Assembly (NCBI RefSeq): GCF_012489685.1
Contig: NC_080041.1
Coordinates: 105,741,760-105,805,759 of the forward strand
Length of the DNA stretch: 64,000 nt
Reading direction: 5' to 3'
Origin: Lotus japonicus
Taxonomy: Eukaryota; Streptophyta; Magnoliopsida; Fabales; Fabaceae
Shown: positions 1 to 64,000 of the stretch, one piece after another
Layout of the letters: each line of letters starts with the position of its first letter
Position numbering within the stretch: position 1 is the first letter of the stretch
The notes under the pieces: generated by a model
What the model saw: the letters and a program-made list of their open reading frames with translations, nothing else
Told to the model about the DNA's origin: nothing
The model's database searches: none
Made by a program: the position numbers and the translations under genes

Positions 1-267
1 ACGCAATTGCCAAAAATTTACACTATATGATAACAAAATACTATTTTTGCAACAATCCACATACAATAATACAGAAGTGGATTTAAAAACATGCACCAAC
101 CATACATTATATGCATTTAAAAAATGATTTATATATTTCTTTGATTCTTTGTCGGGTATTGCGAATCGAAATTCCATGTACGAACAACAATTAAACATAA
201 TTCATAACAAACAAAAGTAATTAAAATATAAATAAATTAAGCAAATTAAAAAATGTTCTATACTCAC

Positions 268-900
268 AAAATAATTGTGACAAACTCTTGATACTCCTGA
301 TTAATCTCTGTATGCCAGCGGCTACATTTGGTTTTGGTATAACCAGAAACCCAGAAACTCTGCTTCTCTTCCTTTTGGCTGTGATGACTGATCTATCTTG
401 TCCTTCTTGTCTTCCTACATGACAAAATATCTCAAATTAGCTAGAGATAACACTGCAATCAACTAGAAAGAAAAATGAATAGAGAGACACTAATAACATG
501 TTTGGTTCCACGATGAAATGTTTTAGAATCAATCCTGGCCTGAAGCTACAAGTCCTAGTACAAGTTTGGAAACCCCTTCCACAATTGATTTTGAAGTCAA
601 AATCAAAATTGTGGTTTATGAGTAGTTTCAGAATTTTAGAATTGATGATACTGATGAAAGAGTAGCTATGAAAAAGTAGCTGATTCAAACATACTATTAG
701 CTTCTGCATAAACGTGCAATCCGTTGTGTTAATTATGAAACTAAACATGCTATTATCACAGAGAGGAGAGACTTACCTGAAACAATAGGGCCTTTCGAAT
801 CTACTTCTGGTTCTTTGGGTGCACCTAATTCCACACTTGAATGAGAAGCACACCTGAAAGAGAATGGAAGAACTACAAATCTTTCCATACGGTTTCTCAT
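268..900 (-). CDS. RIC-like ROP-interactive protein, first two exons (partial)
   Basis: Two short exons are visible on the minus strand. Exon 1 (900-777) starts at an ATG and reads MRNRMERFVVLPFS followed by CASHSSVELG, ending at a GTAAGT donor. Exon 2 (414-268) follows a TAG acceptor and ends at a GTGAGT donor; it reads ...FLVIPKPNVAAGIQRLIRSI and then KSLSQLF. The frame stays open across the junction. RIC proteins of the RIC2/RIC4 type begin with a very similar MERLVVLPF segment and carry an IPKP...LIRGIKSLSQLF segment just before the CRIB motif that binds active ROP GTPases at the plasma membrane. The CRIB exon itself is not seen; it should lie left of position 1, so the gene is cut by the window edge. 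Positions 1-267 would then be intron 2 and 415-776 intron 1. Identity rests on remembered family similarity and is moderately sure. Confidence 0.65.
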
Positions 901-2154
901 TTCTTCCCAAACCCAAATTTTTGGAGTGGCAGCTTCTAATATTTCAGAGCATAGCTATCAAATAGTGCCTAGAAGGGGGTTATATCAGGTTCCTGTTTGG
1001 CTTTGTGAGCAAGTTAGAATGATTTTTGTGGGGGAAAAGAAACTATTTTCAATCCAAGTTTGGTATGTGAGATAATGAGTAAACACAAATTATAATGGAG
1101 TGGGTGTGTTAGTCATGTAGAGTGGGTAGTTGGTTAAACTGTGCAACTCAAATTGCTTTAGAGATTAATTCGTACCCGAAAACAAATTGCTTAGGCCAAT
1201 AATTAGGATTAATATTGAGTTATTAAACCAACTTTAATCATCATATTCCAAAGTGGGCTCCTCCATCACTTGTGTATTAAGTTAAGGCATTCTTTTGCAG
1301 ATTTTTCTTTTAGCATCTTTACAATATCAAGCTTTTGTTTTCTACTCTCTTTTTGTCCTTTATAAGTTTGTCATATTGATCCTCATTGGTTAACTTAATT
1401 TGAGCCTATGATGGAGTCGTACTTAACTTGTATATGATATATACAAATCTATCAACATTATAGAGTGGATCACAAGGGAGTTCCGCAAATAATTTTCAAG
1501 CACATGCATGCCCAAGTTATTTTTTCCTCCTTTTTCTTGCTCTGGTATATATATATATTGATTTCAACTTTTCAAGTTGGGTAGAAGAAAATACTTCATG
1601 GGTCAAAGTCAATTCCAGTAATAAGTTTTGAGTCTTTTGACTCTATTGGCTATTGTGTATGCTGCTGTATGTACAGCTTCAACAATTACATTTATATATG
1701 CTCTGTTTATTTTTTGGAAAAATAATCTAATTTAACGAATTATTGAATTTTGAAGTTCTTTTTTTTTTTAAATTGAATTTTGAAGTTCACTTTGGGTAAA
1801 AATGTCGCTTAAGATAGATATCCGTAAGCGACGGAATTTTTTGCAATCTTAAAAATCAAAAATTACATTGGTGGGTACATTCAAAGGTAAGATAAATAAG
1901 TTACTTTGAAAAAAATGTTGATTGCCAGAAGGCAGAGAGCATTCAAAGTATTTATGTATAAGCATATGCTAGGTGAGCAACTCCCTAAGAAATTCAACCA
2001 AAAAAAAAGGCAGTCATGTGATAAGAATAGAGAAAAAGGAGTACAAATGAATTATAAATATACTCCAACAATTTTATAAACATACTCGAACAATTTAATA
2101 AAATTATGAATAGGTGAAATTAATAGAATTTAAGTTGGAAAATATTTGTTGTTG
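901..2154. other. Intergenic, upstream of the RIC-like gene
   Basis: AT-rich DNA without a supportable gene. It should hold the promoter and 5' leader of the minus-strand RIC-like gene. I see no convincing long ORF, tRNA-like fold or transposon ends. Confidence 0.6.
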
Positions 2155-2163
2155 TTAAAAAAA

Positions 2164-2691
2164 GGCTAAAAAACATTTTTGGCCCCTGATGTTTCAAGTT
2201 TGTGCAAATTCTGCCCCTACTCTATTTTTGTCGACGTTTCTACCCCTCATATTTTCAAACAGTGCACCGCCTACCCCTCCGTCAGTCATGCTTTCTCAGG
2301 AGAGGTTCCTGAGTGGATTGGAGAGATGAAGAAGAGTATATGAAGTTAATGATGATCAAGGAAATGATATAAATTAAATTTGCTTGATCTATATATCAAT
2401 TATGTATGTAACTGAACTGGTTAAATGAATGTTTTGCTACTTACAGGTCTTGAGTTTGAATCTCTCATGCCCCTTTTTCCAATTTCACTTGTAATTTTCA
2501 CGTGGTAGGTCCAAAAAATATTAAAAGAAAAGCCAAATCAGCTCATTCTGTTAGTTTTTTAATGTTTGACTGATGGAGGAGTAGACGGTGCACTGTTTGA
2601 AAACATGAGGGGTATAAACGTCGACAAAAATAGAGTAAGGGCAGAATTTGCACAAACTTGAAACATCAGGGGCCAAAAGTGTTTTTTAGCC
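2164..2691. mobile_element. Mutator-type MITE with long inverted repeats
   Basis: A 528-bp element whose ends are long terminal inverted repeats of about 128 bp (2164-2291 and 2564-2691), beginning GGCTAAAAAACA and ending with the reverse complement GTTTTTTAGCC. It is flanked by the 9-bp direct repeat TTAAAAAAA (2155-2163 and 2692-2700), the target-site length of Mutator-like elements. Short unique core, no transposase, so non-autonomous. The A-rich target makes the exact TSD border slightly uncertain. Confidence 0.8.
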
Positions 2692-2799
2692 TTAAAAAAA
2701 AGAAAGTTAAAAGTTAACATCCTGTTGAACCATGATGTAAAAACTTTTTAAGGTCATAAAAAATCTCTAAAAGCCCCAAAACAAATTGAGAAACCAATT

Positions 2800-3420
2800 G
2801 AGATATGTATAGCTGTCCAAATAAATCTCTACCGACCGAAACCCGATTCACTCGACAAAATCATCACACGAGAAACCGAATCCGAACAACTCGTAGTCAC
2901 TAACTGGTCGATGGAGGGTCTGGTGTTTTGATGTTTTTCAGCCGACAAAACCGACAATTTCGGCCCGAGCCCGACCGATTGACATCTCTTTCCTCAAACT
3001 CATCTAAATGGTTCACAACTTTACATTACCCCCACTACTAACTTTGTTGCCTGACTTGGCTCCTCCCTCAAACTTGTCTCTTTTCTTTAACAAACATGAA
3101 TATGAATGAGTCTTGAAGGCTAGGGAGGTTTTATCTAAGAGTTCCTTCAATAAGATGAGTGAGTAGAGTTTCATTCTATGTCACCATCATGCACCGTCAA
3201 GGCGGAGCCAACTTCGTAGTGTCATCTTTTTTTTATGAAATTTTCTTGAGTAACAACCTGTATGAACCCACCCGACAAAACTGTGACTCGTTCAAACCAA
3301 ACTCAAACAACCCGTAACCACTAATCGGTTAGTGGCAGATTTGGTCTTTTGATGTTTTTCACCTAATAAAACCGACTATTTTGACCCGAGTTCGACCGAA
3401 ACCGACAGATAAGCAGCCCT
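2800..3420. repeat. Two diverged direct copies of a dispersed repeat
   Basis: Segments about 2825-2990 and 3255-3420 are diverged copies of one sequence. Both contain an ACCCGA..GACAAAA stretch, a later TTTTGATGTTTTTCA block, then ACCGAC and CCCGAG..CGACCGA. No coding capacity. The family is not recognised. The intervening 250 bp hold nothing I can name. Confidence 0.5.
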
Positions 3421-3864
3421 AGAAATATGAGAAGGAACTTTTGTCATCATTTTTACAGCGCTTTCCATCAATTTGGTTGGACACTTGGACCTAAGGTAAC
3501 CAATTTGACCGAGACAGGTTGGCCCATTTTTTAAACGTGGGCTGAAAGTTCAACATATCAGTGGGCTAGAAGGCTTGCTTGCCAAAATTTAAGTTGTTGT
3601 TAAAAACACACCCCATTGACCAAAAAAAAGCACCACACCCTCAAATTACACCAAATATTTTTCAAAATATCAAAAAATGCCCTTCAATCTATTCACACTC
3701 ACATCCCTTCACTCTCTTTATCGGTTTTTTGAATTTTCATATATGTTTTATAAATTGTGGAAAATAAAATTTATGGAGTGAACTCACGTCAACATACTAT
3801 ATTAGATTCTAATTAATACTATTTTTTTTAATTGGAAAGTTAAAGCAACAATCAAATAGAAACA

Positions 3865-3951
3865 ATCCTCCATGAATAGCTCAAGTGGTAAGAGTTAGAG
3901 AATATATGAGTTAGTCCCTATATGGTGTAATTTGAATTTATGATGAAAAAA
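3865..3951 (+). mobile_element. Short tRNA-derived SINE remnant
   Basis: Contains a tRNA-like box A (TAGCTCAAGTGGTAAGAG) and a weak box B (AATTTGAATTTAT), ends in a run of A, and is flanked by the direct repeat AAATAGAAACA (3854-3864 and 3952-3962). About 87 bp, so a short or truncated SINE moved by L1-type target-primed reverse transcription. Box B has decayed, so internal polymerase III activity is doubtful. Confidence 0.6.
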
Positions 3952-4049
3952 AAATAGAAACACAAAAAAACCAAAATTAGTTGTTCTCCAACAAAGGAAA
4001 ACCTTCCTAAAGGGAAGAGTTCCATGTTTTAAACTCGTCTCTCTCCCTG

Positions 4050-4420
4050 AGCCCCATTTTTACTAACGCATCTGCCGGTCGGTTAAACTCTTTTAAGACA
4101 TGCTAGAAAGTCACATCCCATTCTTTCTGCACAAGTACTTGTGCTTCTACAAGATAAGCAGCACACAAGTGGAGATGGAGAGAATCATTGTAAGAGAGCC
4201 CATTTTCCACATCTAGACAATATATTTCACACATGCTTACGAACAATAAGACGCTAAGCCAACGTGCGGCATAGATGACCGCTAGAAGTTCAGCGGAGTA
4301 AACATCCCTTGTACCTTCAAAACTATAGAAACCACAAATTCAAGCTTTGTTATGGTCACGCATGAGATCCCACGCCGCATCATTAACTGCTCCTATTAAA
4401 GTATCCATCAGTTTTCAACT
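4050..4420 (-). pseudogene. Decayed RNase H-like fragment (LINE-associated type)
   Basis: The minus strand reads RDVYSAELLAVIYAARWLS and, further on, CAAYLVEAQVLVQKEWDVTF, which resembles the second half of the plant RNase H-like (RVT_3) fold: AEL..A...A with the catalytic Glu in AEL, followed by the helix before the last strand. No full ORF, no start and no upstream domain were found. It is probably a relic of a LINE or of a free RNase H-like gene. Flanks 3963-4049 and 4421-5282 show no gene; 4800-4930 resembles 38390-38500 and may be another dispersed repeat. Confidence 0.45.
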
Positions 4421-5282
4421 TAATCCAACTAGCCATTAACGAGCTCCAACCTCTACGGTCCTAAATTTGTGAAAGCATGGGCTGGGATATCTTTCAGAAT
4501 GCTACATTGAATAAAATGTGAAGACCAAACCTCATTACTCATAACATATTGTTCCTTCGTCGCTATATCCACCATAAGTTATGGAGAAATAATTCAGCAT
4601 AAGAGCTAACATAAATAATACTCTAGATTCAAAACATCGATACCTTAATTTTAAATTTAAAAATTTCCAAAACACTGTATAAGATTCTAAAATCTGGTAA
4701 CTTAATCTTACATACCTTATAAGTGGTTACAGTGGCGCCGGAAACAATGATGGAGAGAATGAGTGGTGGGTGGGAGGAGGAGCCAAGATGGAAGAATGAC
4801 TAAATTTGATAAATAAAAAAATTAAAGACTAAAACAAATGTGAAAAAATCTATATTGGACAGCCTACGTGGACTAGTTACAGCTTATGTGGATTGATTAC
4901 TAGATAAAACAATTACTAAATGAACATTATGTCATCGCATGTCTGTATTTAAATTATATGGAAAACGATAAGAGACTATTTTAAATTCAAGTGTTTGAGT
5001 CAGAGACTAACAATGTATTTAAATCTAAAAAGAAAAATGATAAAATGTGGAATCAGAACTATTAATTAAAAAATTAACAACTTCATAATTTATTATATAC
5101 ATGTTTTTTTAGTACATAGAAAGATAAATTATACCCTTCAAAATTGATCTAACTTTTGGACTTTTCTTTTTCCAACTCATATGTCACCCAACTCTTATGA
5201 CTTGAACTATTATTCGAGAACAATAAATTATGGAAAATGATTCTTGACTCGAAATTATCCCGATTGAATCCTACGAATTAAT

Positions 5283-5676
5283 GAGCTCGTTTGGTGGTCA
5301 AGATAGAATAAGAGCAGGATAAGATAAATGATTGGATAAAGATAAGATATGATAAGAGCACGATAGACTTTTATCATATCCTACGTTTGAGGTGCACAAG
5401 ATATTGATAGGATATGATATAAACAATGAAAAATGTATCAAATTTTCCTTTAAAATAAAAAAAAAATCATAATATTCATAAACTGATATTCTACCCTATC
5501 AAGATAATTTCTATTATAACTCATCCCTCAGGACAACTTTTACAATAATAGATAAGATAGGGTAAGAGACAGGATAATGTTATCATATCCTGCTGACGCA
5601 ACAAACAACATATTACAGCATAATATGATTATTGTTATCTTATCATGTCTGCTTATCTAGTCCACCAAACGGGCTC
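5283..5676. mobile_element. MITE with GAGC(T/C)CGTTTGG ends
   Basis: About 394 bp with imperfect terminal inverted repeats: GAGCTCGTTTGGTGGTCAAG at the left and, as reverse complement at the right, GAGCCCGTTTGGTGGACTAG. The inner sequence is also inverted (GATAAGATA / TATCTTATC families). The three bases AAT flank both sides (5280-5282, 5677-5679), which fits a 3-bp target duplication as in PIF/Harbinger elements, but three bases of AT-rich sequence are weak evidence. No ORF. Confidence 0.6.
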
Positions 5677-5679
5677 AAT

Positions 5680-6289
5680 ATGTGGCAATGTGTTATGCAT
5701 TTTCGCACATCTCATTAATGGTTATTAACCCCATCTTAACTTGCTGATTTATTTGTGATTGGTTTCGTAAGTTTTTTTTTTTAAAAAAAAATCGGGCCAT
5801 GTGCTCATAATTTTTTTTGTTTTTTTGGTTACTTGGAGGAAAACTGTTCATAAATTATATACTTGTATGCTTATCATTCTCATCCACTTTGAAGGAGCAT
5901 TTAATTCAATTGAAATTGATAAATAAAATAATAATTAATGAAATGTCATCGTATCATATATAACTATTGAACACTTTTTAGTTTTTATGGAAACAAATCA
6001 ACAAAAATTATAATTGAAGTAAAAGAAGGTTTATTTATAGTTTTATACCTACTCATAAATAATCTTAATATTTAAAAATCTACAATAAATTTAATATGCT
6101 AAAAAAATAGCCAAATATATATGAAAATATAGAAGTTTAACTATTAAATATAAAAAAGTGAGTTGACTTATATAAATGAATCGAACACTGACGATGACTT
6201 ATATTTTTTTTTGGTACATTGGAAAATTAAAAAGAACGACAAAGCAACTAAATCCTTCTGAAGAAGAGGCAGTACTTCATTAGGAGGAG
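5680..6289. other. Intergenic AT-rich stretch
   Basis: Nothing recognisable except homopolymer runs (T and A tracts near 5770-5830). No ORF, repeat ends or RNA gene that I can support. Confidence 0.6.
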
Positions 6290-6845
6290 AAACTAAATCC
6301 AATGCAGCACATTAGAGGATATCCATTAATAATGTACTATAGCGATGAAACCCCGCGCCACGCTTCCTTATTGCACGAACCATCTCCAAACAATCAGTTC
6401 CACAAACTACTTTCCGCCAATTCTTCTTCCAAACATATCTCAATCTTGTTGCCAGTGCTTGCATTTCCGCATACAAGGGTCTCCTCCATTACTCCCAACA
6501 TAGAATCCGCCTAGCCACAAGCCTGCAGAGTCACGCACAAGGCCTCCAATACACATACAGCCGCTAACCGCACTATAGGAGCCATCCACCATGAGCGAAA
6601 CACACCCCCCGAGGAGGTGTCCAAGTCCCAATCCCCGGTTGTAGCCGTGCCTCCACGTCATTCATCCATTTCTCATAATCATCCAAATCCCTCTTAATTT
6701 CATCACACACGAAGGTAACTGTCCAGCGCTTATCTCCCAGAGTCATTTCATTCCTCCAACGCCATTCCCGCCATAAAACCGCAAGAAACAACACAGTTAT
6801 AATGAAGTTTTTAGTTTGTGTTGTGTGATGTCTGATGTGCTGCAA
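6290..6845 (-). pseudogene. Broken RNase H-like superfamily gene
   Basis: Three minus-strand frames in sequence give parts of one protein: ...DLDDYEKWMNDVEARLQ, then VSLMVDGSYSAVSG with IGGLVRDSAGLWLGGF, then YAEMQALATRLRYVWKKNWR followed by KVVCGTDCLEMVRAI. These match the plant RNase H-like domain, with the catalytic D in DGS, E in AEM and D in GTDCLEMV. The frame changes near 6600 and again near 6460, so at least two frameshifts break the gene. Such domains are found at the C-terminus of plant LINE reverse transcriptases and as stand-alone genes; the linker sequence upstream fits the LINE form. Not expected to make protein. Confidence 0.7.
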
Positions 6846-8279
6846 GATGACTTGTCTCTGTGACAGATTGGTGTGTTTGGTTTTTTTTTTTTAAAGAAGC
6901 CATGAGGGTGGATCTGCTTTTTTTTGGAATACAATCTAGAGATTGGAATGGGGTTTGGATACTTGTTGATTTGAGTTGTTTTGGAAATGTGCTGCTACTG
7001 TCATGAGTTGCAAAATGCTGGTTTATTGGTCTGTTTGGTATAAATCAAATATGGGGCGGTGGATTTGATTTTTGGGAATGCAATTTAGAGGTTGGAAAGG
7101 AGTTTGGATGTGTAATGTATCGATCAGTGGCTTTGGAAATGTGATGGTACTGGCAGGAATTGCATTTTGCTGGTATCTAATGTAGGCTTAGTGTATTGGC
7201 ATATGCTTTTAATTATTAACTAGTCATTTTACCTGTGCGATGCACGGGAGATTTTAATTTTTGTTTATTGTATAAAAAAATTTAAATTTATATTATGTTT
7301 ATTTAAAAATAGTTTATGAGTTAAAAGGACAAAAAAAATTGAATATAAGAAAACACGAATTTGTAAATTTTTTCCGTGAAGAATGTGTTTGCTTTTATTT
7401 TGTAGAAGCTCAACTATTTTATTTATTATTGGGTTTTGTGTTTAATGTTGCACTATTTAATTTAGTTTGTTATAGAGGAAAAATATATATTTTGTTACCC
7501 GTGCGTTACACGGGGTATGATGTTTATTGAGCTAAAGTTTAATAAAGTAATTTATCTTATTAGGTTTATAAAAACAAATTTATGAATTAAAAAATTAAAT
7601 TTTTTTAGATGTAAGTTAACTTAAATTTTTTAGTGTTTTCATTTCCATTTGTAACCAAAAAAAAAAAAAAAAATTTAGTGTTTTTTTGTGTGTCGTATGT
7701 GTTTGTATTTATTTTGTAGTGACATAATAATTATACTAATTTGTGTTTTTAACGTTTATTTCAACGTTGAACTATTTAATTCGGTCTTTTATATAACAAT
7801 TTAATTTTTTATTTAAGTGAGATGAAATATTATATGTGTTTAGTGGATGTGTACTGTCAGTGTAAAGAAATTTTACAATGTTATCCAATTATTGTATGTC
7901 ACGTGGGATAAATGATTACACCGACACTATATATTACATTTTCTCATATTATATATGAGCTGATAAAAGACATTAAGTAAGTAATGATTATAAAAATATT
8001 TTGTTACAAATAGGAAATAGAATGATTATTACATTGAGAATGTAACTTGACATTCTGATTGACTTACTGGCTTTCACGAAATATAAGAAAAAAATAGAAG
8101 ACAATAGTTAGTATAATGGGATAAATATATTTGGATTTGTTTTATATTTATTAATTTAATTTTCCCATTCATTAACTACATGGAGCAGGAAGGTTACAAC
8201 TCTTTTTGTTGTGACAATTTTTTTTTGGCAGCAAAAGAATGATTGAATATATTAATTAACAAATTTTGTGCAAATTAGA
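6846..8279. other. AT-rich intergenic DNA with GTGCAC-type hairpins
   Basis: Two similar hairpins occur: 7232-7248 (CCTGTGC GAT GCACGGG) and 7498-7514 (CCCGTG CGTTA CACGGG, perfect 6-bp stem). The first lies next to CTAG (7220-7223), so on the minus strand a hairpin precedes CTAG followed by T, the layout of a Helitron 3' end. Near 7835-7960 is a copy of a repeat seen again at 31130-31310. No gene seen. Confidence 0.4.
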
Positions 8280-10870
8280 AAATCATGATAAAATTCACAT
8301 TAGTATCATTTGATTCAACCATTTAATAAAATAATAATCACAATACACATCTTATCCTTAGTTTTATATTTATATAATTTTTTTAAATCCAAATTAATTT
8401 ACTATGTCCTATGGAATTTTGTAAATGATATTAAAATTTTAAAGATTAATAATAATATATTATTTATTATATTATATAATTATAATCCTAATAAAATTAT
8501 CATGCATGTACTATGGATTTCCGTAACTGATATTAAACTTTTTAATTAGTGTGGAAATAATATTAACTAAACACCAATAAAATATCAAAGTGTAAGCGAA
8601 AGGGTTAGTAAAAGGTTTATTGTGGCATTCATATCAAAGTTAATGTTAAACTATCAAAATTAATTGCTAAAGAATAATATTAATATTAATTTATATATTG
8701 TATAAATTTGATAATAATTTTCTATGTCTTGTGAAATTCCGTAACTTATGTTATAATTCCCTATAAAATTTATCGTGTCTTTTGGAATTTCGTAACTGAT
8801 ATTTTATTTTTATTTAATTTGTAAATAATATCAAATACAAAATTAACAAAAAAACTAAGTGGAGGCGCAACGGTTAGTAGAAATTTTATTGTCGCATTCA
8901 TATCATATTTAATGTAAAAATCCCAAACTTTAATATCTAAATATTAAGGCTTAAATACTCTCTTGGTCCCTGAAATTGTAAAGGGAATCAAATCTGGTAC
9001 TCGTAAAATTTTCACATCAAATTAGGTCCCTAAAATTATTTTTTTAATCTAATTGGGTCCAAAGTGTGTCAGAGTCTGATATGGCTTGTTTTTTATCCCA
9101 CTCAGCTTTTCCACGTGGCTTTTATTTTTCTTTTTAAATATAATTAATTGTTATTCTTTTTTTTAATTCCAACTCATCATAAAAAAAATCTAATCTAATC
9201 TGAAGAAGAAAAAAAAAACCTAACCTAATCTTAAAAAAAACCTAATCAACGATTTGACAGAAAAAATCCCTGGGTTCTAATTTCCCAAAACCTCATTAAC
9301 ACAGATTAAATTCCTGGGTTCTATTTTTTCCCAAATCTAGCATCAACGATTTCTTTGATTTGAAGTCGAAGGAAGGAAGAGGAAGCATAGGTGAAGAGAC
9401 ACGTTCTGGGTCCTCAATCTGAATTTGAAACCCATATGACAGAGGAAGAGAAACCCCAATTTGGATCTGACACCCAGCTCGAAACCATTGTTTCATCTCC
9501 ATCTCTTAACCCTAAACACAAAATCTTTCTCTTCCCTCTCTTTCTCCTCTCCCTCCTTTCACGCTCGTTGCAACTTTCGAGTTTTAGAGAGCGATGGAGG
9601 AGGAACCACAAAACCTCCTTTTCAGTTTCGGGGGTTCTGTTCAGAGAGTGCCAAAGGCATGGTGAAACGACATCCCTGTTCGATGAAACAACAATGGATG
9701 TTCTGGTTCCTCCTTGGGACGACATGTTCAACTTCCAAGCCACCGATTACCTTCTTCTCTTTGAGGAAGAAAGAGAAGCAGAACCCATATCGAGTTATGG
9801 GTGGGTCATGGAAGCACCAACAAAGTAGATCGGGCCTTCGTCTCGTCGCCTCCCTTTGTTCTTCCCCTCTTGTCTCTTCTTCCCTCTTTCTTTACTCTCT
9901 GTGAACGCTGCCCCTGATATTTACTTCCCCTTTTTTCTCTTTCTTCAGAAAGGTTGGGGTTTTCAATTTTCCTGGGATTGTGGTGAAGAAGGGTTACTTT
10001 GATGGAGGGTGGAGAGATTACTGAGTTTTTTTTGAACGTAATGAATGGGTTTGAAAGTAATGATTTTTGTTTATGATTTGTTATATGATGAGTTGGAATT
10101 AAAAGAAAAAGAAAAAGCTACGTGGAAAAGCTGAGTGGGATAAAAAACAAGCCACATTAGATCGAGACACACTTTGGACCCAATTAGATTAAAAAAATAA
10201 TTGTAGGGACCCAATTTGATGCGAAAATTTTACAAGGATTAGGTTTGATTCCCTTTACAATTTCAGGGACTAAGAGAGTATTTAAGCCAAATATTAATAT
10301 CAATATTGATTTACATAATTTATAAATTTGAAATAATTTACCGTGTTCTAAAGAGAGTTCCATAATTGATATCACATTTTTTCAAGATTAATATTAAATA
10401 TTAATTTTATATAAATTAAAAATAATTTTCATGTCCTATGGAATTCCGTAAATGATTTTATTTTCATTTGATTTGTTACTAATATTAATTAAACTCTAAT
10501 AATAGGAAATTTAGGTGTAGGTTAAAGGATTATTAGAAATTTTAAGTTGAAATTTATAACAAATTTAATGGTAAAATCACAAGCTTGAATTGCTGAATAT
10601 TAATATGAATATTAATTAATATATTATATAAATCAAAAAATAATTTATCAAGGAATTCCATAAATCATATTAGTTTTTTTAATATTAGTATTAACATTAA
10701 TTAATTCATTATATAAGACTGAAATGATTTATGATGTCTTATGGAATTTCGTAACTGATATTAAGTTTTTTTAGATTAATATTAATATTAAATAATATAT
10801 ATATAATAGGAAATTAAAATAATTCATATGTCCTATGTAATTCTATTACTGATATTTACCTAATTATTGC
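8280..10870. repeat. Degenerate long-period repeat array (left part)
   Basis: The phrase CCTATGGAATTCCGTAA.TGATATTA recurs in degenerate form near 8405, 8510, 8725, 8770, 10350, 10435, 10650, 10735 and 10825, separated by AT-rich filler full of ATTAATATTAAT. The same phrase reappears right of the retrotransposon (21410, 21645, 22500). The array therefore predates and was interrupted by the Mutator-like element at 8948-10288 and the LTR element at 10975-21297. Function unknown. Confidence 0.55.
8948..10288. mobile_element. Mutator-like element with long TIRs and a coding-like core
   Basis: 1341 bp. Long terminal inverted repeats (8948-9180 and 10085-10288) start GGCTTAAATACTCTCTTGG. The 9-bp direct repeat AAATATTAA flanks both ends (8939-8947, 10289-10297), diagnostic of Mutator-like transposition. 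No transposase. The core (about 9360-10010) is richer in G+C than the surroundings and has an open plus-strand frame (about 9440-9828, stop TAG) reading ...TSLFDETTMDVLVPPWDD; it could be a captured host gene fragment (Pack-MULE) but I do not recognise the source. Confidence 0.8.
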
Positions 10871-10974
10871 CCCTAAAAAATCCTAATTATTTGATATGTA
10901 TCTAATATTAACTATAAATTTAGTGAAGCTGGAAAGATTACTCTAACATTTATTTTGGCATTTATATTAGATTT

Positions 10975-11255
10975 TGTTCTAGGAATGAACATTGAAGAGA
11001 GGCATAGTACCTAGAGGTAGAGGGATTGTGCCAAGAGAGAGTGAGAATGAGAAAGAGTGCTGAATTTCAAGTGTTATTTCATCAAATGAGCCAAAAGTCC
11101 TTTACAATTGATAACTACCTCCTATTTATAGAGCTTGGGTACTACCTATTGGGCCAATTGGGCCTCCAAGATCAGGGCCCATCTGAAGGCCAGGGCCCCG
11201 CCTCAAGGGCAGGATATACGCTGGGCGTTGCCCCTCTAGGGGCTCGCCCAGTCCA
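10975..11255 (-). repeat. 3' LTR of the Tat element
   Basis: 281 bp, TG...CA on either strand, identical by eye to 21017-21297. On the minus strand a TATAAATAGG box lies at about 11131-11121, the probable promoter if this LTR fires outward into the left flank. Confidence 0.93.
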
Positions 11256-11723
11256 CTAGTCCACAAGACACCGAGCTCGAGGTACGAGAGCTAAGGGTGT
11301 CTTTTAAATGCTGTCACATGTCTTATTGTACACCGGAATCTACACTGCCAACATGGCTTGAAAAAAGAGAAGTTAACTATATCGCCAACATGGCGTGAGC
11401 AAAAGGAAACTAGCATTTTCAGTTACCCAGTCCACTGACTTGACGAGTAAACCAAGCTGGCAAGTCCACAAGTCCGCAAGCGGCGAGGACGACTACTTTG
11501 TATTGGTGACAAGTTGGAGCAGGTGTATGATCGCTCGCCGGCGGGAAAGGTGGCAGGCATGGGTCATGTGCTGATCATTCAGCCATTGACTGGCGGTGAC
11601 CCCGGCGAGCGACTGAACTTCGTTGTTGGTGTCAATCGTCAGGCGATGGCGTTTGATCCCTATAGTGGCGAGGCTTTTCGCGCTTTCCCTTATTTTAAAA
11701 CCCTTTCAAATTTCTATCTGCCT

Positions 11724-11930
11724 CACGTGGCTGCCCCACGTGATGTGTTGGTTACATCAATTTCCCTCTTTCTCCGGAACCGTCACTTCACCTTTCATAA
11801 CCGTCCCATCGTGCGCAGTAACTCCCCTTTGCACGCGACCCACCTCCCCAAAACCATCATGACTTCCAACCTCCCACACGCGTCCAACACGCGTCACCCT
11901 TCCAGCTTCCCCCCTTCTCCTATAAAAACC
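11724..11930 (+). promoter_or_regulatory. Putative antisense promoter: paired G-boxes and TATA box
   Basis: Two CACGTG G-boxes sit 13 bp apart (11724-11729 and 11737-11742), followed by a good TATA box, CTATAAAAACC, at 11920-11930. The ATG of the antisense gene is at 12144, leaving a plausible leader of roughly 190 bases, with pyrimidine-rich sequence after the TATA. G-boxes are bound by plant bZIP and bHLH factors. Activity is inferred from position and motif only. Confidence 0.55.
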
Positions 11931-12143
11931 CTTCTTCCCCACTGTCATCCCTTTCCGAGACCCCTCTTCACTTCCCTAATCGCTTACCAAACTCCTTCTG
12001 CCCACTTCCGCTCCGGAGCCGTCGCTTATCACCCTTTCCGCTACCCACTCTTCACATCCTACTCCGGTGAGTCCCACTGTCTTTATCTTTACATCGCACA
12101 CATACTGATCTTTTCTTTTCTTTCACCTCACTGTCTTCTAAAA

Positions 12144-14692
12144 ATGGCTTCAAACCCTACCTCCCCTAATCACTCTTCTTCCTCCTCCGAAAGCGACCCT
12201 GACTCCACCGCTGCCGGCGGCCTCCGTTTAGAGGTTCCGGAGATCCCGACTCACCGATTAAAAACCTACGCCACCCTGCCCCTTCCAGTCCAAGTAGCCC
12301 CCAAACACGAGGCTATAGATCAACCTTCCATCTTCCAAGATAGCGATCCCATTGTGCAATTCGTGAACTCCCTGGGTGGCTTGTCCAATGATGATGAGTT
12401 TAACGCCAAACTCAGGATCTGGGTTTGCAGTCCCGGGGATCGCCCCTGGCTTCACAAGCCAGACGGCGACGTAAAGAGATCCCATTTTTTCTTTGCGTAC
12501 GAATACATGTTTAGCGAGCTTGGAATCAGGCTTCCTTTCTCGCCCTTTGTCCAAACCGTCCTCCGCGACATCAACGCGGCTCCCTGTCAACTCCACCCTA
12601 ACGCCTGGGCCTTCATTCGATGTTTTGAAATCCTAAGCGCCGCTGTCGGCATCGCCCCGTCCCCCACCAGTTTCTTCTACCTTTACGACGTCGACCCCAA
12701 GTCCATCAAAAACAAAGGATGGATTTCCTTGAAGGCCCGAGCCGGCCGGAAGTGTTTGCATCCCCACAAAAGTAACGCGAAGTCCTCCTTCGCACGAAAG
12801 TACTTCCGTGTGGCGGTTCATCCCGCCTACCCAGAGGCATTCACCCTCAGAGACGGGACCGCCCTCTTTCCTCTTTACTGGACAGAGAAGCCCAACGGGA
12901 TCACCGATCCTTCAGAGGATTCCTTGTCCGCCAACGATAAAGCCTTTCTTAATCTCCTTGCCCCACTTCCCATCCTTGACTGCACAACAGTCCTTGAGGG
13001 CGCTGACCTCTCAAGAACTCCCAAATACTTAGGTTGCCCATAGCTCACTTTTATTATTGACATTTCCTTTCTCGACTCCTATGTTATCACTGATCGTTTT
13101 TTTTTATTGTTACAGAAGATATGAATTTCACGAACGCCGAGCTCCTGAAGGCCCGCGAGAGGAGAATGGCTCGCTTCTCCCCAAAATTCAACACTGAGGG
13201 CGACGCGAAAAAACGGGGCGGTGCTGAAAACCAAGCCGAGAGCACCAAAGCTCCCAAGAGGAGAAGATTGACCAAAGCTTCCTCCGACGCCGGCACATCC
13301 AAACCTGGCGCTCAGCCCACCACTGCTGCTGCTGCGCCTAAAGGCAAAAATGTAGCTGAAGCCTCTGTCGCCGCAGCTACCGAGCCAACCGTCGTACCAG
13401 CTTCTTCTCCCGCTTCCGCCGGTGCGACCGCTGCTGTTGCCGCTGAGTCCTCTATTGGCGCCACAGCCGCCTCCGCCGGCGTTAACGCCACAAAAGCTGC
13501 TGCGTCTTCCGACACTCCTATTGGAGATAAGGAAAAAGAAAATGAAACCCCAAAGTCTCCCCCTCGCCAAGATGCGCCTCCTAGCCCGCCCTCAACACAT
13601 GATGCGGGCCCCATGCCTTCCCCGCCTCATCAAGGGGAAAAATCCTGTCCTGGCGCTGCCACTACCTCTGAAGCAGCTCAAATTGAACAAGCCCCTGCTC
13701 CTGAGGTCGGTTCTTCAAGCTATTATAATATGCTCCCCAACGCCATTGAACCCTCAGAATTCTTACTTGCTGGTCTCAACCGTGACGTTATAGAAAAAGA
13801 AGTTTTGAGTCAGGGCCTGAATGTCACCAAGGAGGAGACTCTTGCTTGCCTCCTACGCGCTGGGTGCATCTTTGCTCACACGTTTGAGAAGTTCAATGCC
13901 GCCAACGTTGAAGCTGAGCGGTTGAAGGCCGAAAGTGCTAAGCATCAAGAAGCCGCCGCTGCTTGGGAAAAGCGTTTCGACAAACTGGCGACGCAGGCAG
14001 GAAAAGACAAAGTCTATGCCGACAAGATGATTGGCACGGCGGGGATTAAAATCGGCGAGCTGGAGGATCAGCTGGCGCTGATGAAGGAAGAAGCAGATGA
14101 GCTTGATGCAAGCCTTCAAGCTTGCAAGAAGGAAAAAGAGCAAGCTGAGAAGGATTTGATCGCCCGAGGCGAGGCGCTGATTGCTAAGGAGTCAGAGCTT
14201 GCCATACTGTGCGCTGAGCTGGAGTTAGTGAAAAAGGCGTTGGCGGAGCAAGAGAAAAAGTCTGCGGAGTCCTTGGCCTTGGCGAAATCTGACATGGAGG
14301 CGGTGATGCAGGCTACGTCCGAGGAGATCAAGAAAGCGACCGAAACTCATGCCGAGGCCCTCGCCACGAAAGATGCCGAGATTGCTTCCCAACTAGCAAA
14401 GATCAAAAGTCTAGAGGACGAGCTGGCGACGGAGAAGGCCAAAGCCATTGAGGCGAGGGAACAAGCCGCTGACATCGCCCTTGACAACCGCGAGCGCGGT
14501 TTCTACCTCGCCAAAGATCAGGCCCAACATTTGTACCCGAACTTTGACTTTAGCGCCATGGGAGTAATGAAAGAGATAACCGCCGCAGGACTGGTTGGTC
14601 CCGACGATCCTCCCCTGATTGACCAAAACCTCTGGACAGCGACTGAAGAAGAAGAGGAAGAAGAAGAACAGGAGAAAGAAAATAATGAATAA
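12144..14692 (+). CDS. Antisense ORF of the Tat element, spliced, 821 aa
   Basis: Starts MASNPTSPNHSSSSSESD. Exon 1 12144-13032, an 83-bp intron 13033-13115 (GTTGCC...TTACAG), exon 2 13116-14692; the joined length is exactly divisible by three and continues ...PKYL-EDMNFTNAELL. Without splicing the frame ends at a TAG at 13041. The N-terminal half carries the plant 'putative gypsy-type transposon' domain (FAYEYMFSELGIRLPFSPFV, then LHPNAWAFIRCFE, about 12490-12820). The second half is Ala/Pro/Ser-rich, then a long coiled coil (about 13890-14500), with an acidic tail of Glu residues. Such genes are carried antisense at the 3' end of several Tat retrotransposons; their role is not known to me. 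It converges on gag-pol with 793 bp between stop codons. Confidence 0.8.
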
Positions 14693-15485
14693 TGTAATTT
14701 TTAACATTACTTTTATCTTTTACTGTCACCTTGTAGTGCATTTTTCCGCCATTCGTCTATGTTTAAGCAACCCTTCGCCATAGCTTTTTATATCGCCGTT
14801 GGACATTTTGTAAGTCATATTGGAATGCTTTCGCCGTACACTACTCGCCTTCCCTCCTATTCATTCGCCGACCTTATATCTTGCGCTATTTTTCACGCGT
14901 CATATGATTGAATTACGCCTAACGATTTCGTGCGTTAATTTTAACTAGGACTTGTTGCTTGGTATTCCACCACCAAGACTTTAGACGTTTTTTCCCTAAT
15001 AGGAAGAAACGGCCTCCATTCTCGAGGACTTCGCCCGGGGCTTTGCCCGCTCGGGGCTTACAATGCTTGGATCCCAATGGCCATTTGGGGGTCCCAAGAC
15101 TTTTGCCTAGTTAACGGCGCTCGTCGTATTCTGGCGAGACTTACCCAGCACATCGTTTACGGGACCGGCGATCACGTCAGACTTTCCGGAGGGTGATTCC
15201 CAGGCGTCAAAGGCCATTTGTGGAATCGCCACAACCTTCAGGGTTCCAGCAAGCCCCTTTGGGGATCAAGCTTGTCCCACTTAGTGATCGCCGTAATTCT
15301 TTATGTCGATCGGCAATTCCGATCGTCAGGGAATCCCTGGAATTTTTTGGACACGAATTTCGTGAATTTTCGTCTTATTTTATTGATTTGTCGTTGCAGT
15401 ACATTGGACAATTTGAGAACACTTCAGAAAATATTAAAGATATCTGGCTCCGGCGATTCCGACTTGTTCACTTTCTCGCCTGCAA
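14693..15485. other. Element 3' region between convergent stop codons
   Basis: 793 bp between the antisense gene and gag-pol. Rich in CGCC and TCGCC words like the rest of the element. Transcripts from both strands would end or overlap here. No conserved domain seen. Confidence 0.6.
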
Positions 15486-18400
15486 TCAACTATAAAAGTA
15501 GCGCAAGCTCAAACCATTGAACGATCGAGGTAACCGCCTCCCATCAAGCTCTTCTAAGTGATAGGCCCCATTACCAAGAACTTTAACAATGCGGTAGGGC
15601 CCTTCCCAGTTGGGAGTAAGCTTGTTCCCCGGGGCTCCCGATCGCCACTTGAGGACCAGGTCGCCAACCTGCATATCTCGGACGCGAACCCTGCTGTTGA
15701 ACTTTGCCGCCACGCGCTGCTTCATCGCTGTTTCCCGAATGTGCGCCTCGTCGCGCGTTTCCGACAAAAGGTCCAGCTCCACCGCCATGTTGGCCTGATT
15801 TTCCTCTTCAAAACCTGGTCGAGTCCGCCATGTAAAGTTGTCAATCTCCACCGGCAACATGGCATCTACCCCGTAGGTCATTCTAAAGGGGGTTTCCCTT
15901 GTAGTAGATTGCTCGGTGGTGTTGTACGACCACAGCACCGCCGGAAGTTCATCCAACCAAGCTCCCTTAGCCTCCGCGAGCCGTCGTCTTAGTCCTCGTA
16001 GGATTACCCTGTTTGCAGATTCCACCTGCCCGTTCGTCTGCGGATGCTCAACAGAGGCGAACCTCATCTGTATGCCCATTTCCTTGCAGAACTCCCTTGT
16101 TTGACTGCTTGAAAACTGGGTCCCATTGTCAGATACGATCGCCCTTGGGATCCCGAACCTGCAAACAATACGCTTCCAGTAGAAATTAACTATCTTTGCA
16201 GAAGTAATCTTGGCCAAGGGTTCAGCCTCAATCCACTTAGTGAAGTAGTCCACCGCCACCAATATAAACTTCATTTGTGCCCTGGCGGTCGGGAAAGGTC
16301 CAACTAGGTCCACACCCCACATGGCGAAAGGCCACGGGGCGCTCATCGTTACCAACTCTTTTGGCGGTGCCTTAGACAAATCCGCGAACACTTGACACTC
16401 CTTGCACTGCTTCACGAAGTCCATACAATCTTTCCTGAGGGTGGGCCAGTAAAAACCCGCCCTCAACACTTTGCAAGCCAAAGACCTTCCCCCGATGTGG
16501 CTCGCGCACACTCCTTCATGTACTTCAGACATTATCGCTTCGTACTTCTCTGGCGATACACATTTCAACAATGGCGTCGAGAAACCACGGCGATACAAGT
16601 GTCCGTCAATGAGAGTATAGTGACTCGCCTCCCGCTGCTGCTCCTTCGTGCATTGCTCCACTTCTGCCGGGTCCCCCGCCAAGATAGATATTATGGGATC
16701 CATCCATGTTCTCCCTCTGTTTACGCAGGACATGAGCTCGCCTTCGATGCTTGGGTACGCCAGCGTTTCCTGAATCACACTTTTGTTATTGCCGGGCTTC
16801 CGCGTGCTCGCCAGTTTGGCTAGCGCGTCCGCCCGCTGATTTTCTGCCCGAGGAACGTACTCCACCACGACCTTTTGAAAGAGTGTCATCAAATACCGTA
16901 CCCGCTCAAGGTACTTGATCAGATTAGGATCTTTGACCTGGAAAGTTCCCTTCACTTGATTCTCCACCAATTGTGAGTTCGTTCTTATCAACAAACTCCT
17001 GATCTTCACTTCCCGCGCCAACTTCAATCCGGCGATGAGAGCTTCATATTCTGCTTGGTTGTTCGTTGCTTTGAACTCGAATTTCAGGGATTGCTCCAAC
17101 ACTAGTTCCCCCGGCCCTTCTAACGTTACTCCCGCGCCGCTGCCACTACTATTGGAGGATCCATCCACGAAGAGAGTCCACTGAGTGTCCACTCTTTCAA
17201 ACCGATCTGGAGTCAACTCGACCACAAAGTCAGCTAGTGACTGCGCACCAACCGTGCCCCGCTTATCGTATTGCAAACCATACTCTGACAATTCAACCGA
17301 CCAGGCGACCAATCTACCTGATAAATCCGGTTTTTGTAATACTTGCCTCAAGGGCAAATCCGTCCGCACCTTCATGGGAAAACTCTGAAAATAAGGTCTC
17401 AACCGCCGGGCGGTGATGAGGACCGCCAGCGCCGCCTTCTCAATTTTCTGATATCTGACCTCCGCGCCCTGGAGTGTGTGACTAACAAAATAAACAATTC
17501 GATGCTCGCCATCTATCTCCTGCAACATCACAGAACTCAGAGCACTATCGCTCACAGCAAAATACAAATGCAGCGGGTGTCCCTGTATTGGTTTCGACAA
17601 GATCGGCGGTGACGATAGGAGTTCCTTGAGGCGAACGAAAGCTTCCTCACACTCCGCCGTCCACTCGAATGCGACATTCTTGCGAAGACACTTGAAAAAA
17701 GGAAAAGATCTGTCACCAGACTTGGGAAGAAACCGAGATAAAGCTGCTATTCGCCCCGTCAAACGTTGGACTTCTTTCACATTGGAAGGGCTTTTCATCT
17801 GCTGAATCGCCTTGCATTTTTCTGGGTTTATCTCGATTCCTCTGGATGTGATCATGAATCCCAAAAACTTACCCCCCTGAACACCAAAAGAGCATTTCTC
17901 CGGATTGAGGCGCATACTGTGCTTCCTTATTTCGCCAAATGCTTCCTCCAGATCTTGATGATGGTCTAAACCTCGTACTGATTTAACAATCATGTCATCG
18001 ACGTAAACCTCCATGTTTCTTCCCACCTGCCCAGCAAAAACCCTATCCATCAATCTTTGGTAGGTAGCCCCAGCGTTCTTTAGTCCAAACGGCATGGTGC
18101 GATAGCAATAATTGACTCTGGCAGTCATAAAAGCCGTTTTGTCCTCGTCTGCCGGGTGCATGCGGATTTGATGATAGCCAGAATAAGCATCCATCAAGCT
18201 AAGCAGTTCGTTGCCCGAGGCACCATCAACAAGGCTATCGATGCTGGGAAGGGGATACGAATCTTTTGGACATGCCTTGTTTAAGTCTGTGTAATCTACA
18301 CACATCCGCCATTTCCCGTTCGCCTTCTTTACCATTACGACGTTCGCCAACCACGTCGGATACTTCACTTCCCTGATGAACTCTGCCGCCAACAACTTGT

Positions 18401-20852
18401 CGACCTCCTGTTGCACCGCCTTCCCTTTGTCGCCACCCAAGCGCCTCCTAAGTTGTGAAACTGGCTTGACACTTGGATTCAATGCTAACCGATGGCATAT
18501 GAAGTTTGGATCAATCCCAGGCATGTCTTTGCAGCTCCAAGCAAACAAGTCTAAGTTCTCCCCAAGCAGTTTTGTCAGGCGCGTCTCCTGCTCTTCCGTC
18601 AGTCTGGTCCCAATCTTCAAAGTGCGATCGCCAAACTTTAGCGCCTTCGTTTCCTCAATTGGCGTGGGCCTATTTACTCGCCTCTCGCCCCGGGGATCAA
18701 GATTTTCATCCGAAGCTTCGATTTCATAACATCTATGACCAACCAACGCACTCTTCTTGCCGTACAAGTTAAGGCAATTATTGTAACACTCCCTCGCCAT
18801 CTTCTGGTCCACCTTCAGCTTTCCCACCTTTCCACTGCTTAGCGGATACTTGACCGCCAAGTGGGCTGTCGAAATTACAGCACAAAGGCGATTCAATGTA
18901 TTTCGCCCAATGATGACATTGTAGGATGCTACCACCTGGAGAACCAGATACCTTACCTTCAAAACCCTAGCACACTCGTCTTCCCCAAATATTGTGTCTA
19001 GATCAATGTATCCCCGCACCATTACTTGCTCCCCCGCGAAACCTACCAAGGTTCCCGCGTATGGAGTTAGATCATTGTCAGTTAGTCCCAACTTGTCAAA
19101 TGCATCACCATAGATAATATCAGCCGAACTACCCTGATCCAGGAGTACCCTTCTAACGTTGAAACTGTTCATCCTTAACTGCACCACAATCGGGTCGTCC
19201 TTATGAGGCTTTATCCCCTCAAAGTCCGCCATCGAGATTGTTATGTCAGGGTGTACGAATCCAAAAGCGACCTCATGAACGGAATTAACGGCACGAACAT
19301 GGCGCTTACGCGCCGCGTGAGTGTCGCCACCGCCGCCAAATCCCCCGGCGATGGTGTTGATGGTTCCGACGGGCGGTCCAGAGTGTTGAGCGAACGTGTC
19401 ATCAGCCCCTTTTGTGGCGATAGCCGCTGATTCTTGCTTTTTCTTGCCCTTAGTGTCCGCTCGCTCCTCCTCCCGCTTGTGCGCTTTGTTTTGATCGCCA
19501 CCATTGCGCCACTGGCCTTGACGATTTCCTTGATATCCCGCCCGAATCAACTTATCAATCTCCCGCTGCAAAGTCCAACAGTCATCCGTATCATGCCCGG
19601 CGGACCGGTGGAACTCGCACCACTTCTTGGGATTGGCGTCCCGTGGCTGATACTTTGGGGCCTCCGGCTCATCCACTAGATTGGCGTCGCTTGCCCCTCG
19701 GAGCATATCCGATACATCTGTGTTCATCACCATATCAGTTTCCTCCCGCTGGCGATGAGACTTAGATTGCCAAGGCCGACGTTGTTCATAATCATCGCGC
19801 CGTGGATACAACTGTTCCTTGGTCGGTTTGAATACCGACTTCCCCTTACCTGGCCTCTGCTGTTTTCCGTCCCCCTTATCCTCGCCGCTCCTATCTTTTT
19901 TCACGCGCTTGGGCGACGTGTCGCCCTTTTCCAACTTCGCGCGCTTTCTTTTGAAAGCGTCGTCCTCCTCGTCCAGAATATAAGTGCTGGCGCGAGCACG
20001 CATCTCTCCCATCGAGCGCGCCGGCTTACGTGTCAATTTGCTGTTCAACCCTCCCGGCAGCAAACCGTTTTTAAATGCTAAAGCACAAGCTCGAGGCTCC
20101 TCGTCTTCTACCTTTACCGACGCCGCGCTATACCTTGCCATGTACTCTTTCAGTGACTCCCCTTCCTGCTGGCGAATATTGTATAGGTCATTGATCGTCA
20201 CCGGCTGATTCTTATTTGCCGAGAATTGCACTAGAAACTTGGATGAGAAGTCTCTGAAATTTGAAATCGATCCACGCGGCAAAGTTGTGAACCACGCCAT
20301 CGCCGTCGATTTGAACGTCGATGGAAACATCCTGCACTTCACCGCATCTGACGCCGCAATTATCACCATCTTCGTATTAAAATACAGAAGATGATCTTTC
20401 GGATCGGAATCTCCGCTGTAAGAATCCAGAACTAACGTTTTCATGTTATCCGGAATCGCCACATTCTCAACATCTTCCGAGAACGGACGGAACTCAGCCA
20501 CGGAATCTGCTTCTCTGCTTCCATCATCTCGCTGCTCGCGACGGTAGAAATCTAACTGAGCCTGTAGATGCTCATTCCGCTGCTGGATGTTGCCAATACT
20601 GCGCATCAAATGGCGCCATTGCTCCTGTGTCACCGCCGGCTGTTGTTCCGGAGCAGGTGAATTCTCTGGTGAGCGCTCCAGAGATCCTACCTGTGAAGGC
20701 GATGGAGGAGGTGGTGGTGATGGAAGAGGAGAAGGCGACTGTACTCCTGTCGTTCGTACCGGAGAATCCAGGTCCACACGATGAGGCCGCCGAGGCGGCG
20801 AAATCCGCTGTCGCATTGGTGAATGATGCTGCCTCCTGCGTCGAGTCTCCAT
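15486..20852 (-). CDS. Gag-Pol polyprotein of the Tat element, 1788 aa
   Basis: One unbroken frame; I chose the ATG at 20852 (METRRRRQHHSPMRQ). Gag comes first, with a basic stretch and a zinc-knuckle-like CEFH....H....C near 19580-19625. The aspartic protease motif DQGSSAD is near 19120-19140, with Gln in place of the usual Ser/Thr. Reverse transcriptase has YVDDM near 17990-18010. A first RNase H is followed by a second, archaeal-type one (FVDGSS near 17160, NNQAEYEAL). Integrase shows the H-H-C-C zinc site (about 16390-16530), then WGVDLVGPF, SDNGTQFSS and HPQTNGQVESAN for the catalytic D, D, E. All catalytic motifs look intact, so the element may be autonomous. No frameshift separates gag and pol. 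Confidence 0.93.
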   Translation of the reverse strand: METRRRRQHHSPMRQRISPPRRPHRVDLDSPVRTTGVQSPSPLPSPPPPPSPSQVGSLERSPENSPAPEQQPAVTQEQWRHLMRSIGNIQQRNEHLQAQLDFYRREQRDDGSREADSVAEFRPFSEDVENVAIPDNMKTLVLDSYSGDSDPKDHLLYFNTKMVIIAASDAVKCRMFPSTFKSTAMAWFTTLPRGSISNFRDFSSKFLVQFSANKNQPVTINDLYNIRQQEGESLKEYMARYSAASVKVEDEEPRACALAFKNGLLPGGLNSKLTRKPARSMGEMRARASTYILDEEDDAFKRKRAKLEKGDTSPKRVKKDRSGEDKGDGKQQRPGKGKSVFKPTKEQLYPRRDDYEQRRPWQSKSHRQREETDMVMNTDVSDMLRGASDANLVDEPEAPKYQPRDANPKKWCEFHRSAGHDTDDCWTLQREIDKLIRAGYQGNRQGQWRNGGDQNKAHKREEERADTKGKKKQESAAIATKGADDTFAQHSGPPVGTINTIAGGFGGGGDTHAARKRHVRAVNSVHEVAFGFVHPDITISMADFEGIKPHKDDPIVVQLRMNSFNVRRVLLDQGSSADIIYGDAFDKLGLTDNDLTPYAGTLVGFAGEQVMVRGYIDLDTIFGEDECARVLKVRYLVLQVVASYNVIIGRNTLNRLCAVISTAHLAVKYPLSSGKVGKLKVDQKMARECYNNCLNLYGKKSALVGHRCYEIEASDENLDPRGERRVNRPTPIEETKALKFGDRTLKIGTRLTEEQETRLTKLLGENLDLFAWSCKDMPGIDPNFICHRLALNPSVKPVSQLRRRLGGDKGKAVQQEVDKLLAAEFIREVKYPTWLANVVMVKKANGKWRMCVDYTDLNKACPKDSYPLPSIDSLVDGASGNELLSLMDAYSGYHQIRMHPADEDKTAFMTARVNYCYRTMPFGLKNAGATYQRLMDRVFAGQVGRNMEVYVDDMIVKSVRGLDHHQDLEEAFGEIRKHSMRLNPEKCSFGVQGGKFLGFMITSRGIEINPEKCKAIQQMKSPSNVKEVQRLTGRIAALSRFLPKSGDRSFPFFKCLRKNVAFEWTAECEEAFVRLKELLSSPPILSKPIQGHPLHLYFAVSDSALSSVMLQEIDGEHRIVYFVSHTLQGAEVRYQKIEKAALAVLITARRLRPYFQSFPMKVRTDLPLRQVLQKPDLSGRLVAWSVELSEYGLQYDKRGTVGAQSLADFVVELTPDRFERVDTQWTLFVDGSSNSSGSGAGVTLEGPGELVLEQSLKFEFKATNNQAEYEALIAGLKLAREVKIRSLLIRTNSQLVENQVKGTFQVKDPNLIKYLERVRYLMTLFQKVVVEYVPRAENQRADALAKLASTRKPGNNKSVIQETLAYPSIEGELMSCVNRGRTWMDPIISILAGDPAEVEQCTKEQQREASHYTLIDGHLYRRGFSTPLLKCVSPEKYEAIMSEVHEGVCASHIGGRSLACKVLRAGFYWPTLRKDCMDFVKQCKECQVFADLSKAPPKELVTMSAPWPFAMWGVDLVGPFPTARAQMKFILVAVDYFTKWIEAEPLAKITSAKIVNFYWKRIVCRFGIPRAIVSDNGTQFSSSQTREFCKEMGIQMRFASVEHPQTNGQVESANRVILRGLRRRLAEAKGAWLDELPAVLWSYNTTEQSTTRETPFRMTYGVDAMLPVEIDNFTWRTRPGFEEENQANMAVELDLLSETRDEAHIRETAMKQRVAAKFNSRVRVRDMQVGDLVLKWRSGAPGNKLTPNWEGPYRIVKVLGNGAYHLEELDGRRLPRSFNGLSLRYFYS

Positions 20853-20997
20853 CCAAACCAGAAACGATGCAAACTCGATCGGAGAACCAACACTAGTCAC
20901 AGAATCAAAATCGGAAAACCAGAGAATTGCCTAATCACAATCAGAGGTAACTTCATGCACCATCAATCCACGTGAATGGGAGTAGAAAGTTTACGGT

Positions 20998-21014
20998 CCC
21001 CACAGACGGCGCCA
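20998..21014 (-). other. Primer binding site of the Tat element
   Basis: Two bases inside the 5' LTR the minus strand reads TGGCGCCGTCTGTGGGG. Starting with TGGCGCC is usual for elements primed by tRNAs ending GGCGCCA, such as tRNA-Asp; bases 10 to 13 do not fit tRNA-Asp exactly, so the primer is uncertain. Confidence 0.75.
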
Positions 21015-21016
21015 AA

Positions 21017-21297
21017 TGTTCTAGGAATGAACATTGAAGAGAGGCATAGTACCTAGAGGTAGAGGGATTGTGCCAAGAGAGAGTGAGAATGAGAAAGAGT
21101 GCTGAATTTCAAGTGTTATTTCATCAAATGAGCCAAAAGTCCTTTACAATTGATAACTACCTCCTATTTATAGAGCTTGGGTACTACCTATTGGGCCAAT
21201 TGGGCCTCCAAGATCAGGGCCCATCTGAAGGCCAGGGCCCCGCCTCAAGGGCAGGATATACGCTGGGCGTTGCCCCTCTAGGGGCTCGCCCAGTCCA
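21017..21297 (-). repeat. 5' LTR of the Tat element
   Basis: 281 bp, identical by eye to 10975-11255. A TATAAATAGG box at about 21173-21163 on the minus strand is the likely start signal for element RNA. Confidence 0.93.
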
Positions 21298-21302
21298 GAT
21301 TT

Positions 21303-22560
21303 AATGTTTAAACCCCTAGCTTTTGCACCCAAAAGAACCCTACCTTTAATTGTTAAAGATTAATATTAATATTAGTTAAATTTTAAATTAATATTAAATA
21401 ATTTACCATGACTTGGAGTTCAATAATTAATATTAATTTTGATTTATTGTGTAATTAATTTAACTAAACACTAAATAAAAAAATCGTAAGTCATATTAAC
21501 CTATGGAATACTATCTCATATTAACCATTTATTTTGATGAGTAATTTTCGCATTCTCATAAAGTTTAATGTTAAAACATCCACCTTTATTTTTAAATAAA
21601 TATTAGTTATTATATTCTAGAAATCTAAACTAAAGAATCATGTCTTAAGGAATTTTATAACTAATAACTTTTTTTTAATTTCAAAAGATTAAGAATCCTA
21701 TAATGGTATTTGTATTGTTACAAAAATAATTATTTAGAAACTTTATAAAAAAATTAAGAATTCTGAAAATTCGTCATGTTACAATAGAAAATGCTAAATT
21801 TGTATTAGGGTGTATTTTTCTTGTTTTCCGATAAAGGAAAAAAAGTTTATTTTTTCTTCAAACATCAAATTAATTTAACCACTTTATTCATATAATTAAC
21901 CACAAACTAATACCATTTAACCAACTGGCCACTTACAAAAAATGATATAATTTACCGTTACCCTCTCAGTATTGATAAAATCTGTCTTTCAATTTATCAA
22001 AAAAATATCTCTTCAATAATAAAGTTGTATCTTTGTCAATTCACCATGAATAACTCAATTAATATTGAATATGTTTGATACATTGTAATGGTGCATAGAC
22101 AAACTTAGAAAGCTCAAACTTTCTGATGCATTAACATGATGTTTATAGCATACTATTTTTGTCCTGCTTCTCAGAATCATCATTTTCTTCTTCCTCTTCT
22201 TTCTCTCCCCCGTTCTTTGTCTTCTTCAATGGGAGTTGTACCACCTGGCTTAGGCCTTTCCCTTTCCCACTCTTGTCAATATATGCATTCAATAATAAAT
22301 CAGCTTGTGTATTGAATGGCCACAAATAGAGAAGAAAAATAGTTAGACTTATAAGAGAGTTAGTGAAAAGTTAGTACTTGTAATTATTGTAGTGGAAAGG
22401 GTTAGTGGAAAGTTTTTATTGGCATTGATATCAAATTTAATGTTTAAACGGTTAACTTTTATTTTTTAGGATTAATGTCTTGTATAAATCCGAACTAACT
22501 AATCATGCCCTATGGAATTCCTAAATGATATTAATAACTAATATGTAACCACTAAATTCT
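21303..22560. repeat. Degenerate long-period repeat array (right part)
   Basis: Continuation of the array seen at 8280-10870: the phrase about ATGGAATTCC..AATGATATTA recurs near 21410, 21645 and 22500, with AT-rich filler between. A 60-codon minus frame at 22143-22325 has a Glu-rich tail but no recognisable relative and is not called as a gene. Confidence 0.45.
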
Positions 22561-23654
22561 TCAATATCCACAATAAGCACATATAAATGAAAGAGAAGAT
22601 GTCACATTTGGCCTTATAAGAGTGCTCTTCCAAAATGAGGACATTGAAACTTGTAAATGTATGAGTGGCAATTCTTGGCCTTAAAAAATTAAAAAGAATA
22701 TCTTTCTAATAGAAAGTAGAAGAGAGGTTTAGTAAATAATTAGGAGAGAATCAATTGAGATAACAGTATGAGGAGAGAATAAAATAAATTATAGTATTTG
22801 GGAACTTCTTAAGCTAGGGGATATTCATAAGGTGTCACTTTTGAAACCATGCACTCATATGAGGAATAAAATAAAGAAGATAACAACCTAATGTGAACAA
22901 AAAAAATGAATTGAGGAATAAAGAATGTATCTCACTGGAGTGGAAGAGGAGAAATGAGAATAAAGAAAACAACAACCTAATGTGAAAAACAAATTGTAGA
23001 AAAATTAAAAGTCTGTACTCTGAAGTCAAAACGCAAAAAGAAAGGAAAAAAAAGGAAAGGTTCTTACCACAGTTGGAGAGAACGATCTTGCTCTTTGTGG
23101 ATTTCTTCCCTTTCGCTTTGTTTTCCACAAAACAAATGGTAGAAAAAATTAGAAGAAGGGTTCTTACCACAGTTGGAGAGAACGATCTTGCCCTTCACCG
23201 TTTGTAGATCTTTAAGCTGCAGATCTTTCCTATTATGAAAATGTTTAGCTTGCCCGAAGATGGCAGCAAGTTGAATTTGTATTGTTCTATATCTATCAAA
23301 AAGTGCAAGAAGGTAAAATTGCAGAAAGTAGATAAAAGCTCCGTTTAGAAAAGCTTATTTGATTTTATTTAGAAGAGGTTATGTAAACAAATATCAACCT
23401 CCAACTCTGAATTAAAGAAATTAAAATATTAAGGAGTTGTACTCTTATGCATAAAGAAATTAAAAATTGAGGAGGTTCTCTTTGTCTTTTGTGATCTCTT
23501 TTTGGAAAAAGCAGAACCTCAAAGAGTTCTGAAACTTTGATCTTATGACATCCAAAATCATGTGAATATAGAGGACAATCAAATTAGTTCGAGGAAAATG
23601 TACTCAATTAACTCATGAAAAAAAATCAAATAATCTGAGACAACATGTGGTTAA
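22561..23654. other. AT-rich intergenic DNA with local duplications
   Basis: A 33-bp segment (GGTTCTTACCACAGTTGGAG...) occurs at about 23059 and again at 23158; on the minus strand each reads KIVLSNCG followed by a GTAAG donor-like site, so both could be copies of a small exon of an unidentified gene. A roughly 90-bp segment (GCAGCAAGTTGAATTT...) at 23265-23355 recurs at 23925-24012. No complete gene is supported. Confidence 0.4.
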
Positions 23655-23795
23655 TTAATTTCCATTAACAAAGAGCTTGAACTTTTCAGGATTTATGGTT
23701 CTGAAATCTTCAAGCGGGTTTTGTGTGAAAGCTCCATCTCCCATGATTTTATGGCGTTTTGCACAGTCTCCTCTAATGAACCTTTTGGCCATTCC
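23655..23795 (-). pseudogene. Pathogen-related protein (SnoaL-like family) exon relic
   Basis: Minus strand reads EWPKGSLEETVQNAIKSWEM then ELSHKTRL, and after a one-base loss DFRTINPEKFKLFVNGN. This matches the second-exon region of plant pathogen-related proteins (barley PRP-like, a predicted SnoaL-like fold). The frame breaks at ...CGCTTGAAGAT where one base seems deleted, and a stop follows VNGN. A likely intron acceptor precedes the exon near 23796. Neither first exon nor the C-terminal half was found nearby, so this is a fragment. Function in its family is not established. Confidence 0.6.
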
Positions 23796-25318
23796 TTCAA
23801 AATAAATAAATAAAAATAGAAACTCATGAATCATGAGCAACCATAGATCAAATATAGAGAAGAGAGAAAATAAATAAAAGTGGATTGATGTGGGACTATG
23901 GTATATACTGCACCTTGGTAGCAGCAAGTTGAATTTAGTATTGTTCTATGTCTATCAAAAAAGATCAAGGAACGTAAAATTGCAGAAAGTAGGTAAAAGC
24001 TCTGTTTAGAAGAGTTTTATGTAAATAGCTAATAGCCACATTAGCCAAAAGCAAAGGATTTCATTGAGCATTTTGGTCTCTGTTAAAAGAACAATCCAAG
24101 AAGAAAAACATTGATTAATTTTACTATTAAATTCCAGTTGTACTGAATAAAAACCGAGGAAACCAAAAGAAGAGAAGCAAACCTGAAACATTGCAGAAAA
24201 CTTTAGACAATAAAGATTAAATCTTTCAAATCTTCACCAGGCCATCATCCTCTGTTACCCAATAAAATAATAATTTATAAATTCAAGCATGAAAGTTTAA
24301 AGGAAAGAAATACAAATTTATTAGATAACTTTCAAATCATGATTTCTTTACACATGTGTCTTACTTTACTTGTTCCTCTCATAACAATCTAATCTATCAT
24401 CTTCTCCACTCGCACAGTTTGAACCTGAAATTAACAAAAACCAAATTATGATATTCTAAATTAGAAGCTCAAACGTTGATAGACACACTCACTTTTTAAA
24501 AAATTGGCAAAAGACAAAGAAATGATATAATAGAAGGAAAAAGCAAAAAGTACAATGAAAAGTCATTCACCATTTGAGAGTTTGATCAAGCTTGAAACGC
24601 CTATGACCGAATCTACTATAAACCAAATAAAAAGCAAAGATAAAGGTAAGAAAACTGGCAAAAAAAGTATGGAGCAAAGGGCTATTTATACATGTAGTTT
24701 AAGCTTTGAAGAAGATGAAAGGTTTAAAAAAACTGAAGAATATTGAAGGTTTCTTCAAAGGTTTTTAGAACCCCATATGAATGAATGCATTGATTTTTAC
24801 AATTAAGTTTAGTGAATGCATTTGAGAATGTAGAAAGACAATGAGATTGCTATGAAATGGACGGTTGAGATTCAATCCAAGTGAAATAAAATGCATCTTT
24901 ACCAAAATATCCATGGTCAAGCTTCATAGTCTTTGAAATTATTTGTTGATTGACAGATTTACCCCCAAGACTGCAAGAACTCACCCTTTATATAGTTTAT
25001 AGATAGATAGATAGATAGATAGATTCTTGTGGATTTATTGTTTGAGGCATCTTAGAGTGTGAGTACTCTTTTTTCTTTACTAGGTTTTTTCCCACTGGAT
25101 TTTTTTAGTAAGGTTTTAACGAAGCTCACTTCACTTGGGTGTCTTCTAAGGGGTTCAGTTTATTGTGCATTGTCCTAATCCATGAAAGGTTTGTTCTCTT
25201 GGTTTAGTATCTTTCACCAACAAGATTTGTTTTGTTTAAAAAAAAAATTATTCATTATCTTAATTACTAATTGTAACTTTTTTCAGTTTTTATATTTATA
25301 AATAAAAACATTGTTATT
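23796..25318. other. Intergenic, with (AGAT)n microsatellite
   Basis: AT-rich. A perfect AGAT microsatellite of about six units lies at 25001-25024. A short plus frame at 24555-24746 (Lys-rich) has no recognisable relative. Nothing else supported. Confidence 0.55.
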
Positions 25319-25334
25319 ATTTAAATTATAATTA

Positions 25335-25461
25335 GGGGAAGGGTAGCTCACCAATTGAGCTAAGGGAATGAAGGAATTTGCAGGGTGAAGGGTCAGGGTT
25401 CGAATCCTGGCGAATGAACTAATTTACTAACAATTAACAACTAACATTGACCTATAAAAAA
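25335..25461 (+). mobile_element. tRNA-derived SINE, intact ends
   Basis: 127 bp. Box A region GGTAGCTCACCAATTGAGC and box B GGTTCGAATCC are well kept, the 3' end is TAAAAAAA-like, and the perfect 16-bp direct repeat ATTTAAATTATAATTA flanks it (25319-25334, 25462-25477). This is a textbook SINE insertion: tRNA-like head, L1-dependent target duplication. The clean TSD and promoter suggest it is fairly young. Confidence 0.85.
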
Positions 25462-25479
25462 ATTTAAATTATAATTATT

Positions 25480-27132
25480 AATCACAACTTGAGAAAAAAA
25501 TTAATCATAATAATTATTATAATAATTAAAAGTAAAATTTACTCCCCATAAAAAAAATAAAGTAAAATTTACTCACATCATAAATAACAATATTAATAGT
25601 TACTAATTGACTCACATTATTACTTTCAAAAAAATAATTGACTCACATTATTAACCTTTATATTATTTATTATATTAATTATTAATTGTAAAAAATTTCA
25701 TTTTCTTATATTTAAAATTTAATACAATACTATTTAAATTTTAATTATTAATCACAACTTTAGGAAAAAATTAAATAATAATTAATAATATGTAAAATTG
25801 ACTTGACTTTTACATTAATAACGATATTAATTAGTAGCTAATAATACTTTGTATTTATAAATTTGTAAAACTTTTCAAATTCTAATATGTTAAGATTAAT
25901 AGTATCTAATTATTTTCTTGAACGAATTATTTAATTATTAATCAGTTGAGAATTTTTTTAAACATAATGAATGAAAATAATAATTTTTTATATATAACAA
26001 ATTTATTAAGTATTTAAAGTTAGAATACCGTCAATCAACAAAAAAGATATAATACCAAAAAAAGTATTAGGGTTTAATATATCTAATGACTATATATATA
26101 TATATATATTTCATTTGAGTTTTGTTATTGCATTAATAATAAGATTAATTATTTGGGTGCTAGTAACAATGATAAATTTTTTTTGTTTGAACTATAGGTT
26201 GATAGTTTGATTTTTATAAGTGGCATGTGAGACATTTGATTTTCACCACATAGAGTCGAAATTGTGAAAATAACTTACCGCACCATAAAATAGAGCTCTA
26301 ATATTATTTATTAAAATGTCTCAACACAATTATTTTATATTCTATTATATTTTATAATTTAAAAAAATTAATATTTCTTTATTAAAAATATCATGATTTT
26401 TTGTATAATGTTAAAAAATGTTGTAAATAAACTCGTGAACTCATATTATATCTAGTATTACCTTTGTTTCTTGTTAACTGTCAACTTTGAATTTTTTTTT
26501 TTGTTCTTAGATATTTGTTCACTTATCATTTCAAAGGAGCATTAAATGTTTTTTTTTCCTAATAGTGTCATCGTAGAAGCAATAAATGAGGAAAGATAAA
26601 ACACATTATAGATGGTCCATAAAAAAACGCATTATAGAGGGTAAAATAGGAAAACAAATAATACTTTTTTGAAAATTAAAAAAATTAATCACATTTTTTA
26701 ATATGTGTGTTTCTTATCTTCCTGTACAGTTAAATAAGAATGAAAGTAATATATTTTTATTTTGACCATGTATGGAATGAATTGGCAACGTTGTTGTTTT
26801 CATTCCTCCATTAATTCTTATTAAGTTCTTCCTTATTTCAATAAAAAAATGGTTCTTCCTTTTGACCAAAAAGGAAACTTCATTAATAGTTTTAAAATCA
26901 CAATATCTTCCCTCTTCTCTTTCCATATTATTTCTTTGATGCCTTCTTGAAGCATCAAGCCAACTTTTCCTTCTACAATCACTCAAACACTCTTCTCAAT
27001 TCTCATATCATCCTGAGTGACACACATACTCACGGTGACGGTACTAGACATTGCGGTGGATACCCTGGTCTAGAAAAAAAAGAGAAACACAACACACTCC
27101 TCTATTGAATCTCAAAAGGCCAAACAGAGAAG
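25480..27132. other. AT-rich intergenic DNA and 5' region of the GT47 gene
   Basis: Very AT-rich, with a (TA)n run at about 26090-26110. The last 130 bp before 27133 are less AT-rich and should be the leader of the next gene. No other feature supported. Confidence 0.55.
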
Positions 27133-28710
27133 ATGGTCAAGCCTCCATTGAAGAATTCAAAATGCTCTGATCAACTCCGGTTAGTGTTTCTCACAGTCTT
27201 TGTTTTTTATGTGTCATTGCTTCTCTTGGAAAATTATTTCTCTGTGACTGGTCACCATGGTGTCACCTTCTCCATTTTCAACATGCAAAATGATGCAACA
27301 AGGAAAGTTGTTGTCTACACCAATCAAAACAATGTAACAAGTGAGGCCTTGGATAAACCAAATTGCATCACAGAAAATTTCACAGAGAATAACAATGTTG
27401 AAGAACTTGTTAAAGAGTCCCCCACAAGAAATTTGGATCCATGTTCAGGAAAATACATCTATGTTCATGATCTTCCTAAGAGGTTCAATGAGGATTTGCT
27501 GAAGAATTGTCACACTCTCTCGAAGTGGACTAATATGTGCCCCTATGTGTCAAACTTAGGCCTAGGCCCTAAGGTTATTATTGACAAATCAAAAAGAAGA
27601 GTGCTTTCCGAGAAAAGTTGGTATGCAACTAATCAGTTTACACTTGAAATCATTTTTCACAACACAATGAAGCATTACAAGTGTTTAACCAATGATTCTT
27701 CACTGGCTTCTGCTGTATATGTACCTTACTATGCTGGTCTTGATGTGGGTCAATACCTTTGGGGATTCAATGTTTCAGTGAGAGATTCTTCACCAAAAGA
27801 GCTTGTAAAGTGGCTGGGAAAACAACCTCAATGGAAAAAATTGTGGGGTAGAGATCATTTCTTTGTTGGAGGGAGGATTGGTAATGATTTCAGAAGAAAA
27901 ACAGAAGAGTATGATGATTGGGGCTCGAAACTAATGTTCTTACCAGAAGCCAAAAACATGTCAATTTTGCCAATTGAATCTGGTGGTCCATATGGAAATG
28001 ATTTTCCAATTCCATATCCTACTTACTTTCATCCTTCAAAGGATGTTGAGATTTTCCAGTGGCAGGAGAAAATGAGAAAAGTGAAACGGCCTTATTTGTT
28101 TACATTTGCTGGTGCTCCAAGGCCTAATTCAACAACCTCCATCAGAAATGAGTTAATCAAACAATGCCAATCTTCTAGGAGTTGCAAATTTCATTATTGT
28201 TATGGTCATAAAGATAATCGCAATCACTGTGATGATCCTGTGCAAGTAATGAAGGTGTTTCAGAGTTCAGTTTTCTGTTTACAGCCTCCAGGGGATTCAT
28301 ACACTAGGAGATCAATTTTTGACTCAATTTTGGCTGGTTGTGTTCCTGTTTTCTTTCATCCAGAGTCAGCATATAACCAATATTTGTGGCATTTTCCGAG
28401 AAATGGTTCTAGCTACTCAATATACATACCAGAAAGTGATGTTAAGAAAGTGGTGCTCAATGAAACATTGTCCAGAGTTCCAGCAAGTGAAGTTTTGGCA
28501 ATGAAAGAGGAGGTTATAAGGCTTATTCCAAGGATAATATATAGCAATCCAAGGTCTAGATTAGAGGCTTTTGAAGATGCATTTGACATTGCAGTTAAGG
28601 GAATTCTTGGGAGAATAGAAGCAATAAGAAGGGAGGTTAATACAAATGTTGAAATTTTTTCTGGGCTTGGTTTTGTGAATATGAACAATACAAGTTCTTC
28701 AAGTGCTTAA
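27133..28710 (+). CDS. Xyloglucan galactosyltransferase-like GT47 protein
   Basis: Intronless, 525 aa. A short cytosolic N-terminus is followed by one membrane anchor (about residues 17-37, LVFLTVFVFYVSLLLL), then a stem with N-glycosylation sites and the exostosin/GT47 domain (about 95-490): YIYVHDLP near the start, VPYYAGLD, FFVGGRIGNDF, FTFAGAPRPN, and the donor-binding part FCLQPPGDSYTRRSIFDSIL followed by AGCVPVFF. This is a type II Golgi protein expected to move galactose from UDP-Gal to xyloglucan side chains, as MUR3 and XLT2 do. Length (525 aa) is nearer XLT2 than MUR3. Which xylose it modifies cannot be read from sequence. Start is the first in-frame ATG, in good context before the anchor. 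Confidence 0.9.
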   Translation: MVKPPLKNSKCSDQLRLVFLTVFVFYVSLLLLENYFSVTGHHGVTFSIFNMQNDATRKVVVYTNQNNVTSEALDKPNCITENFTENNNVEELVKESPTRNLDPCSGKYIYVHDLPKRFNEDLLKNCHTLSKWTNMCPYVSNLGLGPKVIIDKSKRRVLSEKSWYATNQFTLEIIFHNTMKHYKCLTNDSSLASAVYVPYYAGLDVGQYLWGFNVSVRDSSPKELVKWLGKQPQWKKLWGRDHFFVGGRIGNDFRRKTEEYDDWGSKLMFLPEAKNMSILPIESGGPYGNDFPIPYPTYFHPSKDVEIFQWQEKMRKVKRPYLFTFAGAPRPNSTTSIRNELIKQCQSSRSCKFHYCYGHKDNRNHCDDPVQVMKVFQSSVFCLQPPGDSYTRRSIFDSILAGCVPVFFHPESAYNQYLWHFPRNGSSYSIYIPESDVKKVVLNETLSRVPASEVLAMKEEVIRLIPRIIYSNPRSRLEAFEDAFDIAVKGILGRIEAIRREVNTNVEIFSGLGFVNMNNTSSSSA

Positions 28711-29104
28711 GGAAGACAAGAGAGTTTCTTTTCTTCTCAAGTTCATGTAAGATCATGTATTAAATCAACAAGATTCAGAGATTGTTGTATTTACAGGCAC
28801 TGCTTTAAGTCGCATTTTAGTACTTGTTGGAAAGTCTTGCATGAGATGTTAATTGCATTTTCATTTGTATCTGATCTTGAGACTAGACATGTCCTCTGTA
28901 TTTTTACCTTACAATGTCAAAATATTAGTTTTAGGATGACATTCGTTAAACAACTTAATTAAACACTTATCTCATAAGCGCTTATTTATATGCTAATTTG
29001 ATAAGTTTATTAAAATAAACTCAAAATAGGCTGCTATAGGTAAGTATAAACACTTATCTATAAGAAATTTCAACAACATATAATATAAAAACAAGCTCAA
29101 AGGC
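28711..29104. other. 3' flank of the GT47 gene
   Basis: Holds the 3' UTR and AT-rich spacer. No separate feature seen. Confidence 0.5.
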
Positions 29105-29310
29105 CCGTTATAATTTTTTTTTTGATTGAGAGCAAAGTATCTAGCGTCAATAGCAACGACTAATTCTCTCGTCGTGAGTTTTCGCACAAAGCGGTCAACA
29201 ACTGATCATGAAATGTGCTTCATTTTTACGGGCGATGATCAAACCCTGACCTCATGATTAAGAGACGAGGTGAGAAACCACCATGCCACACCTGCTATAA
29301 GATAAGTTTA
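29105..29310 (-). mobile_element. Probable SINE on the minus strand
   Basis: On the minus strand a tRNA-like head can be read: TGGCATGGTGGTTTCTCACC (box A-like), then GGTTTGATCATC (box B-like), and the sequence ends in AAAAAAAAAATTATAACG, an A-rich tail. About 200 bp. Flanking TATAA-like words could be a decayed target duplication but are not convincing. Family not identified. Confidence 0.5.
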
Positions 29311-29663
29311 AATTAACTAAACTAAATAGGTTTTTGACATTGAGTATGTCCCTTTTGCCATCACATTTTGTTGCAGGCGATTTTTGTTACATTTTGGTCC
29401 TTTTGTAGCATGTGATCTTGTCACTGTTTACAACAGGAGATTGAGTACTTTTTAAGACATTCTCAATGACAACATCTGTAACTGCAACTATTGTGGACAT
29501 CCAACGTGACCCTAAAGTATGCAAAACCTTATTTACTTGCACTTCAAGGTCATACCATATCTAATACGTCACATTTAACAACCAACATTCTCTTATATTA
29601 AAATTATGAAACTTGCAACTCTTAGCACCAAATCTGCAACTTAGTAGCTTACATTTCTCATCA

Positions 29664-30604
29664 ATGAACACCTTGAAATCCATTCATGTGTCCGAAGAAA
29701 CCAATCAAGCACAAAACCTCAACAATTATTTTTCTATGCAGATGTTAGATTCATCTGTCCAAAGTCTAATAAAATCATGGAAGAGAAGGCAAAGATGGTT
29801 GTCTATTTTCACCACCACATCATCAAGCCTAGAAGATTTGAATAGAGCAACATGGCGTACCCATTTGGCCAATTTCCTAGAATCAACATGGGTTCGTGTG
29901 TTTTCAATCTCATTGCTCATTTTAGACCTCATCATCACAGTTCTTGAGCTTTCCTCCTCTTTAGTTTCATGTGACCGGGTCAGAGACGAATCGAGGTACA
30001 TGGAAAATAGGGCAGTTGTCTCTTAAGAGAAAAAAAAATTATTTAGTAAAATAGCATTCAAATGTTATATCTGCCCCTAAAAAATGTTTAGATTACCTCT
30101 TTCAATTAATCATTGTTAGTTTTGCTTAACGTGTTAATTTTTCACCCTTTTTACTAAATGTTTCTCTTACCATCCCTGATCAGGATTGAAGTGTGGTTCC
30201 ATTGGATTGGAATTGGTATTCTGAGTCTTTTTTCAGCAAAGACTATTGCTTTGTTTGTTGGGTTAGGCTCATCATTCTTCAAGCACCCAGGGTATGTTAT
30301 GGATGGAGTTGTGGCAATTGGGGCTCTATTGATGGAATCATTCTTGGAGAGGAAAGGTGGCGGTTTGTTAGTTGTGGTGAGTTTGTGGCGGGTCATTAGA
30401 GTGGCAGAGAGTGTGTTTGAGTTGAGTGATGAGGCCATTGAAGCTCAGATTGCAGGGATAGTTTGCCAGTTTGAGGAACTCAAAGAAGAGAACATGAGGC
30501 TCTTAGAAACAATACATGAAAAGGATAAGATAATTGAAATGCTCACGGTGGATTTAGATAAGTGTAGGAGCGGAAACCCTTTCATAAATTCAAGAAAATT
30601 TTGA
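29664..30604 (+). CDS. Plant voltage-gated proton channel (Hv1 type)
   Basis: Two exons, 29664-29995 and 30184-30604, joined in frame (S-R|I-E) to give 250 aa. It is a lone voltage-sensor domain: S1 FSISLLILDLIITVLEL with the selectivity-filter Asp at residue 88, S2 WFHWIGIGILSLF, S3 YVMDGVVAIGALL, S4 LLVVVSLWRVIRVAES, then a C-terminal coiled coil (about 205-240, FEELKEENMRLLETIHEKDK) that should dimerise the channel as in animal Hv1. It conducts protons outward across a membrane when depolarised; the plant role is less known. The S4 keeps two Arg (180, 183); the position of the first Arg of animal S4 is Ser177. An ATG at 29606 is out of frame and closes at once. Confidence 0.85.
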
Positions 30605-31117
30605 AATCTACACAGTATGGTCTTGTTGTACTACTAGTTTTAGCAAATGATCTTGCATCAAGTAACTTTGCCTAACTCTTTATATGTTGGTAAGAGATCA
30701 CATGTTTGCTTCTTGATCAAGTACTAGTGTGTGTTTGATTCTGTAGTTGGGAATCCCATAATCACTATACTTAGGAAAAGCTACTTCTCGGGAGAAGCTA
30801 TAAAATGCAACTTATGAAATAATTATGCTTGGAATTGTGTGTTTACCGTCAATTCAAACGTGTTAATGATTAGCTGGAAGGAATGAAGGAACCAAGCTTT
30901 TTTTTGGGGTCAAAGTAAGCTAAGCTAAGTGTAATTGCTTCAAAGCCCAATAACGATAAGGGAAAATTCCATACCCAGAAAATGTGAGGGGAAAATGCTG
31001 ACATACTCTATGAATTTTGGGTTATTGTAAAGTCAAATCCTTGTTCATCTATTAGCCTTTCTTTTAAGATAATTTGGATTAATCATATTCTCACTTTGCA
31101 ACATCAGATTTTGCTAA
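30605..31117. other. 3' flank and spacer
   Basis: 3' UTR of the channel gene and AT-rich spacer. No separate feature supported. Confidence 0.5.
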
Positions 31118-31320
31118 AATATTTGAGATTAATGGATATGCACCGTGAGTGTAAAGAAGTTTTACACTGACGTCCAATCACATTATGCCACACATAGGAC
31201 TAAGTGGTTACAAATATTTTTAACTTTAATTATTAAATTAATAAATTGCTGATATCGCGGAAATCAATTGGATGCATGTGTAAAACAAGTTTACACTATC
31301 AGTCACCTCCCATTTTCTCA
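31118..31320. repeat. MITE-like repeat, second copy of a family
   Basis: Contains AGTGTAAAGAAGTTTTACA, a short inverted motif, then TCCAATCACA, and ends ..AAACAAGTTTACACT; the same words occur at 7835-7960. Terminal GTGTAAA motifs face each other. It looks like a small non-autonomous DNA element; target duplication not seen. Confidence 0.45.
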
Positions 31321-31539
31321 AAATCTTTTCCCTTATTTTAGCATATGGAATACAAATCTTTTAAAAATAATAAAGAACAAATTACAGTCTAAAGAATGGT
31401 GTATCATTTAACTCCTCGTACACATATTACTTTTAAAAAACAATACTTCTTCTCCCCCAAATTATATAGACTTAATTGCACTTTCAATTTCTAATCTATG
31501 TCTTTTGTGTGATTTGATTCTCTAATGTTTAAAACAAGC

Positions 31540-32806
31540 GATACCGCGCCATCTCCCTCATGCGCGCGCTACCTTCTCCCCCAAAAATAATACTTCTTCT
31601 CCCCCAAATGTAAATTAAATATAATTCAAATATAACAGGTTCTGCAACTATTATACAAAAATTGGATTCTTCCTAATTTTCCCAAAAAACTCGTCATCTC
31701 CCCGCACCATCTCCCTCATGCGCGTGCTACCGCGCGCACCACTACCTACATGCGCCACCTCCCTCGCGCGCAACACTCGCCATGTCCGCGCGCCACCGCA
31801 CCTTGCGCATCACCAAGCGCGCGCACCACATCTTTTTTCAAAAACAACATTTCCACCTAAAATGACTCATTTTATTCAAAACGGTTATAAACTGTACAGC
31901 AACCTATGCGAATTTTTAAATACCTCAAATACACTCAGAAAAATTCAATATTTTTATCATGTTTTTCTATACACGTTTTGTAAATCCCTGTAAATTTTCA
32001 ACTCTAAATTCAAAGTAAAAAATTCAGGAAAAATCTAACACTAACAGCAGTTCGTGAGAAACGTAACCTATCTTCACTAAAACGCATCTAACTTGAGCTA
32101 CAGACGTCGGAATGACGTGAAACCAGCGAAAAATTTTTATAACAGAAAGGGCTACAACTTTTATGAAGACTACTTCTTCAAATTCGGTCATTAACACAGC
32201 TCGAAATAGGGTTCAAGAGCTCGTAAATTTCTCGCGCGCAACCCGCGCATCATGTGCGCCTATCTTCTACCCCCAAAATTCATCTTAAAATCAAACCCTA
32301 ACTATTTCAATTTTGGAATTTATGCAACCTAGGGTTCCTAATTCATGCTTCCTATCATTACTCACTATCATACTAATCCATAGAACATGAATCCAAACCC
32401 TTACATCTTGTAGATTGAATTCTAGGTTTTCTTCACTTTTCTCCTCTTCTTGCTTTTCACGTGTTTTCTATGTCTGCTAACTTCTCCAATTCTCAAATTC
32501 TGATTTCTCTTTTTCTATTTTACTCACATCCCTTAAATAGTCATAGTAATGAGCCCCACTCTCAAAACACTAAAACCTAACAACCTTATTTATCTAAATC
32601 TTATACTATATCACATAAGATTTAAATAATAATCACATATATCACTCATATACAATTTAAATACTTTACTCACTCCATATATCACATAACCACTTAATTA
32701 TCTACTAAAATTACATAATTCATCAAATTACCATATAACATAATTGTAATTAAAATAAAATACTAAATAACCAAATAACGAAAAATGGGGTGTTATAGAT
32801 CATACC
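31540..32806 (-). mobile_element. Probable solo LTR or LTR remnant, chromovirus-like
   Basis: The right end on the minus strand reads TATAACACCCCATTTTTCG, close to the TGTAACACCCC start of many chromovirus LTRs. The body has GCGCGC-rich clusters (31560, 31720-31830, 32240) and conserved-looking sequence (GCATCTAACTTGAGCTACAG near 32090). No gag or pol is present. Left border and target duplication were not found, so solo LTR is inference. Confidence 0.45.
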
Positions 32807-33355
32807 ATGGTTGAACCAATAATTACTAAATAATAATATTATTATTATTATTTATTACAATATGTAATATATTTACCCAAAATTTTAAGATATTTAAAAT
32901 CGAACCCTCAACCATAAGAGTTAAGAATTGAATCATTAGTTAAAAAAAAAAATCGAATCATTAACCACTTACTTGAGGTACAAAATGTTAAACCATCACA
33001 TCAATCCACTTAATTATTATGAGATTTTTATGATCTAGTAACAACTATGCAGTGTTCTTAAAAAAAAAAACTATGTAGTGAAAATGTAAATCTATTTTAC
33101 ATAAAATATTTAATTATTTATTTTTCATAGGTAAATAAAAAAAGTTTTTGTTGAAAGATAAAAAAAAAGTAAGTTTGAGAAATTGTATAAATTTATTATC
33201 ATTATTATTTCGCACGGTTATTAAAAATTGAGCTAATCTTATAGCAATACCTCTTGCTCCAACATTAGGGTTTCTTCTTCCTCCCAGTCGCAACACAGAT
33301 TCCTCAGCTCCCTTCGATTTTCCTGGTGCTTGCGACCCTTCTTCAGATCGAGAAC
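32807..33355. other. Upstream region of eIF3h
   Basis: AT-rich DNA, then from about 33240 a less AT-rich leader before the ATG at 33356. No TATA box stands out. Confidence 0.5.
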
Positions 33356-36300
33356 ATGGCGACCAGTACGTTTTCTCTCACCGCAAATCTCCATTTTTCT
33401 TCACACATGCGTATTAGTACCATTGTTGACTGACTCGTTTTCTGCAGCTACAGCAAGGTCTTTTCTCCAAGTGGCGGCAACGGAGGAGGTTGCACCGCCT
33501 CTCAGAGTTGTTCAGATGGAAGGATTGGTATCAATTCTGACACACTTTTTGATTCTATCAAATTCCGTGTTTTCTTCGCTTTAATTGCTCCATAATACTC
33601 TGTTTTTCGAATTGCTGGAAAATGTAACCTTTATATGGGGTTTTGAAGGGTATTGCTATTAGTAATTCTGGGTCTCTGTTTGTTTTTGCATCTGGGTAAT
33701 CTGCGCTTTTGTTCTTTTGTAACTTCACGTGTTTATGTAAATATGCACTATTTGTTTTGACCAATCATATAGAATTTTTGGAACCTGAACCGCTTAAGTA
33801 AGATTTGACAACGTAGCCTATGCTATGCTGATGGGCTTTGGTCATCCGTATCATGTTGTATGTGTTTGTATGTGTGTGTGTAACTCTTTCCTGGTAAATA
33901 TTGGAGCATATAATTTTGTAAAGTATTTGAGGTAGGTATTAGTTTTTGTATGGTGAAGATGATACTGACACAATTCTGGTCTGGTTGTTACTTTTTCTTG
34001 GTTGAATAGGTTATCCTGAAGATAATTAAGCATTGTAAGGACCACTCACCTTCTTTAGTCACTGGACAACTTCTTGGGCTGGATGTTGGCAGTGTTCTTG
34101 AAGTTACCAACTGCTTCCCCTTTCCAGTACGATATCCCTTTTTCTTTTCTTTCTCTATTTTTCGAATTGTCTAATGTTGCCCTTCTGATGCTTTCTTCAT
34201 ATCTGATACTCGAAATTGTAGATGAGGGAGGAGGATGAGGAAATTGAAGCTGATGGTGCTAATTACCAGCTTGAAATGATGAGGTGCCTGAGGGAGGTTA
34301 ATGTTGACAATAATACAGTTGGATGGTATGTGTCATGAAATACCACTTGGCATGTGAGATAACTGCACAAGTGTTTCAAACTCTTTATTTTTTCATAATT
34401 ATGATTGAGTTTTGGTCGAATATGTTATTTATAAAATTTCTCCAACACATGGGATAATTCTCTGAATATAGGTATCAGTCTACACTGCTTGGGTCCTTTC
34501 AGACCGTGGAGCTGATTGAAACCTTTATGAATTACCAGGTAATGTGGCTCCCAATTATGTATTTATTATTTGCTTAATGTCACTTAAGCCGGGGTTTCGT
34601 GGACTAACCTTATATACTTCATGTTATTCTGAGAACCAAATGCTCTTATACTCTATCTACTCTTTGATGTGTATGTTCGGAATTTATTCTTTTTCATGCC
34701 CCTTCAAACTATTTACCCCTTGGTTAAACAAGGTCAGTAATTGGAGGTGATCCCAGTAAGTTACATGGTATACTGTGAAACTATAAATTTGGAATGTCCA
34801 ACAGACCAACACAAAATAGTATGCACCAGCAAAGATTAGAACTTCATTGGGTAATTATTATGTTATTGTGTAATTCTTGATCAAGAGCGTCAGCTTTTGG
34901 CATACTTTGTTGGATTAATAGAAGTTGCCTCTTTACAGTTAACTAAAAATCTTACACGTACTTTTTGTACTACTTTAAAGTGGAAATGTGTGCTAGTAAA
35001 ATAAGGGAAGTTGAGTAGACATGGTAGTAAGATGAACAAAAATACGTTTTTATATAAAATCAAGTTGGGAATCTCATGCTGCTCCCATCATCTAGGTTTT
35101 ATGTCTCAAATTTATATGAATGACTGATGATGATTTCTCGTATTGAATTTTCATTAACAGTATCTCAATCAGGTAAATGACTGTTTCTTTCAAACTGACC
35201 TTTGTTCTTCAGGAGAATATTAGACGCTGTGTTTGCATTGTATATGATCCATCAAGGTCTGATCAAGGTGTCCTAGCCCTGAAGGCCTTGAAGCTTTCTG
35301 ATTCATTCATGGAACTGTATCGCAGCAATAATTTTACTGGAGAAAAGTATGAATTTTCTTCTATATGTCATGTTTTCTTTAAGTAGAACCATTTGATTCA
35401 TTTTCAATCTTGTGAAATAGGTTGAGGGAAAAGAATTTATCATGGGTGGATATCTTCGAGGAAATACCTGTAAGCACTCTAACCTTTGATCAAATAGTCT
35501 TTCTTAAATTGAATTATTGTTTTATGTTACTTTAATACAGTGATCAGTATTTAGGTTATATGTGACTGATATCGAAGTCGTTGCCACATTTCCTATTTAA
35601 TGCCGATCCTGTTTCTTATATATTTTATCAATCAGATCAAAGTTTCAAATTCTGCTCTCATCAGTGCTTTTATGACAGAGCTGGAACCTGATACTCCAGT
35701 CACGCAGGTGAACAAAGATCTTTTCCTGACACTCTTTTTGTTATTGTAGATTTAGTTTATGTTGTCATCTGTTATTGTGCTATTGCAGTGTGATTATGAT
35801 CGGCTGCAACTGTCAACCAGTTCACTATTGGAGAGAAATACAGAATATTTGATCGAGTGCATGGATGACTTGTCACTAGAACAACAAAAGGTTGTTTTAG
35901 GTTTTCTTTTAGTAGTTGATTCTTTCTGTTTTGTTTTCAAATATATTTGACGGAAGTTTCTTCTATCTCAGTTCCAATTCCACTATCGGAGTCTGTCTCG
36001 TCAGCAAGCTCAGCAGCAAGCATGGCTTCAAAAGAGAAGGTATGATTTAGTTTGTAATTTGAGCTATTTCCTGTTCTAAGTTCTAACTAATAAATGCATT
36101 CTAGTTTTTGGTTGTTGTAAGATTAGATTCCATAGATTGGCTGTAGTCTTTTGTGATTCAGCATATTTGAGATTCTATAAATGTGGATTTTCCACTTGTT
36201 TTTTATTCTTTCTTTTTACTATTTTAAAATAATTGAATGATTTAGATATTAATTTTTGCAAACAATAATAATGTCAAAACAGTGTTATGGTGATGAATAA

Positions 36301-37709
36301 GCTAGCACCTAATGAGAAATTAGTGAACTTTATGACATTTTACTATTTATGTTTTTGATATTTTGTGTAAACAATTCGTATCATAATCAAATTGAATTCA
36401 TTGGATATTAATATTTTGGAAAGAATTGAAATTGAGGAAATATTTCCACAATTTGAAATGACTGTTGGCAAGCTCCAAACACTCTTTTTTATGTGCTAAG
36501 AAGTTATTTGATTTTCTATAACCATTTTATGGTAAAAAATTTGGCTGGACAATTAGAGTGGTAGCACAATTTTAATTCAAACGACAGTTGTCTAAAGTTT
36601 CAACCGAAGATTAAGATAATCCAGTGAATTGGATTTAAACAATTTCAGCCCTGTGGATTAATACAAAGTGCATTGCTGTTTATGCAGATAAACTATTGTC
36701 TTGCTGTTTTTCTTTGGCATGCTTTTTTATTCTATTAAACAAACATGGACATTATACGTTGTAAACTTGTAATAGTTATCTAATCCTTATTGTGAATTAT
36801 TGGTCCAGTATATTATTATCTGTTTTGGTTTTTGTAATAATAGGACAGAGAACATGGCACGCAAAGCTGCTGGGGAGGAGCCTTTGCCTGAAGAAGATCC
36901 TTCAAACCCCATCTTCAAGCCACTCCCCGAGCCATCACGGTTGGAGAGTTTCCTCATTACAAACCAAATTTCTAACTACTGCAACCAAATTAACGGGTAT
37001 GTGATTAAATTTTGATGTTGGCCACTATTACCAGGTTCTTTTTCCATTTTAGAGAAACACATGATACTCTAGTTGCTTATTAGAAACTTCTGCTGTTGTG
37101 AGTTATGTGTCATGGCCACTTTTTTAAAAGTTAATTTGAGTTTATCTTATAGCATAAGCACTTGTGCAATTTTTTGGATAAGCGTATGAAAATATCTTAT
37201 GATCTACCTATTAGCTCGGTTGAATTTATTTTCATAAAGCACTTATATTACTTACCTATAAGCTATTACCTTATTTCAAAAAATTGCTCATAGATTCCGT
37301 TTGGAAGAGCCTATTTGAGTTTATCTTTTAGCATAAGTGCTTATGCAAGTGTTTGTGAGAGCTTGTGTAAACAACTTATGGGCTACCTATAAGCTATATT
37401 GAGCTTATTTTCAGAAGTTGTTAAGATTAGTTTATGAATAGAAGCTTATGCTTATTCATAACCTATTTTCAGCTTATTCTATAAAGTTTCTCAAATTAGT
37501 CTATGAATAAGCGCTTGTTGCCATACATGTTAAATTAATTTGTTTACCCAAACATGCCCATATTAGCTTTTGAATACACGCTTAATTAAACAGTTTATCC
37601 AAGCATATCAACAGTGTTTAAACGTTATATTTTCTGTTGCATGTTCTGCAGGGTCTCGGGACAAAGCTTTAACAGACTTTATTTGATGAAGGCTTTGCAT
37701 GAGGATTGA
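33356..37709 (+). CDS. TIF3H1: Translation initiation factor eIF3 subunit h
   Basis: Twelve exons: 33356-33365, 33448-33527, 34010-34126, 34222-34325, 34472-34538, 35213-35346, 35421-35469, 35636-35707, 35789-35890, 35972-36039, 36844-36996, 37652-37709. All introns are GT-AG and the frame closes on 337 aa, the length I recall for Arabidopsis eIF3h. The N-terminal half is an MPN domain of the non-catalytic type (VVQMEGLVILKIIKHCKDHS, GQLLGLDVGSVLEVTNCFPF, VGWYQST) lacking the JAMM zinc ligands; the C-terminal half is helical and ends RLYLMKALHED. The protein is part of the cytosolic eIF3 complex and in plants supports reinitiation on mRNAs with upstream ORFs. The first exon encodes only three codons plus one base. 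Confidence 0.93.
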
Positions 37710-39724
37710 GCATGCAATTTTTGTTAGTCGCTCTGATGTATGCTTTGAGCCAATTTACTTTTGATTTAGGGTTGAAGTTTTATGAGTAAATTGGTACGAT
37801 ATTTACTGATTCGATGTTTAGGTGCTGTAATTTTTGGAGAAAAAACAAATTCTTTATAAACCCTTCAAATTGTAAGGACTAAGGAGTGTGATCTGTTCTT
37901 TATGCAGTGCTACATGTCACTCAATTATTTTTGGATCTGTGCTCTATATTATTAGGGTTTCATTACAAAACGCAACATCCACTTATTTGAAGATATACTT
38001 GTGCTCTAAAACATCCATTTCCAGTTGCAAACCCATTTACCAAATCCAGGAAATGTGCTTATAACTTTACCACTCATCTCACCATCCACCACGCTCTTTT
38101 ACATCAGTTTCTTGGTTCTTGCCATGTTTTCTCATTGACCCTGAAGTTTGTTTATTCATTTTGAAGTTCTCTTCTTTTCGCTGTTTTGCGATGGCCTCAA
38201 GGATGAGGCTACCGATATGGAAGGAGAGGGAGAACAAGAGTAGAGGGAGGAGGAGAGTCGTGTATGGCAATCTTTGTTTAGATTTGGGGATGTCCGATTA
38301 GGCTATGTGCGATCGGTGAGTGGTGGTTGTGGAGGTTGGGTTTGGTAAGAGGATAAGGGGAGATGGAAAAGGGGTATGTGGATTAAGTTTGACGAAAGAA
38401 ATTTTTAAGAGAACAAAATAGATGTGAAAAATTCACTTGGACAACCCATGTGGACTAGTGATCAGTGATCGGATAAAAAATTCAGCACATTAGTTTTATA
38501 ATGTAAAAAAAAGAGACATATCTAAACACATTTTTTCAGCGGTTATGATTTTTTTTTCATGTGCCACTTTAGATTAGAGTGTATAAGTCAAGGACTACTA
38601 ATACATTCAACCAAAAATATTATCTGACCACCTCACCTATTTTTTCACGAAAACATGAGTTGTATATAACCATTGACTGCAAACTTTAGTGTGAATCGCG
38701 AGGTCTTCTAATAGGACAAAAAAAAAAAAAAATGTGTAAGGTTTGCACAAAGTGTAATTTTACCTCCTATCACAGGTCACTAATATGTAACTCTATTTAC
38801 GCTTATCTAAAAAAAAAATGTAACTCTATTTATAAATAATTATTAAAATAATAATATTGATAACATTAACATTAATCACAAAATCAACCCAAACCCAGAA
38901 ATACAAATGCCACGTTGTTCTTCCTCCTCCATCGCGGAGGAAGCAGATGCCGAAATCGGAGTCCAGGAAGTGGTGGACATGCACCACCGTAGAAACCCTG
39001 TTCATGGTGATTTCATTGATACTTAATTTCTAGTTCTAATTTTTTGTTTGTTTTAATTTAGTCTTGTTGTTTTGTATTCTGCTATATGTTCAAATTTCAA
39101 GAACCAACTTCAAAACCTGCACTCTCTCTAATGTCACTGACTTTGTTTCAATTTCATTATTCTACTGTTACTAACAGATAAGGATTAAACAACACCATCA
39201 CACAGAAGAAGAAGAAGAAGAAGAAGATAGTGGTGGTATGCTGATGGTGATGGACTGGTGGAGCAATTTGCACATTCAAACAGGGATCAACAAGACAGTT
39301 GAAGAAGAAGATCAAGTTTCAGGTAGAATTTGTTTGGTGTTTTCTGGATTGATTTGATTTGGTGTTTTTTAATATAAATGTTGTTATTATTATTGTTTTA
39401 ATAATTATCTATAAATAAACATTTTACTTGGAGGAAACTTATAATAGGGGGTCAAAAGGAAGTTTTGGAAGGTTGTACAAATTTTTCCTTGTCCCTATGC
39501 TTTAATTCAATATACAATCCAAAGTTAACAACTTAGTACTTATATTTTGACTAAATCAAAGGTTCTTACTAATATTCTAGTAGTATAATTCAACTTGGCA
39601 CATGCTTAGAGGGGGAGCATATTTAGATTTCAACTCAAAATTAAAGCTTGATTAATTATTTGAGCACACTAACCATTCCTTTGGTCTTCTCTTTTCTCCG
39701 TTGTCTCTGCATTCTTAGATATCC
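37710..39724. other. Intergenic between eIF3h and the Hsp70 fusion gene
   Basis: 3' UTR of eIF3h, then AT-rich spacer. 38390-38500 resembles 4800-4930 (CACTTGGACAACCC..GTGGACTAGT). A GC-richer patch at 38905-39020 opens a 39-codon frame with no recognisable relative, and a GAA repeat lies at 39208-39228. From about 39490 the sequence matches the region upstream of copy 2 (53395 on), so the duplicated unit starts near there. I see no clear heat-shock element in the last 120 bp before the ATG. Confidence 0.5.
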
Positions 39725-42700
39725 ATGGCCATGAAAGGACAGGGTATTGCTATTGGAATCGACCTCGGCACCACCTACTCCTGCGTCGGAGTGTGCAAGC
39801 AGCATGCTCGTATCGAAATCATCCCCAACGACCAGGGCAACCGGACCACCCCCTCTTACGTTGCTTTCACGGATTCCGGGCGCTTGGTCGGCGATGCCGC
39901 CAAGAACCAGGTCACCAGGAACCCCACCAACACCATCTTTGGTAGCATCCTCATCCTTATTTAATGTTTATGTTTCATAGATTTCACTTCATGTCAATTT
40001 TTCATAAGTTTCTAGCTTTTTTCATGTCACTGATTTATGACCACAGTCTGTTATTTGCAATCTTTACCAGTACATTCGTTGTTACTAAACTAAATAACTG
40101 ATTCTATTCAACTTTTGTTTAGCTTCATGAGATTTTGTTTTCATCTATGAATCTATTATTATTATTATATTATTATTATTATTATGCTGTAGTTGTGTGT
40201 TGGAGTTATTATGCTTTGTTGAGATAGTTTGCTTATTGGTTGATTGGATTAATTGGTGGTTGCAGATGCGAAGCGTTTGATTGGAAGGAAATTCTCTGAT
40301 GCTTCAGTTCAGACTGACATGAAGCTATGGCCATTCAAGGTCATTTCTGGTACTGTCGACAAGCCCATGATTGTTGTTAACTACAAGAGTGAGGAGAAGC
40401 AGTTCACTGCTGAGGAGATTTCCTCCATGGTCCTCATGAAGTTGCGTGCGATTGCTGAGGCTTATCTTGGTTCCACTGTGAAGAACGCTGTTGTCACTGT
40501 CCCAGCATACTTCAATGACTCTCAACGCCAGGCCACGAAGGACGCAGGTGTCATTGCGGGCCTTAATGTCATGCGTATCATCAACGAACCCACCGCTGCA
40601 GCCCTTGCCTATGGCCTTGACACGGGGGCCGACACTGTTGACTTTGACAAGGACGTGTTGATTTTTGACCTTGGTGGTGGTACTTTTGATGTCTCTGTTC
40701 TAAACATTTATAATGGTGTCTTTGATGTTAAAGCCACTGCCGGAGACACCCATCTTGGAGGTGAAGACTTTGATAACAGGATGGTTAACCATTTTGTTGA
40801 GGAGTTCAAGAGGAAGCACGAGAAGGACATTAGTGGGAATCCAAGGGCTTTAAGAAGGTTGAGGACTGCTTGTGAAAGGGCAAAGAGGACTCTCTCCTCC
40901 ACAGTACAGACCACCCTTGAGATTGACTCATTGTATGAAGGCATTGACTTCTACACTGCAATCACTCGTGACAGGTTTGAAGAACTCAACATGGACCTCT
41001 TCAGGAACTGCATGGAGACTGTTGAGCGGTGTTTGAGGGACGCTGAGATGGACAAGAGCAGTGTCCATGATGTTGTTCTTGTTGGTGGGTCTACTAGGAT
41101 CCCAAAAGTGCAGCAGCTGTTGCAGGATTTCTTCAACGGGAAGGAGCTCTGCAAGAGCATCAACCCCGACGAGGCTGTTGCTTGTGGAGCTGCTATTCAG
41201 GCTGCTATCTTGACCGGTGAGGACACTGAGGCAATTACAGAATTTATATTGTGTGATGTCACACCTATTTCACTTGGTGTGGAAACGGTTGGTGGTGTCA
41301 TGAATGTACTCATTCAAAAGAACCAAACGATTCCGTTTAAGAATGAGCGGGTTTTCTCGACCTACTCAGACAATCAGCCTGGTGTGTCTATCAAGGTGTA
41401 CGAGGGTGAGAAAACCTGTAGCAGGGATAACTACTTGTTGGGTAAATTCGAGCTTTCTGGCATTCCTCCTGCTCCAAAGGGTGTTCCTCAGATCAATGTT
41501 TGCTTTCATATTGATAACAATGGTATCTTGAATGTCTCTGCTGAGGACAAGACTACAGGGAATAAGAACAAGATCACTATCACCAATCACAAGGGAAGGC
41601 TCTCTAAGGAGGAGATTGAGAAGATGGTGCAGGAGGCGGAGAAGTACTATTCTACAAAAGATGCTCCAGATCAACACTTGAAGGCACAGGTAGAACATGA
41701 TACTTTCCATCATATTACAACACCATGTGTCCCAACTCCATCAGGTGTAAAGCCAGAACCATCAGAATACAAGGTTTCCTCAACTCCATGTGTGGAGTCC
41801 CTGAAGATAAGAGGTGTCCCAACTCTAGGTTCACTATGCTTTGACTCCACCCTTCCACATGTAGATGAGTTAGTCTCTTCTGGAAAATCTGGGTCCTCCA
41901 ATTCTACAAAAGAAGCCTCAGATCAACACTTGGAGGCACAAGTAGAGCATCATATTACAATAACAACCTCTAGTTTACAGTCATTCCCTTCTGGAAACTT
42001 GGGGTATTATTTTAAATCTACAGAAGAGGCTTCACAGAAGATTTTAAAGGGACTAAATGATGATAATTGCTATGCAATTGGATTGTATGGAAAGAGGGGC
42101 TCCGGTAAAACAACATTAATCAGAGCTGAGATGGAAGAGTATGAAAAGATTTATCATACAGTGATATTTCTCACTGTGTATGAGAATCAAGATATCAAGA
42201 GCATTCGAGTGGGAATTGCTAGCTCCTTGAACGTGTTTGAAAAAGATGACAGTGATGGTGCAAGAATAGTGAAAATAATTTCAGCATTAGAAAGGAAGGA
42301 TAGAACTACTCTAGTCATCTTGGATAATTTTCCATCAATGTCTAAACTGGAAGAATTAGGTATTCCTTATAAGAGCAAACAGTACAAGTTCCTTTTGACC
42401 ACTCGCCATGAGACAGACTGCACCTCAATGGGATGTGATCATTTGATTCTTTTGAAGCCCTTATCTAATAAAGAAGCTTTTGCCCTGCTACAAAAACTTT
42501 CAGGTGCTGACTCCCATATTGATCTAGTACGAGATGTTGCTTTTAAATGCAATGGCTTGCCGGGTTTGATTAAAGATGTGGCATCTTCCTTGAAAAATAA
42601 GTCTACTGTGAAGTGGGAAGAATCATTAGTTAGTTTAAGCCACTCAACAGCCCGCTACCAAATTTTTATCAGCTTCAGAGGATATGATACTAGAGAGATT

Positions 42701-43395
42701 TTCACAAACCATCTCTATGATGCTTTGTGTAAGGCGGGATTCCAAACGTTCAAAGATGATCAAGCATTGGAGGGCGGAGCCCCAATTGAGAAACTTCTTG
42801 AAGACATTGAAGAATCAAGGTTTGCAATTGTTATTTTGTCAAAAAACTTTGCAGACTCTAAATGGTGTCTTAAAGAACTTGTCAAGATTCTTGACTGCCA
42901 GAAGAGGAAGAAACAATTGGTTTTGCCAATTTTTTATGAAGTGGAACCAACCGACATAAGGCATCTAAAAGGGAGGTATGGTGAAGCTATGGCTGAACAT
43001 GAAAAAAAGTTAGCAAAAGGTTCTAAGACGGTACTGGAATGGACACTGGCTTTGAGTGATATTTCTCAATTGAAAGGAGAATATTTCAACATTTCCAACT
43101 TGAAAGAAGAGCACTACGAGAGGTAAGTAGTAAACTTTCAATAACTTTCAGTTAATCCATATTACTAAATTTTTCAAAAAGTTATCTTAAATTTTAAAAA
43201 TTTAAATTTTGTATATGTCTCACTTAAAGTTATCTTAGATTATAAAATATTTAAAATTTTGTTTATTTAAATATATGATGATAAGGTGTTGTACAAACAT
43301 TTTTCAGGGCCAGAGATGAATTTATTGGAAAGATCATAAGATTTGCCCTTAATAACAGACATCGCTTACATATACAAAGCATGTATATCAACTAG
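39725..43395 (+). CDS. Hsp70 - NB-ARC-like - TIR fusion protein, copy 1
   Basis: Exons 39725-39941, 40266-43122, 43308-43395 give 1053 aa; the first intron is at the NTIF|DAKR position used in plant Hsc70 genes. Residues 1-535 are a cytosolic Hsp70: IDLGTTYS (12-19), [12 protein letters not shown] (205-216), [12 protein letters not shown] (343-354), the beta substrate-binding domain and the first lid helix. The rest of the lid and the EEVD tail are replaced by a linker with an internal repeat (near 535 and 619). Next is an NTPase with GKRGSGKTT (681-689), LVILDNF (755-761) and GLPG (836-839), most like NB-ARC of non-TIR resistance proteins. Last is a TIR domain (868-1045) with FISFRG and WCLKEL, Glu943 at the NADase catalytic position. 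No LRR. One 2.86-kb exon spans all three domains, so the fusion is genomic. Function unknown; an immune role is inferred. Confidence 0.85.
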
Positions 43396-43636
43396 ATGAA
43401 AGGCTTTAGATTCTCTTATGGTGAGGGCAACACAAGACACAGCCTATTGCAAAAGGTTAGGGGATCTTAAATGGAGTTTGGTTGTAAGTGTTGGGTTTTT
43501 GGATATGAATGTAAACAGGAAAATTTGTTATTTGAAGGATATAATTTGATTGATCACTGTATGTGCTATATATAGAGTAAATGAGGCTGTCTAAGTAACT
43601 CTAGGTAAAGTTTGAGTTAAATCACCCTAGTGCTAG
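43396..43636. other. 3' flank of Hsp70-NB-TIR copy 1
   Basis: Closely matches 58232-58470 downstream of copy 2, showing that the duplication extends past the gene. Contains the probable 3' UTR. Confidence 0.6.
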
Positions 43637-44060
43637 GTGGACCAATGGTATAGGATAAAATCTGATTCATAAAATCAAGTGATAAAGAGTATCTCAAATA
43701 CGGTAAAGAGAAGCAATGTAAAGAAAAGATGAAGAAGAGAAGAGAAGAGGAGGAAATGGAAGAATGGTAGTGCGCTAGGATTTACATTGTGAATGATTAG
43801 TTTTATTTAACTAAAAGATACTCCCAATCCTAAATATCTAGGATTAAGAAAAATGGTTAAATGTCTAGGATTAAGAAAATTGGACTTATGCTAAAAGTAA
43901 TCATTCACAATGTAAATCCTAGCGCACTACCATTCTTCCATTTCCTCCTCTTCTCTTCTCTTCTTCATCTTTTCTTTACATTGCTTCTCTTTACCGTATT
44001 TGAGATACTCTTTATCACTTGATTTTATGAATCAGATTTTATCCTATACCATTGGTCCAC
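43637..44060. repeat. Perfect 163-bp inverted repeat
   Basis: Arms 43637-43799 and 43898-44060 are exact reverse complements by eye, from GTGGACCAATGG to GTGAATGATTA, with a 98-bp spacer. A transcript would form a long perfect hairpin. Copy 2 downstream has only one diverged version of the arm (about 58475-58655), so the inversion arose after duplication. Confidence 0.85.
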
Positions 44061-44475
44061 AATGTAAGTACATTGTGCGCTAGGATTTACATTGTAAGTA
44101 CGTATGCTTAACTAAAAGTACTTACCATTTATCTTTTAGTTAAAATCCATTTAGCTAAAAGTACAATGTAAGTACAACGTATTTTAACTAAAAGATAAAT
44201 GGATTTTAACTAACTAGATAAATGGATTTTAACTAACTAGCGCACAAAGTACTTACCATTTATCTTTTAGTTAAAATCCTAGCGCACAGTGTAAGTACAT
44301 TGTGCGCTAGGATTTTATCCTATACCATTAGTTTTATTTAACTAAAAGATAAATACGTATTTGAGATACTCTTTATCACTTGATTTTATGAATCATTCAC
44401 AATGATTATGGTTAAATATGAGTAAGTCCATTTTACCTAAATATCTAGGATTAAGAAAAATGGACTTAACTAAAA
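44061..44475. repeat. Scrambled short direct and inverted copies
   Basis: Pieces of the preceding arms recur in mixed orientation: GTGCGCTAGGATTT, TTTATCTTTTAGTTAAAAT and its inverse, CTTACCATTTATC, and TTGAGATACTCTTTATCACT. It looks like repeated template switching from local sequence. Beyond 44475 the order again matches the copy 2 flank (ACTTACTCATATTTATAG, 58690). Confidence 0.65.
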
Positions 44476-44547
44476 GTACTTACTCATATTTATAGTAATG
44501 GGTGGTCTCCCAATCCTAATTAAATAAGAAAACACGGAAATAAATAA

Positions 44548-44654
44548 TGGCGACACCCCAGACATATGCTTTTTGTTGCAGTCTAGAACCGCTTGCGTTG
44601 CAACTTGTCACAGTTTTACACTTCCACAAACAGTATATGTCTAGGGTGTCGCCA
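44548..44654. mobile_element. 107-bp hairpin MITE
   Basis: Ends are inverted: TGGCGACACCCCAGACATAT at the left and ATATGTCTAGGGTGTCGCCA at the right. It is absent at the matching place downstream of copy 2 (after 58760), so it is a later insertion. Target duplication not clear, superfamily unknown. Confidence 0.6.
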
Positions 44655-45170
44655 CTTTATATGTCTGCCAATCATCCTGATAAATATCATGTCTTTGATT
44701 CTTTGTTGTTTTATTTTTCTATGTAATGGATTATGGTACCCTTGTGCTCCCCATTAATTTATTTGGCTTATAAAAAAACCACTAATATTAATGGGAAAGA
44801 AACTAACTAGTCATGAAAGCTAAAGGGAGTCAGTAGTGGTGAGTAGTAAGTAACTCACTCACTCACATAGAAATGATTCACAGACCACCATATATAGTGT
44901 TGGCACATAAATCACATTTTTTTCTTGAGAATTTTGCTTCGTAGTTTTATTTGGTTTTTCTTTTGATTTAGCGGCGGTTTAAAACCGCTGCAAAGTTATT
45001 TCCTCGAAGTGAAAATTATTATACCAAAACTATTCGGCGAATTTTCTTACGAATATTTTTGACACAAAATCCTAGAAAAATGCGAAGCAAAATTTACAAA
45101 AAAGAGCATTTTTTTATGTCACCACTATATAGTATTATCGTTTTTCGTGAATCATTATTGTTCCAATGAC
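44655..45170. other. Spacer
   Basis: AT-rich. A small palindrome GCGGCGGTTTAAAACCGCTG lies near 44972-44991. No gene seen. Confidence 0.5.
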
Positions 45171-45513
45171 TACGAGTTAACCGTGACTATGGGCTATATT
45201 TCCAACTTGAACAAAGTGTAGCAAATATAGTTAATTTAATTGACTTCAATTAAAGAGATAATCAGAGTTGAGAATTACATATTTATTTATATTACAGTGA
45301 TTACCTACTTTTACTCCAATGAACAATGTACATAAACCAAATTTTGAAGCAAAGTTAGAAAGCATACATAATAATTTTTTTTTTGTTACAAGAGAAAACC
45401 AAAGCGTACATAATATGAACATGAATGAGTGGGAAAAAAAGATAACAAACTCAACACTATTGAAGACTTTCTTAACTAATATGGTTTCAAATTGCCGTCC
45501 ACCACTGAAGTTG
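45171..45513 (-). pseudogene. 3' flank of a truncated LRR kinase duplicate (part 1)
   Basis: Matches the 3' flank of the intact receptor kinase (about 60645-60900): shared stretches include AGTGATTACCTACTTTTA and CACATAAACCAAATT / TACATAAACCAAATT. It continues at 51105 after a Mutator-like insertion. It shows that the tandem duplication copied the end of the convergent kinase gene. Confidence 0.75.
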
Positions 45514-46189
45514 GGGAATTGAGTTTGGGGCCCCCCTATGGGGCGCCGCGCCCCACTTAAAGTGGGGAAATTACTGGAAAGCCCCCCTTTAATAGAATAC
45601 GGAAATTTATCTTCCGTATTAAATACGGAATTTAATTTTCCGTATTCTATTAGTATGTAAACGACAGAGGATTTTTTCAAACCCATTTCAGCGCTCTCTT
45701 CCAACCTTCTCCTTTTTCCTCTTCAATCTTCGATCTCCGACGCTCTCCTCGCTTCAATCATCATCTGGAAAGGGTTCCATCATCTCCATCAAAGCTATTC
45801 ATCAAACTCATTCTCCCCATTCATTGCATTGAAACCTAGAGGTAAGTAAGTTTGGATTTTCACCATTTAACTTGAAATTATGTGAATCTTTCAACCCTAG
45901 GGTAGTCGATTGATGCTTACGTAGAGGTTATGTTGGCTGAAATGGTATAAATTGGCTTTGGGGCGAGTTCCGATTCAGCAATGGTGTTAATGGAGGTTCT
46001 GGTTCAATACGGAAAATGATTGTCCGTATTCGATATGGAACATCATTTTCCGTATTCGATATGGAACTTCATTTTCCGTATTTTGGGTCTGTTTAGTCTT
46101 TAAGCAAAAATCTAATTAGCTTGATTAATTTAGAAAATGTTTTTAAATTGATAATTAAGATAGTGAATTATATAGTGAATTCATAGATA

Positions 46190-46369
46190 ATTTATTTAGT
46201 GAATTTATTTAGAGATTTAATTGAGAGATTTAATAATTGAGAGACTATAATTTATTTAGTGAATTTATTTAGAGATTTAATTGAGAGATTTAATAATTGA
46301 GAGACTATAATTTATTTAGTGAATTTATTTAGAGATTTAATTGAGAGATCTAATAATTGAGAGACTATA
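46190..46369. repeat. Three tandem 60-bp repeats
   Basis: Three head-to-tail copies of a 60-bp AT-rich unit (..TTTATTTAGTGAATTTATTT..), two identical and the third with a single T to C change. It lies in the left non-coding part of the Mutator-like element and indicates recent slippage or unequal exchange. Confidence 0.85.
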
Positions 46370-46423
46370 AAATTAATTGATGTTAATGCTATTAAATTTG
46401 TTTGCTCTGAATATATAGTGAGA

Positions 46424-48949
46424 ATGAAGAACAGAAAGAGGTCTCGAGCTAGTGAGGATGTGGGGGCTACTGAGGATAGACACTGACGCTTACATGCTTC
46501 TAGCCGGCGCGGCGATCATGCTGCAACCACTCAGGCGGTGGAGGCTTCAGCTCCAGTTGATACTATGCAGTCGCTCATGGTAGAGTCTTCGGCTACAGTT
46601 GCCACTGTGCTGTCTACTAGAGGAGAGTCTTCAGCTCTAGCTATGGATGCGATTGTGCTGGATCCCGTGGTTGACCCTACTGATCCAGTTCCTACTCCGC
46701 CGTCTCCCATGGTTGAGTTATCTCCCCATGAGTCATCAGGCGAGGAGTCATCAGGCGAGGAGTCATCCAACGAGGATAGTATTCCTCCTCCTAATGTTGA
46801 TGTTGATGTCGTACCAGAGGAGGGGGCACAGGGTGGCGAGGAGGACCTGATCCAGAGGTTGCCGCCGTTTCCGGGGGGGCCTGTTGAGCTGTCGCTTCTC
46901 ACGCATTATGCTGATCACAAGGCTCCCTGGACGTGGCATGCACTCCTACGCACAGACGATCGGTATGAGGACCGTCGACACTTGAAGGTGGCCACAGTTG
47001 GGGGGAAGGTATGAAACCTTGCTTGTGATGGTGATTCAGACAGTCATAGGCGGGTTCGAGAGTTGATTGAGCAGACGGGTCTTCATCAGCTACCCTGGTG
47101 CGGCTACCCGGAGACAGATGCAGGCCTCATTTTAGCCCTTGTGGAGCGATGGCATGAGGAGACTAGTAGCTTCCACATGCCGTTCGGGGAGATGACTATC
47201 ACCCTGGACGACGTGTCGGCTCTTCTCCATCTCCCCATGGGGTCGAGGTTCTATACGCCTGGAATGGGGGAGAGGGACGAGTGTGCAGCGCTCTGCGCTG
47301 AGCTGATGGGAGGATCTGCTGCTCGCTATCATGCTGAGTTTGATACGAACAGGAGCCAGACTATTCGCTTTGGGGTCTTGAAGACGCTGTATGATGATGC
47401 GTTGGAGGGTATGTCTTAATTATTACTTGATTAAATTGTATCTATTGTTATTGTATTATTATAAACTGTTAACTTAATTCATTTCATTGTAGATCACCGA
47501 TACAAGGATGCTGCGTGGATTTGGCTGGTGAACCAGCTAGGCGCGACGCTCTTTGCTAGCAAGAGCGGAGGCTACCACACGACCGTGTACTGGATATGGA
47601 TGTTGCAGGATCTTGGTCGAGTGTCCGAGTATGCGTGGGGCGCGATTGCGCTTGCTACGTTGTACGACCAGCTTGGTCGAGCGTCCAGGAGGGGGACGAC
47701 ACAGATGGGAGGTTTCAGCTCGCTCCTGCTAGGATGGGCCTACGAGTACCTTTCTGACCGCGTCATTATCCGGAGGGCGGATCCGGACTACTCGCAGGAC
47801 CAGCCTAGGGCGTGGCGGTGGGTTACGTCCTGGGTCGGGCATGCAGGCCTCGATGAGAGGCGAGTGATGCTCGATGAGCTGACGGTGCATGACATTATAT
47901 GGATACTCCCCTACAAAAAGAAAGTTTCGTCCTCGAAACTCAGGGTTCCGTGAAAAGTTCGGGATACTGTTCCTTGATCTTATCTTCTAATTCCCATGTA
48001 GCGTCTCCCGTGTTGTTGTTCCATAACACTTTCACTAATGCAATATGCTTCCCTCTCAGCTGTTTCACTCTTCTGTCCCCAATGCTAATCGGTGGTGCCT
48101 CAAAAGTCAAATCATCCTTCAGTTCAACGTTGTCTGGCTCGATTACATGTGTCGGGTCTGGAATGTACTTCCTCAACTGCGACACGTGAAAAACATCGTG
48201 AATGTTGGAAAGAAACGGTGGTAGCGCAATCTGATACGCAACTGGTCCAACACGGCGAGTGATCTGGTAAGGTCCAATGAACTTTGGCGTGAGCTTCCAT
48301 TTGACTGTGCTGTTCGACGTCATCTACCAGAGATGGTTCTGCGCCAGTTTGGCTACATACAGGATGTCCCTCGACACCCCTCTGAGATCCAGACGATTGG
48401 GTCCCTTGCTGAGACCGCAGATGCTGCCTATGCTGACTTTGTGCCGCACCTGCGCCCTCGGGGGATCCCTGCTACTTATTCGGGAGAGGCTGTGGAGGAT
48501 TACATGAGGTGGTATAGCGGTGTGTCCCATCGGTTCATCATCCCTGATGATAGGAGGGAGGAGCTCAGTGCTGTGGTAAGTTTGAATTTTATTTTTCCAT
48601 TCAATTGTGATTTTTGTTCATGATATTTTATTTGTACCTAAACATGTATTGTACATTATTTTTGCAGACGGTTGTGCGTCGGGCCGTGGACTTGTTGGAG
48701 CAGTCACTGGAGGTGCTTGACGCTCTTGCAGTGGGCACGCATGCCCGATCCCTCATTAAGAGGGCGCTGGATCTTATTAGATCCAGTTCCTTCATTGGTA
48801 CCCAGGGAGTAGCCTTTGCTGCTGTCCGAGGAGCTGGAGCTCCGGGAGGCAGAGGTCGTGGAGGCAGAGCCCGTGGAGATGGTGCCCGTGGAGGCAGAGC
48901 TCATGGACCTAGAGGTCGTAGGGGGGCCGGTAGGGGTCGGGTCGAGTGA
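46424..48949 (+). pseudogene. Plant mobile domain (PMD/MAIN-like) gene, broken
   Basis: Begins MKNRKRSRASED; in-frame TGA codons at 46484 and 47012 break it. Exons end at 47408 (donor GTATGT) and resume at 47493; a later junction is 48575/48668. The domain is recognisable: LIEQTGLHQLPWCGYPETD, ALVERWHEETSSFHMPFGEM, TLDDVSALLHLPM, WAYEYLSDR, HLPEMVLRQFGYIQ. The C-terminus is Arg/Gly-rich (GGRGRGGRARGDG). Between W.PY at about 47900 and HLPEM at 48321 the coding sequence is replaced by an antisense retrotransposon piece. PMD proteins (MAIN, MAIL1 in Arabidopsis) help silence transposons; transposon-borne copies have unknown roles. This copy cannot make a full protein. Confidence 0.8.
47903..48320 (-). 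mobile_element. Chromovirus integrase C-terminus/chromodomain fragment
   Basis: Minus strand reads KLTPKFIGPYQITRRVGPVA, NIHDVFHVSQLRKYIPDP, VKVLWNNNTGDATWELEDKI and YPELF, then a stop and TTTCGAGGACGAAAC. This is the end of a Ty3/gypsy chromovirus polyprotein, including the chromodomain-like tail and the following untranslated motif. No LTR is attached. It lies inside the PMD gene in reverse orientation, replacing part of it. Confidence 0.85.
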
Positions 48950-49087
48950 TTGACTGCATATTTGACTCTCTTTTTGTATATTTTTATATTATGTCATGGG
49001 TCTCTTTGTATTATGACTCTCTTTATATTAATCAGGCTTTCTATTTCCACTCATTATATTTAGACTCTTATATTGAAAAAAACCTGT

Positions 49088-49909
49088 TTAACTACACCGT
49101 AAATAATCAAAGGCAGGAAAAGTAACATAAATAATCCATGACAAGCAGTTCAAAGGGTACACAAAATTATTCAGAAGCAACACGTAAACAAAATTAATCC
49201 TCAGCGATATCGATGAAGTCGTGGGGATTTTATATTTTTTTGTCTTGTATGTGCAATCCATAATCAATACATACGGGAATGTGTTGAACAGTTTGATAGC
49301 ATTTGGATGAGCCCAAAATACATTTCTAATGACTTCCGATCCAGGCTCATGTCTTTCAAAGTGGACGTACTTGTCACCGTCCAACTTCTTCAACAAGTGT
49401 TGCATTTCTGTCAATGACCCGCGGAGGGATTTTCTTAACCTCTTGCAAGCACCATAAATCTGAGATATGGTAGTCAAGTTTAAAGGATTGTTTTCCTTCA
49501 AAGTCAACAACATCTTTCTCGGTGGAACCCAACTCTTTGTCATTTTTTCCACTTGCTCCTTCTCTTCGGAATTTAGACGACCAACAAAATTGTGGCCAAG
49601 TAGTGACCTAGCTGGTTCGTGGTTGTGTATACCTTCCATCATCTTTAGCCGCCAATCTCTATCTATGCCATTTTTCATAGGTCGTCCTTTTAGTCTAAAA
49701 GGACAACCTGTCTTTTGTGTTCCCGTTCCTTGAACAAGGTCAAGGTCTCTGTAGGGAACATACTTACCATTCTTCTCGCACCCCAACATGACATAAGCTT
49801 TTTTGCTTCCATTCCCACCGCTATCTGACTTTGTGATCAACGCGACATATCCATTTTCAATCGCAATTCCATGAACCCAATTGACAAGATCATCACGGGT
49901 AGGGAAAAT
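49088..49909 (-). pseudogene. FAR1/MULE-type transposase, truncated
   Basis: An exon probably starts after the acceptor TTGAACAG at 49910. It has the FAR1-like DNA-binding region (CEKNGKYVPYRDLD, TGCPFRLKGR, GIHNHEPA with Cys and His ligands) and the beginning of the MULE transposase core, VLIMDCTYKTKKYKIP, carrying the first catalytic Asp. Homology stops directly afterwards, near 49230, and the frame closes at 49088, so the second Asp, the Glu and the zinc finger are missing. Upstream exon or exons were not identified; the upstream region (49975-50930) is duplicated and hit by a small element. Confidence 0.8.
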
Positions 49910-49991
49910 CTGTTCAATGATGCATACCCAACACACAAACAAGGCATAAACAAGGGTGATCAAGACATAATAAGAATTGATATATTACACT

Positions 49992-50206
49992 TTCAAAACA
50001 ATGCAAAAATCTATTCAAATAATACCTGATCAGTTGCAAATAAATGCAGACATCTATACTTATACACGGAGGTACAAATGCTGGTGGTGGCACATCTATA
50101 GTGGCCTCTTCAGGTTGACCATTTCAAAACAATGCAAAAATCTGTTCAAAGAATACCTAATCAGTTGCAAATAAATGCGAGACATCTATACTTATACATG
50201 GGGGTA
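49992..50206. repeat. Tandem duplication of about 131 bp
   Basis: TTTCAAAACAATGCAAAAAT starts both copies (about 49990 and 50121). The second copy runs to ACATGGGGGTA, is interrupted by the small element at 50207-50847, and resumes at 50860 (CAAATGCTGGTGGTGGCAC). Confidence 0.75.
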
Positions 50207-50847
50207 GGGGTGTTCATAACCGAACCAATCCAAACAAAACCGACAAACCGATCCAAAAAACCGAAATCCAATCAAACCGAAAACCGAACGGACTGAAAAT
50301 TGAAAAAACCGAAATTATTTATTGGATCGGATCGGATTTCGGATTTGATTTCCAAAACCGAACCAATCCAATCCAAACCGAACATTCACAAATATGTATA
50401 CTTTTAGTTATACATATATCATTCCATTTACACTTACATAGTACCTATTTATTGTTTATATATTGATTATATCACACATGCTTATTTATAAAATTACGTT
50501 CTAATAAAAAAAGTTCAAGTAATTATTTGAACTATATACATGCATCAAAGTAAACAATTATAATCATAATTTAAAAATTTGTTACTATGTTATAATTTAT
50601 GAATGTTATAAATTATGTATCATATATTATATATTTTTAAAATTTATACAACACAATTTCAAAATAGAAAAAAGTGAAACAAAAACCGAATAATCCAATC
50701 CAATCCAAACTGCTATAGATTGGATCGGATTGGTTCGGATTTGAATTTAGTAAAAAATTCATTGGATGACAAAATCATAAAACCGATGAGATCGGATCAG
50801 ATGATTTTTCTCCTCAAAACCGATCCAATCCAATCCGCGAACACCCT
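50207..50847. mobile_element. Foldback-like element nested in the Mutator-like element
   Basis: 641 bp. Ends GGGGTGTTC and GAACACCCT are inverted, and sub-terminal CCAATCC / GGATTGG words face each other over 100 bp. It is flanked by the 12-bp direct repeat TACATGGGGGTA (50195-50206, 50848-50859). The inverted ends fit a foldback or MITE-like element; a 12-bp duplication fits neither hAT nor Mutator. No ORF. Confidence 0.65.
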
Positions 50848-51104
50848 TACATGGGGGTACAAATGCTGGTGGTGGCACCTCTGTAGTGGCCTCTTCAGGT
50901 TGACCATTGTGCAATCCATTACCAGGGAGGAGTAATGGTGGAAAAGGTGATGTCTGTCAGAAATAGAATACGGAATTTTAACTTCCGTATTCTATTTTAG
51001 TGAATACGGAAATTAAAAATCCGTATGGCAGTTTTGGGTTTAAAAAAAAAGGGTGGGGCGCGGAGCCCCATAGGGGGGGCCCAAACCCAATTCCCCTGAA
51101 GTTG

Positions 51105-51297
51105 TGGCTGCAATGCAATTTGTTTTGGAGTCTTTGCATTGGCATCATATCCTCAATTTCGTGATGCAGCAATGACAATGTAAAACCTGTATATTTCATC
51201 AAAACACTTCCATCTTTTGAGGAACTAGGGTTTTGATGACTTAAAGTATTTGCATCACTTCTGCCATAGTGAACCTGCTAAGAAGGTATTTGAGAGG
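51105..51297 (-). pseudogene. C-terminal end of the LRR kinase duplicate (part 2)
   Basis: Reads CTSQIPS, then decayed sequence equivalent to ...PTMAEVVQILQVIKTP..., matching 60918-61025 of the intact kinase (shared CTTTTGAGGAACTAGGGTTT / CTTTGAGGAACTGGTGTTT and GGTATTTGAGAGGTGCA). An in-frame stop and substitutions make it non-coding. Homology ends near 51297, which should be the duplication breakpoint. Confidence 0.75.
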
Positions 51298-51861
51298 TGC
51301 AACACAACAATAAATTTGGAGATCAAAATTGCAAACAACATTAAATGTGGAGATTAAAAGTGAGATTTTCAAAGTTTAGAGACCTTGTTTGCATAACCGC
51401 GTCGATTTATTTGTTTTCATTTATTTTTATTATCTTAAACAATCAACCAATCTACTGCATTACTCACTGCTTGAGTCCAAAAGTTATTAAACGATATTAG
51501 TATCACATCTCCCCCTGGATACGACAAATTAAACTCTATACTATACTGTTGCAATTGAATGTTGAAGATTTTGAAAGTAGTACTAGAGTAGAGAAAAAAT
51601 CTTTTATCAAACAACATCATGTATACGACCCTTGTCCATCTTAATTAGAATCATTAAGACACCTTTCAAATGTCTCATACGAGTAATGATTCATTCACAC
51701 ATCACTTTATCTTCTATATCATTTTCACTTTTTTTTCTTCTTATCTCTCTTTGCATTTCGTATCATATCATTTATCATATCACACATTTCTCTCTCTGTT
51801 CATCCTATTTATCAAGGCGGAGGTGGAAAAAGTATGTGAAAAAACTATTATTCCTCGCAAG
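51298..51861. other. Spacer
   Basis: AT-rich, no gene or repeat ends supported. Confidence 0.5.
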
Positions 51862-52040
51862 AATAAAGCATCTACCTCAATTTGTGGTATCAATGGCAAA
51901 TGAGAGTGTACTTTTTGCCCTCTCACATGCACTTCTCAACCTTCTCAAGGCTCTTGCATTCCCAGTAATGTCCACTTTGTTCTTCCTCTTAAATTCTTAA
52001 ACAAAGTAGTCCACCATGCAGTTATCAATATCTTCTCCTG
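51862..52040 (-). pseudogene. Hsp70 ATPase-domain fragment
   Basis: Minus strand reads GEDIDNCMVDYFV-stop-EFKRKN, then [24 protein letters not shown] and, after a frame change, IEVDALF. It equals residues about 230-290 of Hsp70. One in-frame stop and one frameshift; no neighbouring Hsp70 parts. It is more like an ordinary Hsc70 ([10 protein letters not shown]) than the two fusion genes ([20 protein letters not shown]), so it is probably an independent relic. Confidence 0.8.
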
Positions 52041-52303
52041 CTAATTGCATTAAGTCAACTAAAAGGCTAACATATTTAAAGATGAATCCACATCAAACTA
52101 CATAAGATAAGATGCCAACTGCAAATAGACTAAAGGGCAAGTTCATGGTTAAGGGTGGATTAATCAACCTACACAACTGTGAAATCATGTAAAACATATT
52201 AAAACTTTATTTGCTAGAAGTAATGATTGATAGTACTTATATAACCACTTGACTGCAGACTTATATATTACTAATTTACTATAAGTACTTGAGTGCAGAC
52301 TTA

Positions 52304-53339
52304 GACCATATACAATGGTGGTTGAAAAATGATGTTGAGGATTGTTGAGGATTGTTGAGAGAGTTTAATGGTTGTTGAGGATTGTTAAGAGGAGAGAGGG
52401 AGGGGAGAAATGTTAAGGATTCTCAACAAAGTTGAGAGAAGCTCGGACGCCACGTGGCGCGAGCTGGTTGGACCGAGGCAGGCGCGTGGCTTACACGCGC
52501 AAACAAGGGGCGTGACGCGCCTTCGGTAGGAGAGAGAAGCTGCCTTGATTTCTCTTTCCTGCCACGTGTCCTAATCTGATTGGTTCGCCGGATTTCTTTT
52601 ACCCTTATCTTTTGAACTCAATTATTTCATCAAAAAAAATATTTTCTGGAAAAAAAAATTATACCAAAATTCATGATTTTTTTCTCTCTATAAATGGATA
52701 CTTGGTTCGTTTGATTTGGACACAGAAAAAAAAAAACCAAGTCTCTCACCATCTTATTATCTCTCTCACCATCTTATTTATCTATCTATTAGCATTTGTT
52801 TTGAAATGGATCCCAACAATCACCATTTCAACACCCAGAATTCTTCAAACAACCCATTTTACAACCAAAATCACAACAACTATGAAGATCCAAATCAAAT
52901 TTCTTACCAACGTCCTCAAAATCCCACTAATTATCAAGTCCCACATCAATTCTCCAACCAACGTCCTCAAAATCCAAACTATTATCAAGTCCCACATCAA
53001 TTCTCCAACCAACGTCCTCAAAACATACAAAATTTTAACCAGTCATCATTTGTTCCAAACTTTCATCCATCTTATGGATCTGTGAGATATTCATCTCAAA
53101 CACCCCAGTCTAGTGGTTATATGCCAATGGTTCCTGAAAATTTTCCGAGTGTTGATGTGGTAGGGTGAGTGGTGAGTGGTGGGGTAGGGTGTTGAGAGTT
53201 AAGTAAAACCATTGGAGTGGGTAATTGTTGAGAGAATGTTGAATTGGAGAGAGAAGATGATGTAGAGTGTTGGGAAGAGAAAAAGTGGGGTAGGAAAAAG
53301 GTAAACAAAATGGTTTCCAACAAACCATTGCTCATGGTC
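52304..53339 (+). mobile_element. Non-autonomous PIF/Harbinger element
   Basis: 1036 bp. Ends GACCATATACAATGGT and ACCATTGCTCATGGTC are imperfect inverted repeats; TTA flanks both sides (52301-52303, 53340-53342), the usual Harbinger target. It keeps a short ORF resembling the N-terminus of Harbinger ORF1 proteins but no DDE transposase, so it is an internally deleted derivative. Confidence 0.75.
52806..53168 (+). CDS. Short Harbinger ORF1-like protein, 120 aa
   Basis: Starts MDPNNHHFNTQNSSNNPFYN and ends ENFPSVDVVG. Rich in Asn, Gln, Pro and Tyr, with three tandem units of NYQVPHQFSNQRPQNP type (48-bp DNA repeats at about 52910-53020). Plant Harbinger ORF1 proteins often start MDPN and continue into a Myb/SANT-like domain; here the Myb part is missing. 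Whether it is made is unknown; low-complexity content limits the call. Confidence 0.5.
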   Translation: MDPNNHHFNTQNSSNNPFYNQNHNNYEDPNQISYQRPQNPTNYQVPHQFSNQRPQNPNYYQVPHQFSNQRPQNIQNFNQSSFVPNFHPSYGSVRYSSQTPQSSGYMPMVPENFPSVDVVG

Positions 53340-53342
53340 TTA

Positions 53343-53565
53343 GTGTGAAACGTATTAAAATTCCAAACCTATGGACTTGTCCCTCAGCTGCTTTAATTCA
53401 ATATACAATTCAAAGTTCTGATTCCAAATGTTACTTAAGAACTAGTAATATTTTGACTAATTCAAATGTTCTTACAAATCTTCTAGTATAATTCAACTTG
53501 GCACATAGAGGAGGAGCATTTTTACTTCGTTCTCTCTGTGCTGCTAGCTGCATTCTGAGATATCT
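53343..53565. other. Upstream region of copy 2
   Basis: From about 53395 it matches the region upstream of copy 1 (TTCAATATACAAT, AATTCAACTTGGCACAT), so the promoter-proximal sequence was duplicated too, with small deletions near the ATG. Confidence 0.6.
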
Positions 53566-56500
53566 ATGGTCGGAGAAGGAGAGAGTCCCGCTATCGGAAT
53601 CGACCTCGGAACCACCTACTCCTGCGTCGGAGTGTGGCAGAACGACCGTGTCGAAATCATCCCCAACGACCAGGGAAACCGAACCACCCCCTCTTATGTT
53701 GCTTTCACCGATTTCGAGCGCTTGATCGGTGATGCCGCCAAGAACCAGGTCTCCAGGAACCCCATCAACACCATCTTCGGTTGCATCCCCATCCTTATTT
53801 AATGTTTATGTTTCATTGATTTCACTCCGTGACCATTTTTCATAAATTTCTAGCTTTGTTATGTCACTTATTGATGACCATATTATGTTTTATTTGCAAT
53901 TTTTACTATTACATTTGTTGTTACTAAACAAAATAACTGATTCTATTCAACTTTTGTTTAGCTTCATCAGATTTTGTTTTCATCTATGAATCTATTAATA
54001 TTATGCAGTAGTTGTGTGTTGGAGTTATTATGATTTGTTAATGTTAAGGTAGTTTGCTTATTGGTTAATTTGATTAATTTGTGGTTGCAGATGCGAAGCG
54101 TTTGATTGGAAGGAAATTCTCGGATGATTCAGTTGAGAGTGACATGAAGCTATGGCCATTCAAGGTCATTTCCGGTCCTGTCGACAGGCCCATGATTGTT
54201 GTTAACTACAAGAATGAGGAGAAGCAATTCACTGCTGAGGAGATTTCCTCCATGGTCCTCATCAAGATGCGTGAGATTGCCGAGGCTTATCTTGGTTCCA
54301 CCGTGAAGAATGTCGTTGTCACTGTCCCAGCATACTTCAATGACTCTCAACGCCAGGCTACCAAGGACGCAGGTGTCATCGCGGGCCTAAATGTCATGCG
54401 TATCATCAACGAACCCACTGCTGCTGCCCTTGCCTATGGCCTTAACACGGGGGCCGCCTCCCTAGATTATGGGAAGAACGTGTTGATTTTTGACCTTGGG
54501 GGTGGTACTTTTGATGTCTCTCTTCTAATAATTTCTAATGGTCTCTTTCATGTTCAAGCCACTTCCGGAGACACCCATCTTGGAGGTGAGGACTTTGATA
54601 ACAGGATGGTTAACCATTTTGTTGAGGAGTTCAAGAGGAAGCACGAGAAGGATATTAGTGGGAATCTGAGGGCTTTAAGAAGGTTGAGGATTGCATGTGA
54701 AAGGGCAAAGAGGACTCTCTCCTCCACAAAACATACCACCATTGAGATTGACTCATTGTATAAAGGTGTTGACTTCTACACTACAATCACTCGTGACAGG
54801 TTTGAAGAGCTCAACTTGGACCTCTTTAGGAGTTGCATTGAGACTGTTGAGCGGTGTCTAAAGGACTCTAAGATGGACAAGAGCAGTGTCCATGATATTG
54901 TTCTAGTTGGTGGGTCTACTAGGATCCCAAAAGTGCAGTCACTGATGCAAAATTTCTTCAATGGGAAGGAGCTCTGCAAGAGCATTAGCCCTGAAGAGGC
55001 TGTTGCTTGTGGAGCTGCTGTTCAGGCTGCTATCTTGACTAAAGAGGATACTAAGACGATTCAGAAATTTTTGTTGATGGATGCCACACCCCTTTCCCTT
55101 GGTGTGGAAATTGTTGGTGGTGTCATGTCTGTACTCATTGAAAAGAACAAAACGATTCCTTTCACAAAGGAGCAGGTTTTCTCGACCTACTCAAACAACC
55201 AGCCTGGTGTGTCAATCAAGGTGTACGAGGGTGAAAGTATCTGTAGCAGGGACAATTACTTGTTGGGTAAATTTGAGCTTTCTGGCATTCCTCCTGCTCC
55301 AAGAGGTGTTCCTCAGATCAATGTTTGCTTTCATATTGATATTAATGGTATCTTGAATGTCTCTGCTGAGGACAAGACTACAGGGAATAAGAAAAATATC
55401 ATTATCACCAATCACAAGGGAAGGCTCTCTAAGGAGGAGATTGAGAAGATGGTGCAGGAGGCGGAGAAGTACAATTCTACAAAAGATGCTCCAGATCAAC
55501 ACTTGAAGGCACAAGTAGAACATGATACTTGCCATTATATTACTGCACGATGTATCCCATCTCCATCAGGTGAAAAGCCAGATCCATCAGAACACAAGGT
55601 GTCCTCAACTCCATGCGTGGAGTCCCTTATGGAAAATCTAGGTGCACATGTAGAGGAGTTAATCTCTTATGGAAAATCTGGGTCCTCCAATTCTACAAAA
55701 GAAGCCTCAGATCAACACTTTGAGGCACTAGTAGAACATCACATTACAATACCAACCCCAAGTTTACAAGCCTTCCCTTCTAGAAACATGAGGTATTATT
55801 TTAAATCTACATAAAAGGCTTCACAGAAGATTATAAAGGGACTAAAAGATGATAATTTCTATGCAATTGGATTGTATGGAAAAAGGGGCTCCGTTAAAAC
55901 AACATTAATCAAAGCTGAGATGGAAGAGTATGAAAAGAATTTTCGTAAAGTGATATTTCTCACTGTGTATGAGAATCAAGATATCAAGAGCATTCGATTG
56001 GGAATTGCTAGCTCCTTGAACGTGTTTGAAAATGATGACAGTGATGGTGCAAGAATAGTGAAAATAATTTCGGCATTAGAAAGGAAGGATAGAACTACTC
56101 TAGTCGTCTTGGATAATTTTCCATCAATGTCTAAATTGGAAGAATTAGGTATTCCTAATTATAAGAGCAAACAGTACAAGTTCCTTTTGACCACTCGCCA
56201 TGAGACAGACTGCACCTCAATCAGATGTGATCATTTGATTCTTCTGAGCCCCTTATCTAACGAAGAAGCTTTTGCCCTGCTACAAAAACTTTCAGGTGTT
56301 GACTCCCATATTGATATAGTACGAGATGTTGCTTTTAAATGCAATGGCTTGCCGGGTTTGATTAAAGATGTTGCATCTTCCTTGAAAAATAAGTCTATTG
56401 TGAAGTGGGAAGAAGCATTAGTTAGTTTAAGCCACTCAACAACCCGCTACCAAATTTTTATCAGCTTCAGAAGAAATGATACTAGAAAGATTTTCACAAA

Positions 56501-58231
56501 CCATCTCTATGATGCTTTGTGTAAGGAGGGATTCGAAACGTTCAAAGATGATCAAGCATTGGAGAGTGGAGCCCCAATTGAGAAACTTCTTGAAGCCATT
56601 GAAGAATCAAGGTTTGCAATTGTTATTTTATCAAAAAACTTTGCAGACTCTAAATGGTGTCTTAAAGAACTTGTCAAGATTCTTGACTGCCAAAAGAAGA
56701 AGAAACAATTGATTTTACCAATTTTTTATGAAGTGGAACCAACCGACATAAGACATCTAAAAAGGAGGTATGGTGAAGTTATGGCGGAACATGAAAACAA
56801 GTTAGAAAAAGATTCTAAGACGGTAATGGAATGGACATTAGCTCTGAGTGAGATTTCTCAATTGAAAGGAGAATATTTCAACATTTCCAACTTAAAAGGA
56901 GAGCACTACGAGAGGTATTTCTATAACTTTTAGTTAAATTCCACATTACTAAATTTGTCAAAAAGTTGTCTTAAATATTTGTTGAACGTTATGTTAAATT
57001 TAAAAAATTTAAATTTTGTATATGTCTCACTTAAAAAATGTTACTATTTTTACCAAAAAAAATATATGTTATTTGAATAAATTTCGGCAAATTAAACTTT
57101 CTGAAGAGAGCGAGAGTTTGCAATTTCTTCTTGTAATATTAATTAAACTTTTTTTTTGTTACTTGAGGAAAGCATATTAATTATAATTTGAAATCTTATA
57201 TTTAGTTTTGAATTTTTTTCGAGTAAAATAGTTTTTTTTTGAACTCGAGTAAAATAGTTAGGAGTTGTCTATATAGCACAAGCTTTTACTAAGATTAATG
57301 ATTAATTACCTCATTTATTATATTCTAATTATCATTGTAAATGCAAATTTTTTTTTGAAAGATTGTAAATGTAACTTTGTTATAAGGAATTTCGTGATTT
57401 TATTGTGTGTCGTTCAAGTATTTTTTTTTTACCTAAAAAAAGTATTTTTTTGTACAGTTTGACTCAATTTGTTCTAATCTTTTTTTTTTTAAAATGTAAA
57501 TCTAAAAGTTACTACCTTTAAGTTTTTTTTAATTTTAAATAAGAGCTTTTAAAAAATTTAAAACTATACAGCAGTTTTATTTCTTTTAGCTTCAAATGTA
57601 TTTTTTGTTGGGGAGAGTCACGGCGAGGACCCATGGGCCAAGGCTGAGAGGAGACACCAAAGAGATCTTGGACACCACATCTTAACCCAAAACCTTAAGG
57701 CATTAGGTTTATGGGTCCATCTCCTTATAAACTCTCTCTCTCACCTTAACTTCTTCGATGTGGGACTTGACTCCAACACTTGATTCCAACAATCTCCCCC
57801 TCAAGTGTGAGTCCCTCAACCACATCACCCATGGTCCTCCCGTCTGCGGAAGCTATCCCCACCTTGCACCGCCGTTCGCTGCCAACGGAACCCGCTACCT
57901 AGCCACACTGTTAGGAAGACTTTCGACACAAGGAGCCGTCATGGTCCCACGAACCATCGGCTCTGATACCACTTGTTGGGGAGAGTCACGGCGAGGACCC
58001 ATGGGCCAAGGCTGAGAGGAGACACCAAAGAGATCTTGGACACCACATCCCCAACATTTTTATGTTAAAAATTGCTAATAAAATATTTAAAACTTTGTTT
58101 ATTTAAATATATGATGATAAGGTGTTGTACATACATTTTACAGGGCCAGAGATGAATTTATTGGAAAGATCATAAGATTTGCCCTTAATAACAGACATCG
58201 CTTACATATACAAAGCATGTATATCAACTAG
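53566..58231 (+). pseudogene. Hsp70 - NB-ARC-like - TIR fusion, copy 2, interrupted
   Basis: Same structure as copy 1: exons 53566-53779, 54091-56914 and 58144-58231. The long exon has one in-frame TAA at 55812-55814, where copy 1 has GAA, between the Hsp70 part and the NTPase; the same frame then stays open to the end. The product up to the stop would be 645 aa, a lidless Hsp70 with [20 protein letters not shown] and [12 protein letters not shown] intact. Behind the stop the P-loop reads GKRGSVKTT (Gly to Val), while the TIR domain keeps WCLKEL. The second intron is enlarged by a TRIM insertion (57606-58056). Either the 3' half is a young pseudogene or two proteins are made; an ATG at 55872 could start a separate NB-TIR product. 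The Hsp70 half may still be functional. Confidence 0.82.
57606..58056 (-). mobile_element. TRIM retrotransposon in intron 2 of copy 2
   Basis: Miniature LTR element on the minus strand. Left (3') LTR 57606-57791 begins TGTTGGGGAG and ends CCAACA; right (5') LTR 57974-58056 is the same sequence with an internal deletion. Primer site TGGTATCAGAGCCGATGG (minus, 57971-57954) matches initiator tRNA-Met; a purine tract GAGGGGGAGAT lies beside the 3' LTR (57802-57792). TTTTT flanks both sides as target duplication. No coding sequence; mobilised in trans. Confidence 0.85.
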
Positions 58232-59346
58232 ATGAAAGGCTTTAGATTCTCTTATGGTGAGGGCAACACAAGACACAGCTTGTTGCAAAAGGTTATGGGA
58301 TCATAAATGGATTTTGGTTGTAATTGTTGGGTTTTTGGATATGAATGTAAACAAAGAAAATTTGTTATTTGTTACATGTTCTATATATAGAGTAAGTGAG
58401 GTTGTTTAAATAACTCTAGATAAAGTTTGAGTTAAATTGATTTAAAAAAAAATTGAGTTAAATTATTCTAGTCATAGGTAGACGAATGTTATATGATAAA
58501 ATTTGATTCATAAAATCAAGTGATAAAGATCATCTCAAATATAGTTAAGAGAAAGAAGCAATGTAATGAAATTTAAAGAAATTAGGAAGAAGAGAATAGA
58601 TAAAAGGAAATGGAAGTTCGCTAGGTTCATATTGTGAATAATTTATTTTTGAACGTATAATTGTTTTTATTTAATTAAAAAATAAATTACTTACTCATAT
58701 TTATAGAAATGGGTAGTCTACCAATCCTAATTAAATTAGGAAGCATGGAAATAAACCAACATAAGAAATCATCTAATACCTAAAATAAAACAAGATACTC
58801 TAGGATATGATAAAAGATATTATAAAATATCTTTATCATATTTAACATTCTCCCTCAAGTGTAAGCTAATTTAGCTTTCAACTTGTTACAAATATATCCT
58901 TTAAAAAAAACACCAAAGAGTGTGTGGAACCATTGTCATCGTCATAGAGAAGAAAAGAAAAGAAGAGAGGTCATTGAGAGAAAGACTGTCAATGTGAGTG
59001 AGAGAGAAGTAGGCGAGCTTATCCTTTAGGATGCGATCTGTATGCGGTGGTTTGCCCAAGAAAAAATGCGGCCTTACACCGCTTCTGCGAATGAAGGAGA
59101 AGATATCCTCATTATCGCCGCAATCTTGGGAGAAGGTACTTGAACGGTGGTTGGACATGTGTGCGCAATGCTCACAATGGTGGTCATTTGGCTGGAGACC
59201 ATACGCCCGCGACATCATTGTCATGGTGAGAAGGTGACCTTGGGTAGAAGAGTCCAAATGAGGACGAAACAAAGATAGGGTAAGGAGGAGACGGCTCGTG
59301 TGGTTTACGTGCAGAGAGGACGATAGCTCCAGGTTCTAGTTGGACA
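58232..59346. other. 3' flank of copy 2 and spacer
   Basis: 58232-58760 matches the flank of copy 1 in simple order (no palindrome). 58900-59340 is a GC-richer patch of unknown origin, possibly transposon-derived. Confidence 0.5.
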
Positions 59347-59862
59347 TGTTGGGGGAGACAGGGGAGCCCATGGGCCGAGAAGCAAGACACCAAGAGATAT
59401 CAACTCCACATCTTAACCCAAAACCTTAAGGCATTAAGTTTATGGGTCACATCTCTTATAAACTCTTCTCCTCACCCACACTTAACCAATGTAGGACTCC
59501 AACTCCGCACTTGAATTCTCAACAATCTCCCCCTCAAGTGCGAGTCACCTCCCCATTATCATGGCCCCCATCCGCGGAAGCTTATCCACTCTTGCACCGC
59601 CGTTCGCTTCACCGCGTCAACGGAACCCGCCGCCTAGCCACACCGCTAGGAAGACTTTCGACACAAGGAGCCGTAACCATGGCTAGACCAACCATCGGCT
59701 CTGATACCACTTGTTGGGGGAGACAGGGGAGCCCATGGGCCAAGGAGCAAGACACCAAGAGATCTTGGACACCACATCTTAACCCAAAACCTTAAGGCAT
59801 TAGGTTTATGAGTCACATCTCTTATAAAGTTTTCTCCTCACCCAAACTTAACCAATGTGGGT
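59347..59862 (-). mobile_element. Second TRIM retrotransposon, right LTR truncated
   Basis: Same family as 57606-58056. Left LTR 59347-59524 (TGTTGGGGGAG...CTCAACA), purine tract just inside it (minus GAGGGGGAGAT, 59535-59525), primer site TGGTATCAGAGCCGATGG on the minus strand ending at 59709, right LTR from 59712 that loses similarity near 59862. No target duplication can be defined because of the truncation. Confidence 0.8.
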
Positions 59863-60260
59863 TGGGAAACAACAGAGCTGAAGAAAAAAATAAAACACAA
59901 TCACAACACAAGAAAATTACGTGGAAACTCTAAAACCGGAGAAAAAACCACGACCGTTGTCTAAACCGACAACCAGAGAAATATCACTATGTGAAAATTG
60001 TTACAACACATAGACTTCTCTCACTCTCACCCCAATGCCCCAGTACAACCACACTCTCACAAAGCAAATATTAAACTAAGTCAGATATAAGCTTAAAGTG
60101 CTGGTGCATCTAAAAACAAAGAACCTAGGTCCAATATATAGCCTTGGTCTCCCCCTTGTTTCACCACACTAAGCGATGTGGGACTTCTCCAATAGCTAAT
60201 TTTTAACCTCCTTCTTTATTTTAGAAACTTGGGCAATGTGGGACTTGACAATCAACCCCA
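59863..60260 (-). mobile_element. LTR-like remnant, Copia type suspected
   Basis: Contains ACGTGGAAACTC..ACCGGAGAAAAAACCACG, a motif I associate with ends of plant Copia LTRs, and GATGTGGGACTT. No coding region. Borders unclear. Confidence 0.35.
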
Positions 60261-60909
60261 ACAAGACAGAACAAAGGTTGGTGGCGTTGTTATGTGTGGA
60301 GGAGGCGATGACGCGTGTGATTCACACACTAAGAGTACGATGGCGCGTGAAGGCGCATTACGACGCTTGGCTCACGCTCAGTGGTGGTTGCATCCCAATA
60401 AGGCACACAGCTAACCATATCCAAAACTAGGATTGAAACTTGAAGAATATCAACCTGTCCCCAAATGACTCGTATAAACATCTTTGCTAGAATATTTTAT
60501 GGGATGATTATTCTGAGAGGTGATTGACTTAGCTGAATTGAATAAACCTAAGTAACTTACCTAAATTTTTTTCTCACTCCAAAGGTAGTAACAACAGCAC
60601 CAAATTTTGTATTGATGCCTAAGATTTATAAATTTGTTCTTCCAATTAACTATGGGTTAACTGAATAATGTAACTAGGGGCTATAATTTGTAACTTGATC
60701 AAAATTCAGTAAATACAATTACTAGATTGACATTAATAAAAGAAATAATTACATAATTATATGATAGTGATTACCTACTTTTATTCCAATGAGCAGTGCA
60801 CATAAACCAAATTGTGCAGCGAAGTTAAAAAGGATACATAACATGAAGGAGTGAATAAAAAGGAATAACAATCTCAACAGTGATGAAGATTTTCTGTACT
60901 TGAAGCTAG
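60261..60909. other. 3' flank of the receptor kinase
   Basis: From about 60645 it is the 3' flank that was duplicated at 45171-45513. Nothing else seen. Confidence 0.5.
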
Positions 60910-63900
60910 TTAAACAGAGAAGCATGTCTCATCCATCCTTTGAGGAACTGGTGTTTTGATGACCTGAAGAATTTGCACCACTTCTGCCATAGTAGGCCTG
61001 CTAGAAGGTATTTGAGAGGTGCACACCATTGCAAGCTTCAGAACTGGCAACACCTCATCGTCAGGGTACTCATGACTCATGCTTGGATCCACACATTCCA
61101 ACACATTCCCATGCTCAAGCAAAACCCTCACATGATCATTCAGTATCAGCACATTGTCTTCTCCATACTCCACTGGCCTCCTACCTGTCACCAATTCGAG
61201 GATCATCACCCCAAAACCATACACATCACATTTCTCATTGACCCTTAAGCTCTGGCAAGCTAATTCTGGGGCCACATATCCCAGTGCACTCTGAAACCTG
61301 TTACTCATCACATGCCTGTCTAGCTTTGTTAAAAGCCTAGCTAGCCCAAAGTCTGAGATCTTGGGGTTGAAATTTTCATCAAGTAAAATGTTGCTTGGCT
61401 TTATGTTGTAGTGAATGATTGGTGGTTTGAATGAATGGTGCAAATGGGCAAGCCCTTTTGCTGTTCCAAGCAAGATTTTGAATCTTATAGGCCAAGAAAG
61501 TGGAGGACTTGAAGGAAGCCTCTCATGTAGCTTGGATTGGAGGTTACCATTTGGTGCAAATTCAGAAACCAAAAACTGTAATTGAGGAGTCCAGTAGTAT
61601 CCTTTCAATGCTACTAGATTTGGGTGCTTTGCTTTGCCTAAGATTCTAACTTCCCTGTCAAAGTCTTCTGGATATTGGAGTATGTTTGAGGTAATAAGCT
61701 TCTTGATTGCTACAACCACCCGACCTGTTGAAACTTAAAGTGTGAGTAAGAAATAAGAAAAATAAATAACTAAATAAGAAAGTCCCACATTAGATGAAAA
61801 AGAAAGTGTTAAGCAGTAAATAAGTGAAATGACTCATACACCCAATACCTTAGGATTTTGGGTGAGAGATGTGGTGTTCATCACTAATATGGTTTACTCT
61901 TTGTCCAACATGGTGTAAAGGGAAAGCTTGGTGCTATGAAGCTCCCGCTATTCGCGAGGTCCATGGACGGGCAGATCCACTTTGTAGATCTAACGTAGAC
62001 AACCTTACCTTGCATTTTTTTTGCAGGAGGCATCCATGACTCAAACCTGTGACCGTAAAGTCACATGGCAGCAACCTTACTGTTGCGCCGAGGCTCGCTC
62101 TCTACTATGTGGTGATAAAAAAGCAAAATGATCCCCCCCTCCCTCGCTATAACACAGCCTGGGATAATGTTACACAATAAGACTACCTTGTGATGTTGAT
62201 GATCCCAATGGGACCTTGTAAACTGTTCCAAACACTCCTTCTCCAATCTCAGATGCTTTGTTGAGCAAGGATTCTGGATTGGTGATCCAATCAGGTGAGG
62301 AATGATGGGAATCAAACAGAACAAGCTTTCCTGTTGTTGGTGGAGCTCCTGATCTAGAAGAGCTTGAGCACATGCTTTCCAAAGCATTATCAACAAATGA
62401 TAGCCTTCTCCTCACAGAAACATTTAGCAGGCTAATAGCAATCACTCCTAGTAGAATGAGAAAGGATGCACAAATTGCTACAATAGCAGAAACACTGAAG
62501 AACCTGTGGTGATGAGTTGGGGTAGATGACACAGATGAGTCATTTCTTTGCCTTGGAGGACCGATTTGGTTGTTATAGGCATTTGGGTCTATTACAAGTG
62601 GCTTGGGGGCATTCATTTTACATGGACCCTTCAACAAGGGTGAGCAAATACCCAAGTTTCCTTCCAAGGAACTTTTGTCCAAGTTCTGAAATATGCTACT
62701 AGTAGGAAGCCTGCCTGTGAGCCTGTTATATGATATGTTCACAGCAAGAAGATTTTGAAGCATTCCAAGCTCCATTGGTATCTCTCCACTTAATTCATTG
62801 AATTCCAATTTCAGGATTTTGAGCTTGTTCAGCTTTGACATGGACTTTGGGATTGAACCTGTCAACTTATTGTGAGATAAACTCCTGCATCAAAATAGAT
62901 AGGAATCAGCACATGTTTGATTACTGTTTTATAAAACAGTTTCCAAAAACAAAAAATGAAGAAAACTCATTTGCAATGAACAGTATTAAAAATGTTAAAT
63001 TTTTAAAACTGAAATCCCAAAAAGATTCAAAATGTTTGTTTTTCCATTTTTAGTTTTCAAGTAATTCACTCTAATAGTTTTTTTTATTTTTATCTTCTTC
63101 TTCTGAAAAATAGGTTTTAAAATTTGTTTCTGAAAATAGATTTAAATTCAGAAAACTGAGAAGGGAATCAAACAAGCTCTCTTCTAAAAACATGTGTTCA
63201 CAATGATAGTAGAGATTGAGAAAAGGGAGGCATACAGCAAGTAAAGTGATGTGCAATTCCCAATCTCTTCTGGAATAGACCCCTTCAATGAATTTCCATC
63301 AAGTTGAAGGACTGCCAAATTTCCTGAATCACATAGATCTGGTGGAACAGGACCATACAAAGCACTGTTACTAAGATCTAAAACAGTTAGGTTCTGAAGG
63401 AGACCAAACTCTGGGGGCATCTGTGAGTGAAGATCATTATTCCAAGACAGGTTCAAGTATCTTAGCTTTGAAAGAAATCCCATTTCTGCAGGGATATTCC
63501 CTTGGAGATGGTTAGCTGAAAGATCCAATTTTGTGATAGTTTCTAAGAGCCTGCTTGAGCCTGCTGGAACTGAACCTGACAAATCATTATGGGAAAAATC
63601 TATTTCCTCCAATCCTAGGCCAAACAAACCCTCTGGTATGGTACCATTGAAACTATTACCTCTTAGCCTTATCACAGATAATTGTGTGCATGAAACCAAT
63701 GACAAAGGGATGTTTCCATAAAACTCATTGTTTGAGAGCTCTAGATATTCTAGACTAGTCATGTTCCCTATCCACTGAGGTAATTCAGTGGTTAAAAGAT
63801 TATTTGATGCCCTTAAATAGCTCAAAGAGTTAAGCCTCCCAAGTGACTGTGGAAGTTCCCCACTGAACTGATTATGGCTAAAATCCAACCTATTCAAATG

Positions 63901-64000
63901 CAGGCACAGTCCAATATCAGTAGGTAGTGGACCTGAAAACTGGTTGTTTTGCAAAAACATCCCCTTCAAGTTATGTATGGATGAAATTCCATTGGGTAAG
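60910..64000 (-). CDS. LRR receptor-like kinase, probably inactive (5' end outside window)
   Basis: Three exons visible on the minus strand: 64000(continues)-63236, 62884-62187, 61724-60910, all GT-AG and in frame. LRRs fill the first (NQFSGPLP, NQFSGELPQSLG, NEFYGNIP, NDLSGSVP, NHLQGNIP), then the last LRR, a membrane span (VAICASFLILLGVIAISLL) and a kinase domain. The kinase has a partial glycine loop (GEGVFGTVYK) and VAIKK, but the catalytic loop reads HYNIKPSNILLD instead of HRD...N, so the catalytic Asp is Asn; DFG is kept. This fits the group of Arabidopsis At3g28040, described as probably inactive, related to xylem-linked PXC2. It would sit in the plasma membrane and signal through partners. 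An Au-type SINE lies in the last intron. Confidence 0.85.
61916..62100 (-). mobile_element. Au-type SINE in the last intron of the receptor kinase
   Basis: Minus strand reads GAGCCTCGGCGCAACAG, GTTGCTGCCATGTGAC, GGTCACAGGTTTGAGTC, a TGCAAGGTAAGG segment and ATAGCGGGAGCTTC near the end, which follows the Au SINE consensus as I remember it, with polymerase III boxes A and B. About 185 bp. Target duplication is not clear. It lies in the same orientation as the host gene and does not touch splice sites. Confidence 0.75.
62885..63235 (-). other. Intron between LRR exons of the receptor kinase
   Basis: Donor GTATGC follows ...YLL at 63235 and acceptor TGCAG ends at 62885 (read on the minus strand; start and end are given in that order). 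AT-rich with no inserted element seen. Confidence 0.6.

Follow-up and report, generated by a model that had tools for sequence, protein, structure and literature searches.

The window analysed here, a 64,000-nucleotide stretch of Lotus japonicus DNA, contains at 39725-43395 on the forward strand a gene (copy A) in which an Hsp70 is joined in a single chain to an NB-ARC domain and a TIR domain. Its core is an uninterrupted frame of 957 codons (40253-43126), along which Pfam places HSP70 (E = 1.4e-198), NB-ARC (3.8e-23) and TIR (1.6e-44) from the N- to the C-terminus, the order that an earlier note on this DNA had claimed. The spliced exons 39725-39941, 40266-43122 and 43308-43395 translate letter for letter into database record P0001 (1053 aa), which carries the name 'heat shock 70 kDa protein 18-like [Lotus japonicus]'. 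The ATG at 39725 and the final stop codon, which ends at 43395, delimit exactly the span that the note had given, and the motifs that it cited are present in P0001. Eight equivalent splits reproduce P0001, and we chose the one with GT-AG at both introns (39942-40265 and 43123-43307); intron 1 splits the Asp codon of IFDAKRL, and intron 2 the codon of the Arg preceding the exon 3 tail. Where a single 2.86-kb exon had been described, exon 2 does hold the three domains, but a short third exon adds a tail. The features of copy A are these:

39725..39941, + strand: exon 1, with the start codon, the Hsp70 N-terminus and the first phosphate motif DLGTTYSC (spliced translation equal to P0001)
40266..43122, + strand: exon 2 (2857 bp), one open frame for the remainder of the Hsp70 ATPase domain, then its substrate domain, the linker, the NB-ARC and the TIR (Pfam, P0001 match)
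43308..43395, + strand: exon 3, the tail ending [28 protein letters not shown] and the stop (P0001 match)
39725..41224, + strand: Hsp70 nucleotide-binding domain, residues 1-392, spanning intron 1 (Pfam, motifs; border set by us)
41225..41641, + strand: Hsp70 interdomain linker and beta substrate-binding domain, residues 393-531, without lid (borders set by us)
41642..42004, + strand: variable linker, residues 532-652
42005..42652, + strand: NB-ARC (NBD and ARC1 only), residues 653-868 (Pfam, motifs)
42089-42115, + strand: P-loop GKRGSGKTT, in the NB-ARC of P0001
42311-42331, + strand: kinase-2 motif LVILDNF, in the NB-ARC of P0001
42548-42565, + strand: CNGLPG, in the NB-ARC of P0001
42653..43111, + strand: TIR domain, residues 869-1021 (Pfam, structure-sequence alignment)
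42875-42877, + strand: codon of the catalytic Glu943, in the TIR of P0001

Overall, P0001 consists of a lidless Hsp70, a linker, a CNL-type NB-ARC minus the winged helix and MHD, a plant TIR and a short tail. A full-length structure model of P0001 has a pLDDT of 57, and the domain packing is not readable from it. The HRLHIQ of the exon 3 tail ([17 protein letters not shown]) recurs in 12 of the 26 Hsp70-bearing records among the matches listed.

Further along the same strand lies a second copy (copy B, 53566-58231), with three exons as in copy A, and between the two copies lies a fragment on the opposite strand that is probably a relic. Copy B was not part of the earlier note's finding, and the related database records lay outside its view.

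53566..53779, + strand: copy B exon 1
54091..56914, + strand: copy B exon 2
58144..58231, + strand: copy B exon 3, a tail with residues identical to copy A
51883..52047, - strand: a 55-aa piece resembling Hsp70, with 67% identity to residues 235-289 of P0001

An in-frame TAA interrupts copy B at 55812-55814, just upstream of the P-loop of the NB-ARC, a motif that is also altered, to GKRGSVKTT; the truncated product of copy B is in the database as P0270 (645 aa). Over aligned codons, the two copies differ with dN 0.070 and dS 0.148, a ratio of 0.47 (bootstrap 0.38-0.61). By module, dN/dS is 0.38 (0.25-0.57) for the Hsp70 ATPase domain, 0.45 (0.23-0.86) for the substrate domain, 0.83 (0.43-2.27) for the linker, 1.05 (0.46-4.22) for the NB part, where only 6 synonymous changes enter, and 0.40 (0.17-1.21) for the TIR; the tail has no synonymous change and thus no value.

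Distribution of the architecture among legumes

Homologues were sought with residues 480-957 of the exon-2 frame as query; 7981 candidates were scored, 179 of which had E up to 0.001, and the best 120 of these were examined. This search reaches only sequences of similar length that share short words, with an upper limit on the number of candidates, and absences are thus not proof. The counts refer to records rather than loci, since some records may be alternative models of one gene, and the database rows are gene predictions as far as their names tell. The earlier note had proposed a search of legume proteomes for Hsp70 plus TIR, and ours returned at least 21 records with HSP70, NB-ARC and TIR by Pfam [21 of the best 120 of 179 matches: 6 from L. 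japonicus, 9 from Trifolium pratense, 4 from T. repens and 2 from T. subterraneum]. Five listed Trifolium records (P0025, P0026, P0030, P0031, P0052) have HSP70 and NB-ARC without TIR, which brings the Hsp70-bearing records among the matches listed to 26. Copy B and several Trifolium records are shortened or lack the TIR.

Given copy B in the window and the at least 21 three-domain records, with three Trifolium species among their sources, an assembly artefact is an unlikely source of the fusion, and the worry about such an error that the earlier note had raised is largely answered. On the sequence evidence, the Hsp70-NB-TIR fusion is a genuine gene architecture, as had been observed, and it defines a legume protein family for which we propose the name HNT. 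Its members are filed under names like 'heat shock cognate 70 kDa protein 2-like'. Among the matches listed, none of the 26 Hsp70-bearing records comes from Medicago, Melilotus, Pisum (Lathyrus oleraceus), Vicia or Cicer, and a search with CC-NB-TIR proteins does find CC-NB-TIR relatives in these genera. The lack of a listed three-domain record from Medicago, pea, chickpea and the vetches suggests that the fusion may be dispensable.

The individual domains are known, and their combination, order and family appear undescribed: in PMC full text under open licence (a scope apart from subscription papers and preprints), we found no description of an Hsp70-NB-ARC-TIR protein, in agreement with the earlier note, which knew of none, nor any description of the architecture under unusual NBS-TIR genes or an NB-TIR order. 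PMC9153377 describes architectures whose TIR precedes the NB domain, and it does not contain the word Hsp70. A passage of PMC2893199 uses 'CC-NBS-TIR' as a gloss of CNL, which looks like a slip.

Motifs and divergence of the three domains

All four ATPase motifs of Hsp70 (phosphate-1, connect-1, phosphate-2 and adenosine) are unchanged in P0001. In the 21-row Hsp70 alignment, phosphate-1 is unchanged in the 18 of 18 rows that include it, connect-1 in 20 of 21, phosphate-2 in 18 of 21 (the remaining three differ at the last residue) and the adenosine motif in 21 of 21. P0001 shares these ATP-site motifs with cytosolic plant Hsp70s such as P0280, and is about 78-83% identical to the ordinary plant records listed over residues 1-545, but differs from them in several respects. 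The lid helices are absent [the HSP70 match of the copy A frame stops at 537 of 599 profile positions], the EEVD terminus is found in 0 of the 26 Hsp70-bearing records listed, whereas P0280 ends IEEVD, the interdomain linker DLLLLD has become EFILCD (DLTLVD, ELTLVD, DLVLLD etc. in other rows), and an NB-TIR part is fused on. The 64 ordinary Hsp70s share 347 invariant positions, and P0001 has changed 17 of the 243 that lie in the ATPase domain versus 21 of the 104 in the substrate domain; across rows, leaving out P0021, which is misaligned there, the changes number 17-31 and 12-27, respectively, with P0022 an exception in that its 29 ATPase and 12 substrate changes are equal in proportion. A heat-shock promoter was considered and set aside: no clear heat-shock element lies in the 1.5 kb upstream of copy A or copy B, each having one 8-of-9 match where about 0.45 are expected.

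The NB-ARC of P0001 contains a P-loop, KFLLTTR and CNGLPG. GxGKT is present in 22 of the 23 rows P0001-P0023 and in 51 of the 60 CC-NB-TIR rows P0121-P0180, and the kinase-2 motif is LDN in P0001; among the 25 records in which the pattern was found, 20 have LDN and 5 have LDD. The ARC2/winged-helix region with its MHD is missing, the TIR starting right after ARC1 at residue 869; an MHD-like pattern matches P0001 only inside the Hsp70 (residue 339) and 0 of the 60 rows P0121-P0180. The Pfam scan of the copy A frame found no LRR, and P0001 ends 32 residues past the TIR. By sequence, the nearest solved NLR to this NB-ARC is the wheat G10 resistosome 9h2l (E = 4.1e-10); a RecA row ranks above it by summing repeated weak matches. 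This makes the CC-G10 type CNLs (9h2l; RPS2/RPS5 type), which according to PMC12856790 assemble as octamers, the closest in NB-ARC sequence among solved NLRs, but P0001 lacks their CC, ARC2 and LRR.

The C-terminal part of P0001 has a TIR fold. WCLxEL occurs in 22 of the 23 rows P0001-P0023 (P0023 stops inside the TIR, and two of the rows are records without Hsp70) and in 57 of the 60 CC-NB-TIR rows P0121-P0180. Glu943, which the earlier note had named as the catalytic residue, with exact numbering, aligns with E100 of RUN1, described as the putative catalytic residue in PMC7282519; the sequence of 7s2z (E100A) differs in that column. The P0001 TIR is a plant TIR with the catalytic glutamate and a putative NADase activity. 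It has the TIR fold and this glutamate in common with TNLs (RPV1, RUN1, Roq1, RPP1), in which, however, the TIR comes first and is followed by a full NB-ARC and LRRs, whereas in P0001 it comes last, behind a short NB-ARC and with no LRR.

To compare the modules between genera, we used 11 of the 26 Hsp70-bearing records. P0002/P0004, the closest pair across the two genera, has identities of 94.5% in the TIR, 87.2% in the NB part, 82.8% in the Hsp70 ATPase domain, 79.1% in the substrate domain and 69.1% in the linker. For each of the three remaining Lotus rows, the best pair again has its highest identity in the TIR (86.6-89.7%), which is therefore the best-conserved module in 4 of 4 closest Lotus/Trifolium pairs; the NB part exceeds the ATPase domain in only 2 of 4. 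The means over all 28 Lotus-Trifolium pairs are 80.0% for the ATPase domain, 79.7% for the TIR, 75.3% for the NB part, 73.7% for the substrate domain and 56.9% for the linker, the TIR mean being no higher than that of the ATPase domain because the TIR differs strongly between subclades. Six ordinary plant Hsp70s are 94.6-97.7% and 95.0-99.3% identical among themselves in the two Hsp70 domains. The Hsp70 of the family has diverged far faster than ordinary Hsp70s with its ATP-site motifs kept, and the TIR, the output end, is steady within a subclade. Such a combination is the pattern expected of a bait or sensor, and relaxed constraint could also produce it.

Origin of the fusion

A CC-NB-TIR search with alignment A1 as query matched 479 proteins, of which the best 120 were examined. 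We built a quick NB-TIR tree of 80 segments and a careful one of 38 of these, which we rooted on 16 CC-NB-TIR rows; in the careful tree, the two sides of the root each receive 100/100. A single clade of 21 rows (100/99) takes in all 19 Hsp70-bearing rows of this tree. The two members without Hsp70 are P0008, whose record sets in only where the Hsp70 part ends, and P0016, an NB-NB-TIR protein that joins one subclade weakly (84/65). The data do not reject a constraint that unites the Hsp70 bearers and P0008 in one clade (p-AU 0.34); the unconstrained tree requires 3 label changes, and just 1 suffices in 0% of 200 bootstrap trees. P0024, with a CC-like stretch at its start, adjoins the Hsp70 clade (22 rows, 100/100), a basal position that makes a loss of Hsp70 indistinguishable from a later gain.

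Two subclades, of 6 rows (99/95) and 11 rows (100/100), each mix Lotus and Trifolium, which indicates at least two lineages that are probably older than the parting of these genera. Lotus belongs to the robinioid clade and Trifolium to the IRL clade, whose split dates to roughly 50 million years ago, and the fusion is probably older than that split. Separate fusions in Lotus and Trifolium are disfavoured, since the genera mix in two well-supported subclades and the one-clade constraint is not rejected. In the quick Hsp70 tree, 21 rows lie on one side of a branch with an SH-aLRT of 85 [20 of the 26 records plus copy B; P0003, P0011, P0012, P0020, P0023 and P0052 left out], and on the other side lie 40 of the 64 ordinary Hsp70 records and both halves of P0244, one of them on a very long branch.

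In the NB-TIR tree, the sister group of the Hsp70 bearers is the legume CC-NB-TIR family, with which P0001 shares its NB-TIR core and common ancestry. Like P0001, these proteins (e.g. P0032, P0121, P0122) have an NB-ARC without ARC2 followed directly by the TIR, and from P0032 on their rows are 43-53% identical to P0001 in NB-TIR. Unlike P0001, they begin with a coiled-coil-like stretch of about 140-180 aa (judged by eye), which is missing in P0001, where Hsp70 occupies its place. Their source names include 'SUMM2-like', 'At1g52660' and 'nodulation protein'.

A still earlier step may be visible in legume TIR-TIR proteins (e.g. P0187), which have neither NB-ARC nor Hsp70, and whose second TIR is nearest to that of P0032. 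With the P0032 TIR as query, the second TIR outscores the first in 31 of 33 two-TIR proteins, and the best score is 228.9 bits on a second TIR versus 165.5 for the best TNL-length protein; the TIR-TIR proteins were collected with a CC-NB-TIR query, which biases the set towards such matches. For the TIR of P0001, the second TIR is higher in 26 of 33, the best score, 162.0 bits, falls on a first TIR and the best TNL-length protein reaches 154.1, so that it is hardly nearer to TIR-TIR proteins than to TNLs. A TIR-TIR origin is clear only for the P0032 TIR and not decisive for that of P0001, and a path from TIR-TIR through CC-NB-TIR to Hsp70-NB-TIR would therefore run by way of the CC-NB-TIR step. 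Of the 20 Lotus Hsp70, CC-NB-TIR and TIR-TIR records noted, 19 share the longest-sequence length value 137,250,648 and hence seem to lie on the same chromosome, as would fit exchange inside a single chromosome.

Proposed function and its alternatives

With a confidence that falls a little short of even, we propose from these sequence patterns that HNT proteins may be immune (or protein-damage) sensors, with the Hsp70 as bait and the TIR as output. Although lidless, the Hsp70 would still bind ATP as well as J-domain proteins, and a pathogen protein directed at Hsp70 could engage it; such engagement, or the loss of normal Hsp70 partners, would alter the packing of the NB module, upon which TIR domains would be brought together, cleave NAD+ and yield products that signal via EDS1-type helpers. 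The NB part, without ARC2 and LRR, is probably an oligomerisation or nucleotide-state module rather than a complete NLR switch. Hsp70 is a target of the effector HopI1 (PMC8150971), an example that concerns Pseudomonas on Arabidopsis, not legumes. NLRs with integrated domains, such as RRS1-WRKY and RGA5-HMA (PMC6032283), likewise carry a host protein that effectors may target on an immune-type protein, but these are complete NLRs with a small extra domain, whereas P0001 combines a large ATPase with only NB-TIR. Several observations count against a sensor: the faster change of the Hsp70 may reflect lost constraint and not selection for sensing, the NB part exceeds the ATPase domain in only 2 of the 4 closest cross-genus pairs, the ATPase domain equals the TIR and exceeds the NB part over the 28 pairs, the NB dN/dS between copies A and B is 1.05 (0.46-4.22), copy B and several Trifolium records are shortened or lack the TIR, and the fusion may be dispensable. 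Among the readings, we rank the sensor first, followed by a neutral carrier, decay, self-chaperoning and co-assembly.

The CC-NB-TIR sister group, with the coiled coil as the part that appears to have been exchanged, and the TIR as the best-conserved module in all four closest cross-genus pairs would also suit an N-terminal replacement without sensing, in which recombination set the start of an Hsp70 gene (promoter, first intron, soluble partner) before a CC-NB-TIR gene, so that Hsp70 serves expression and solubility and NB-TIR works as in its relatives. This we consider unlikely, since a mere carrier has no need of near-perfect ATP-site motifs amid drift, and neither copy has a clear heat-shock element upstream.

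The stop before the NB P-loop in copy B and the five listed records with Hsp70 and NB-ARC but no TIR raise the prospect of a decaying chimaera, a functionless fusion of which some copies yield Hsp70-like fragments and others are pseudogenes. Full-length frames in both Lotus and Trifolium, the near-constant WCLxEL in rows P0001-P0023, a Lotus/Trifolium TIR identity of up to 94.5% and the overall A/B dN/dS of 0.47 make this improbable.

The earlier note had offered two readings, a self-chaperoned TIR switch or an Hsp70 sensor. In the former, Hsp70 would fold its own NB-TIR or keep it inactive until proteotoxic load (heat, misfolded proteins) releases the TIR; the protein does have the ATP site and most of the substrate domain, and PMC6032283 discusses Hsp70 as a possible partner when NLRs mature. 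However, a protein that has lost the lid and EEVD and whose LLLL interdomain motif is altered is unlikely to run a normal chaperone cycle, and the invariant positions of P0001 have changed more in the substrate than in the ATPase domain, P0022 being the exception. These losses, together with the kept ATP-site motifs and TIR, favour a sensor with TIR output, which fits better, and the self-chaperoned switch, which fits less, is in our view a rather poor prospect. That the fusion mainly co-assembles with TIR-TIR, CC-NB-TIR or TNL proteins as their regulator is very improbable, given the kept catalytic Glu, even if the Lotus records seem to share a chromosome and inhibitory partners can hold TIR-only proteins inactive (PMC12856790).

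Returning to the sensor, a broader formulation, which we hold more tentatively, is that a core chaperone was turned into a receptor in a legume lineage: an ATP-binding, lidless Hsp70 would report attack on, or overload of, Hsp70 and J-domain proteins and set off a TIR NADase by way of a minimal NB module, with no LRR, the whole having arisen by swapping entire N-terminal modules before the TIR exon (CC-NB-TIR to Hsp70-NB-TIR, perhaps TIR-TIR earlier). The family also carries a warning for annotation, as Hsp70-NB-TIR genes are filed as ordinary heat-shock proteins, and with its intermediate architectures it allows the stepwise building of an immune-type protein to be traced. If the sensor reading is true, plants would wire a central chaperone straight to TIR cell-death signalling, and the family would offer a natural test of microbial Hsp70 targeting in legume infection or symbiosis.

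Repeats, retrotransposon-like sequences and neighbouring frames around the two copies

The fusion gene under study (copy A, Hsp70-NB-ARC-TIR) and the second fusion copy, which carries an in-frame stop (copy B), share the window with the following features.

11451-14692 (+), gypsy-type frame (PF04195)
15486-20930 (-), polyprotein frame, retrotransposon-like and 1814 codons long, recognized by eye
27109-28710 (+), GT47 exostosin-type glycosyltransferase
43700-44500, cluster of AT-rich repeats, both direct and inverted, immediately downstream of copy A, seen by eye
47465-47953 (+), plant mobile domain frame
57604-58080, short element in intron 2 of copy B whose two ends form a direct repeat, seen by eye
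60910-62889 (-), protein kinase frame and leucine-rich-repeat frame

The protein kinase and leucine-rich-repeat frames look like a single receptor kinase. The intron 2 element also contains, by eye, a stretch similar to a methionine-tRNA primer site, reversed, and it resembles a terminal-repeat retrotransposon in miniature.

Relatives without Hsp70

Two Lotus proteins, P0016 and P0024, lack Hsp70 and lie within the clade of Hsp70-bearing NB-TIR proteins or adjoin it. P0016 has two NB-ARC domains and a TIR domain. P0024 is coiled-coil-like at its start, and its long linker of repeated, Ser/Thr/Pro-rich sequence has, by eye, the motif SSNSTKE in common with the linker of copy A. Within the Hsp70-less sister group of legumes (CC-NB-TIR), five Melilotus officinalis proteins among the matches listed, the best 120 of 479 (P0122, P0131, P0140, P0146 and P0210), bear the source name 'nodulation protein', on which no paper stood among the matches listed for open-licence PMC literature.

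FtsZ-like pieces and tandem Hsp70 units

Among the fusion-family matches listed (best 120 of 179), FtsZ/tubulin-GTPase pieces follow the TIR domain or replace it in Trifolium P0006 (Pfam match, E 4.8e-9), P0008, P0025, P0026 and P0031. FtsZ-like tails were also seen by eye in P0005 and P0021. The Trifolium pieces are perhaps a downstream FtsZ fragment merged in by gene prediction, or possibly an additional fusion; the C-terminal part of P0006 had no match in the Lotus window.

In Lotus P0244 (1102 aa) and T. pratense P0011 (1407 aa), two tandem Hsp70 units precede the linker/NB part. Because the first Hsp70 of P0244 clusters with ordinary Hsp70 in a quick Hsp70 tree and partly retains the lid, it may be the mark of a donor or an intermediate, or else may reflect a joined prediction.
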